Origin: a virus
DNA: 38,713 nt
Virus record (IMG/VR): IMGVR_UViG_3300030099_005701
Coordinates: 1-38,713 of that record
Strand: one strand, 5' to 3'
A program made the position numbers and the translations under genes. The notes under the pieces were generated by a model. It did not search any database and was not told where the DNA came from. It saw only the letters and a program-made list of their open reading frames with translations. The stretch's first letter is position 1, and the number at the start of each line of letters is the position of its first letter. Of this stretch, positions 1-38,713 are shown in pieces.

Positions 1-470
1 GGTACATCAACGCAGAGCCTTGCCGAGTCGCACCTCAACGACGCTGTCCGTGACATCCAGAAGCGCGGCTGGTTCTACAACTTCAAGTTCAACGTCACCG
101 TCAGCCCGGCTGGCAATGGCAAGATCGCCGTAAACGCCCTCGAAGGTGGGGCCGAGATCTTCGATGTGGACACGGTCAATGTGGACTCAGCCAAGAACAT
201 CGTGCGGCAGGGCGACAATCTGTTCGACCTGGACAACAACACGGACGTGTTTACAGGATCTCTGAAGATCGCCTACCACTTTGCCGTGGATTTCGACAAG
301 ATGCCCGATGCCTTCCAGGACTGGTCGATTGCCAAGGCCGCGTATGAGTTCGGGTCTGCTTTCTATCCTGACCGCCCGCAGCTCGGCAGAATTCGTGAGG
401 AGCTGCAACTTGCTGAAACGACTGCCCGCCGGCAAGACATCAGCTCGTCAAACACCAACGTACTCAACTC
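1..470. repeat. Left copy of terminal near-identical repeat
   Basis: This stretch aligns without gaps to 38244-38713. I count 22 mismatches, 20 at third codon positions and two giving conservative replacements (Ile/Val, Ser/Ala). The alignment is bounded exactly by the window ends, so this is a wrap-around overlap of a circular or circularly permuted map rather than an ordinary repeat. The repeat unit is about 38,243 bp. Confidence 0.95.
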
Positions 471-528
471 ACAAGCATTGACCCAGGTTCGAGGCAGACC
501 GCGGACACCAGATAGGAGCGTTCACTGA
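1..528 (+). CDS. Tail tubular protein A (T7 gp11-like), 5' end missing
   Basis: This is the C-terminal 175 residues of a T7 gp11-like tail adaptor (gatekeeper), which forms a ring between portal and nozzle. The window opens in frame. The missing 26 N-terminal codons are seen in the second copy of the gene at 38166, giving about 201 residues when joined, against 196 in T7 gp11. Family-like features are an amphipathic helix ending in RGWFYNF, a beta region, then RQGDNLFDLDNNTDVFTG and a helical AKAAYEFGSAF stretch. The stop overlaps the next start by one base. The first 470 bases are 95 per cent identical to the right end of the window. I am confident of the family from pattern and gene order. 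The start lies outside the window. Confidence 0.85.
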   Translation, partial: GTSTQSLAESHLNDAVRDIQKRGWFYNFKFNVTVSPAGNGKIAVNALEGGAEIFDVDTVNVDSAKNIVRQGDNLFDLDNNTDVFTGSLKIAYHFAVDFDKMPDAFQDWSIAKAAYEFGSAFYPDRPQLGRIREELQLAETTARRQDISSSNTNVLNSQALTQVRGRPRTPDRSVH

Positions 529-1172
529 TGGCAGGGAGCGGATACACATTTGTCGAGGCCATCAACGAGGTGGTCGAGGTTATTGGCGAGTTCCCGATGA
601 CTGGCAACACCAAGCCATCGGCCCAGAGCGACACGACCTCGAACTATCGCAGGGCCGAGGATTTCATCGATCGGTTCAACAAGCGCATCCAAAGCCAGGG
701 ATGGCCCGAGAACACCACGGTTGCCAAGAAGTTCACGACTGCAAGCAATGGCGGCAACTTCCAGATTGATCTCACGTCCGCCGGCACGGTGCTGCGTGTC
801 AAGTCAGCCGGCTCTTCGGCTCATCGAGATCTGGTGCTTCGTGTCGATACGGGAGACAGCAACAAGCTCAAGGTGTTTGACGCCAACCGCGACTCGTTCA
901 CCTTCAGCACCGCTGCTGCAGAGGACATCTTCTTGGACGTGGTAACCGAGCTGGCGTTCGAGAACCTGACGCCACACCTCCAGGACGTGATCATCAGCCA
1001 GGCCAAGATCGCCTTCCAGAGGCGACTGCAAGGCAACATGAACATGGACGGCGCTCTGAACAGCGAGTATGTACAGGCGGAGGCGCAGGCCCCCCGGAAC
1101 GCTCCGGACATCGAGCAGCCCTTCAACACCAGGCCCATGATCCCGGGTATGGGCGGCAAGAAGGAAGACTGA
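528..1172 (+). CDS. Second tail tubular A-like protein (gp11 paralog)
   Basis: This 214-residue protein follows the first gp11-like gene with a one-base stop/start overlap and an AGGAG ribosome site about 10 bases upstream. It follows the same plan as its neighbour: an N-terminal AINEVVEVIGEFPM resembling the first copy's AVNDILRRLGRPPV, a helix ending in a QGW motif, a beta region with LRVDTGDSNKLKVFDANRD, and a C-terminal ELAFENLTPHLQDVI helix. It is probably a diverged paralog that contributes to the adaptor ring or replaces another joining protein. Sequence similarity between the two is low, so a distinct head-completion role is possible. Confidence 0.65.
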   Translation: MAGSGYTFVEAINEVVEVIGEFPMTGNTKPSAQSDTTSNYRRAEDFIDRFNKRIQSQGWPENTTVAKKFTTASNGGNFQIDLTSAGTVLRVKSAGSSAHRDLVLRVDTGDSNKLKVFDANRDSFTFSTAAAEDIFLDVVTELAFENLTPHLQDVIISQAKIAFQRRLQGNMNMDGALNSEYVQAEAQAPRNAPDIEQPFNTRPMIPGMGGKKED

Positions 1173-1173
1173 C

Positions 1174-3564
1174 TTGGCAACCCAAAGATTTGTCGAGAAG
1201 CTTCAGAGCCTCGCGCAAGGGATCTCCCAACAGCAGCAGTCACTGAGATACAAAGGCCAGCTTGAAGACGCCTTGAACGTCGATCTGTCCGTCGTGGATG
1301 GTGCTCGGAAGCGGCCTGGTGGGTTTACCTTGGCAGAAGTTGGAGGAGCCGACCCCAACCGGACATACCGAATGCACCGGATTGAGCGTGACGATTTGGA
1401 GGAATACGCCGTCGTCTACGGTCGCGACTTACTCAAGGTCGTGGACCTTACCAGCGGCACGGAAGCTTCTGTCATTATTGGCGACACAGAGGCACAGGAT
1501 TACCTAGCCGAAAACAATGCAGAAGCCGACGATTTGCGGTTTGTCACAATTGCCGACACAACTTTCATCCTTAACACGAAAAGACCAACGAGGCTGGAAG
1601 TAGGGTCGGACGGCGCAAATATCGACAGTAATCGTATGCCGGTTCGACTGGTTCGCACGTCACTAAGCCCACTGGAGTTCACCCTCAGCAAGAGCACGTT
1701 TAAAGGCCGCGGTTTCCAGCAACAAGTTCTTCAAGCTGACACCGGCACAGTCACTGGCGGCACCTTTGCTCTGCACTTTCTTGAAACAACCCGCGCAATC
1801 CCCTTCGATGCCAACTCCAGTACTGTTCAGGAAGAGCTCGAAGGAAACGGCCTGCTTTCCGGCTCAAATGTGATTGACGGTCTCAATGCGTTCCCATTTG
1901 GAAAAGTCATCTGCACAGGGGGCCCACTCCCAGACAAGCCCATATTCATCAACATCAGCAAGGACGTTGAAGTTGACACGCTAATTACGGTGCCAAATCA
2001 ACCGAATGGCGGCACCTACAAGGTAACGCAAGGCAGTGACGAAAGAGATCCCGCACCGGAGTTCATCCGGCTTGGCCTTCCAATTCGTGACATCGGATTT
2101 TTCAGAAACAGACTGTGTCTGGCCTCTGACGAGTTCATGTCATTTTCAAGGTCTGACGATCTATTTGCCTTCTACCTTGGCGAACCCATAGCCATCACTG
2201 ACGCAGACCCGATCGAGCTGCAACTGTCCTCGACTGGTGTCAACGTCATCGACTTCTTGGTGCCGTATAGAAACTCCATACTGGCTTCAACTCAGAGCGG
2301 GCAGCAGTTTCAGCTAACCAGCGATGACACTTTTACCCCGTCAACCGCGGCCGTCACCCCCACGACCAGGTACAGCACGCAGAAGGTTCGCCCTGTTCTC
2401 AACGGTTCAAATCTGTACATGGCTGGTTCGTCAAATGGGTTCAGCACGCTCTTGGAGTACTTCTTCAGCGATGCTTCTGCATCGGATCAGGCCGTCAATG
2501 TTTCACAGCACGTTGATGCCTTGATACCACCCGATGTTGTACGCATGGTCACGACTAACACGACGGACGCGGTGTACATGCTGCCAACTCTGGATGGTGA
2601 CATAACCGACGGATCGATCATCGTGAGCAATCAGACAGGGACTTGGAGCGATGGGTCCACTTGGGTCGGAGGAGTATCGCCTCAACCGAGCGACACTTGC
2701 ATCATTGCAAGCAACCATGTGGTGACCTTTACAGGGTACGCTTCCAACAACACGTTTGTGTCGCGGCAGAATGCACCTGGATTGGTCAGTAGAATTTTCG
2801 CCTACCGATGGTACGACGCTGGCGAGCAACGCAAGCAGAGTGCATGGGCCAGGTGGGACTTCGAGGGCGACAGTATCCAAGACGCGATTTGCATAGACGA
2901 CGACCTGTTCTTAATGCGTCGGCAAACCAGCCTGTCGAATCAGTCTACATTCTTGAAGATTGATCGGCTGGCTCTTGCACAAACCACAAAGTCCGATGGC
3001 AACGCCGGCCGGCGTGTGCACATGGATCACACCATTGACGCCACTGGTACATTTTCGGATGAATTAAATCAAACCACCTTCACGCTAACTGCGGCGCAAT
3101 CCGATACGTCCTACGACACCATTGTCAAATCCGACGGGACAGAAGTCACAGGGTTTACCAACAACAGCTCGGCGAACCCACCTAACATCGTGGCATCCGG
3201 CAATCACGCTGGCCTGGTTCAAATCGGGCGAAAGGTGAAATCTTCTATCGTTCTCAGTCAGGTTTTCCCAAGGACGCCGCAGGGTGAGCCCTTGGACGAC
3301 GGCCGGCTCACGCTGAGAAAAGCCGTGGTTGCACACAGGAATTCGGGCCCATACACCGTCACGGTCGCACAGCCGAGCCTGCCCAACTTTGTGCCCAGCA
3401 GAGTTGCGAATGCCGGCTCGACGACTGTGGGGACAGACGAAGTGACTGTCCCCCTGAACGGACGATCTGACGACCTCACAATCACCATTGAATCGAACAA
3501 CAGTTACCCAGCAACCTTCTCGTCGGTCGAGTACCACGGGGAGTACAACACGATTACGGAGTAG
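1174..3564 (+). CDS. Tail tubular protein B / nozzle (T7 gp12-like)
   Basis: At 796 residues it is almost the same length as T7 gp12 (794), the hexameric nozzle of short-tailed phages. The N-terminus has the family pattern SLAQGISQQQQSLRYKGQ followed by KRPGGF. A later RIFAYRWYDAGEQRKQSAWARW segment matches the conserved gp12 beta-propeller region. I chose the TTG at 1174 because the conserved N-terminus starts there and an AAGGA site lies about 9 bases upstream. Around residues 485-525 there is an apparent insertion with TWSDGSTWVGG, Pro and Asp, then HVVTF, resembling small carbohydrate-binding or adhesin modules. Codon use is richer in A/T than in the terminase or early genes. Confidence 0.9.
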   Translation: MATQRFVEKLQSLAQGISQQQQSLRYKGQLEDALNVDLSVVDGARKRPGGFTLAEVGGADPNRTYRMHRIERDDLEEYAVVYGRDLLKVVDLTSGTEASVIIGDTEAQDYLAENNAEADDLRFVTIADTTFILNTKRPTRLEVGSDGANIDSNRMPVRLVRTSLSPLEFTLSKSTFKGRGFQQQVLQADTGTVTGGTFALHFLETTRAIPFDANSSTVQEELEGNGLLSGSNVIDGLNAFPFGKVICTGGPLPDKPIFINISKDVEVDTLITVPNQPNGGTYKVTQGSDERDPAPEFIRLGLPIRDIGFFRNRLCLASDEFMSFSRSDDLFAFYLGEPIAITDADPIELQLSSTGVNVIDFLVPYRNSILASTQSGQQFQLTSDDTFTPSTAAVTPTTRYSTQKVRPVLNGSNLYMAGSSNGFSTLLEYFFSDASASDQAVNVSQHVDALIPPDVVRMVTTNTTDAVYMLPTLDGDITDGSIIVSNQTGTWSDGSTWVGGVSPQPSDTCIIASNHVVTFTGYASNNTFVSRQNAPGLVSRIFAYRWYDAGEQRKQSAWARWDFEGDSIQDAICIDDDLFLMRRQTSLSNQSTFLKIDRLALAQTTKSDGNAGRRVHMDHTIDATGTFSDELNQTTFTLTAAQSDTSYDTIVKSDGTEVTGFTNNSSANPPNIVASGNHAGLVQIGRKVKSSIVLSQVFPRTPQGEPLDDGRLTLRKAVVAHRNSGPYTVTVAQPSLPNFVPSRVANAGSTTVGTDEVTVPLNGRSDDLTITIESNNSYPATFSSVEYHGEYNTITE

Positions 3565-3566
3565 TC

Positions 3567-4103
3567 ATGGGAGCACCACAATTGGTGGGAGGGATGGCAG
3601 TTGCAGGCGCAGCCACCTCCCTCATGCAAGCCCAGCAGCAAAACAAAGCTGCACAGGGGCTGGCTGACAATGCCATCAGCACCACCAGGCTGCGTAACGA
3701 AAGTTTGCTGGAGAGGGAGAGGATTATGTCTGGGCGGATTAAAAAGAAAGCTGACCAGGACCGACTTTCAGCGGCACGCGCTACTGCACTCGAGGCAGGG
3801 TCTCGTGTCGTCGCTGCTGCCGGCCGCGGAACCACCGCGGCGTCCGGATCAGCTGCCCGCGGGATTGCCGACGCATTGTTCCGAGGCCAGTCTGTACAGG
3901 AAAGCATCGCTGACAACTATGACACAGACATAGAAAGTCTCCGCCAACAGACCCTGAGCGGTCAGATTGAGAATCAGGCGACGTTGATGTCTGCGTTGGG
4001 CCAAGCTGAGTCAATGGCTCAGAGCCCTCTTCTTGCCGGGATTACTGGAGCAATGTCTGGGGCTAGTGCGGGTGCCGGCGTAAGCACAGGTTTGGGGCTT
4101 TAG
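3567..4103 (+). CDS. Internal virion protein, gp14-like
   Basis: This 178-residue protein lies between the nozzle and the two large internal virion proteins, the position of gp14 in T7-like genomes. It is rich in Ala, Gly and Gln. It has a hydrophobic Gly/Ala N-terminus (VGGMAVAGAATSLMQAQQQ), a long helical basic middle with an AGRGTTAASGSAARG turn, and a Gly/Ala/Ser-rich hydrophobic C-terminus. T7 gp14 is ejected first and forms the outer-membrane pore. The assignment rests on size, composition and position rather than on a motif. Confidence 0.6.
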   Translation: MGAPQLVGGMAVAGAATSLMQAQQQNKAAQGLADNAISTTRLRNESLLERERIMSGRIKKKADQDRLSAARATALEAGSRVVAAAGRGTTAASGSAARGIADALFRGQSVQESIADNYDTDIESLRQQTLSGQIENQATLMSALGQAESMAQSPLLAGITGAMSGASAGAGVSTGLGL

Positions 4104-4105
4104 TG

Positions 4106-6124
4106 ATGGCAAAGATTGCATTGAATCGCGGCGTGAGAAGGAATGACACACGCATCCAGCAGCTCGATCCAGCATCAGTTGCCGTAAGTCTTGGATCGTT
4201 CAGAGTTGCCAACCCAACTTTTGTGCGACCTGGTGTCAGCAACACGGGTAGGCAGCTGCAGGAAGCTATGACAGCAATTGGACGGTTTGCCGCCACAGAT
4301 CCGCTGGGTGCAACGGCGGAAAAGCAAGAGACTGACCGAGCTGCACAGGCCGCACAGATGGGCGATGCACGCATGGCGGCGATGCAAGATGCCATGGCAA
4401 TATCTCGCATTTTCTCCGAGGACACCCTCGACAAGGAGATTTTCCAAGAAGCTTCGCCGCTCACGGATGGCACGCAAACAATGGAAGAAACCGTGTTGGA
4501 TCTTCTGAGCCAGGCTCGGAGCCAAGGGCAGCCTCCTGAAGTTGCTCTGGGCGTCTTTGTGCGCGACCAGATAAATGCGACAATCGATGGCCTACCAACG
4601 GGTTCTCGAGAAATGTACCAGCAGGTATACGCCGAGAAGTACTTTCCGACCGTGTTGGAAGCTGCATCGAATTGGTACAACGGCCGGGTTGATGAGGAGC
4701 AGAGCCAGCTGCGTCTTGGGGTGGCCTCCGGCATGGCGGCTGGAGACGACATGTTTGGCACGCCGGCAGCTCTTGCCAAAGCCACGAGAAACCCGGACAG
4801 CCCAATCTTTGCAATGGACTCCCGGCAGGCCGACACAGTGTTTGTTTCTGCCGCTGGTATTGCCGAGAATATCGGTAACTACCAGCGAGCTATAACCCTG
4901 TTGGAGCGAGTGCCGCCGAGCCGCCGCGATGCGAAGTGGCACCAGGCACGGGAGTCGGCCCGCGATGGCGAGCTTGACGCCTACGAGGGCGGCTTGCTGG
5001 ACACCCTAATCGCAGGTGGTGACGTTTCTGGTTACGTTTCCCGGTTCGAGCGACCCTTCACATTGGTGCAGCGAGGACCAGGTGTGTCCCGGGAGTACGG
5101 AGACATACCGGAGCAAAACTCTGAAACCGTTGCCGCCTTCGAGTCCGCTCTCACCGCTTACACCAGGTCGCCGGACGTGAGTCCTGCACAGATGCGGATC
5201 ACCATTGGAAACCTGGCTGCCCGTGTGTCTGGGCCTGCCAAGTCTCGAGCACTGGCCGCACTTGACAGAATCCCGACACCAGAATCAGAACTCAGGCTCT
5301 TGCAAGACGCACGAAAGAAGGTGGACCTCAGAGCCGAGGGTGACATGCTGACCTTGCTGTTAGACGGAACTCTGACCTATGAAGGCGGCACAATCGGCAA
5401 GGACGACGAATCAGGTGTCCGAACCATGCTCAAGGCAAAGTACGGCCAGCAGCACGGCGATCGCCTGTTTGTGCAATACATAGAGTTGCGTGATTCAGAC
5501 ACTTTCGCAAAGCAGGGCAACACCAACCAACAAGCGGTAACGTTCGCCGGCTTGCAGAATCGCATGCGGTCCGCCGATGGGTCACAGGGAATGCCACCAG
5601 AAGCTGCACGCGAGATGATCCTGGGCGAAGCACTAGCCAAGCTCAGGGCAGGCGAGATTGATCTGGGCCAGTACAACAAGCTCTACGGCATGATCGAGTC
5701 TGAGAAAAAGTTCGACGCCGAGAGATATCCAGGCGAAGTCGCCGAGGTGTCCAACGCCATTCGCGGAACGTTTGCGGCAGCCGCAGGCTTGCAAATGACG
5801 GATGGCATAGCGCCCGACTTGAATTTTGGGGTCCAAACCACGTCTGCAGATCCATTTGCTACTGCTGCCAGCCGGTCACTCGAGCAACGATTCCGCAAGG
5901 AATGGAGGGCGTGGGCACGATCCAACGCTGGTCTCATGACGGAAAACATGCAGCTATACGAAGAGCGGCGGTCTGCATGGCTTGAACAGAAGTTAGAGCA
6001 GTATGCCACAGCCGCTGTCGAGATCGGGGTCATGTACTCCAAGGATGCGTACAAGGACCGAAACGGCAAGTCTGCCGGATTGAGCCCTGTCACGACGTAC
6101 AAATTCACAACCACCCAGGAATAG
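4106..6124 (+). CDS. Internal virion protein, gp15-like
   Basis: This 672-residue, mostly helical, charged protein lies between the gp14-like gene and the giant gp16-like gene. T7 gp15 is 747 residues and forms the periplasmic part of the DNA ejection channel. No enzymatic motif is visible. Long helices with repeated Ala, Arg and Glu (for example QTMEETVLDLLSQARSQGQ and KSRALAALDRIPTPESELRL) fit the helical architecture of gp15. A GTG at 4103 is the other possible start. I prefer the ATG at 4106, just after the preceding stop. Function is inferred from order and size. Confidence 0.6.
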   Translation: MAKIALNRGVRRNDTRIQQLDPASVAVSLGSFRVANPTFVRPGVSNTGRQLQEAMTAIGRFAATDPLGATAEKQETDRAAQAAQMGDARMAAMQDAMAISRIFSEDTLDKEIFQEASPLTDGTQTMEETVLDLLSQARSQGQPPEVALGVFVRDQINATIDGLPTGSREMYQQVYAEKYFPTVLEAASNWYNGRVDEEQSQLRLGVASGMAAGDDMFGTPAALAKATRNPDSPIFAMDSRQADTVFVSAAGIAENIGNYQRAITLLERVPPSRRDAKWHQARESARDGELDAYEGGLLDTLIAGGDVSGYVSRFERPFTLVQRGPGVSREYGDIPEQNSETVAAFESALTAYTRSPDVSPAQMRITIGNLAARVSGPAKSRALAALDRIPTPESELRLLQDARKKVDLRAEGDMLTLLLDGTLTYEGGTIGKDDESGVRTMLKAKYGQQHGDRLFVQYIELRDSDTFAKQGNTNQQAVTFAGLQNRMRSADGSQGMPPEAAREMILGEALAKLRAGEIDLGQYNKLYGMIESEKKFDAERYPGEVAEVSNAIRGTFAAAAGLQMTDGIAPDLNFGVQTTSADPFATAASRSLEQRFRKEWRAWARSNAGLMTENMQLYEERRSAWLEQKLEQYATAAVEIGVMYSKDAYKDRNGKSAGLSPVTTYKFTTTQE

Positions 6125-6127
6125 TCC

Positions 6128-9100
6128 ATGAGCTTAATGCCCACCCCTTCGGATCCAAGGGAACAGTCCAGCGCAGATCCAACCGGCCAGGTGACGCTCG
6201 AAGAAATGCTTCGCAAAAACGGGTACGGCGAAGAAGAAATTGTCCGTTTGTCGGAAGAAGCTGCGGCGAATGAGCAACGATTTGGCTTCCTGCGTAACCC
6301 CACCGAAGGATTGCTTCCGGATCCGCAGCAGCTAGAGGAACGACTCCTCCGGGCCGAAAGGCCGGGAATTGGCGCAGCAACGCCCGAACAGGTGGCGGCC
6401 CAGCAAAAGATCGAAGACAGGGAAGAGTGGCTCAAGGGTGCGTTTGGCCCCTACCACCCTGACGACACCGTAGGCATGAAGGCTTTCAACAGCCTGTGGT
6501 ACGGCTACTCCCAGTCCGGAGCGGTGTTGCCTGGCGTTCAGAACGCCATACGAGAGGTGCCGTTCGTCGGACCAACCGTTGGAGCAGTATTCAGTGGTGC
6601 CGAGCGTGGTGCAATTTCCATCAACAACTTGATCGGCGGCATATTCGGCATCGACCTGGACTATCTGCCAACGCCCGAAGAAAAGCAAAGAGAGCTGACC
6701 GAGCTGGGCACCCTGGGCAAGCTGGTCGAGGGCGTGACGCAGTTTGCGTTTGTCGCCGTTCCGGTAGCTGCATCGACGCCTGGCGGCTGGGGTGCGTGGC
6801 TCACAACCGCTGCGGCTGGCGCGGTTGCAGACGCCAGCGCATTCGACCCACGCACCGGCAACATTTCGACGATGGCGCGGCAGATGTTCCCGAACAGCCC
6901 GGTGGACAAGTACCTCGCGTTTACAGACAGCAAGGAGATTTACGAGCTGACTGGCAACCAGTGGTACGCCCGCGGTATGGCAATGGCCGAAGGGTTTGTG
7001 ATTGGCGAGGCCGCTGGACTGACCTTGGGTGGTGCTATCGGTGGTCTTCGTGCAATCAAGCACTTGGGTGATGACATTGCCCTGGAAGCCAGCCCGCTCG
7101 GAACACCGGGCGGTGCCGGCGGCATACTCAACGACTTCAACCTGCCCGAAGACTTGGCAGGACGGCAGATTAACCAGCAGGCTGCCCAGGCAATACTCAA
7201 GCTCAAGAATTTGACACTGGCTAGAAACGCTAGGGCGCAGGCTCTCAAGACGCAGAACCCCGGCATCACGCTGGAAGAGTTGTATGACACCCTCAGCCGT
7301 GAGTTTTCTGAAATCGCCGAGCAGCCAATCGATCTGCAACGTGAGGCGTGGGCCGGCGTGATGGAAGCAATCACTCGTGATAAGCCCGGAGCGGTCAGGA
7401 TTGGCGAGTGGCGACGACTTGCAAAGCAGATCGATCCCAACAAGGTTTACCTCCAGCCGGGGGGAACCCACCAGGTCTTTATCGAGTCCTTGCCACCTGC
7501 TGCCAACGAGCTGTTCCAAAGAACTGGCAGTGCTGCAGCCGTGCGATCGTCTAGGAACATGGGCGAGGGCAGACTCAGCGATGACATGAAGTCAAAGCTG
7601 GATGGCTTTGTACAGAAGAACGGGCTGAATGATGAGCAAGCCAAGCAGGTCGAGGAATCCCTGCGTAATCGACTTCGTGACTATCCTACTGAGGAGTGGT
7701 CAGAGCTCGAGCTTGAAAGCCTGGGTTTTGCAGCGGGCAAGAAAAAGTACAACGATACTGGCAAGCCCAACGTTGATGCCAAGTTCAAGGGGCAACGATA
7801 CACGTTTTCACTTGCTGATCCGAGGGACGCTACATCGAAACCCCTGCGCCGCGGCCAAGCCGAATACACCGCTCGGGTGAACACTCTCGCAGAAGGGATT
7901 CTTGAGGACGTTGAAGACTCCATGCGTGTTGTAGACGACGCAACCGCAACAACACAGGACCGACTTGCAGCCAAGACGGTCATGAACGCACAGTCCTGGT
8001 ATCAGGCCATGCGTAACCGGCTTGGTCGTGAATGGGGCCAACTCGCGCCAACTTTCGCGGAACTGCTTGGGGGGTTGTCTCCAAGAACCAACGTGCGCGA
8101 AAACTTTGCCCACGCGGTAGAAGTAATACAGCACTACTCACGAGGGGACTACGACGAGATCATTGAGCGGTACATACGGTTCCGGCTGGACGGCGATAAG
8201 ACATATGCCGACTGGATCAAGGGCGGTAACCCTGTCATACAAGCCGGCGGAAAAGTTGCCCCAATCAACAAGGCCGACAACACTCTCAAGCAGTACGGGA
8301 TCAACACATCCCGAGTGATGGACATCTTGGCGGACCAGTGGTACTCCACCAAGTTTGCCACCCCTGAACAGCGGGCAACGCTTGAAGGCGCACCCAAAGC
8401 ATTGAACTTCACTGGGAACCTTAGCGGGCAATCTATTGCCGCAACCATTGACGTTTGGGCAGCCCGCATGCTGCAACGCCTGTCCGGCGGCAAGGCTATC
8501 CCACCCACAGTTGAGGGTGCTGTGAAGGGCAACTTCATCTCCCGAGCTGGCAAAGAAAAGTTCGGGCTTGATCCTGCAACAACTGGAGCCGCAGGCGCAG
8601 AGTTTGGTATGGGTCAGGACGCATTTGTTGCAGCGGTAAAGTTGCTGCGTGAAAAGTATCCTGACAAGTTTGCAGGGCTTGGACCCGACGACCTGCAAGC
8701 CATGATGTGGCTGTACGAAAAGCAAAGGGTGTGGGGACCCAAGGGTTGGACCAATATACAAGGGGGAGCCGGTTCGTTTGACTTGGAAGCTGACCTTCTC
8801 ATGGGTGCGCCTGAGGATTTGAGCGATGCCGGCATGCGAGCTCGAGGTATCGACCCAGAGGCTGATCAGCCTGGCCGCGTGGTGGTAGGCGCATCTGCGA
8901 TTACAGACCAGCCACGCACTCCGTTGGCCGACACGGGCTACACCGTGCAAAGGATGCCGACACCCGTAGAGGAAGAAAAGATTCTGGCCGACGCTCAGGC
9001 AGCCCTTAGCGCAGACAACACCGCAGTCGCGTTCACGATGGGCAGAAACACTGGGGTGTTCCTGGACAACGCCGAGGACTCGGTGTTCATCGAAGCGACC

Positions 9101-12100
9101 TTTGCACGTCGGCCTGGAAGAGAAGACGCACTGATCCCAGTCAACGCGGAGCAGGCAGCGAAACTCGAGCGTGGCGAGATCACCAGGACAGACGACGGCA
9201 GGTTCTTGGATGCCGATGGCAACGACGTAGAACTACTCGACGCTGAGGGTGAGAACGTCGTTTCGTACTCAGAGGGCACCAAGAGTCGAGTCGAATACCC
9301 AATCGAGGAAGAGCCCGACTTCATGTCGATCATCGGGGTGGCTGCCCGAGCGGGTGCGGACAACGGCCAGGACTCCGTGGTCGTCAGCAAGATTCTGAAC
9401 AACACCGTCAGCGAAGAAGGCAGCACCCGACAACTCACCATGCAGGAGATGTTCGAGCAGAACCCGAACGTCCGCAACGGCATGGAGATCATGTTCGATG
9501 GCCCCAAGACCGAGGCCGAAATCGCCGGCGTGCTCCGATATCTTGAAGAGAACTTCCTCGGAGCTCAGACCATCACCGAGGTCCGCCGGGGCACCGCTCG
9601 GGCTACGGAAAGCAAGGACGCGATCGTAGGCGTGAGGGTCATAGACGTGCCCGAGTTCCGCCTGGGTGCCGAGGGCGTCAATGCCGCTAGGACCGCCTCA
9701 GACCCCCGTGCAGCCGCCTTGGAGGATCTTCTGGCCCGTGAGCAGGAGTTTGACCAGTACACCGAAGACATAGCTGCCATGAGCGGGGTGACCAAGGTTG
9801 ACCCGATCGCTGTGGACACTATAGTAATGGGACAGCAGTCGCACTATGCGGCACAGTATGGAGACATCGTCGATGCTAAGGGAACGATACGAGAGGATGC
9901 GACAGCGTTTCGGGGAAGACAGCCCTGGTACGCAGATGATCAAGCGGCAGCTCGACGAGCTGGAGAAGAGCCTCAAAGGCCAGCAGGCGATGAAGGACGA
10001 CCGGAAGCTGGTGATGCAGATGGTGCCGAAGGCACCGGCGACCAAGAGTTCTTCCAACGCGGCCGCATCAGCCGATACGCCCCCATCGACGAGATCAGAG
10101 CCGAAATCGATCGACTGAGGGCGGCTGGTGATGAAGAAGCTCTCGAAGCTGCTGAGAGGGAGCTCGAGGCTGCTTTGGCTATTGAGACCGATCGTGAGCT
10201 AGCGAATGACTACTTCACCAGCGGCGAAACCGATTTCCTCCAAGCCGACGATGTCCGAGGATCAGACCCCGGATTCACCGTCCGAGGATCCGCGACCGTA
10301 GACGACGAGGTCGGGGTCGCGTTCATCCGACTGTTTGATGCTGCCGACGACACGACTGCGGCCCACGAGGTGGGCCACGCGGTTCGCGTTCACACGCTGG
10401 GCCGGCGTGCCAAGCTGGGCGAGGGAAGCCTAAGTCTGGACGAGATCGCCGCTGCAGAGCGGCGGTACGGCGTCGAGGACGGCAACTGGACCAGGGAGCA
10501 GGAAGAGGCGTTTGCAGACGACTTCATGGAGTGGGTCAAGGGTGGAGGCCCCCGTGGCGAGCGGCACAAGGGGTTGGGCGGAATCTTGGGCCGAGTCTTC
10601 AACGTCGCCGCTGCCGAACTGAAGACCATTTACACCGACGCCGGAGATTCCGTACAAATCAAGCCGCCGGCAAAGGCAATCTTTGAACGAATCCAGAAGC
10701 TCAACGGACTGCCCGAGCAGTACGCCAATCGCAAGTTTGTGGACGTTCCGAACTTTGACAAGATCATCAGCCGGCTTGAGGAAGCCGAAAAGTCTGGGCA
10801 GGACTGGCGAGATGTCATTGCACCCCAGGACATCCTGGGCACCGCACGCATGGGCGAGACGGGTCGCCTGCGATTTGACGTGAACACCCCAGAAGACGCC
10901 CAGAAACTCATGGCACACTTCGGTGCGTTCTCTCGGGAGCTGATGGAACGCCAGGTCCAGATGCGGCCGCAGACAATGGTACAAATGCGCCAGGATGCGC
11001 TTGAGTCTCTGAACGCTCTCATGGGCCGGGAGTCGGTCGATCTTCCGCAGACGATGCGTGAGATGCTCGGGGCCGAGGACTTCATGTTCAAGACCCAGGG
11101 TCCGGACGCGGCACACGCTCGCATGCTGACCGCGCAGATGCTTCTGTTCTACAAGGCCAAGGGGCTGGTCGAGCTAGCAGACAAGGCCAGGGCAACCCGA
11201 AACGTCACCGACATGGCCCAGATGTATCGGGCGATGCTCGAGTACCAGATCGTGCAGTCGCAGGTATCCGCGGCCAAGACGACCTGGGGCCGGCTCGGGC
11301 AGTCCATGCAGAACGTGAAGATCCCCGGCGTTGACGAGCTGTCCGATCCTGTGGCTGCCGACAAGTTCCTGCAAACGATCGGCATGAAGGAAGGCGGACT
11401 CACAGGGACTAGCGACGAGATTCTTGCGGCTCTGGCCCACGTCGAACTTCCTGAAGATGCGTCCACGCTCGCGCAGATCATCAAGACCAACAATGAGCAG
11501 GTGGGAAGGGTGGCGAAGTCTTTCGCTATGTTCCAAGAGCTCTATGTAAACAGCCTTCTTTCAGGCCCGAAAACCTTCTTTGGCATCACAACCGTCAGCC
11601 CCGTACTTATGACCGTATTTGGCGGAGCTTCGAGGTTTGCCGGCGGTGCTGCAATGGCACTTTCCGGTGACACTCGCGGCATTCAACAAATGGGGCAAGT
11701 GCTGCGAAACTTCCGACAGACGTTCTTGGAGTCAATGGTTGCGGCCGAGTACATGCTCAGAACCCTCAAGACCGGAGAGGCCACACTGATGCCTGGCGTC
11801 GGCGTGTACGACAGCACCCGTGGGGTTGGAGCAATCCATTCCAACAGTGAAAACGCCTTGGTTCGCAACCTTGTGAATTACACAGGCACGGTTGTGCGTG
11901 TTCCAAGTCGTGTTATCTCGACCTTCGACGAGTTCTTCCGACAAGTGAACTCCAGAGTCGCGTTGAACGAGAAGTTCACGGAGGAGGTTCATGACGAACT
12001 TCTGGACAACGCCATCAAAAACGGCACAATCTCGGCCGAGCAGCTTCCTCGAGAACTACGCGAGTGGCGTGAGGACAACGCTCATATCATTGCGGGAGAA

Positions 12101-13798
12101 ACCCGAAGACGGGTCGAGTCCGTGATCCGGGACGGCAGGATTCGTGACCAGCACGCGATTCTTGACGAAGCCATGCGTAGCCCGATTATTGCTGGCATCG
12201 AGGACGACTTTGCTCGAGCTGACGCGGTGCAGAATTACTTTGCTCGGGAATACACCGACACCCACAAGAACAACGTCGCGTATGCGAGAGATCACGCCAC
12301 ACGCGCTGTATTCCAGGGTGAACTGGAAGGGTTCCCGGCCAGGTTCCAGAAATTCATGGATGAAGAACTTGGCGGTGCGTTGCGACTAATCATTCCGTTC
12401 TTCCGAACTCCTGTGAAAATTCAAGAGCAATTCTTTAGCTTGGCACCGACGAACATCGTGGCTGAAGGTGCGTCACGGCTTGTCAACCGTGCGACCACTG
12501 GTAGCTGGGCGATTCCAACCAAAGGCAATCTTGGCGTAATTCACCGGCGGCACCTTGAAGATCTTGCCAGCGGAGATCCAAAGCGCATCGCAGAAGCTCG
12601 AGGCCGACAAGCCATGGGAATGGCCTTGGTGGCGACTTCATTCATGCTGGCAGAAAACGGAACCATCACTGGCGGCGGTCCAGCAAACTACAAGAAGCGG
12701 CGAGACATGCAGCAGAGCGGGTGGCAGCCGTACTCGATCAAGATTGGGGACAAGTACGTCTCGTACCTTGGAATGGACCCGTTCGCCCAGTATCTGGCTC
12801 TCTTCGCTGATTCGTACTACATGCTCAACGAGCAGGATCGTCGTGGCCCCGATGACCAAAAGTACAACTACCTCGTAGCACTGGGTATCGTTGCTACTAG
12901 GCAGCTGCATGACAAGCCGTACATTCAGGGGCTGTCAAACGCCTTCAATGCCATGGCACAGGCAGATCAAAAGATGGAAACCTTTCTCTCAGGCATGCTG
13001 AAGGGTGCCGTGCCGTACTCATCCATGCAGGGAGCAATTAGCTACGCCACTGATCCGTATGTACGAGAAGCTCGAGGCATCCTTGAAAAGGTCCGCCGCG
13101 GGACTATATGGGACGAGGCGACAACTCTTGATGAGCTTGAGCCCAGATATAACGCTCTGGGCGAGCGAGTTCTGGCAAGAACAGAAACCACCGCAGACAT
13201 CTACCATCACTGGTGGAACCGCACCATGCCGTTCCGTGTGTCAGCCGAGACCGACGATGTGGTGCTCAAGACCATCATCGACCAGGACATCTCCTTCCAG
13301 CCGCCGGCAACCGTGCAGACAATTCAGTACGGCAAGTCGCCAGGCATGAAGGTAGATCTGCTCGAGATCCCGGCACCGGCGGGGTCCGAGTCTGCAGAGC
13401 AAGGCTGGAGCCTGTACGCGCATTGGAACGAAACAATCAACACCATTGAGCTTGGCGATAAGACGCTCAGGGAGCAGCTTGAGGAGATTGTGAAGCGTGA
13501 AGACGTTGCTTTGTTCCAAGATTGGGAAGAGACAGTCAGCCAAGGGCAGCCATTCGATGAGTTGATTACCAAGACAATCATGTTGTACAGGTCTGCTGCC
13601 CTCCAAAAGATCCAGTCCGAAGTGCCTGAGCTGGAAGCAGAGGTCCGCCGGCTGCAGCAGGAGGACCTGGAGATCTTGCAATCAAACGCTGACAAGACAT
13701 ATGGCCCTGGCAGTAGTCAATCACAGGAAGTCGAGAAAGCTCAGGGTGCCCTGAACAAGAGACTCGAAGAATTGGTGGGAGGGAAGAATGGGAACTAG
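6128..13798 (+). CDS. Giant internal virion / polyvalent protein, gp16-like
   Basis: This 2,556-residue protein fills the gp16 position but is about twice the length of T7 gp16 (1,318). In order I see: an acidic N-terminus; Gly/Ala hydrophobic segments around 195-240 and 285-310; a helical globular region around 610-890 with WYQAMRNRLGREWG, LNFTGNLSG and TIDVWAARML, of a kind found in other large phage polyvalent proteins; a zincin motif HEVGH at 1413-1417 with a downstream acidic helix EEAFADDFMEW as candidate third ligand; long helical stretches; and a C-terminal virion-protein region with FFRTPVKIQEQFF (about 2090), a hydrophobic helix (about 2158-2175) and GWQPYSIKIGDKYVSY. I see no lytic transglycosylase signature like that of T7 gp16. 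Part of the middle (9846-10118) may be out of frame; see findings. Confidence 0.8.
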   Translation: MSLMPTPSDPREQSSADPTGQVTLEEMLRKNGYGEEEIVRLSEEAAANEQRFGFLRNPTEGLLPDPQQLEERLLRAERPGIGAATPEQVAAQQKIEDREEWLKGAFGPYHPDDTVGMKAFNSLWYGYSQSGAVLPGVQNAIREVPFVGPTVGAVFSGAERGAISINNLIGGIFGIDLDYLPTPEEKQRELTELGTLGKLVEGVTQFAFVAVPVAASTPGGWGAWLTTAAAGAVADASAFDPRTGNISTMARQMFPNSPVDKYLAFTDSKEIYELTGNQWYARGMAMAEGFVIGEAAGLTLGGAIGGLRAIKHLGDDIALEASPLGTPGGAGGILNDFNLPEDLAGRQINQQAAQAILKLKNLTLARNARAQALKTQNPGITLEELYDTLSREFSEIAEQPIDLQREAWAGVMEAITRDKPGAVRIGEWRRLAKQIDPNKVYLQPGGTHQVFIESLPPAANELFQRTGSAAAVRSSRNMGEGRLSDDMKSKLDGFVQKNGLNDEQAKQVEESLRNRLRDYPTEEWSELELESLGFAAGKKKYNDTGKPNVDAKFKGQRYTFSLADPRDATSKPLRRGQAEYTARVNTLAEGILEDVEDSMRVVDDATATTQDRLAAKTVMNAQSWYQAMRNRLGREWGQLAPTFAELLGGLSPRTNVRENFAHAVEVIQHYSRGDYDEIIERYIRFRLDGDKTYADWIKGGNPVIQAGGKVAPINKADNTLKQYGINTSRVMDILADQWYSTKFATPEQRATLEGAPKALNFTGNLSGQSIAATIDVWAARMLQRLSGGKAIPPTVEGAVKGNFISRAGKEKFGLDPATTGAAGAEFGMGQDAFVAAVKLLREKYPDKFAGLGPDDLQAMMWLYEKQRVWGPKGWTNIQGGAGSFDLEADLLMGAPEDLSDAGMRARGIDPEADQPGRVVVGASAITDQPRTPLADTGYTVQRMPTPVEEEKILADAQAALSADNTAVAFTMGRNTGVFLDNAEDSVFIEATFARRPGREDALIPVNAEQAAKLERGEITRTDDGRFLDADGNDVELLDAEGENVVSYSEGTKSRVEYPIEEEPDFMSIIGVAARAGADNGQDSVVVSKILNNTVSEEGSTRQLTMQEMFEQNPNVRNGMEIMFDGPKTEAEIAGVLRYLEENFLGAQTITEVRRGTARATESKDAIVGVRVIDVPEFRLGAEGVNAARTASDPRAAALEDLLAREQEFDQYTEDIAAMSGVTKVDPIAVDTIVMGQQSHYAAQYGDIVDAKGTIREDATAFRGRQPWYADDQAAARRAGEEPQRPAGDEGRPEAGDADGAEGTGDQEFFQRGRISRYAPIDEIRAEIDRLRAAGDEEALEAAERELEAALAIETDRELANDYFTSGETDFLQADDVRGSDPGFTVRGSATVDDEVGVAFIRLFDAADDTTAAHEVGHAVRVHTLGRRAKLGEGSLSLDEIAAAERRYGVEDGNWTREQEEAFADDFMEWVKGGGPRGERHKGLGGILGRVFNVAAAELKTIYTDAGDSVQIKPPAKAIFERIQKLNGLPEQYANRKFVDVPNFDKIISRLEEAEKSGQDWRDVIAPQDILGTARMGETGRLRFDVNTPEDAQKLMAHFGAFSRELMERQVQMRPQTMVQMRQDALESLNALMGRESVDLPQTMREMLGAEDFMFKTQGPDAAHARMLTAQMLLFYKAKGLVELADKARATRNVTDMAQMYRAMLEYQIVQSQVSAAKTTWGRLGQSMQNVKIPGVDELSDPVAADKFLQTIGMKEGGLTGTSDEILAALAHVELPEDASTLAQIIKTNNEQVGRVAKSFAMFQELYVNSLLSGPKTFFGITTVSPVLMTVFGGASRFAGGAAMALSGDTRGIQQMGQVLRNFRQTFLESMVAAEYMLRTLKTGEATLMPGVGVYDSTRGVGAIHSNSENALVRNLVNYTGTVVRVPSRVISTFDEFFRQVNSRVALNEKFTEEVHDELLDNAIKNGTISAEQLPRELREWREDNAHIIAGETRRRVESVIRDGRIRDQHAILDEAMRSPIIAGIEDDFARADAVQNYFAREYTDTHKNNVAYARDHATRAVFQGELEGFPARFQKFMDEELGGALRLIIPFFRTPVKIQEQFFSLAPTNIVAEGASRLVNRATTGSWAIPTKGNLGVIHRRHLEDLASGDPKRIAEARGRQAMGMALVATSFMLAENGTITGGGPANYKKRRDMQQSGWQPYSIKIGDKYVSYLGMDPFAQYLALFADSYYMLNEQDRRGPDDQKYNYLVALGIVATRQLHDKPYIQGLSNAFNAMAQADQKMETFLSGMLKGAVPYSSMQGAISYATDPYVREARGILEKVRRGTIWDEATTLDELEPRYNALGERVLARTETTADIYHHWWNRTMPFRVSAETDDVVLKTIIDQDISFQPPATVQTIQYGKSPGMKVDLLEIPAPAGSESAEQGWSLYAHWNETINTIELGDKTLREQLEEIVKREDVALFQDWEETVSQGQPFDELITKTIMLYRSAALQKIQSEVPELEAEVRRLQQEDLEILQSNADKTYGPGSSQSQEVEKAQGALNKRLEELVGGKNGN

Positions 13799-14066
13799 CG
13801 AGACCCTAGGCGATGAGTTTGATCGTCGCTTGCTCAAGATCCTTCGCGAAGGCCGACAGGTGATCAGCCGCGAAGGCGACGTGCAGGAGGTCGAGGCTTC
13901 GGCTGCTGACCTCAATGTCATCAGGCAAAGACTCAAGGACTGCGGCATCACCGCGGTCCCGGTCGAGGCAAGCCCGATCGGCAACATCGTCGCCGAGATG
14001 AACAAGCGCAGGTTGCGTTTGTCTGAAATGGATGACACCGACGATTTGGCAACAGCGGAGGGATAG
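13788..14066 (+). CDS. Putative terminase small subunit (gp18-like)
   Basis: This 92-residue protein overlaps the end of the giant gene by 11 bases, with a GGGAGGGAAG ribosome site just upstream. A short helical N-terminus (FDRRLLKILREGRQVI) is followed by an acidic turn and SAADLNVIRQRLKDCGI, the Ala-rich helix and turn typical of small terminase subunits in T7-like phages. In that family the protein recognises concatemeric DNA and hands it to the large subunit. Position between gp16-like and large terminase supports this. The match is by pattern only. Confidence 0.5.
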   Translation: MGTSETLGDEFDRRLLKILREGRQVISREGDVQEVEASAADLNVIRQRLKDCGITAVPVEASPIGNIVAEMNKRRLRLSEMDDTDDLATAEG

Positions 14067-14363
14067 ATGCTCAACGGAAGTTTGGATTCCAGAAACGAGG
14101 GCTACCCCCTCGTCTTTGTCCATTGGGTCGATAGCTGCGAGCCGGCTGACAACTCGGACATTGGCGCATACGACATGCCGGAGCCACAGTCGATCATGCA
14201 ATGCGGCTTTCTCGTGCACGACGAAGAACACCATATTGTCATTGCCGGCGGCCTCAAACCTGCACTCGAGACATACGACTATGTGATTGCAATTCCAAGG
14301 GTTGCTATTTCTGCCATACGTTACTTGGAACCAATCGACGGCCCGCCGGACGAAACGGTATGA
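14067..14363 (+). CDS. Conserved-looking phage protein of unknown function
   Basis: This 98-residue acidic protein starts directly after the preceding stop and overlaps the next gene by ATGA. It has a Trp-Val-Asp-Ser-Cys motif near residue 20, a MPEPQSIMQCGFLVHDEEHH strand-turn, and YDYVIAIPRVAISAIRYLEP at the end. Small proteins with the same layout occur in the packaging regions of other phages, but I know of no assigned function. The Trp/Cys/Gln pattern suggests a small beta-rich fold. Confidence 0.7.
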   Translation: MLNGSLDSRNEGYPLVFVHWVDSCEPADNSDIGAYDMPEPQSIMQCGFLVHDEEHHIVIAGGLKPALETYDYVIAIPRVAISAIRYLEPIDGPPDETV

Positions 14364-15217
14364 ACTGGAAATCCAAGCAGGTCTCGAGAACAGTTGAAAA
14401 GGTAAGGGTAGACGCATCTTCCGCAAACTTCGAGCAATACTTTCTTCTCTCTTCCGACCGTCACCACGACAACGCACACGCCAATTGGGACCTCGAGCTC
14501 AAGCACCTCAACCAGGCCAGGGATCGTGGTGCTGGGATAATCGACTCGGGAGATTTGTTCTGTGCGATGCAGGGAGCGTGGGATCCGCGCAAGGATCGGA
14601 GTGCTCTTCGCGAAGAGTATCAGTACGGCAACTACCTGGACCGTCTGGTCGAGGTCGCCACCGATTTCTACGCCCCGTTCGCGGATCTCTTTGTTGTGAT
14701 CGGCAAGGGCAACCACGAAACGGCCATCGCGAAACGCCACGAAACAGACCTGACCGAACGTCTTTGCCAGGCGATGACGGCCAAGTCAGGGACAACCGTC
14801 CGAGCCGGCGGTTACGGGGGATGGATTCAGTTTGTTTTTCGGATCACCAAGACGCGGACGCAACAGATCAACCTGAAGTATTGGCACGGTTCGGGCGGTG
14901 GCGGACCCGTCACCCGCGGAGTCATTCGGACTAATCGTATGGCGGTGTACCTGCCGGATGCCCACATAGTCGTAACAGGTCATACGCACGACCAGTGGGT
15001 CGTACCGATCGCGCGGGAACGAATCAAAAGCAACGGTGAGCTGCTTTTGGATGAGCAGGTTCATGTCAAGTGTGGCACCTACAAGGATGAGTATGGCGAC
15101 GGACATGGGGGCTGGCACATTGAACGTGGTGGACCGCCCAAGCCGGTTGGCGCACAATGGTTGCGGTTTTACCGAGAAAACCACAGCATCAAGTTCAATA
15201 TAGAAAGGGCAACGTGA
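14360..15217 (+). CDS. Calcineurin-like metallophosphoesterase
   Basis: This 285-residue protein has the metallophosphoesterase signature in order: SSDRHHDN (motif I), GDLFCA (motif II), GKGNHET (the GNHE motif III) and VTGHTHDQW (the GH and GHxH motifs). These bind two metal ions and hydrolyse phosphoesters. In phages the fold is often DNA-directed, as in SbcD/Mre11-type nucleases. I chose the ATG at 14360 (overlapping the previous stop) over the in-frame ATG at 14201, because the latter would overlap the upstream gene by 163 bases and its extra residues look non-coding. The position between small and large terminase suggests a role in DNA maturation or repair during packaging (inference). 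Confidence 0.85.
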   Translation: MNWKSKQVSRTVEKVRVDASSANFEQYFLLSSDRHHDNAHANWDLELKHLNQARDRGAGIIDSGDLFCAMQGAWDPRKDRSALREEYQYGNYLDRLVEVATDFYAPFADLFVVIGKGNHETAIAKRHETDLTERLCQAMTAKSGTTVRAGGYGGWIQFVFRITKTRTQQINLKYWHGSGGGGPVTRGVIRTNRMAVYLPDAHIVVTGHTHDQWVVPIARERIKSNGELLLDEQVHVKCGTYKDEYGDGHGGWHIERGGPPKPVGAQWLRFYRENHSIKFNIERAT

Positions 15218-15594
15218 TGGCTACTGAGCTCACACAAGCGGATTTCGGAGCGTCAGCATGGACGTATCACGACGCTCCTGATCGATTGCTTGAAACGCAA
15301 GTTGGTGGCGGCGGATTTGCAGCTAAGACGGTTTTTCCTTCCCATACCCGCCATACGGAAACCACTCTGGAAAAAGCAGTCAACTCATTTCAATACGCCT
15401 TTGACAACCACATTCCATCTATCCTTAACGATAACCGCAACGATGAACTGCACTTCGAGTTCGTAAGTGTTGACCTCGTATCGTTTCGTGGTACTTTCAT
15501 CGTCGATGACTTGTTTGTTCGAGTTCGTGGCCCGCAGCTCAGGACCAGGAGAAACCTTGGCGCGGGCCCTGTGAGGTTCAGTCGCCTTGGGTGA
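15217..15594 (+). CDS. Hypothetical protein with atypical codon use
   Basis: This 125-residue protein begins at the ATG overlapping the phosphoesterase stop and ends inside the terminase start. I do not recognise it. The middle (LEKAVNSFQYAFDNHIPSIL) is helical and the C-terminal half is beta-like and basic (FRGTFIVDDLFVRVRGP). Its codons use A or T at the third position much more than the terminase that follows, suggesting a separate origin. The small terminase role could instead belong here, since it directly precedes the large subunit, but no DNA-binding motif is evident. Confidence 0.7.
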   Translation: MATELTQADFGASAWTYHDAPDRLLETQVGGGGFAAKTVFPSHTRHTETTLEKAVNSFQYAFDNHIPSILNDNRNDELHFEFVSVDLVSFRGTFIVDDLFVRVRGPQLRTRRNLGAGPVRFSRLG

Positions 15595-17251
15595 TGAACA
15601 CGTTCGCCAGTACATTGAACGACTGGCGACGGACTTTGAGTTCTTCCTCGAAGAACTTTGGGAAGCGATAGGTCTCCCCCCCATCGCCGAACACCAACGC
15701 GAGATCGCCCGCTGGCTTCAGGCCGGCCCGAACCGCCGTGGCGTTCGTGCGTTTCGTGGTGCATCGAAAACGTTTGTAACCCTGGGCTATGCTCTGTGGC
15801 GATTGTTCGTGAACAACGATGAGCGGGTCTTGGTGATCTCCAAATCGGAGAAGCACTCCAAGGACTCGCTCTTCATGGTCCGCAAGTGGATCTCGACCGT
15901 GCCGTGGCTGCAGCACCTCACGCCAGACCGCAAAGGCGGTCAGCGTGACTCCGCGACCAAGTTCGATATTGGCCCGGCCAGCAACGACCGTACTGCCAGC
16001 TTCACCGCGGCAAGTATCACCGGTCAGATCACCGGGTCCAGAGCCTCGCTCATCATCGGCGATGACATCTCCTCGATGCAGAACTCGATGACCTACGAGA
16101 TGCGTGAGCGTCTGCGTACTGAGGTTACGGAACTGGACAACATCATCATCCCCGGTGGCGACGTGATCTTCCTGGGCACGCCGTTTCACCAGGAGTGCCT
16201 GTACGACAAGCTGGCCGAATCCGGGTACGAGTTCCGGTGCTGGCCGGCGAGGCTGCCCGCCCCCGACGAGATGACCGACGACTTGGCACCAGAGCTCCTA
16301 GAACGCCTCCAGAGCGGCGAGGAGCCCGGGACACCCGTCTGGCCCGATCGGTTCGACGACGAGGAGCTGAAGGCACGAGAGGCGTCTGAGGGGCGTTCTC
16401 TGTTCGCTATGCAGTACATGCTGCTGACCAAGCTCACGGATGGCCTCGAGTACCCCCTGAAGCTGTCAGACCTGATCGTCTTCCCGGTGCAGCCCGAGTC
16501 CGCACCGATGCAGATTGCCTGGGGCCAGATGAACGATCGTGGAGGCACGACCCGTCTCGAGGAGATCCCCAGCTTGGGGTTCGGCACGGACGGCTTCTAC
16601 GCCCCCATCATGTACTCCCAAGACTGGACTGCGTACTCCTCCGTCAAGATGTGGGTGGACCCATCGGGACGTGGTGCCGACCGCACGGGGTACGCCGTGG
16701 GGGGCTACGTTCTAGGGAAGATCTATCTCATGGAGGTTGGGGGACTTGTGGGCGGATACAGCTCCGACACCCTGCACGAGCTCGCCACCATCGCCAAGCG
16801 ATGCGCCGCACGCGAGATCTACGTCGAAGACAACTTCGGCCAGGGCATGTTCGTCGAGCTGTTCCGCCCCATCCTCCACCGTCTGTTTACCGAGGATTGG
16901 GGGGCCGCGGTCAACACGGTGCGCGTTACAGGACAGAAGGAACTGCGCTTGATCGCCGCGGCAGAACCGCTTTTCAACCAACACCGGGTCGTCATATCGC
17001 CCGAAATCGCCCACAACCAAGAGCTGCAGAAGCAGATCACCCGGCTCACCCGCCAGAGAAACTGCCTGAAGCACGATGACGAAGTCGAGGCTATGTGCAT
17101 GCTGCTCAAGCAGTTCGAGGACGTGGTCGCTGTAGATCCAGATATCAACGCCCATCGCCGGCGGGAAGAAGCCCGGCTCGAAGAACTCGCAGAGCACTAC
17201 CAGGCAATGGGGATGCACGTCGATGCCCCCAGGTGGTTTGAGCATCACTAG
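15587..17251 (+). CDS. Terminase large subunit (T7 gp19-like)
   Basis: This 554-residue packaging motor has an ATPase and a nuclease domain. The Walker A-like RAFRGASKT at about 54-62 replaces the usual Gly-Lys-Ser/Thr with Ser-Lys-Thr, similar to T7-type FRG motifs. Walker B is SLIIGDD at about 154-160 and the coupling motif is LGTP at 196-199. The RNase H-like nuclease part has VDPSGRGADRTGYAVGG with Asp358 and later YVEDNFGQG. The length is close to T7 gp19 (586). Translation probably starts at TTG 15587, which overlaps the preceding gene by eight bases and has a GAGG site about 11 bases upstream. In the family it cuts concatemers and pumps DNA through the portal. Confidence 0.93.
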   Translation: MGDEHVRQYIERLATDFEFFLEELWEAIGLPPIAEHQREIARWLQAGPNRRGVRAFRGASKTFVTLGYALWRLFVNNDERVLVISKSEKHSKDSLFMVRKWISTVPWLQHLTPDRKGGQRDSATKFDIGPASNDRTASFTAASITGQITGSRASLIIGDDISSMQNSMTYEMRERLRTEVTELDNIIIPGGDVIFLGTPFHQECLYDKLAESGYEFRCWPARLPAPDEMTDDLAPELLERLQSGEEPGTPVWPDRFDDEELKAREASEGRSLFAMQYMLLTKLTDGLEYPLKLSDLIVFPVQPESAPMQIAWGQMNDRGGTTRLEEIPSLGFGTDGFYAPIMYSQDWTAYSSVKMWVDPSGRGADRTGYAVGGYVLGKIYLMEVGGLVGGYSSDTLHELATIAKRCAAREIYVEDNFGQGMFVELFRPILHRLFTEDWGAAVNTVRVTGQKELRLIAAAEPLFNQHRVVISPEIAHNQELQKQITRLTRQRNCLKHDDEVEAMCMLLKQFEDVVAVDPDINAHRRREEARLEELAEHYQAMGMHVDAPRWFEHH

Positions 17252-17258
17252 GAGCACC

Positions 17259-17426
17259 ATGGCAAAGAAGAAGGCAAAGAAAAAGGCAGGGCCCAAGCCC
17301 AGCAACCCGGCCCTGTACTCGAGAGTCAAGTCGGCCGCAAAGCGCAAGTTCAAGGTCTACCCGAGTGCCTATGCCAACGCTTGGCTGGTTCGAGAATACA
17401 AGAAGCGAGGGGGCGGTTACAGATGA
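17259..17426 (+). CDS. Small basic phage protein (55 aa)
   Basis: A Lys-rich N-terminus (MAKKKAKKKAGPK) is followed by YSRVKSAAKRKFKVYPSAYA and a Gly-rich basic end. Proteins with this KVYPSAYANAWLV-type core are common in phages from aquatic samples and have no known function; some are annotated as DUF5872, a label I cannot verify here. The ATG at 17259 has a TAGGAG site 4-8 bases upstream. It is the first of a run of tiny basic genes behind the terminase. Nucleic acid binding is a reasonable guess. Confidence 0.7.
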   Translation: MAKKKAKKKAGPKPSNPALYSRVKSAAKRKFKVYPSAYANAWLVREYKKRGGGYR

Positions 17427-17578
17427 AGAAGAAGCTTACCACCCGGCAGGAAAATGCAATGAAACGACACGCCAAGCATCACACCCAGAAGCACATGACC
17501 ATGATGCGGAGGTTGATGCGTGGCGGAAAGACCTTCACCGAGGCCCACAAGGCCACCCAGAAAAAGGTAGGCCGATAA
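17423..17578 (+). CDS. Small His/Lys/Met-rich protein (51 aa)
   Basis: It starts at the ATGA overlap with the previous stop and ends one base into the next start. The sequence is strongly basic and rich in His and Met (MKRHAKHHTQKHMTMMRRLM), ending in FTEAHKATQKKVGR. I do not recognise a fold. Translational coupling to both neighbours and normal codon use support it as a real gene. The charge suggests DNA or RNA binding, or a role inside the capsid (inference). Confidence 0.65.
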   Translation: MKKKLTTRQENAMKRHAKHHTQKHMTMMRRLMRGGKTFTEAHKATQKKVGR

Positions 17579-17832
17579 TGGCGTACCGCGGGGGTCTGCG
17601 AAAGTGGTTCGCAGAGGACTGGCGGGACATCAAGACCGGCAAGAAGTGCGGCCGCAGCGGCAAGGAAAAGGGCAGTCGCCCGTATCCAGCGTGCCGGCCG
17701 GCGAAGGTCGCAGCCAAGATGACCAAGAGCGAGAAGAAGTCTGCAGCGGCCCGGAAGACAGGGCCCGGGCGGGTCAAGTATGCCGTCACGGCCAGCGGTC
17801 GCAGGCGCAAGAAGGGGGAACGACGTGGCTAG
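17578..17832 (+). CDS. Small basic protein with GGLRKWFAEDW motif (84 aa)
   Basis: The N-terminus reads MAYRGGLRKWFAEDWRDI, followed by a Cys-containing Lys/Gly linker (KKCGRSGKEKGSRPYPACRP) and KVAAKMTKSEKKSAAARKTG. This layout is shared with a widespread small viral protein family of unknown role; I believe this is DUF5872 but cannot check. The two Cys could bind a metal. I chose the start overlapping the preceding stop. The upstream in-frame codons from 17365 overlap two better genes. Confidence 0.7.
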   Translation: MAYRGGLRKWFAEDWRDIKTGKKCGRSGKEKGSRPYPACRPAKVAAKMTKSEKKSAAARKTGPGRVKYAVTASGRRRKKGERRG

Positions 17833-18091
17833 ACCGGCAAAGGGCAAGGCCAAGGTCAAGGTCTATCGGGACCCCAAGACCGGGCGGAAGCGGAGGACCA
17901 GCTACGGCCAGGCCGGCAAGGCCAAGGGCGGGGGCCGGCGGGTCAAGCCTGGGACCTCGAAAGGGGACTCCTACTGCGCTAGGTCCGCAGGGCAGATGAA
18001 AAAACACCCCAAGGCAGCGAAGAATCCAAACTCGGCACTGCGCCTGAGTCGCAAGCGTTGGAAGTGTTCAGGAACCAAGTCAAGGAAATAG
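17825..18091 (+). CDS. Small basic protein with two-Cys C-terminal module (88 aa)
   Basis: It begins at GTG 17825, overlapping the previous gene by eight bases, with AAGGGGG about 10 bases upstream. The N-terminal half is Lys/Arg/Gly repeats (KVKVYRDPKTGRKRRTSYGQ). The C-terminal half, GDSYCARSAGQMKKHPKAAK then SALRLSRKRWKC, is a recognisable phage module, possibly the family labelled DUF6321, of unknown function. The net charge is very positive. It belongs to the same basic-protein cluster as its three upstream neighbours. Confidence 0.7.
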   Translation: MARPAKGKAKVKVYRDPKTGRKRRTSYGQAGKAKGGGRRVKPGTSKGDSYCARSAGQMKKHPKAAKNPNSALRLSRKRWKCSGTKSRK

Positions 18092-18097
18092 GGGGGC

Positions 18098-18361
18098 ATG
18101 GAGATGACCATCACAGAGGTGCTGATCGACCTGGCAATCCCGGCAGCGATGACGCTGCTGGCAGCTGTCTTTGGATTCGTGTGGAAGATTTCACATCGAG
18201 TCTCAGCACTCGAGAAGCAACTTGAAGCCGAGCGAAACGCTCGAGCCAACGCGGTTCGCAACCTGGAACGTGATGTCCAGGTGATCTACGACAACGTAGA
18301 CAAGAATCGCGAATGGACCACCAATCGCATGATGTCCATCGTCAGGGATGTCAGCAAGTAA
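18098..18361 (+). CDS. Single-pass membrane protein with coiled coil, holin-like
   Basis: This 87-residue protein has one hydrophobic helix (about 7-30, LIDLAIPAAMTLLAAVFGFVW), then a charged helical coiled coil (VSALEKQLEAERNARANAVR) and a basic end. It is preceded by a G-rich ribosome site (GGGGGGC before ATG). One-helix proteins with a cytoplasmic coiled coil occur in phage lysis modules as holins or inner-membrane spanins. No endolysin lies beside it, so the lysis role is only a suggestion. Confidence 0.65.
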   Translation: MEMTITEVLIDLAIPAAMTLLAAVFGFVWKISHRVSALEKQLEAERNARANAVRNLERDVQVIYDNVDKNREWTTNRMMSIVRDVSK

Positions 18362-18381
18362 CCCCAACCAAGGAGGCAAGT

Positions 18382-18480
18382 ATGCCCAAGGGAATCGGAT
18401 ACGGAAAGAGGCCCGCGATGATGATGAAGAAGAAGAAGAAGACCAAGAAGGTCGCGAAGAAGGGGATGAAGAAGCGATGA
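18382..18480 (+). CDS. Tiny 32-residue Lys/Met-rich protein
   Basis: A 32-codon frame starts at ATG 18382 with a near-perfect AAGGAGG site six bases upstream and ends in a TGA overlapped by the next start. The product begins MPKGIGYGKRPAMMM, then Lys-rich to the end (about 14 Lys and 2 Arg). Very short proteins with the same MPKGIGYG start occur in other phages. Its ribosome site is among the best in the window, which argues strongly that it is translated. Function is unknown; the composition fits nucleic acid binding. Confidence 0.65.
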   Translation: MPKGIGYGKRPAMMMKKKKKTKKVAKKGMKKR

Positions 18481-18821
18481 ACTGTTGCGGAGCTGAAGGC
18501 GATACCCTTACAGGCGTCGTCGTCAAGGGACAGCAGTACCCGCACAAAGCTCCGACCGCCAACGTCGTCCATGGGGGTGCGCTCAGTCCTGGTATCTACC
18601 GAGGCTGTGCGTACACCCCAGGCGACGAGGCGGACGAGTGCGACAAGATGCTCGGGCTGTGCTTGGTCTGGGTCGTACCCGGCCAAGATTGCGCCGAGGC
18701 ATACATTGCCGGCTTCAGTGAGGATTTGTACGGTCATCTCCTCAAGCTGCGTGCTCTACGACCCGTCACCAGAGACGAGATGATCAATGGCTACGATCGC
18801 TTCCTTCTGGGCGCTCCCTAG
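18477..18821 (+). CDS. Hypothetical protein (114 aa), Cys-rich N-terminal half
   Basis: It starts at the ATG overlapping the stop of the 32-residue gene. The N-terminal half contains seven Cys and many Gly (MNCCGAEGDTLTGVVVKGQQ, later RGCAYTPGDEADECDKMLGLC) and looks beta-rich. The C-terminus is helical and Arg-containing. The family is unknown to me. It is the last gene before the main non-coding region, so it may end the late transcript. Confidence 0.65.
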   Translation: MNCCGAEGDTLTGVVVKGQQYPHKAPTANVVHGGALSPGIYRGCAYTPGDEADECDKMLGLCLVWVVPGQDCAEAYIAGFSEDLYGHLLKLRALRPVTRDEMINGYDRFLLGAP

Positions 18822-18858
18822 TCACTAAACCTCTCGTTATCCAAGGACGCTCGCAAAA

Positions 18859-18875
18859 GCGGCCGAATCGGCCGC
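18859..18875. repeat. 17-nt palindrome sharing a core with 34233-34251
   Basis: GCGGCCGA, a central A, then TCGGCCGC form a perfect inverted repeat just after the last late gene. Its 13-base core GGCCGAATCGGCC is the reverse complement of the core GGCCGATTCGGCC found before the capsid gene. It could be a factor-dependent terminator hairpin or a protein binding site. No T-run follows. Confidence 0.6.
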
Positions 18876-19276
18876 AAATGGTCACCGCAGAAATTTGCGA
18901 GACCCTTTACGTATGCGATTGCCGCGACCGACCCCCCCCTCCCCCCTCCTCCTATACGCGCGCGAGCGCGCCCGGCCGCGCGCGGGATGGTGGTTGCCCT
19001 AGAGCCCGCGGGGCCACAATCCTGCCCCACCCCGGCCCGAATCTGCCCCTCATGAGGCAGGGGGGGTGGGTTACGTGGTCCACCGTAGACCACAACTAGG
19101 TGGTGGGGTCCGATAAGTATCTCCCCGTTGCTCTGGCTGCGATCGACCCGCGGATCCGGCCCGCCGGCGGATTGTGGCCGGCGTGATTGGCATGTCCGAT
19201 GCCACGACCCTCGTCGCCATCCTGCCCTTTTCTTTGAAGCCTCCGGTCAGATCTGCCGAGAGTACCCGTAGTGTGG

Positions 19277-19304
19277 TTGACACAGTGCCCGCACTATGTA
19301 CGAT
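19277..19304 (+). promoter_or_regulatory. Sigma70-like early promoter
   Basis: A consensus -35 TTGACA (19277-19282) is separated by 16 bases from TACGAT (19299-19304), a fair -10. Transcription would begin near 19311, so the leader would start with the GGCACC/GGTGCC hairpin (19314-19329) and carry the first TCACCTACCAA motif. This placement supports the ATG at 19369 as the first early gene start and argues against in-frame upstream codons. Confidence 0.6.
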
Positions 19305-19313
19305 CATGTGCAT

Positions 19314-19341
19314 GGCACCGGCGGGTGCCCTCACCTACCAA
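19314..19341 (+). promoter_or_regulatory. Leader hairpin plus TCACCTACCAA motif, copy 1
   Basis: A six-pair hairpin GGCACC-GGCG-GGTGCC (19314-19329) is followed one base later by TCACCTACCAA (19331-19341), 27 bases before the start codon of the first early gene. The 11-base motif recurs exactly at 19916 and 21327, each time downstream of a GC-rich hairpin. Its first six bases equal the TCACCT of the 16S rRNA anti-Shine-Dalgarno tail. A role in translation or mRNA processing is inference. Confidence 0.55.
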
Positions 19342-19368
19342 CGCCCCACGGGGCAGATCGGAACGAAC

Positions 19369-19842
19369 ATGACCAACAACGAATTCACTTCCCGGTACCT
19401 TCCCGCCTTCAACTTCAAGAGCGAGATCAACCGCGACCTCCTGATCTTCGCGATCAACGCGATGGTCACCGGCCCCTCGTGGAGTGGTGCCGGGATCAAC
19501 CTCAGCAAGGTGGTGACTTCGATCGTGGAGGAGACGCCGGGCTCGCACGTCACCCTGCGGGTGAGCGTGTGCATGAATGCGGACCACTCCAACGGTGGCA
19601 GCTGGACTGACTGGCTTATCACCGTGCCGACCATCGCCGGCCTGCAGAACGTTGGGGTCCGGCTCGACCCCGAAGAAGAATCTGAGAACGTGGTTCTTCA
19701 CTGGACCGAAATCGGGGCCTACATGCTCGACTTCGAGTTCAACTGGCGACGACAACCCGAGTTCATGGACGAGTCGGACCCTGTGGAGGATCTCGACAAG
19801 TCTGGTGATGATCCCGCGTGCGATGTCGAGGGGTGCTCCTGA
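19369..19842 (+). CDS. Acidic early protein of unknown function (157 aa)
   Basis: It is the first gene behind the 19277 promoter. The product is strongly acidic, especially the last 30 residues (FMDESDPVEDLDKSGDDPAC), by eye with far more Asp/Glu than Lys/Arg. The middle alternates strands and short helices (SHVTLRVSVCMNADHSNGGS, VVLHWTEIGAYMLDFEF). I do not recognise the family. Its place beside an ArdC-like gene and its charge make a DNA-mimic or other early anti-host protein possible. I chose the start downstream of the promoter; the frame is open back to 19174. Confidence 0.65.
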   Translation: MTNNEFTSRYLPAFNFKSEINRDLLIFAINAMVTGPSWSGAGINLSKVVTSIVEETPGSHVTLRVSVCMNADHSNGGSWTDWLITVPTIAGLQNVGVRLDPEEESENVVLHWTEIGAYMLDFEFNWRRQPEFMDESDPVEDLDKSGDDPACDVEGCS

Positions 19843-19860
19843 TCCAGGGATCGAGTCGAA

Positions 19861-19878
19861 ACGCCCCATCCGGGGCGT
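19861..19878 (+). terminator. GC hairpin after the first early gene
   Basis: ACGCCCC, loop ATCC, then GGGGCGT form a perfect seven-pair stem 18 bases after the stop of the acidic protein. There is no T-run, so it may be a weak terminator, an RNA-stabilising element or a processing site. The second TCACCTACCAA motif follows 37 bases later. Confidence 0.45.
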
Positions 19879-19915
19879 CGGCGGGAATGGCTACCCGTCC
19901 TGAAGAGACAGCCAC

Positions 19916-19926
19916 TCACCTACCAA
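19916..19926 (+). repeat. TCACCTACCAA motif, copy 2
   Basis: This exact 11-base match to copies at 19331 and 21327 lies 13 bases before the ArdC start. It is followed by CCTGGAGCGAATCATG, which contains the GGAG ribosome site. The trailing GCGAATCA is shared with copy 3, so the two were probably the same start-region element. Confidence 0.7.
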
Positions 19927-19939
19927 CCTGGAGCGAATC

Positions 19940-20872
19940 ATGAACCGCACTGACTACTTCGACACCGTCTACTCCGAACTCGCCGCCGCCGTCACCGACC
20001 CCGACCTGGCGGTGCAGTGGATCCGCCCGTGGGCGGCCGGCCAGCACTCCCGCGTCACCCCGCGATCCGTGGGAACCGGGAAGGCCTACCGCGGCATGAA
20101 CCGATGGTGGTTCGGGACGCGGTGCTACTCGTCTCCCTGGTGGCTCACCTTCCGTCAGGCGAAGAAGCTGGGGGGCAACGTCCGCAAGGGTGAGAAGTCC
20201 ACCGTGGGCATGTACTACCAGGTGGTCGAGAAGAAGGACGACGCCGGGAAGCGTGAGTGCTTCCCTATCTTCAAGACGTTCCGCGTCTTCAACGTTGAAC
20301 AGTGCGACCTGCCGCAAGAGGCCCTCGACCGTCTCGCCGAACGCCTCGATGCGATCTGCCCCGCCGATGCCGAACGCACCGCGCAGGAGGCGGTGACTGA
20401 GGCAGAGACCACCACCATCGGGTGGATCAAGGGCGAATCGATCGGGTTCGCTCACGGCGGGGACAAGGCGTACTACGCCCCGCTCACCGACTCAATCCAG
20501 ATGCCCGAGAAGACCGCGTTCGACTCGCCGGAGGCATACGCCCAGACCCTCGCCCACGAGGCGGTCCATGCCACCGGCCACAGCTCCCGTCTGGACCGCG
20601 GGCTGCTCAGGCCGGCCGCGTTCGGTGGTGACCGCTACGGTCGTGAGGAACTGGTCGCGGAGCTCGGCTCGTGCATGGTCCTCGGCTCGTGCGGGGTTGA
20701 CTTCGGCCGCGATCAGGCGGTGGCCTACCTCCGTGGCTGGCTGCGATCCTGCGTGAAGGCTGACGGGTCGAAGGACCCCGCCGCCTTGGCGTGGGCATCT
20801 GGCCGGGCTCAGGCCGCCGCCGACCTGATTCTCGGCGTCGAGGCCGACGCCGGCGACACCGACCCCGAATGA
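19940..20872 (+). CDS. ArdC-like antirestriction / ssDNA-binding zincin
   Basis: This 310-residue protein has the two-part ArdC plan. The N-terminal domain includes YRGMNRWWFG, SPWWLTFRQAKKLGGNVRKG and FRVFNVEQCD, the single-stranded DNA-binding region of ArdC/TraC-type proteins. The C-terminal zincin-like peptidase domain has HEAVHATGHSSRLDR with HEAVH at about 206-210 and the downstream acidic helix YGREELVAELGSCM. In plasmids, ArdC coats incoming single-stranded DNA and protects it from host nucleases and restriction. Here it is an early gene, fitting protection of newly injected or replicating phage DNA. The GGAG site six bases from ATG supports the start. Length and motifs agree well with the family. 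Confidence 0.88.
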   Translation: MNRTDYFDTVYSELAAAVTDPDLAVQWIRPWAAGQHSRVTPRSVGTGKAYRGMNRWWFGTRCYSSPWWLTFRQAKKLGGNVRKGEKSTVGMYYQVVEKKDDAGKRECFPIFKTFRVFNVEQCDLPQEALDRLAERLDAICPADAERTAQEAVTEAETTTIGWIKGESIGFAHGGDKAYYAPLTDSIQMPEKTAFDSPEAYAQTLAHEAVHATGHSSRLDRGLLRPAAFGGDRYGREELVAELGSCMVLGSCGVDFGRDQAVAYLRGWLRSCVKADGSKDPAALAWASGRAQAAADLILGVEADAGDTDPE

Positions 20873-20886
20873 CCTTCATTCCTTCG

Positions 20887-20923
20887 CCCCTCGTCCGGTC
20901 CACGCCGGGCGGGGGGTTTTCTT
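20887..20923 (+). terminator. Intrinsic terminator after the ArdC-like gene
   Basis: A 12-pair stem (CCCCTCGTCCGG with CCGGGCGGGGGG, including two G-U pairs) and a six-base loop TCCACG are followed by TTTTCTT. This is a textbook rho-independent terminator, the clearest in the window. It would end host-type transcription from the 19277 promoter between ArdC and the next small gene. Confidence 0.85.
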
Positions 20924-20951
20924 CATTCAACCACCAGAAGGACCCCTACAG

Positions 20952-21269
20952 ATGAGCATTCCCCCGCACGAATTCCTTCACCCCGGTCACGACCTCTACC
21001 GCGGCGACGGCGAGTACGCCAGGCACGCGAGAAACCTGCACCGGACCCTCGCGAGCCTGCACAGGCTTGTCGATGAGCTTGTGCCGCTCCGCCTCGAGCT
21101 CCGCGTGGTGATCGGTCGAGCTCTGGGCCGGCAGACCCGTCTCGATCCTGACCTCGCCGACGCCGTGCGGCTCGCCCTCCGCATGCAGCACGAGATCCTG
21201 GTCGAGCTTCACGAGCTCGCGGCCATGCTGGAGGACCCCGCTCTGCGCTGGTTTATGAAGACGGAATGA
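20952..21269 (+). CDS. Helical early protein of unknown function (105 aa)
   Basis: The protein is almost entirely helical and rich in Leu, Arg, Glu and His (LHRTLASLHRLVDELVPLRL, RLALRMQHEILVELHELAAM). The N-terminus MSIPPHEFLHPGHDLYRGDG has several His that could bind a metal. An AGAAGGA site lies about 11 bases upstream. The gene sits alone between two strong GC hairpins, like a single-gene cassette. I do not recognise the family. A bundle-forming regulator or host-takeover protein is conceivable. Confidence 0.6.
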   Translation: MSIPPHEFLHPGHDLYRGDGEYARHARNLHRTLASLHRLVDELVPLRLELRVVIGRALGRQTRLDPDLADAVRLALRMQHEILVELHELAAMLEDPALRWFMKTE

Positions 21270-21291
21270 GCATTCCCGCCGGCAAAAACCA

Positions 21292-21319
21292 CCGCCCCCC
21301 AGCCGGGGCCAGGGGGCGG
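21292..21319 (+). terminator. Strong GC hairpin upstream of motif copy 3
   Basis: CCGCCCCC pairs with GGGGGCGG around a 12-base loop, 23 bases after the preceding stop. There is no T-run. It insulates the integration module from the early genes and is followed seven bases later by TCACCTACCAA, repeating the hairpin-plus-motif arrangement. Confidence 0.5.
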
Positions 21320-21326
21320 ATCGGAC

Positions 21327-21337
21327 TCACCTACCAA
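21327..21337 (+). repeat. TCACCTACCAA motif, copy 3
   Basis: This is the third exact copy of the 11-base motif, followed by AGCGAATCAACGG. Compared with copy 2 it looks like the same start region with CCTGG deleted and the start codon lost. No gene starts here; the RHH promoter lies 28 bases downstream. This may be the scar of a lost gene cassette (inference). Confidence 0.7.
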
Positions 21338-21365
21338 AGCGAATCAACGGCAGTGTAGCAGCCAG

Positions 21366-21395
21366 TTGACAAAACAGGTACTTGAGAATTATTCT
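21366..21395 (+). promoter_or_regulatory. Promoter of the RHH-integrase module
   Basis: A consensus TTGACA (21366-21371) is followed by 18 bases and TATTCT (21390-21395), a moderate -10. The -10 lies inside the 17-base palindrome, so binding there would block RNA polymerase. Local A/T content is high compared with the surroundings. Confidence 0.6.
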
Positions 21396-21398
21396 CAA
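21382..21398. promoter_or_regulatory. Operator-like perfect palindrome
   Basis: TTGAGAAT, a central T, then ATTCTCAA form a perfect 17-base inverted repeat over the -10 region, 36 bases before the RHH gene. Dimeric RHH proteins bind such symmetric sites, so autoregulation of the RHH-integrase operon is the simplest reading. A host repressor could also use it. Confidence 0.65.
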
Positions 21399-21434
21399 CT
21401 AGAGCGAGCAGTATAGCCGACAGGAGTTACACAC

Positions 21435-21632
21435 ATGAGCGAACGTAAGTTCACCACAATTCAGATACCGCTCGAAAGCGGTGTCCTGGAAAGACTAAAA
21501 ACTTTCAGGGATTCTGTGGAAAAGCAGTCAGAAATACCCGGGGTAAAGGTTCCCCTCTACGCTGCCATTGACATCGCAGTCCGCGATGCCACCACAATCC
21601 GAAATCAGTCATCGAACGAAGGGAGCAACTGA
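21435..21632 (+). CDS. Ribbon-helix-helix DNA-binding protein (65 aa)
   Basis: The layout fits a ribbon-helix-helix regulator: a polar strand FTTIQIPLE near the N-terminus, helix 1 VLERLKTFRDSVEKQ, a turn with Pro and Gly, helix 2 LYAAIDIAVRDATTI and a short polar tail. A CAGGAG site lies 9 bases before ATG. The gene overlaps the integrase start by one base, so the two are co-translated. Such a small DNA binder next to an integrase may repress the operon through the palindrome at 21382 or act as a recombination directionality factor. The choice between these is open. Confidence 0.6.
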   Translation: MSERKFTTIQIPLESGVLERLKTFRDSVEKQSEIPGVKVPLYAAIDIAVRDATTIRNQSSNEGSN

Positions 21633-22774
21633 TGACGAACCTCACCTACCACATCGCGTCGAACGGAAAGTATTGGCAGGCCGCTTGGAGAGATTCCGCC
21701 GGCCGCCGAAAAAGGAAGAGCCTCGGACCAAAGGCGACCACGAGTCGCAAGCAAGCCGAGGAGATGCTTCAGCGAATCATCGCCGAGCATGCGAAGACCC
21801 CCGCGATGCGGGACGTTCCGAGGTCCGGACAGCTCGGACCTTGGATCGATCGGTACTTCGTAATTCGTGAGGACGAACTCGACTCAGCGACAACGGCGAT
21901 TCATCGTCGCACGTCGCGACTCCTGCTCGAGTTCTTCCCGGAGACTTGTCGAATCGACCAGATCTCGAAGGCATCCGCGACCGACTGGCGGATGTGGCTG
22001 CGTCGAAACAAGAAGCTCGGCGAGGCGACCGTTTGCAAGCATGTGCGTGTCGCCAAGGTCATGATGAACCGCGCCGTGTCTGAGGACATCGCTGCCGTTC
22101 ACCACTTTGGTCACCTCAAGGGCACCGCCCCACGGGTCCAGGTGTTTGACCGCGAGCTCGTCACCCTTGAGCTCATCGAACGTGTGGTTGCCGCGGCCGG
22201 CACGGAAGCCGCCGCGATGATCACGATCGGATACTTCACTGGCATGCGGACTAGTGAGATCCTCCATCTGCAGTGGGATCACATTGACATGGACCGAAAC
22301 GTGATCACCGTCGTGCCCCGCGGGAACGTGGAGACCACCAAGCAGAGGCTCCGAGAAGTTCGCATCGAGCCGGAACTGTGGGCTTGGCTCGCCGCTCGTG
22401 AGCGAGACACCGACACCGTGCTCGGCATGGTCGAGCGTGGACGTGTCAACCTGGCGGCTCGTCTGGTGAAGGAGGCGTGCGAGGCTGCCGGCGTGCAGCC
22501 GTTCACAATCCAGAAACTCAGACAGACGCGCGACACCCTGTGGCATTCCCGCTACCCGTCGCACGTCGCGTGTGCCTGGCTGGGCCATTCGGAAGCCACC
22601 GCACGCAAGCACTACCTCTCCGTGCCCGAGAGCATGTACAGCCACAGCGAGGCGACAAGCGACCGCCCCTCCCGTCCGCAAGCGGGGGGAGGGGCCGGTG
22701 TGAATGGGCCTAACAGGCCCGCAACGTCCTTGCCCGCGCAACTGAGGGTACTGCATCGAGGGGGTATCCAATGA
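21632..22774 (+). CDS. int: Tyrosine integrase
   Basis: This 380-residue site-specific recombinase has an N-terminal arm-binding-like beta region (GKYWQAAWRDSAGRRKRKSL), a helical core-binding domain (about 70-160) and a catalytic domain. Catalytic candidates are Arg206 in TGMRTSEI, Lys237 in ETTKQRL, Arg297 in QKLRQTRDT, His319 in WLGHSEATA and nucleophile Tyr328 in ARKHYLSV. The second box normally starts with His (HxxR) but here has Gln294. About 50 residues follow the Tyr; this tail is encoded by two hairpin-forming GC stretches and may overlap regulatory or attachment DNA. GGGAG six bases before ATG supports the start. It implies integration into a host chromosome. Confidence 0.9.
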   Translation: MTNLTYHIASNGKYWQAAWRDSAGRRKRKSLGPKATTSRKQAEEMLQRIIAEHAKTPAMRDVPRSGQLGPWIDRYFVIREDELDSATTAIHRRTSRLLLEFFPETCRIDQISKASATDWRMWLRRNKKLGEATVCKHVRVAKVMMNRAVSEDIAAVHHFGHLKGTAPRVQVFDRELVTLELIERVVAAAGTEAAAMITIGYFTGMRTSEILHLQWDHIDMDRNVITVVPRGNVETTKQRLREVRIEPELWAWLAARERDTDTVLGMVERGRVNLAARLVKEACEAAGVQPFTIQKLRQTRDTLWHSRYPSHVACAWLGHSEATARKHYLSVPESMYSHSEATSDRPSRPQAGGGAGVNGPNRPATSLPAQLRVLHRGGIQ

Positions 22775-22779
22775 GACCA

Positions 22780-22795
22780 CCACTAGACCTAGTGG
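22780..22795. repeat. Perfect inverted repeat behind the integrase
   Basis: CCACTAG, AC, CTAGTGG form seven-base arms five bases after the integrase stop. The position suits the core or an accessory site of attP, or an operator for the recombination module. No tRNA-like sequence is visible beside it, so an attachment role is unproven. The rest of the 144-base gap shows no clear promoter. Confidence 0.45.
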
Positions 22796-22918
22796 CTGCG
22801 TTTGCACGCACTTGGAAAGCCACACGCCTCACAACCACAAAGCCACACCCAAACAGCATGCCCGTGGTGAGCCTCGGGCAGGGCGATTTCACCACCAACT
22901 TCTACGGAGATGACACCG

Positions 22919-23854
22919 ATGACGCAACTAGCGACGACCGAGACACCACCACCCGCACCCATCGTCGAGGGCTCGATGCACCTGGCCGACGTGCTGGAAG
23001 CCCGGGCACACCTCACCCCGCAGGACCGGATCAAGCAGAACGAGGAGCTCGTTCGCATCCTGGCTCCGGAGGTTCAGAGGGAGCACCTGATGAGGGTCCA
23101 GGGGAAGGACTACATGTGCGTGGGCGGTGGCATCGCTATAGCTAACGGCATGGGGTTCTCGATCTCCTGCTCCGAGGTCACGTTCAACAAAGACCTCGGC
23201 GTGTACTCGGCGATCGCCACCATGACCGACGGGGTGATCACCGCCGAGGCGATCGGCTACGTCGGGGATGACGAGCGGAAGTGGACGGGCGGACCCAAGT
23301 TCGCCCTGATGAGCATGACCCAAACCAGGGCGATCGCGAAGCTGTGCCGCGCCAACTTCGGTCACCTTTACACCCTGCTCGGGGCGGCCTCGGCCACGCC
23401 GGCGGAGGAGATGTCCGCGGTGCCGATGGTCCATGCATCTAGTGAATCATCTCCCTCCCAGGGGGGCGGTGGTAAGTCAAGCCCCGCCCCCCTTCAGGTG
23501 GAGAAAAAGCAGCCCGTGGCTGTGCCGGGAAGTTCCGGGTCAGCGATCACCAAGATCGAGATCGGGGTGGAAGTTCCCAAGCGTGCCGGCGGCACGATGA
23601 AGAAGAACTTCATCACCCTGGCCGACAGCACCGTGGTGGAGTGCTTCTCGAACAAGAAGACCGACGAGATCTTCAACACGATCGGCGAGAAAGATGCTGC
23701 AGGACTGCAGGTCGAACTGGTCTACGACACCAAGACGTTTGGCAAGAAGACCGTCCACGACTTCAAGGACTACAAGCTCTACGACGCCGACGCCAGGATC
23801 GATGGAGCACCACCAGCGGACGACGTAATCGACGCGGGCGACATTCCATTCTGA
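22919..23854 (+). CDS. Annealing-protein-like recombination protein with SSB-like tail
   Basis: The first 170 residues resemble phage recombination or annealing proteins: GGGIAIANGMGF, a strand-rich IATMTDGVITAEAIGYVG, then MSMTQTRAIAKLCRANFGHL and TPAEEM, a pattern shared with RecT/Rad52/ERF-like families. A Ser/Gly/Pro linker (about 175-210) leads to a basic beta-rich domain (AITKIEIGVEVPKRAGGTMK) that could be an OB fold. The last residues, DVIDAGDIPF, match the acidic DIPF tip by which bacterial SSB recruits replication and repair proteins. I prefer the ATG at 22919, nine bases after GGAG; the ATG at 22910 is too close. It is probably the single-strand binding and annealing protein of this phage. 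Confidence 0.6.
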   Translation: MTQLATTETPPPAPIVEGSMHLADVLEARAHLTPQDRIKQNEELVRILAPEVQREHLMRVQGKDYMCVGGGIAIANGMGFSISCSEVTFNKDLGVYSAIATMTDGVITAEAIGYVGDDERKWTGGPKFALMSMTQTRAIAKLCRANFGHLYTLLGAASATPAEEMSAVPMVHASSESSPSQGGGGKSSPAPLQVEKKQPVAVPGSSGSAITKIEIGVEVPKRAGGTMKKNFITLADSTVVECFSNKKTDEIFNTIGEKDAAGLQVELVYDTKTFGKKTVHDFKDYKLYDADARIDGAPPADDVIDAGDIPF

Positions 23855-23865
23855 AAGGTTGAAGC

Positions 23866-24381
23866 ATGCCAACTATTTACGACATACAAGGCGAATGGGC
23901 AACTCTCGTTGATCTGCTTACCGAGAGTGGCGGCGACATCAGCGACCCGGAGGTCGCAAAGTACATCGACCAGTGCTTCGCCGAGATTGCTAACGATTTG
24001 GAGGCCAAGGTCGATGGATATCTTCGCGTGATTGCCGAGCTCAAGGCACGCGCTGATGTGAGGAAGACGGAGGCTGACCGGCTTGCCCGTCGGGCCCGTC
24101 TCGACCGGCAATCGGTTGACTGGATGAAGGAGCGACTAATTTCCACTCTGACTTCGATGGGGAAGACCGACTTCGAGACGGAGCACTACAAGGTCAAGGT
24201 CTCCAACGTTGGAGGGGTGCGGGGGATGGAGATCGACGATGGCCCCCTGCCGCCTGACTTCACGATCTATCAAACCGTCGAGGAACCGAACAAGGAATTG
24301 ATTCGGAATCGTCTCGAAGCCGGGGAGGACCTCCCGTTCGCCCGACTCCGCGAACGGTCAAAGAGACTGGTGGTGTCCTGA
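23866..24381 (+). CDS. Siphovirus Gp157-like protein
   Basis: This 171-residue protein has the Gp157 pattern: an N-terminal helix with acidic residues, a long coiled coil (LEAKVDGYLRVIAELKARAD, then ADRLARRARLDRQSVDWMK), LISTLTSMGKTDFETEHYKV, and a C-terminal strand region ending in Arg-rich helices. In other phages the family is linked to resistance or recombination loci and commonly lies beside annealing or SSB genes, as here. The molecular role is not established. Confidence 0.75.
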   Translation: MPTIYDIQGEWATLVDLLTESGGDISDPEVAKYIDQCFAEIANDLEAKVDGYLRVIAELKARADVRKTEADRLARRARLDRQSVDWMKERLISTLTSMGKTDFETEHYKVKVSNVGGVRGMEIDDGPLPPDFTIYQTVEEPNKELIRNRLEAGEDLPFARLRERSKRLVVS

Positions 24382-24382
24382 C

Positions 24383-25072
24383 ATGAACACCATCGAAGTC
24401 ACGGATGACTTCCACCGTCTGAACAAAGTGGTTAAGGAGGGCATGGCGACGTTCGTCGAAGTCGGCAAGGCTCTCGCTCAGATCCGGGAAGGCAAGCTGT
24501 ACAGGGAAGCGGGCTACAAGAGCTTCGAGGAGTACAGCCAGGTAGAACTAGGAATACCGGGGCGAAAGTCCCGACGGATGATTACGGCTGCCCAGGTCAA
24601 GGACCTGCCGCCGGGCGTGTCGCTGCGCACAGCCGAGGCGATTGGCCGGGTGCCGGAGAACATCCGGGACGAGGTGGTCGAGCGTGCTGTTGATCGCCAG
24701 GGGCCGGCACCGACCACAAGCATGATCGAGGACATGCGGGAGGAGGTCGAGGCCGAGCTCGCACCACCCGCTCCACCGCCGTCGGTTGAACATCGGATGG
24801 CGGCGGCACAGGACAAGTTCAGAGATGTCTATCGCCTGCTGCAACAGGCGAGGGAGGCGGCACAGCAGCTGGGCAACCACGACGGTGGCGCACTGCTCGA
24901 TGTCGATGCGTGCGTCGTTCACCTGAACAACGCGATGGAAGAGGTCAAGTTCGCGGTGCCCAAGTATCGCTGCCCCTATTGTGGAGGTGAAGGATGTCAG
25001 CAATGCCGCTTCTCTGGGATGTTGTCCCAGAAGCTGTACGAGCTCGTCCCGATCGAGTTGAGACCGGAGTGA
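24383..25072 (+). CDS. HTH/ParB-like protein with C-terminal zinc motif
   Basis: This 229-residue protein starts with helical HRLNKVVKEGMATFVEVGKA and GKLYREAGYKSFEEYSQ, as in phage and plasmid proteins related to ParB or KorB helical domains. A helix-turn-helix-like stretch (PGRKSRRMITAAQVKDL) and an Ala/Pro linker (about 128-135) follow. The C-terminus carries CPYCGGEGCQQC, a DnaJ-like zinc knuckle with two Cys-x2-Cys pairs. It lies in the replication operon and overlaps the helicase start by GTGA. It probably binds DNA and may load or localise the helicase; no catalytic motif is visible. Confidence 0.55.
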   Translation: MNTIEVTDDFHRLNKVVKEGMATFVEVGKALAQIREGKLYREAGYKSFEEYSQVELGIPGRKSRRMITAAQVKDLPPGVSLRTAEAIGRVPENIRDEVVERAVDRQGPAPTTSMIEDMREEVEAELAPPAPPPSVEHRMAAAQDKFRDVYRLLQQAREAAQQLGNHDGGALLDVDACVVHLNNAMEEVKFAVPKYRCPYCGGEGCQQCRFSGMLSQKLYELVPIELRPE

Positions 25073-26694
25073 AGCTGCGACCGAAACAGGTCGAGCAGCG
25101 AAACGCGGTCGAAGACAAGTGGGCCGAGGGTCATCGATCTGTGCTGATGGTCTCGCCCACCGGGACAGGCAAGACCGTCGTGCTCGCGGACATCGTGGCG
25201 AACCAGCGGTTCAAGCGAACCCTGGTCATCGCTCACCGCGAGGAGCTGATCACCCAGCTCGAGGTCGCCCTTCGCCGGGTCGGATGCGACGTTGGTGTTG
25301 AGATGGCCGAGCGGACCGCACGCACCCGTGGGTTTGTTGAGCCCCAGGTTGTCGTCGCGTCGGTGCAGACCCTCGTCGCCGGCGACTGCAACCGGCTGAA
25401 GTCGCTGGTTGACAAGCCAGATCGGTGGGGCCTGACCGTCATCGACGAGGCACACCACGCGATTGCCGACAGCTACCGGATCGTGCTCGAGCACATGCAA
25501 CAGAACGTCCAACATCGCGTACTCGGCGTCACCGCCACCCCCGATCGAACCGACCGCCTAGCCATGGGTGCCGTGTTCGAGGCGGTGGCGCACGAGTACG
25601 CCATCGGTGAAGCAATTGAGGACGGCTACCTCGTGCCCATCAAGCAGCGAGCGATCATGGTCGAGTCACTTGACTACTCGAAATGCCGCACGACGGCCGG
25701 CGATCTCAATGGCCGGGATCTGGCCCGGGTGATGGAGCTCGAACGTAACCTGCACGCAATCGCCGAGCCCACCATGGAGCTGGCCGGCAACCGCAAGGCC
25801 GTCGTGTTCTGTGCCTCGGTGGATCAAGCCCGGCGGATCACCGAGATCTTCAATCGAGCCAAACCACACTCCGCCAGGTTCGTCGAAGGCAACACACCGA
25901 AGGATGAACGCCGGCAGATCTTCCGAGAGTTTGATCGCGGAGACTTCCAGTTCCTTTGCAACTGCATGATCGCGACTGAGGGATGGGACTGCCCGTCGTG
26001 CGAAGTCGTCGTCCTCGGGCGACCCACGAAATCCAGATCCCTGTTCGTTCAATGCGTCGGTCGCGGCACCCGACCTCTACCTGGCGTCGTTGATGCAGCG
26101 ACTGACGCCAGCGAGAGGCGGGCCGCGATCGCCGCGAGCGACAAGACACACTGCGAGATCTTTGACTTCGTCGGCAACTCTGGTCGCCACAAGTTGGTCA
26201 ACATCTTTGACGTACTGGGTGGTGAGCACCCCGGCCCGATCCTCCGGCGAGCCCAGCAGATCGCAGCCGAATCTGATGAAGCGGTAGACATCGACGAGGC
26301 GATCGAACTTGCCCGAGAACAGGAGCGGGCGGAACAAGAGAAGCTCGAGCTCGAGGCGCAGGCCAAGCGGGCCAGGCTGCGGGCCAAGGTCAAGCATTCC
26401 TCTCGCATGTTCAACCCGTTCGACGTGCTCGACATCGCACCTCCGAAGCAGACCAAAGGCGAAGCAGCGAGCGACAAGCAGGTCGCTCTGCTGGCGAAGT
26501 TCAAGATTGACGCGACCGAGATGAGCAAGGCCGAGGCGTCACGCCTGACCCGCGAGGTGTTCCGCCGAATGAACGCCGGCTACTGCACGGTTGCCCAAGC
26601 ACGGATCCTGAAGGAGCACGGTTACTCGACTGAGGTCTCGGTTGCCGAGGCCAGCAAGATTATTGACGGCATCTTTAAGAGGGGGCGACGATGA
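25069..26694 (+). CDS. DEAD/DEAH-type superfamily 2 helicase
   Basis: This 541-residue enzyme has the full SF2 motif set: Walker A SPTGTGKT, IAHREELI (Ia), DEAHH (II), TATPDR (III), ATEGWDCPS (V) and QCVGRGTRP (VI). The C-terminal extension contains SDKQVALLAKFKI and TVAQARILKEHGY, a small helical repeat also seen in other phage helicases of this type. I start at GTG 25069, which overlaps the previous stop. An ATG at 24994 with a good GGAGGTGA site would add 25 residues but overlap the upstream gene by 79 bases. It probably remodels recombination or replication intermediates, or opens an origin. Confidence 0.9.
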   Translation: MKLRPKQVEQRNAVEDKWAEGHRSVLMVSPTGTGKTVVLADIVANQRFKRTLVIAHREELITQLEVALRRVGCDVGVEMAERTARTRGFVEPQVVVASVQTLVAGDCNRLKSLVDKPDRWGLTVIDEAHHAIADSYRIVLEHMQQNVQHRVLGVTATPDRTDRLAMGAVFEAVAHEYAIGEAIEDGYLVPIKQRAIMVESLDYSKCRTTAGDLNGRDLARVMELERNLHAIAEPTMELAGNRKAVVFCASVDQARRITEIFNRAKPHSARFVEGNTPKDERRQIFREFDRGDFQFLCNCMIATEGWDCPSCEVVVLGRPTKSRSLFVQCVGRGTRPLPGVVDAATDASERRAAIAASDKTHCEIFDFVGNSGRHKLVNIFDVLGGEHPGPILRRAQQIAAESDEAVDIDEAIELAREQERAEQEKLELEAQAKRARLRAKVKHSSRMFNPFDVLDIAPPKQTKGEAASDKQVALLAKFKIDATEMSKAEASRLTREVFRRMNAGYCTVAQARILKEHGYSTEVSVAEASKIIDGIFKRGRR

Positions 26695-26957
26695 ACTGGA
26701 CCGAGTATGCGGAAGGTGCTGTGACTCTTGAGGGCCTGGACGACGCCATCATTGGCATCGGCCGTCAGTGGGGCAGCAAACCGTGCATGATCTACAGCGT
26801 TAAGAAGATCATCGACATCCTCGTGAAACGCGATGAGATGAACCCAGATGATGCACTGGAATACTACGAGTTCAACATCATGCAGCTCTACGCTGGCGAG
26901 CAGACCCCGGTGATGATGGAAGGCGTAGTGAGGGAGGTGAGCGATGGGGTGGAATAG
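26691..26957 (+). CDS. Small conserved-looking phage protein (88 aa)
   Basis: It overlaps the helicase stop (ATGA) and the primase start. The sequence LDDAIIGIGRQWGSKPCMIY followed by IDILVKRDEMNPDDALEYYE and FNIMQLYAGEQTPVMM matches a pattern of small replication-region proteins in many phages. No function is known to me. Tight coupling to helicase and primase suggests a replication accessory role. Confidence 0.65.
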   Translation: MNWTEYAEGAVTLEGLDDAIIGIGRQWGSKPCMIYSVKKIIDILVKRDEMNPDDALEYYEFNIMQLYAGEQTPVMMEGVVREVSDGVE

Positions 26958-27798
26958 ATGCACACGGAACAAACCGTGTCACATCTGCGGCAAGCCCGAC
27001 TGGTGCTGCTTCACTCACGATGGCGCAGCTCGATGCATGCGGATCCAGGACGCACCCGACGGCTGGTACATCTGCAAGGTCGATGACCAGGGCGGCACCA
27101 CGTTCCGCCCCGGTGACGGACCTCGCAAGGCAGCCGCACCACGACCCAAGATCGAACCGCCGAAGGTGATCAAGACCAAGAACTGGGGCCGCATCCAACT
27201 GCAGCTACGTTCTGCTCTGGTCACCGATCACACCGACATCCACGCGGAGGGGCTGGGCGTTTCGTCATTGGCGCTCCACCGACTGGGCATTGGGTGGCAC
27301 GAGCAGTGGAGGTGCTGGACGTTTCCGATGTATCAACCGACGGGCGAGATCGTCGGCATGCGGTGCCGAGGCGAGGACGGGAAGAAGTGGGCGATCCCCG
27401 GATCGAGCGATGGCCTGTTCCTGGACAGCGACATTGCCGTGCCCGAGGAGGTCTTCATCTGCGAGGGCCCGACCGACACCGCCGCCCTCATGGACGTGGG
27501 TTTCTACGCCGTTGGGAGACCGAGCTGTCGCGGGGCGGTGATCGCGACCAAGGCCCTCGCGCGAGGCAGACGGGTGGTCATTGTCAGCGACAGCGACGGC
27601 CCGGGGCGAGAAGGTGCCGAGCACTTGGCGTCCAACCTGCTCGGCATGTGCAGAAGCGTGAAGGTAATCGAGCCACCGTGCAAGGACATGCGCGAGTGGA
27701 AGCAAAGGGGCACCTCGCCAGAGGCGGTGAGGATGCTTGTGGATCATGCCAAGGAGCGGCGATATGCAGCGCAACAAGTACAAAGTCGCGCCAGTTGA
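26944..27798 (+). CDS. Toprim primase with zinc ribbon
   Basis: This 284-residue protein has an N-terminal zinc-binding region (CHICGKPDWCCFTHDGAARC), a middle segment (FPMYQPTGEIVGMRCR) and a Toprim domain with VFICEGPTDTAALMDVGF (Glu motif) and VIVSDSDGPGREGA (DxD motif). This is a T7 gp4/DnaG-like primase lacking the hexameric helicase domain that T7 gp4 carries. A GGGAGGTGA site just upstream fixes the start. It should make RNA primers for lagging strands; which polymerase extends them is unclear, because none is encoded in the window. Confidence 0.85.
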   Translation: MGWNRCTRNKPCHICGKPDWCCFTHDGAARCMRIQDAPDGWYICKVDDQGGTTFRPGDGPRKAAAPRPKIEPPKVIKTKNWGRIQLQLRSALVTDHTDIHAEGLGVSSLALHRLGIGWHEQWRCWTFPMYQPTGEIVGMRCRGEDGKKWAIPGSSDGLFLDSDIAVPEEVFICEGPTDTAALMDVGFYAVGRPSCRGAVIATKALARGRRVVIVSDSDGPGREGAEHLASNLLGMCRSVKVIEPPCKDMREWKQRGTSPEAVRMLVDHAKERRYAAQQVQSRAS

Positions 27799-28120
27799 GG
27801 AGCGTCGTGCTCTTGGTCGAACCTTCGCATCGAAGGCTGAGAAGGAGTACGCCTTGATGCTCGAGGACTGGGTGGAGATCGGGATCATCCAGGACTATGT
27901 CTGTCAGCCCAAGGTCTGGCTTGGGTGCCACGAGTACACCTACACCCCAGACTTTCTGGTGATCCCCGATGGTGCCGGGCCGCACTACGTTGATGTCAAA
28001 GGGATGGAGACGACCTCGTTCAAGAGGACGAAGAAACTGTGGTCCGCTCACGGAAGGCTACCCCTGCACGTCGTGAAAAAGAGAGGCAAGAAGTTTGAAA
28101 CGTCCGAGGTGCTGCCGTGA
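27764..28120 (+). CDS. DUF1064-type nuclease
   Basis: This 118-residue protein has the pattern of DUF1064 phage endonucleases: FASKAEKEYALMLEDWVEIG, IIQDYVCQP, YTPDFLVIPD (the PD motif) and HYVDVKGMETTSFKRTKKLW (the D/ExK motif). These conserved acidic and Lys residues form a PD-(D/E)XK active site. Proteins of this type are probably Holliday-junction or branch-specific nucleases in phage replication modules. The ATG at 27764, with an AAGGAG site 8 bases upstream, is the best start; it overlaps the primase end by 35 bases. Confidence 0.8.
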   Translation: MQRNKYKVAPVEERRALGRTFASKAEKEYALMLEDWVEIGIIQDYVCQPKVWLGCHEYTYTPDFLVIPDGAGPHYVDVKGMETTSFKRTKKLWSAHGRLPLHVVKKRGKKFETSEVLP

Positions 28121-30519
28121 GAATGACTGTTGGCAGTGTGCTGCACGACACCAAGATGGCCGAGCAAATCGAGCTCGAGATCGAAGCGATTCAACTGGGC
28201 GTCAAGCGTTACCGCCGGCTGGCCGAGGACGCCGAGAAGCGTGGCGATGCCGCTGCCCTCAAGCCCACGGAGAGACTGCTGGTCTATTGGTTTCCGCTCC
28301 TGCGTGACGCGATCCTTGCGGAGCAGGACGAGATCCTTGCTGGCAAGCCTGGCCCAGGCCGGTCGATAGGCGGGCCGCTGGTGGCGGCATGCCCGGCGGA
28401 CGCGGCAGCGGTTATCACCATGCACACGATGTTAGGCAGAACGGTGTCGCACAACACCGGCGACCTAGTGCTCAAGTGCGCGTACGCCGTGGGGTCGGCT
28501 GTGGTAGCGGAGCTCCATGCCCAGCAGATTCGGGACAACGACGCCGCAGATTGGAACGCTCTGGACAATCGGTTCCGCCGGCTCACTGCTGCTAGGGTGA
28601 ACGCCTGGGCGAAGAAGTCTTTGAGCGATCACCTGTGGAAGAGGAAAGCATGCGTGGCTGCTGGGTCAACTTTGATGGAGCTGGCTCGCAAAGTGTGCCT
28701 TCTCAAGAACGATGAGGACGAATACGAACCCGTCTTCCTGCACGAGCAGCAGTGGCGTGACCGCAAGCGTAAGGGGTGCATTCGCCTGAGTGATCTGGCG
28801 TTCCGCAAGATCGAGGACGGTCACCTGTTCCGGCAGCATCTCCGGCCACGGTTCCTGCCGATGGTGTTTCCCCCGTTCAGTTGGAGCGAGACAGAAGATG
28901 GCGGCTACATCAAAGTCAGAACGCCTTTGATCTCGAAGCCAGCGAACGAACAGATTCGTGCGTTCAAGGAGTCGAAGACCGAGCACGTCTTCGAGGCACT
29001 GAACTCAATGTCCAAGGTGGGATGGAAGATCAACCCGCGAGTCCTGCAGGTTGCCGAGCATATCTGGGAAGAAGGGGGTGGGGTTGGCACGCTCCCCAAG
29101 GCTGACCTCATCCCCCTTCCTGATAGGCCGGCAGACATCGACTACAACGAAGTCGCCAAGAAAGCCTGGAAGTCAGAGGCACATGAGGTGCATGGTGCCA
29201 ACGCCAAGTTGCGGGGGGCGCGTGTTGAGTTCCTTCAGAAGATTTCCCTTGCGAAGCGGTTTGTCAACGAGCCGACGATCTACTTTCCGCATCAGTTTGA
29301 CTTCCGGACGAGGCTGTATCCGGTTCCAGTCCACCTCAATCACCACGGGGACGACTTGTCCAGAGGGCTGCTGATGTTCTCTAAGCCAGTGCCGCTCACC
29401 GACAGGGCACGGTGGTGGCTGAAGGTCCACGCTGCCAACTGCTACGGGTTTGACAAGGCGGACTTCGCCGGCCGCGTGGCCTTCGTCGAGGACATGAAGC
29501 ACGAGATTGCCGCGGTCGGCAGGAACCCCATTGATCAGATTCCGTTCTGGACCAAGGCCGACGAGCCGTTCCAGTTTCTGGCGGCATGCTTCGCTCTCTG
29601 CGATGACACCTTGGCGGAGCACCTGCCGTGTCAAATCGATGGCACCTGCAACGGAAGCCAGCACCTCTGTGCCGCGATGCTCGATGACGTGGGCGGACGG
29701 TGGGTCAACCTACTGCCTGGCGATCACCCCGAGGATGCATACCGCCGCGTCATGCTCAGGGTCCAAGACCGTCTGCGAAACATGGACGACCCCATGGCCG
29801 CGATGGTCGAGCCGTTTGTGAAGCGGAAGACGATCAAGCAGCCGGTCATGACCTCGAATTACAACGTCACTCGTATCGGGGCTAGGGACCAGATCAAGCA
29901 GCGGCTGAAGGAGCTGGACTTTCCAAAGGACCACCTTCGGGCAGCATCGATGTTCCTGGCGAACGAGACCCTCGCCTCCATCGGCGACACCTTCCCGGGG
30001 CCCCAGCTCCTCATGCGGTGGATCGAGGAATGCACCAAGGGGATCTGCGCGAAGTACCCGATGCATGGCCTCGAGTGGACCACGCCCCTGGGGGTCCGAT
30101 GCGTCCAGCCCTACCGGCGGATCTCGACCGTGGAGGTCCGGACAATCATGCAGCGGGTTGTTCTCGGGCACCGCCGTGAAGACGTGCCGGTGGCGAAGGG
30201 GAAGCAACGACAAGGTGGGCCGCCAAACATTGTTCACAGCTGGGACGGTTGCCATGAGATGTCCGTCGCTACCGCCATGGACGAAGATGACATGGACTTC
30301 GCCGGCGTTCACGACGCATACTGGGCCCATGCCGCCAACATGGATCGCTTGGCCTACCACACCAGAGACCAATTCGTGTCGATGCACCAGATGGAGCTGG
30401 TCGATGGTCTGGCTCGTGAGTGGGCGGAGAACTTTCCCAAAGCCCCGATCCCCGATCCGCCGCCGATGGGCCAGCTGGACCTCAGCAAGGTGATGGACAG
30501 TGACTACTTTTTCAGTTGA
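28117..30519 (+). CDS. Single-subunit DNA-directed RNA polymerase (T7-like)
   Basis: This 800-residue polymerase (T7: 883) has the T7 catalytic signatures. IDGTCNGSQH contains Asp508 (T7 Asp537), KQPVMTSNYNV has Lys574 and Tyr582 (T7 Lys631 and Tyr639), and GVHDAYWAHA holds Asp733 (T7 Asp812). WVNLLPG and a short hydrophobic C-terminal end (DYFFS) also match. GTG 28117 overlaps the preceding stop; the ATG at 28123 is an alternative. It should transcribe late genes from phage-specific promoters. It lies just before the structural genes, as in phiKMV rather than T7, implying late activation. Confidence 0.95.
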   Translation: MRMTVGSVLHDTKMAEQIELEIEAIQLGVKRYRRLAEDAEKRGDAAALKPTERLLVYWFPLLRDAILAEQDEILAGKPGPGRSIGGPLVAACPADAAAVITMHTMLGRTVSHNTGDLVLKCAYAVGSAVVAELHAQQIRDNDAADWNALDNRFRRLTAARVNAWAKKSLSDHLWKRKACVAAGSTLMELARKVCLLKNDEDEYEPVFLHEQQWRDRKRKGCIRLSDLAFRKIEDGHLFRQHLRPRFLPMVFPPFSWSETEDGGYIKVRTPLISKPANEQIRAFKESKTEHVFEALNSMSKVGWKINPRVLQVAEHIWEEGGGVGTLPKADLIPLPDRPADIDYNEVAKKAWKSEAHEVHGANAKLRGARVEFLQKISLAKRFVNEPTIYFPHQFDFRTRLYPVPVHLNHHGDDLSRGLLMFSKPVPLTDRARWWLKVHAANCYGFDKADFAGRVAFVEDMKHEIAAVGRNPIDQIPFWTKADEPFQFLAACFALCDDTLAEHLPCQIDGTCNGSQHLCAAMLDDVGGRWVNLLPGDHPEDAYRRVMLRVQDRLRNMDDPMAAMVEPFVKRKTIKQPVMTSNYNVTRIGARDQIKQRLKELDFPKDHLRAASMFLANETLASIGDTFPGPQLLMRWIEECTKGICAKYPMHGLEWTTPLGVRCVQPYRRISTVEVRTIMQRVVLGHRREDVPVAKGKQRQGGPPNIVHSWDGCHEMSVATAMDEDDMDFAGVHDAYWAHAANMDRLAYHTRDQFVSMHQMELVDGLAREWAENFPKAPIPDPPPMGQLDLSKVMDSDYFFS

Positions 30520-31090
30520 CGGGGACAATGGAAGCTACCTCAAGGTCTACTTTGCCGAGGGCCCGACCCTTTCCAAATGGGTCAAACGGCTGGGCTGGAG
30601 CTGGTTCCGCCGGCACCCGCTCACCCTCTGGGAAATGCTCGGGTCCGAGGTGATCGCCAAGGCCTGGGGCACCCGGTGTAGGCATGTCCTGCTGGAGCAT
30701 GGTGGCGGTGTCCTGGACTACCAATTCTGCCGAATCCAGTACTACCCGCTGGACTCGTTCCTCCAGGGCTACCCCGGGGTGATCGGACACTTTCGTGTAC
30801 CACAGGCTGACTCTGTGGATCTGACAGAAAAACTTCCAGATCGGTCACATTTTCTTCAGGCTTTTCTGACGAGCCTGCACTACTACGCGATGTTTCTAAG
30901 CTGTGGGCTGTATCAGCCAAGGACGTGCGTCTCAGTCGCCTCTGAGGCCCTGAGCAAATGTGGGGTCCAGACCCCCCGATCTGTCTGGAGCCCGCCACGG
31001 CTCGCCTGGTGGCTTCTGGAGCAAGGCTATGAGTGGATACCCGAGAACCCTGCCGACGATGTCCGCGGACCTGGTCGAGCAGATGCATGA
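30500..31090 (+). CDS. Putative permuted papain-fold (YiiX/NlpC-like) hydrolase
   Basis: The 196-residue frame starts at GTG 30500, inside the end of the polymerase gene. Two blocks suggest a circularly permuted papain-like fold. The first is TRCRHVLLEHGGGVLDYQF followed by PLDSFLQGYPGVIGHFRV, with His62 in the usual His-before-Gly context. The second is RTCVSVASEALSKCGV, with Cys143 at the start of a helix, then SPPRLAWWLL. This order (His, then Cys) is that of YiiX-type NlpC/P60 relatives. In phages such enzymes can cut cell wall or modify proteins. Since no other lysin is visible, it is a candidate for lysis or entry. The fold call is pattern-based and tentative. Confidence 0.45.
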   Translation: MTTFSVDGDNGSYLKVYFAEGPTLSKWVKRLGWSWFRRHPLTLWEMLGSEVIAKAWGTRCRHVLLEHGGGVLDYQFCRIQYYPLDSFLQGYPGVIGHFRVPQADSVDLTEKLPDRSHFLQAFLTSLHYYAMFLSCGLYQPRTCVSVASEALSKCGVQTPRSVWSPPRLAWWLLEQGYEWIPENPADDVRGPGRADA

Positions 31091-31223
31091 ACGTGTGCCC
31101 CCCGCCGTCGTGGAGGGGCCTGAAATGAGCGATCAACAAATCAGAAACCTGATCTACCAAGCTGGCCGGCGATCCGTCGTGGATGAGCTGATCCGCCTGC
31201 TGGAGCGTGCAAAGGAGCAATGA
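31059..31223 (+). CDS. Small helical protein upstream of the portal module
   Basis: The core MSDQQIRNLIYQAGRRSVVD with a helical LIRLLERAKEQ end is clear. The start is not. The ATG at 31059 gives 54 residues, the ATG at 31125 gives 32 residues with the best ribosome site (GGAGGGG six bases upstream), and the ATG at 31029 has GGAG at eight bases but overlaps the previous gene by 62 bases. Codon use upstream of 31125 looks coding, so I keep 31059. The family is unknown. Confidence 0.5.
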   Translation: MSADLVEQMHERVPPAVVEGPEMSDQQIRNLIYQAGRRSVVDELIRLLERAKEQ

Positions 31224-31225
31224 CC

Positions 31226-31399
31226 ATGGGTGCGCCCTCAATCCCGACCCCCCCACCGCCGCCGCCGCCGCCGGAGCGAGAGGAAAAGGCTGAGTTTTCC
31301 GTAGAGGATGAGAACAGAAAGAAGAACCAAGGCACCGTCACTGGCATGCGTGTGCGGACTGACGCGGCGGGAGCTGGGACGAACGTTCCCGGGCAGTGA
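31226..31399 (+). CDS. Small Pro-rich protein preceding the portal (57 aa)
   Basis: A 57-codon frame fills the gap before the portal gene and its stop overlaps the portal ATG. The product starts MGAPSIPT followed by eight Pro, then a charged linker (EREEKAEFSVEDENRKKNQG) and a C-terminal TVTGMRVRT segment. Short Pro-rich proteins with a similar end sit just before the portal gene in other marine T7-like phages. AAAGGAG lies nine bases upstream of the ATG. Its function is unknown; a virion accessory role is likely from position. Confidence 0.7.
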   Translation: MGAPSIPTPPPPPPPPEREEKAEFSVEDENRKKNQGTVTGMRVRTDAAGAGTNVPGQ

Positions 31400-32994
31400 T
31401 GAGGGAAGGCCGAATCGCTGAGGCTTTTGGCGCTGAGGACAGCCTCCGCACCGAATCGCTCGAGTCAGCCCGCCATTGTGCCGCGCTATCGAAACCTCAC
31501 ATCCTGCCTCCTGAGGGGTGGGACGAAGGCGAGAGCCTGCCGCAGACGTTCTCTGCCCTGGCTAGCCGAGGAATCACCAACCTTGAAGGGCGTCTGCTCC
31601 TGGCTCTCTTCCCGGTCGGCCAAGCGTTCTTCAAGTTGAAGCCGGCGGCGAAATTCAAGTACGACCCCGATATCAACTCGGAGCTTCTCCAGGAGTTTGA
31701 GAACAAGCTGGCAATACACGAGATGGTCATGCTTGCGAAGATCGAGCAGGATGACCATGGCGGCAGCAACGCCCGCCGGGCGGGCTTCAGGTCCCGGATG
31801 CGGACGGCGATATCTCAGTTGCTGGTCACTGGTGATGTGCTGATCCAGATGACCGACGCCTATCAAATCCGGGTCCACCGTCGCGACAACTATGTGCAGC
31901 GGCGAGACACCGGCGGCGACGTGCTGTACATGATCACTCGCGAGCAGATTGATCCGCTCTCGATGGCCCCGGAGATGCTGGAGATCTCGCATCCCGATCC
32001 CGAGGCCCTGCACGAAATGTCGGTGTACGACCGGATGACCGAGTTGTACACCCGAATCGATTGGAACCCTGTCACCAAGACGTGGGTCATCACCCAAGAA
32101 TGCAATGGGCAGCAGATCGTCGAGTCCGAGGAAAAGGTGACACCGTACTTCACGATCCCGTACTCGCTGCCGCCGGGCGGCCAATACGGTCGCGGCATTA
32201 TCGAAGACAACCTTGGCGATGTCCGATCCATGAACGAGCTCACCGAACGGTTGCTCGACTTTGCCGCGATTTCCTCTAAGCATCTGTTCGCCCTGGACTA
32301 CTCCTCACAAGTCAGACCACAAGACCTAACTCTTCCTACCGGCTCAGTGATACAAGCGAAGGTCCAGGGCGGGCAGGTGTCTGACGTTGGAATTCTGCGG
32401 ACGGATCGAGCCGGCGACTTCAACGTTGTACAGACGGTTCGCGAGTCGCTTCGCCGAGACCTTTCCGCAGCCATGCTCATGGAGGCCGAGCAGCTGCCGA
32501 CATACGAGCGAGCAAGCCGACTGCATGTTGAGCGGGTTGCCATGGAACTCGAGGGTGCCCTCGGTGGCGTGTACGCCCCGATCGCCGACGCGCTGCAGAT
32601 CCCGCTGGTCGAGCGACTCATGCATCTCCTCGAACGCGACGGAACTCTGCCACCGCTGCCAGACGACACGGTCGAGGTCGAGGCAGTCACTGGCATTTCG
32701 GCTCTGTCCCGAGAGGGCGATCAGCAGAAGTTGATGCAGCTGCTGCAGAGCCTGTCTCAGATGGGGCCGGACATGCTCGGCAGAATCGACCGCGGCCTCC
32801 TGTTGGAAATCATGGTCAGGCACAGCGGAGTCTACGAGCCCGGTCTCGTGAAGTCGGACGAACAAGTCCAGGAAGAACAAGCTGCCGCAGCACAGCAGCA
32901 GCAACAGCAGATGTTGGCCGAGCAACTCACTGCCGCCGGCGGGCAGATGGTTCAGCAGGCCGCATCGCAATCAATGGAGGCCATGAATGGCTGA
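31399..32994 (+). CDS. Portal / head-tail connector (T7 gp8-like)
   Basis: This 531-residue protein is nearly the size of T7 gp8 (536). Family-like features are the N-terminal ESARHCAALSKPHILPPEGW, the region NLEGRLLLALFPVGQAFFKL, the strand-rich wing around VTKTWVITQE and the stem-helix region YGRGIIEDNLGDVRSMNEL. A Gln-rich low-complexity C-terminus (AAAAQQQQQQMLAEQ) follows. In the capsid it forms the dodecameric ring for DNA entry and exit. GTG 31396 lies in frame directly upstream; ATG 31399 overlaps the previous stop and is the likely start. Confidence 0.93.
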   Translation: MREGRIAEAFGAEDSLRTESLESARHCAALSKPHILPPEGWDEGESLPQTFSALASRGITNLEGRLLLALFPVGQAFFKLKPAAKFKYDPDINSELLQEFENKLAIHEMVMLAKIEQDDHGGSNARRAGFRSRMRTAISQLLVTGDVLIQMTDAYQIRVHRRDNYVQRRDTGGDVLYMITREQIDPLSMAPEMLEISHPDPEALHEMSVYDRMTELYTRIDWNPVTKTWVITQECNGQQIVESEEKVTPYFTIPYSLPPGGQYGRGIIEDNLGDVRSMNELTERLLDFAAISSKHLFALDYSSQVRPQDLTLPTGSVIQAKVQGGQVSDVGILRTDRAGDFNVVQTVRESLRRDLSAAMLMEAEQLPTYERASRLHVERVAMELEGALGGVYAPIADALQIPLVERLMHLLERDGTLPPLPDDTVEVEAVTGISALSREGDQQKLMQLLQSLSQMGPDMLGRIDRGLLLEIMVRHSGVYEPGLVKSDEQVQEEQAAAAQQQQQQMLAEQLTAAGGQMVQQAASQSMEAMNG

Positions 32995-33790
32995 GGAAAG
33001 CATGGGCGAAGCTCCAGAAGTCTCGCCCGGATTACAGATCCAAGCAGGCGGCGAGACTCCCAATACAGGTGCTGAGATAAACCAGGGAGATATCCGCAAC
33101 GTCGAGGGAACCGCCGAGGCTCCCATGAATGCGAGACAGTGGGCCGAGAAGTACAACTCACCCGAGGAGCTCGAGAAGGGCTACCTCGAGCTGCAGAAGA
33201 AGATGTCTGCTGGCCGGCCAAAGACTTCGGAAATGGACCTCGATGGCTTGCTGACCTCCGCGGGGCTGCAGGGCGGTGATCTTGCAGCTCAGTGGGTTGA
33301 CACGGGCTCATTACTGGACAGCCAATACCAAGCCCTCGAGCAACAAGGCATCAGTCGTGCGGTCGTGGATCAGTTCATGCGCGGCCAGCAGGCAATCACG
33401 AGCAACTCCGGATACGTCCAAGCAGAAGCCAGATCCAAAGCCGAGGCTCTGGCTGGCGGGGGTGAGGAGCTTGACAACTTGTTTAACTGGGCGGGCAACC
33501 GTTACGCCAACGATTCACAGAAGTTGCAGGATATAAACGATCGCCTGGGTGATCCGTCCAAGTTTGAAGGTGCAATCAAGGAGCTTCTGTACGACTACAA
33601 GGTCCAATCAGGTCGTGGGTTCACCAGCCCTCTGGCTGAGGGGACCGCAATGCCAAACGTGTCGAACGGGTTCGGGTCCGTTCAGGAATACCTTGCAGCA
33701 ATGAAACAGGCTCGGATCGATGGTTTTCCGAAGTCTTTTCTGCGGCGGCTGCAGAACACCCCAACCCACATCAAGCAAGGACTTGACTAA
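32987..33790 (+). CDS. Scaffolding protein (T7 gp9-like)
   Basis: This 267-residue acidic, helical protein sits between portal and capsid as in T7 (gp9, about 307 residues). It contains AEKYNSPEELEKGYLELQKK, a hallmark of T7-like scaffolds, an acidic Gly/Glu-rich N-terminus, and a C-terminal segment with SVQEYLAAMKQARIDGFPKS and basic helices likely to touch the capsid protein. It should guide procapsid assembly and then leave. It overlaps the portal end by eight bases. Confidence 0.85.
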   Translation: MAEESMGEAPEVSPGLQIQAGGETPNTGAEINQGDIRNVEGTAEAPMNARQWAEKYNSPEELEKGYLELQKKMSAGRPKTSEMDLDGLLTSAGLQGGDLAAQWVDTGSLLDSQYQALEQQGISRAVVDQFMRGQQAITSNSGYVQAEARSKAEALAGGGEELDNLFNWAGNRYANDSQKLQDINDRLGDPSKFEGAIKELLYDYKVQSGRGFTSPLAEGTAMPNVSNGFGSVQEYLAAMKQARIDGFPKSFLRRLQNTPTHIKQGLD

Positions 33791-34194
33791 TGACACTCTC
33801 ATCTGGACAGCACATTTCAACGGCACTCCGTATGGAACTCAAATACCGGGTGAAGTTCCACTTCAGCACAACTGCGGATCAGCACGTTTGTCAGATTCGT
33901 GACAAAGACAACCAAGTGGTTGCAGAAGGGCGGGGCCTCGATGAGGACAACGCATTTGAAACGGCGTGCAAGCTCTTCGATCCGAACAAGGCGGAAAACG
34001 AGCGACGTACCCTCGAAGAACGTAACGCTTTGTTGGAATCCAAGCTTCGTGATCTCGAGTCCGGAGTTTCGTCTCCGGCGGTTGCGGTCAGTCAGGAGCC
34101 AGATGGCGATGATCCGCAAGCTGCTGCAGCAGTCACTGAAAAGCCAGTAAGGAAGAAGAAGACCACTCGCAAGTCGGCGACGTTCGACCTGTGA
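33790..34194 (+). CDS. Hypothetical protein between scaffold and capsid (134 aa)
   Basis: The N-terminal half is beta-like (ALRMELKYRVKFHFSTTADQ, VCQIRDKDNQVVAEGRGLDE), followed by a coiled coil (AENERRTLEERNALLESKLR). An Ala/Pro-rich linker and a Lys/Arg tail (KPVRKKKTTRKSATFDL) complete it. It starts one base inside the scaffold stop. A capsid decoration or DNA-contacting internal protein is possible from position and charge. I do not recognise the family. Confidence 0.65.
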   Translation: MTLSSGQHISTALRMELKYRVKFHFSTTADQHVCQIRDKDNQVVAEGRGLDEDNAFETACKLFDPNKAENERRTLEERNALLESKLRDLESGVSSPAVAVSQEPDGDDPQAAAAVTEKPVRKKKTTRKSATFDL

Positions 34195-34224
34195 AACCAA
34201 GACCTGCATCGAGCCCCAGGTAGC

Positions 34225-34275
34225 GGGACACCTCCGGCCGATTCGGCCGGAACCCTGGCGATATGGGACACCTCC
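34225..34275 (+). promoter_or_regulatory. Two 40-base-spaced GGGACACCTCC elements upstream of the capsid gene
   Basis: GGGACACCTCC occurs at 34225-34235 and again at 34265-34275, exactly 40 bases apart, in the only sizeable gap inside the structural region. Each is preceded by an imperfect CCC(A/T)GG. The GGGACAC core loosely recalls the GACAC/GACTCAC centre of SP6 and T7 promoters, so tandem phage RNA polymerase promoters for the capsid gene are possible. An operator or processing site is the alternative. Confidence 0.45.
34233..34251. terminator. Hairpin/palindrome before the capsid gene, shares core with 18859
   Basis: TCCGGCCGA, T, TCGGCCGGA form a perfect 19-base odd palindrome with a very stable predicted stem. 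No T-run follows. It overlaps the first GGGACACCTCC copy by three bases. It may separate upstream structural transcripts from the heavily expressed capsid transcript. Confidence 0.5.
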
Positions 34276-34323
34276 TGCGGTTGCTAACTCTCGTTTTACC
34301 AACCTCAACAATGGAGGAGTCAC

Positions 34324-35520
34324 ATGACTCTCAATCTTCCCTCTGGAGCAGGAAATGCTCCCTCGGGGTTCGAGGTGCCGTTCGGTGCTACTCGTACCCT
34401 CTCCAAGGAGTTCAACGCCGACACTCGCGGCATGGCACTCGATGTGTTCTCGGGGACCGTCCTCGAGCAGTTCTACGACCAGTCGGTCTTCTACGACCGA
34501 CAGAACCAGTTCATCTCGACGAAGATCCTCAACGGCGGACACGTCGCTAAGTGGCCGATCATCGGCGACGACCTCGATCTGTTCAACTCGCTCAACGCCG
34601 ACGTTTCTGGTGGTGGGGGCGACTTCCAGGACGCAGCTGATGTCGGTGCCGAAGGCGGAATCACCGCCGGCTATCACACCCCCGGTGACTTCATCACCGG
34701 CCGTAAGGTCAAGCTGAGTGAAAAGACCGTTCGCTGCGACGACGTTCTCGTTGCACCGATTGACGTTCCCTTTGCTGACCTTGACCTTAGTTTCTTCGAC
34801 GTGCTGACGCCGTTCGCGGCCAAGCTGGCTCGTTCTCTCGCCCAGGATCTGGATCGCAAGATTGCGACACAGGTCGCTCGTGCAGCCGACGAGTCTGGCG
34901 TGACTGGCGTTTATCCTGGTGGACAGAAGGTCACCCGAGAAGTCTCAGGTGGAGCCGCGATCAGCAGCTTCTTCGCTGATAGCACCAACGGCGCAGACGC
35001 CTTCCGCGATGATTGCGCTGCGCTCGCGCAGCAGTTTGATGAAGACAACGTGCCCGAGGAAGGCAGGTTCCTTTTTATCCCGCCTTATATCAGGCGGATC
35101 CTGCGGAATGAGAAGGACATCTTCGATCGTGACTTCAACAACGCCTCGGTCGTCGGTTCCATGAACGAGCGTGCTATTGGCCTGCTCGAAGGGTTCCAGC
35201 TCATCGTCACCAAGAACATTCCTGGTAACTGGGCAACCACGACCAACGGACGTTACGGATTCATTGACAGCAACCTTGCGAAGTACGACTTCGATCATCC
35301 CCTTGGAAGCACCAACGACACCCGCCCTGCTGCGCTGGCTCTGACCAACGCTGCTTCCGGCGTGGCCGGAGTTGGCATGGTGCAGGCCGCTGGCATTCGC
35401 ACCCACATCGAGGACGATGAAAGGCGCGAGGTCAAGTTCATGAAGGCCCGCATGCATGTCGGTCTTGACACTCTTGCACCTTGGTGTGCCGGCATGATCG
35501 AGATGAAGCGTACCGCCTAA
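34324..35520 (+). CDS. Major capsid protein (T7 gp10-like, HK97 fold)
   Basis: This 398-residue protein lies after the scaffold with a GGAGGAG site just upstream. The N-terminal region has LDVFSGTVLEQFYDQSVFYD and FISTKILNGGHVAKWPIIGD, the strand-turn pattern of T7-like capsid proteins. Later parts include AKLARSLAQDLDRKIATQVA, the long spine-like helix, and FLFIPPYIRRILRNEKDIFD. T7 gp10A is 344 residues, so this one is somewhat longer. Regular codon use suggests high expression. No frameshifted longer form is evident at the 3' end. Confidence 0.92.
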   Translation: MTLNLPSGAGNAPSGFEVPFGATRTLSKEFNADTRGMALDVFSGTVLEQFYDQSVFYDRQNQFISTKILNGGHVAKWPIIGDDLDLFNSLNADVSGGGGDFQDAADVGAEGGITAGYHTPGDFITGRKVKLSEKTVRCDDVLVAPIDVPFADLDLSFFDVLTPFAAKLARSLAQDLDRKIATQVARAADESGVTGVYPGGQKVTREVSGGAAISSFFADSTNGADAFRDDCAALAQQFDEDNVPEEGRFLFIPPYIRRILRNEKDIFDRDFNNASVVGSMNERAIGLLEGFQLIVTKNIPGNWATTTNGRYGFIDSNLAKYDFDHPLGSTNDTRPAALALTNAASGVAGVGMVQAAGIRTHIEDDERREVKFMKARMHVGLDTLAPWCAGMIEMKRTA

Positions 35521-35534
35521 GTCTCTTCCTCACA

Positions 35535-35567
35535 CCCTCCCCCTTGGGCCTCGCTCAGGGGGGAGGG
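35535..35567 (+). terminator. Strong hairpin after the capsid gene
   Basis: CCCTCCCCC pairs with GGGGGGAGGG (one extra G) around a 14-base loop, 15 bases after the capsid stop. The position matches the main T7 terminator Tphi, which follows gene 10. It lacks a long T-run, so partial read-through into the tail genes is likely. Confidence 0.65.
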
Positions 35568-35582
35568 TTGCTGGAGGGTTCC

Positions 35583-35786
35583 ATGACCAGATCTTCAGAC
35601 AATACAGTCCACCTATCGGTGAAAGACTGGTGCGGGATCGTGGGAGCAGTAATAACGATTCTGTCCGCACTGTTGGCCGTATACGTTCATCACGACAGAC
35701 AACTCACCGAAGTCCTCACCAGACAAGAAACGCTCGTGGATCGAGTCGAGCGTATCGAACGCAGCCTCGATTCAAGGAGTCAATGA
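35583..35786 (+). CDS. Small membrane protein, holin/XhlA-like (67 aa)
   Basis: A polar N-terminus of about 15 residues leads to one membrane helix (CGIVGAVITILSALLAVYV), followed by a charged coiled coil (LTEVLTRQETLVDRVERIER). This resembles haemolysin XhlA-type and class III holin-like phage proteins. GGAGGG five bases before ATG 35583 supports the start. It is the second one-helix, coiled-coil protein in the genome, the other being at 18098. A lysis role is plausible but unproven. Confidence 0.65.
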   Translation: MTRSSDNTVHLSVKDWCGIVGAVITILSALLAVYVHHDRQLTEVLTRQETLVDRVERIERSLDSRSQ

Positions 35787-36298
35787 TGGCAACTCAGAAC
35801 TACACTTTGAGAACAGCGGAACGAACCTTCACCAGGGTCGGACCGGACGTTCTCGCTTCCGCCGGCGATGTGACCACCGTTGCCGCAAGCTCTTCGCCGC
35901 TCGGCGTCAGGGTTGACGGCGCAAACCTAGCGGTTCTGCTGCCGTTCGGAACTGGCAACAACCCGGAGAACAAGACGTTCAACTTTTCAGTCTTCGGGGT
36001 TTCGACTGACAACACAGGAGCGGCTCACTACCCCGTGTACATTGCCAAGTTCAAGGCCACCCTGGGCAGCACGACCGGGCTCGCGGGTGCGCCTGACGCA
36101 GCCGCGGACGACAGCGACTTCTTTGCTGACAAGATTGAACTCGTGGACGGCGACACCAGTTGCCGGATCGTGAGTGCAGAGAACAACACGATCGCTTCCG
36201 TGACTGTAGACCTGGCCGGGGCTAGTCGCTTGCTGGTCACCTTCTCGGATGTTGGCACCCCGCCCACGTCCTACAACTGTCTGTACGGGACAATCTAA
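35786..36298 (+). CDS. Beta-rich virion-like protein of unknown function (170 aa)
   Basis: The product is neutral, rich in Thr, Ala, Val and Gly, with few Lys, and looks like a beta sandwich (FNFSVFGVSTDNTGAAHYPV, IASVTVDLAGASRLLVTFSD). The ATG at 35786 has AAGGAG at six bases. Position between capsid and tail genes suggests a head decoration, adaptor or fibre-associated protein. I recognise no specific family. Confidence 0.6.
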   Translation: MATQNYTLRTAERTFTRVGPDVLASAGDVTTVAASSSPLGVRVDGANLAVLLPFGTGNNPENKTFNFSVFGVSTDNTGAAHYPVYIAKFKATLGSTTGLAGAPDAAADDSDFFADKIELVDGDTSCRIVSAENNTIASVTVDLAGASRLLVTFSDVGTPPTSYNCLYGTI

Positions 36299-36840
36299 TG
36301 AAGAACTGGCTTATCAAGAACAAATCAGCGACGACTCTGGGGGTGACCACCATGCTTGTGATCTTGACCCTTGCATCTATTTCTGGGTGCCAAGTGGACG
36401 ACTTCATTAAGTTTGAGCCACCGGAAGAAGTGCAGGCTGCGATTGGCGTAGATGCTTCGGTGCCGATGTCAAAGGCCGACGTGACTTGGGACGAGTGGGA
36501 GGCTTACGTCGATAAAAACTCCAGCCGGCTGGCTGCTGAGATTGAAGATGGCAACTATCGCCTAGGCATGATCCAGTCATTGACAGACATGGGATTTCAG
36601 GCCCTGAACGACGTAGCTCCCGGCATACCGGGAGGCGCTCTCCTGGTCGGTGGTTTGTCGATGATGGGCGGGCTGTTTCTCAAGAAGCCTGGCAGCGACA
36701 AGGCCGTGGCGCGAGAGAAGGAGCAAAGCTACGTTGCCGGTCTCGCGGAGGGTAAGAAGATTGCCATCCAGCTTTACGAAACCGCAAAGGCTGCAGATTT
36801 GGTAGCACACGAGCAGAATCATGAGCAAGCTCAAAGTTGA
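36298..36840 (+). CDS. Putative phage lipoprotein (180 aa)
   Basis: The N-terminus has a basic start (MKNWLIKNK), a hydrophobic stretch and a lipobox-like SISGC at about residue 31, typical of signal peptidase II substrates. A soluble segment with VTWDEWEAYVDKNSSRLAAE follows. A second hydrophobic Gly-rich stretch (GGALLVGGLSMMGGLFL, about 111-128) precedes a helical charged tail. A lipoprotein in the tail region could be an outer spanin, a superinfection-exclusion protein or a membrane-modifying factor. The internal hydrophobic segment is unusual for a spanin. Confidence 0.65.
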   Translation: MKNWLIKNKSATTLGVTTMLVILTLASISGCQVDDFIKFEPPEEVQAAIGVDASVPMSKADVTWDEWEAYVDKNSSRLAAEIEDGNYRLGMIQSLTDMGFQALNDVAPGIPGGALLVGGLSMMGGLFLKKPGSDKAVAREKEQSYVAGLAEGKKIAIQLYETAKAADLVAHEQNHEQAQS

Positions 36841-37468
36841 CGCCATCGAGGTAAACACCGGCAACGCGCTGCAGCTCGAGTCCAACACAACCGTGGTGTC
36901 TGGAGCTGGTGCCCCCAGAAGCTTGACTGTAAGCGGAGCCACCACTCTCGAAGGTCAGGTGGACGTGCAGGCGGCCGCATCGATCCAAGCTGATGTGTCT
37001 ACGCTCAACACGCCAGATATTGGCACAAGCAGTAACCCGCTTGGAAGTGTGCACGCAACGACGCTCAACGCCACAAATGCAAATTTCGACGCAATCAACA
37101 TCCAGAATCAATCCGTAGGACTTGTGCTTGGTAGCTGCAGGTTGTCGGTTACGTACAACTCAAACCTCACTGGTTCGAGGGTTCAAGCAACAGGCGTACC
37201 AACTGGAGTTTGCGTTGGCATGGACTCAGGGTTTGGCAACAACTTTGCACAGAAAACCCTTACCTTCTCCCAAGCATTTGCGAGTGCTAATGAGTATCGA
37301 TTGATTTTAACTCCTTTGGTCTTTACTCTCTTCCAAACCCCCGTCCAGAACGAAAGCATAGCCCGGGTGGGCCTTGTATCGTCGTCCGCCGGCGGCTTGG
37401 TTGTTGTGGTAACCACTGACAACCTCGTGAACAGGGATATTGGGCACCTCTTGGTGATGAAGGCATGA
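36821..37468 (+). CDS. Tail fibre-like protein 1 with MSKLKV N-terminus
   Basis: This 215-residue protein starts MSKLKVDAIEVNTGNALQLE, almost repeated in the next gene. Short beta repeats of the type LTVSGATTLEGQVDV and HATTLNATNANFDAI follow, typical of trimeric phage fibres, then a globular C-terminal domain (about 110-215) ending in DIGHLLVMKA. The shared N-terminus is probably a virion attachment segment and the C-terminus a receptor-binding tip (inference). It overlaps the lipoprotein gene by 20 bases. Confidence 0.65.
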   Translation: MSKLKVDAIEVNTGNALQLESNTTVVSGAGAPRSLTVSGATTLEGQVDVQAAASIQADVSTLNTPDIGTSSNPLGSVHATTLNATNANFDAINIQNQSVGLVLGSCRLSVTYNSNLTGSRVQATGVPTGVCVGMDSGFGNNFAQKTLTFSQAFASANEYRLILTPLVFTLFQTPVQNESIARVGLVSSSAGGLVVVVTTDNLVNRDIGHLLVMKA

Positions 37469-38169
37469 GCAAGCTAAAAGTCAATGAGATTGAGGACAAC
37501 ACCGGCGGCACTGTCCGACTTGCCTCGAACGTCAACGTTGAAGGCGATAATAACAACACGAAGAATCTGGCGGTTTCAGGAACAAGCACTTTGAGCGGAG
37601 CGGTGACGTGCTCGGGAAACCTATCTGCAACATCTGGAACCACCAGCCTGGGAACCACTAGCTGCGGGGCACTGACCAGTTCCTCGTCCGTGACTTCTGC
37701 TTCTGTGTCAACGCAGTCTGTAGCCACAGGCACGGCGACGTTGTCAGGAAACTTAACAGTCAGTGGGTCTTCTACAGTTCAAGCACTAGCGGCACAGTCG
37801 GTGACAATAAACGGCGTGGCAGTTGACACTGGCTTGATTAACATTATCAAGGCCGCCGGTAGCTACGCCGTTTCTGATGCGACGGCCGATGTTGCCACCT
37901 TGTCGCCTAGCTCCGTACTAGGCTTGGCAAACGGCAGCTACGACGCAGACCCCGCAAACGACGAAGCCACTTTTACCGTTGCGTTTTCGGCCGCTTTAGC
38001 CAGTAGCACCTATGTGCCGCTGGTTTCTCTTTCAACATCTTATGCGGGCGCGACACACCTGCAAATTTCCAACATAGCAGCGACTGGGTTTACCGTGAAG
38101 ATCCACACCACAGGAGCCGATCCCACGAGCTCAGACACCTTCACAATCCACTTGGTGGTGTTCGGATGA
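37465..38169 (+). CDS. Tail fibre-like protein 2 with MSKLKV N-terminus
   Basis: This 234-residue paralog of the preceding gene begins MSKLKVNEIEDNTGGTVRLA. Ser/Thr/Gly-rich short repeats (LAVSGTSTLSGAVTCSGNLS, TATLSGNLTVSGSSTVQAL) lead to a separate C-terminal beta domain (about 125-234). The C-terminal domains of the two genes are not obviously alike, as expected for a duplicated fibre pair with exchanged tips. It overlaps its neighbours by ATGA on both sides. A tail fibre or receptor-binding role is inferred. Confidence 0.65.
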   Translation: MSKLKVNEIEDNTGGTVRLASNVNVEGDNNNTKNLAVSGTSTLSGAVTCSGNLSATSGTTSLGTTSCGALTSSSSVTSASVSTQSVATGTATLSGNLTVSGSSTVQALAAQSVTINGVAVDTGLINIIKAAGSYAVSDATADVATLSPSSVLGLANGSYDADPANDEATFTVAFSAALASSTYVPLVSLSTSYAGATHLQISNIAATGFTVKIHTTGADPTSSDTFTIHLVVFG

Positions 38170-38713
38170 AAAGCAAACTAACAGCAGTCAACGACATACT
38201 GCGACGACTTGGCCGGCCTCCAGTTGCTAGCCTGGACACTAGCGGTACATCAACGCAGAGCCTTGCCGAGTCGCACCTCAACGACGCTGTCCGTGACATC
38301 CAGAAGCGCGGCTGGTTTTACAACTTCAAGTTCAACGTCACCGTCAGCCCGGCTGGTAATGGCAAGATCGCTGTCAACGCCCTCGAAGGTGGGGCCGAGG
38401 TCTTCGATGTGGACACAGTAAATGTGGACTCAGCCAAGAACATCGTGCGGCAGGGCGACAATCTATTCGACCTGGACAACAACACGGACGTGTTTACAGG
38501 CTCTCTCAAGATCGCCTACCACTTCGCCGTGGATTTCGACAAGATGCCCGATGCGTTCCAGGACTGGGCAATCGCAAAGGCCGCGTATGAGTTTGGGTCT
38601 GCATTCTATCCAGACCGGCCGCAGCTGGGCAGAATCCGTGAGGAGCTGCAACTTGCTGAAACGACTGCCCGCCGGCAAGACATCAGCTCGTCAAACACCA
38701 ACGTACTCAACTC
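38166..38713 (+). CDS. Tail tubular protein A (gp11-like), 3' end missing
   Basis: This is the second, slightly different copy of the gene that opens the window, now with its true start: ATG 38166 overlapping the previous stop. The first 26 residues (MKSKLTAVNDILRRLGRPPV, then ASLDTS) are missing from the left copy. The frame stays open to the end of the window, 182 complete codons plus two bases. Differences from the left copy are nearly all silent. In the natural circular or permuted map it would continue into the equivalent of 471-528. Confidence 0.85.
   Translation, partial: MKSKLTAVNDILRRLGRPPVASLDTSGTSTQSLAESHLNDAVRDIQKRGWFYNFKFNVTVSPAGNGKIAVNALEGGAEVFDVDTVNVDSAKNIVRQGDNLFDLDNNTDVFTGSLKIAYHFAVDFDKMPDAFQDWAIAKAAYEFGSAFYPDRPQLGRIREELQLAETTARRQDISSSNTNVLN
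38244..38713. repeat. Right copy of terminal near-identical repeat
   Basis: This is the counterpart of 1-470. Mismatches concentrate at third codon positions, so both copies come from functional genes under purifying selection. A molecular terminal repeat in a single virion would normally be identical, so strain mixture during assembly is the simpler reading. Confidence 0.95.

Follow-up and report, generated by a model that had tools for sequence, protein, structure and literature searches.

The window analyzed here is the whole of IMG/VR record IMGVR_UViG_3300030099_005701 (38,713 nt), a closed phage genome of approximately 38.24 kb. Its terminal 470 bases match the initial 470 at 95.3%, free of gaps, and joining the ends restores a single 201-aa tail tubular gene followed by the next tail gene, the same arrangement as in the uncultured relatives G010, G006 and G027. 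Since 20 of the 22 mismatches in the overlap sit at third codon positions, we read them as strain variants. The main features are as follows, with family matches in brackets.

1174–3564, + strand: T7 gp12-like nozzle protein (PF25675, 1.5e-98)
6128–13798, + strand: gp16-like internal virion protein, 2556 aa (phrog_6651, 1.3e-41)
15587–17251, + strand: T7-type large terminase (PF22530, 7.2e-29)
21632–22774, + strand: tyrosine integrase (PF00589, 3.9e-11; phrog_1, 3.8e-31)
22910–23854, + strand: annealing protein, SSAP (phrog_19042, 1.6e-24; no Pfam match)
23866–24381, + strand: Gp157, Mu Gam-like DNA end protection family (PF05565, 8.2e-30; phrog_253, 2.6e-26)
24383–25072, + strand: Zn/HTH protein with an HTH-like N-terminus and a C-terminal zinc knuckle (sequence CPYCGGEGCQQC)
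24994–26694, + strand: RadD-like SF2 helicase (PF04851/PF00271; phrog_16, 1.5e-87)
26691–26957, + strand: conserved 88-aa protein (phrog_13182, 4e-21), also in G004, G006 and G028
26944–27798, + strand: Zn-ribbon and Toprim primase without a helicase domain, 284 aa (phrog_239, 4e-17; Toprim Pfam matches below the cut-off)
27737–28120, + strand: DUF1064 PD-(D/E)XK nuclease, Holliday-junction-resolvase family (PF06356, 6.8e-7; phrog_190, 7.9e-18)
28117–30519, + strand: single-subunit T7-type RNA polymerase, RNAP (PF00940, 7.6e-108; phrog_414, 4e-176)
30500–31090, + strand: small conserved protein between RNAP and portal (no Pfam family; same-slot homologs in 17 of the 25 clade records compared)
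31396–32994, + strand: T7-type portal, or head-tail connector (PF12236, 1.1e-35), starting 877 bp past RNAP
34324–35520, + strand: Gp10A-like major capsid protein (PF21703, 1.7e-14)
38166–38713, + strand: start of tail tubular protein A, continuing at 1–528 over the circle junction (470-bp overlap)

The T7-type portal, capsid, tail tube and nozzle, internal virion proteins and terminase are all present, and the large terminase matches 2585 phage records (tblastn). The gp16-like protein matches internal virion families only, with no polymerase domain and no PDB match; stretches of it, as well as 19174–19842 and 30500–31090, match no family. Judging from its genes, the phage is T7-type in virion and RNAP only and not a typical member of the Autographiviridae/Autographivirales, and its integrase gene suggests a temperate T7-like podophage. 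Two genome scans with RNAP patterns found no prophage copy in 84,980 genomes. Neither the integrase nor an ArdC-type gene at 19940–20872 had been mentioned in the original prediction.

The replication block that this prediction had described (annealing protein, Gp157, Zn/HTH protein, SF2 helicase, Toprim protein, DUF1064 nuclease and RNAP) was confirmed in full at 22910–30519. The closest solved relative of the helicase is Escherichia coli RadD (7.7e-48, 27% identity; runner-up, 1.1e-27). The Zn/HTH protein, which matched no Pfam family, is encoded immediately ahead of the helicase also in G004, G006, G010, G028 and G040, and we infer that it is a candidate origin or DNA-binding factor. In the place of a large replicative primase-helicase of the D5/RepA type, which is missing in the window, there is the 284-aa Toprim protein, with no DnaB_C part in profile searches, no tblastn match in 50,697 phage records and no solved relative found by sequence. 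Its Zn motif, CxxCGKPDWC, might point to a planctomycete host, a reading that was dropped. No exonuclease was found in the block by Pfam or phrog matches.

The absence of a family A or other DNA polymerase (DNAP) and of a DnaB/gp4 helicase was likewise borne out for the families tested. A Pfam hmmscan of the 30 window proteins, the profile search that had been proposed, found no polymerase besides the RNAP, and six-frame searches of the whole record with PF00476 (Pol A), PF03796 (DnaB_C), PF07733 (Pol III alpha) and PF00136 (Pol B) gave no match, whereas their positive controls did. PF03175 had no match in the window, but its control was also silent and the search shows little; PF08706 was silent in the siphophages compared as well, which left this search without a useful control. 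No DnaB loader or replication origin was identified in the window, and DnaA boxes were fewer than expected, with no excess. A diverged or unknown polymerase, either a primase-polymerase or part of a family-less protein, might copy the genome, given the family-less proteins that remain (19174–19842, 30500–31090 and parts of gp16) and a Toprim protein without solved relatives. However, no large family-less replication protein exists, the 196-aa and 222-aa family-less proteins are small for a replicative DNAP, gp16 has only virion matches and the DNAP profiles are empty, and we consider this alternative improbable. The premise that a polymerase gene is the norm in T7-like phages holds as a rule, but a cultured exception was already known in the MPP-C cyanopodoviruses, T7-like phages devoid of a DNAP that retain gp4 (PMC9860041).

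The nearest cultured RNAPs, at about 29–30% identity, are from temperate T7-like phages. Phages LUZ100, RHEph01, RHEph21 and Lo5R7ANS share with the window the integrase, RNAP, T7 virion and terminase, but in all of them the interval from RNAP to portal encodes a family A DNAP and a primase-helicase, whereas in the window these are missing and the gap measures 877 bp. An RNAP-based scan recovered 29 uncultured relatives (RNAP identity 31–48%), which form a single clade (SH-aLRT 99). PF00476 exceeded the cut-off in none of the 29 clade records versus 11 of 13 outgroup records, the two negative ones being fragments of 18 and 29 kb; a sub-threshold Pol A match in G027, a 45-residue motif within a 119-aa ORF, was left uncounted. 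Likewise, DnaB_C was absent from the 19 clade records searched, versus its presence in 11 of 11 outgroup records and in both MPP-C phages. RNAP and portal are separated by 0.76–1.46 kb in 25 clade records, versus 10.9 kb in LUZ100, 12.4 kb in RHEph01, both with their replication genes in that interval, and 4.0 kb in P-SCSP1a. The order of the gene kit is conserved among divergent relatives, and G010, with the same kit, has an exact terminal repeat of 77 bp. Two relatives contain pieces of a host replisome: DnaA domain IV in G014 and, by sequence, a clamp-loader-like protein in G023.

The original prediction had also suggested a recombination-driven, host-replisome-dependent mode of replication. 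Dependence on a host polymerase is the best reading: the families tested gave no DNAP in the window or its clade, no segment is missing, and the gene set resembles that of temperate phages that lack a replicative polymerase of their own; that replication is recombination-driven is plausible but unproven. Host polymerase I, rather than Pol III, could extend the annealed ends, an option that has been raised for the MPP-C phages (PMC9860041), and the replaced DNAP is of family A; nevertheless, Pol I serves mainly in repair (PMC9860041) and the DnaA domain IV and clamp-loader-like protein of the relatives are partners of host Pol III, which makes this option quite improbable.

An assembly that misses a DNAP/gp4 segment, or a chimeric contig, is largely refuted and in our estimation has very little chance of being correct. 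The contig is metagenomic, with 22 differing sites in its end overlap and no host-linked copy; however, the end differences are mostly third-position strain variants, the junction gene is intact, and the replication block is contiguous in G004, G010 and G028, and partly so in G002, G006, G020 and G025, which bears out the completeness of the closed circular unit. Additionally, the interval from RNAP to portal, where T7 has its DNAP, is closed in 25 of 25 relatives compared, and the absence of the gene is not an assembly gap because the 29 relatives likewise contain no family A DNAP above the cut-off.

T7 residues D537, K631, Y639, H784, H811 and D812, of which Y639 and H784 select rNTPs in T7, are conserved in the window RNAP and in all clade RNAPs. 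Because every catalytic and rNTP-selecting residue checked is kept, the protein appears not to be a disguised DNAP. Double use of the RNAP as a DNA polymerase could be argued from the palm fold common to T7 RNAP and family A DNAP, from a related dual-use family that was proposed (TV-Pol; PMC2579912) and from YN in the window at T7 Y639-G640, but the conserved residues, and YN also in P-SSP2, from a DNAP-bearing cyanophage group, render it highly improbable. An GGGACACCTCC pair ahead of the capsid gene was rejected as an RNAP promoter motif, the motif search being no better than chance.

The MPP-C phages (Prochlorococcus phages P-SCSP1 and P-SCSP2; Cai et al., 2022; PMC9860041) resemble the window in their T7-like virion, RNAP and missing DNAP, and P-SCSP2 shares the presence of an integrase as well. 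They retain the gp4 primase-helicase, an exonuclease and the T7-type genome order, whereas the window lineage is devoid of gp4 and carries the SSAP, Gp157, RadD-like, Toprim and DUF1064 genes upstream of RNAP; their proteins in the SSB position end in EF or DF, while the window annealing protein ends in DIPF. A single RNAP clade of both lineages was rejected (p-AU 0.009), with long branches in the tree, and the host-dependent kit was apparently acquired independently of MPP-C. DNAP-less T7-like phages with gp4 were already known, and new here is a lineage without gp4 as well, which would be overlooked with DNAP marker genes, common for counting T7-like phages.

The window agrees with a pattern of siphophage modules, in which a phrog_16 SF2 helicase lies alongside an SSAP and a resolvase-type nuclease. 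The temperate Firmicutes siphophages BCJA1c and Javan173 have a helicase of the same family (33–35% identity to that of the window), near an annealing protein (Sak4-like in BCJA1c) and upstream of a resolvase. They differ in having a large primase or RepA-type helicase in the place of the small Toprim protein, and in showing no annotated T7-type RNAP over the stretch read; in BCJA1c, moreover, the annotation assigns a 218-aa gene to a DNA polymerase.

We consider it likely that a temperate T7-like lineage kept the T7 virion, packaging and RNAP while its T7 replisome (DNAP, gp4, gp2.5, gp3 and gp6) gave way to a siphophage-like kit that cooperates with the replisome of the host. T7 itself pairs transcription with replication, its RNAP adjoining the phage replisome; the T7-type RNAP and virion would then be separable from this replisome and joinable to a host-dependent kit. 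After infection or induction, the genome would circularize, or the Gp157/Gam-like protein would protect its ends, and host DNA polymerase III would copy it. Opening and priming, at origins or at recombination forks, may fall to the Zn/HTH protein, the RadD-like helicase and the Toprim primase, and the annealing protein would pair single strands into branched forks and concatemers, which the DUF1064 nuclease would resolve. With its SSB-type C-terminal tip, the annealing protein would dock partners that bind such tips, either chi, PriA or RecO of the host or the RadD-like helicase of the phage. The phage proteins would restart forks and form concatemers alongside Pol III. The RNAP would transcribe the late virion genes, which begin directly behind it. 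Replication could still start in theta mode from an origin, because annealing proteins, in temperate phages of this polymerase-less kind, serve in replication as well as concatemer formation (PMC5499656); temperate staphylococcal phages need the annealing proteins Sak and Sak4, with their SSBs, for replication (PMC5499656).

The annealing protein is predicted to consist of a RecT/ERF-like N-terminal domain and an OB-like C-terminal domain. A single-sequence AlphaFold model was useless, and one from seven sequences reached modest confidence (mean pLDDT 54; core, 70–80), with Foldseek BFVD matches to RecT, ERF, SAK3 and Rad52; the OB-like domain (pLDDT 45–65) had weak PDB OB matches. By sequence, there is an acidic tail with a D/E-I-P-F-type tip, the protein ending in an SSB-type acidic DAGDIPF. 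A close search with one sequence found no homologs in viral contigs, and a two-sequence profile found six loci. In relatives, the annealing slot is held by unrelated proteins: RecT, the AAA_24/Sak4 type, ERF-like (by sequence) and, in G020, a canonical SSB. SSB-type tips occur in this slot in G000, G002, G006, G014, G020, G025, G028, G039 and G040, and are missing in G004, G010 and G012. The tip is no proof of host-polymerase recruitment, because the DNAP-bearing RHEph01 and RHEph21 have SSB-type tips too. E. coli RadD binds the SSB C-terminal tip (PMC10238739); its tip-pocket residues Arg21 and Arg49 are not retained in the window helicase, where position 145 is basic, and the tip-binding arginines are partly conserved across phage helicases.

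A bolder and rather doubtful possibility is that the annealing protein is a fusion acting as both SSAP and SSB, whose tip would bring both the replisome of the host (chi, PriA) and the RadD-like helicase of the phage directly onto annealed joints, so that recombination, rather than an origin, would load the host polymerase. If true, an annealing-loaded, host-polymerase mode of replication would be coupled to a phage RNAP. Both T7-type replication without an own polymerase and host-replisome recruitment by an annealing protein with an SSB-type tip become testable in this lineage.

The last 470 bases of the contig (38,713 bases, an IMG/VR virus record) overlap the first 470 with 95.3% identity and no gaps; 20 of the 22 mismatches lie at third codon positions and only two residues change. 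Joining the ends restores an intact tail tubular protein A of 201 aa, with the next tail gene directly after it across the junction, as in the related viral contigs G010, G006, and G027. The window is therefore a closed unit of ca. 38,243 bp, confirming that the circular unit is complete. All its major genes are on the + strand, including a T7-type virion and packaging set (portal PF12236, capsid Gp10A, nozzle, Tube, T7_gp14, a gp16-like internal protein, DNA_Packaging_2, and T7 terminase). The gp16-like protein (6128–13798; 2556 aa) is about twice the size of that from T7, with family matches mainly in its C-terminal part. Between the small and large terminase genes there is a metallophosphoesterase-like gene (14201–15217; phrog_7339, DNA repair exonuclease), 63% identical to its counterpart in G027, and positions 19940–20872 contain an anti-restriction type gene, with an ArdC N-terminal domain and a zincin-like domain, also present in G010 and in the viral record G039.

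Family matches located in the window the replication block named in the original prediction. The gene order here is Int, annealing protein, Gp157, Zn/HTH protein, SF2 helicase, an 88-aa protein, Toprim, and DUF1064, followed by the T7-type RNA polymerase (RNAP), the 30500 protein, and the portal. Just upstream of this block is the integrase, which argues that the phage is probably temperate:

21632–22774, + strand, tyrosine integrase

Pfam scans of 30 window proteins revealed no polymerase besides the RNAP, and six-frame searches covering the whole record gave no match to the Pol A, Pol B, Pol III alpha, or DnaB_C profiles, while the positive controls were detected; the predicted lack of a DNA polymerase (DNAP) and of a DnaB/gp4 helicase was thus borne out. 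The RNAP is intact and keeps the T7 residues D537, K631, Y639, H784, H811, and D812, and so is expected to be a conventional RNA polymerase. Separately, a 119-aa ORF from G027 (L166, contig 28881–29240) contains a short Pol A motif B-like stretch, below the family cut-off and possibly a relic or due to chance.

Relatives were gathered with an RNAP profile built from four sequences (A1), which was run against viral contigs; they were selected by their RNAP (31–48% identity) and not by the absence of DNAP. A tree of 38 RNAPs placed 22 members of the group in one clade (SH-aLRT 99), separate from LUZ100, RHEph, T7, HTVC019P, P-SSP2, and the MPP-C cyanopodoviruses, with phiKMV beside it on a long branch. 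None of the 29 clade records, many of them fragments, passed the PF00476 cut-off. The strongest DNAP-less cases are G010 (40,955 bp, with an exact terminal repeat of 77 bp), G028, G004, G020, G025, G006, and G002, where the replication genes are contiguous with the RNAP; the absence is weaker for G019, G023, G012, and G014, whose contigs end in or near the block. Gene position is a separate line of evidence: T7-like phages have the DNAP between the RNAP and the portal, and these two genes lie 10.9 kb apart in LUZ100 and 12.4 kb apart in RHEph01, but only 0.76–1.46 kb apart in 25 clade records, too close for a DNAP to fit. The unassigned protein at 30500–31090, which presumably resembles NlpC/P60-type hydrolases, is conserved directly after the RNAP in much of the clade (24–32% identity).

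The combination of a T7-like phage with RNAP and no DNAP is already known from the MPP-C isolates, whose authors suggested copying by one of two host enzymes (Pol I or Pol III) or by an unknown polymerase (Cai et al., 2022; PMC9860041). The deposited MPP-C genomes contain RNAP, gp4, and exonuclease, plus an integrase in P-SCSP2, and PF00476 was absent from them. The window clade, unlike these, is also without gp4, and its replication genes form an annealing/RadD-like/Toprim kit. The RNAP data rejected a single clade uniting both lineages (p-AU 0.009, with long branches). What appears to be new is a separate, deep and apparently uncultured clade that has also lost gp4 and carries this kit; we found no earlier description in the open-access literature searched, although an unpublished or subscription-only account is possible.

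The window annealing protein (22910–23854, + strand) belongs to phrog_19042. Its predicted model (seven sequences; core pLDDT 70–80) matched BFVD entries at E 2e-4 to 4e-3, among them RecT, ERF, SAK3, and Rad52 proteins, and its C-terminal part weakly resembles an OB fold. The protein ends in DAGDIPF, an SSB-type acidic tip; its orthologs end in EEIPF, EELPF, or DELPL, and other proteins in the same slot in ADEEIPF, EEEVPF, SEIPF, or DDGIPF; G020 has there a canonical SSB ending in DDDDIPF. The viral records G041 and G042 have a related N-terminal domain without the C-terminal domain or the tip, and DUF1064 is the only other window gene that they match. As a caveat, such tips also occur in the SSBs of the DNAP-bearing phages RHEph01 and RHEph21 (DDDIPF/DEEIPL), whereas the corresponding ends are DF in LUZ100, Lo5R7ANS, HTVC019P, and P-SSP2. 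The slot is occupied by RecT in G004 and by a Sak4-type AAA_24 protein in G002, and the DNAP-less G012 (L146–L147) has by sequence a RecT-like gene, an exonuclease, and RusA on the strand opposite to the RNAP. These differing families argue that, as judged from sequence, the annealing function is kept while the protein family is exchanged. The opposite-strand genes of G012 also include a RecF-like ATPase and RNase H.

The gene order of the kit was found again in relatives. The SF2 helicase is present in 12 of the 29 clade records versus none of 13 outgroup records, as well as in G039 and G040, and its closest solved relative is RadD (7.7e-48; next best, 1.1e-27). Among cultured phages, the nearest helicase comes from Firmicutes siphophages, in which it adjoins an annealing protein and a resolvase. 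Neither the Toprim nor the annealing protein had tblastn matches among 50,697 phage records.

The recombination-driven, host-replisome-dependent mode put forward in the original prediction is partly supported: the gene content and order, the absence of DNAP and gp4, and the intact RNAP stand, and we infer that host Pol III would copy the phage genome. The annealing protein, end protection, helicase, primase, and nuclease would make and restart forks and form concatemers, and the RNAP would drive the late genes. Two relatives encode pieces that may bear on host replisomes: a stand-alone DnaA domain IV mini-protein just upstream of the phage RNAP in G014 (L148, 4590–4910; 5.9e-20), and a clamp-loader-like AAA+ protein beside the integrase in the DNAP-less G023 (L157, 3887–4597). 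In staphylococcal temperate phages, replication and concatemers require Sak or Sak4 with their SSBs (PMC5499656).

The early region also contains a near-perfect palindrome, TTGAGAATTATTCTCAA (21366–21398; 0.01 expected by chance), overlapping a sigma-70-like promoter, with a 65-aa ORF and the integrase downstream. We take it to be Fur-box-like, and it hints that the lysogeny switch may be linked to iron or controlled by a repressor. Additionally, a CTCACCTACCA-like 16-mer has four copies in this region (19330, 19915, 21326, and 21641), two of them shortly upstream of gene starts.
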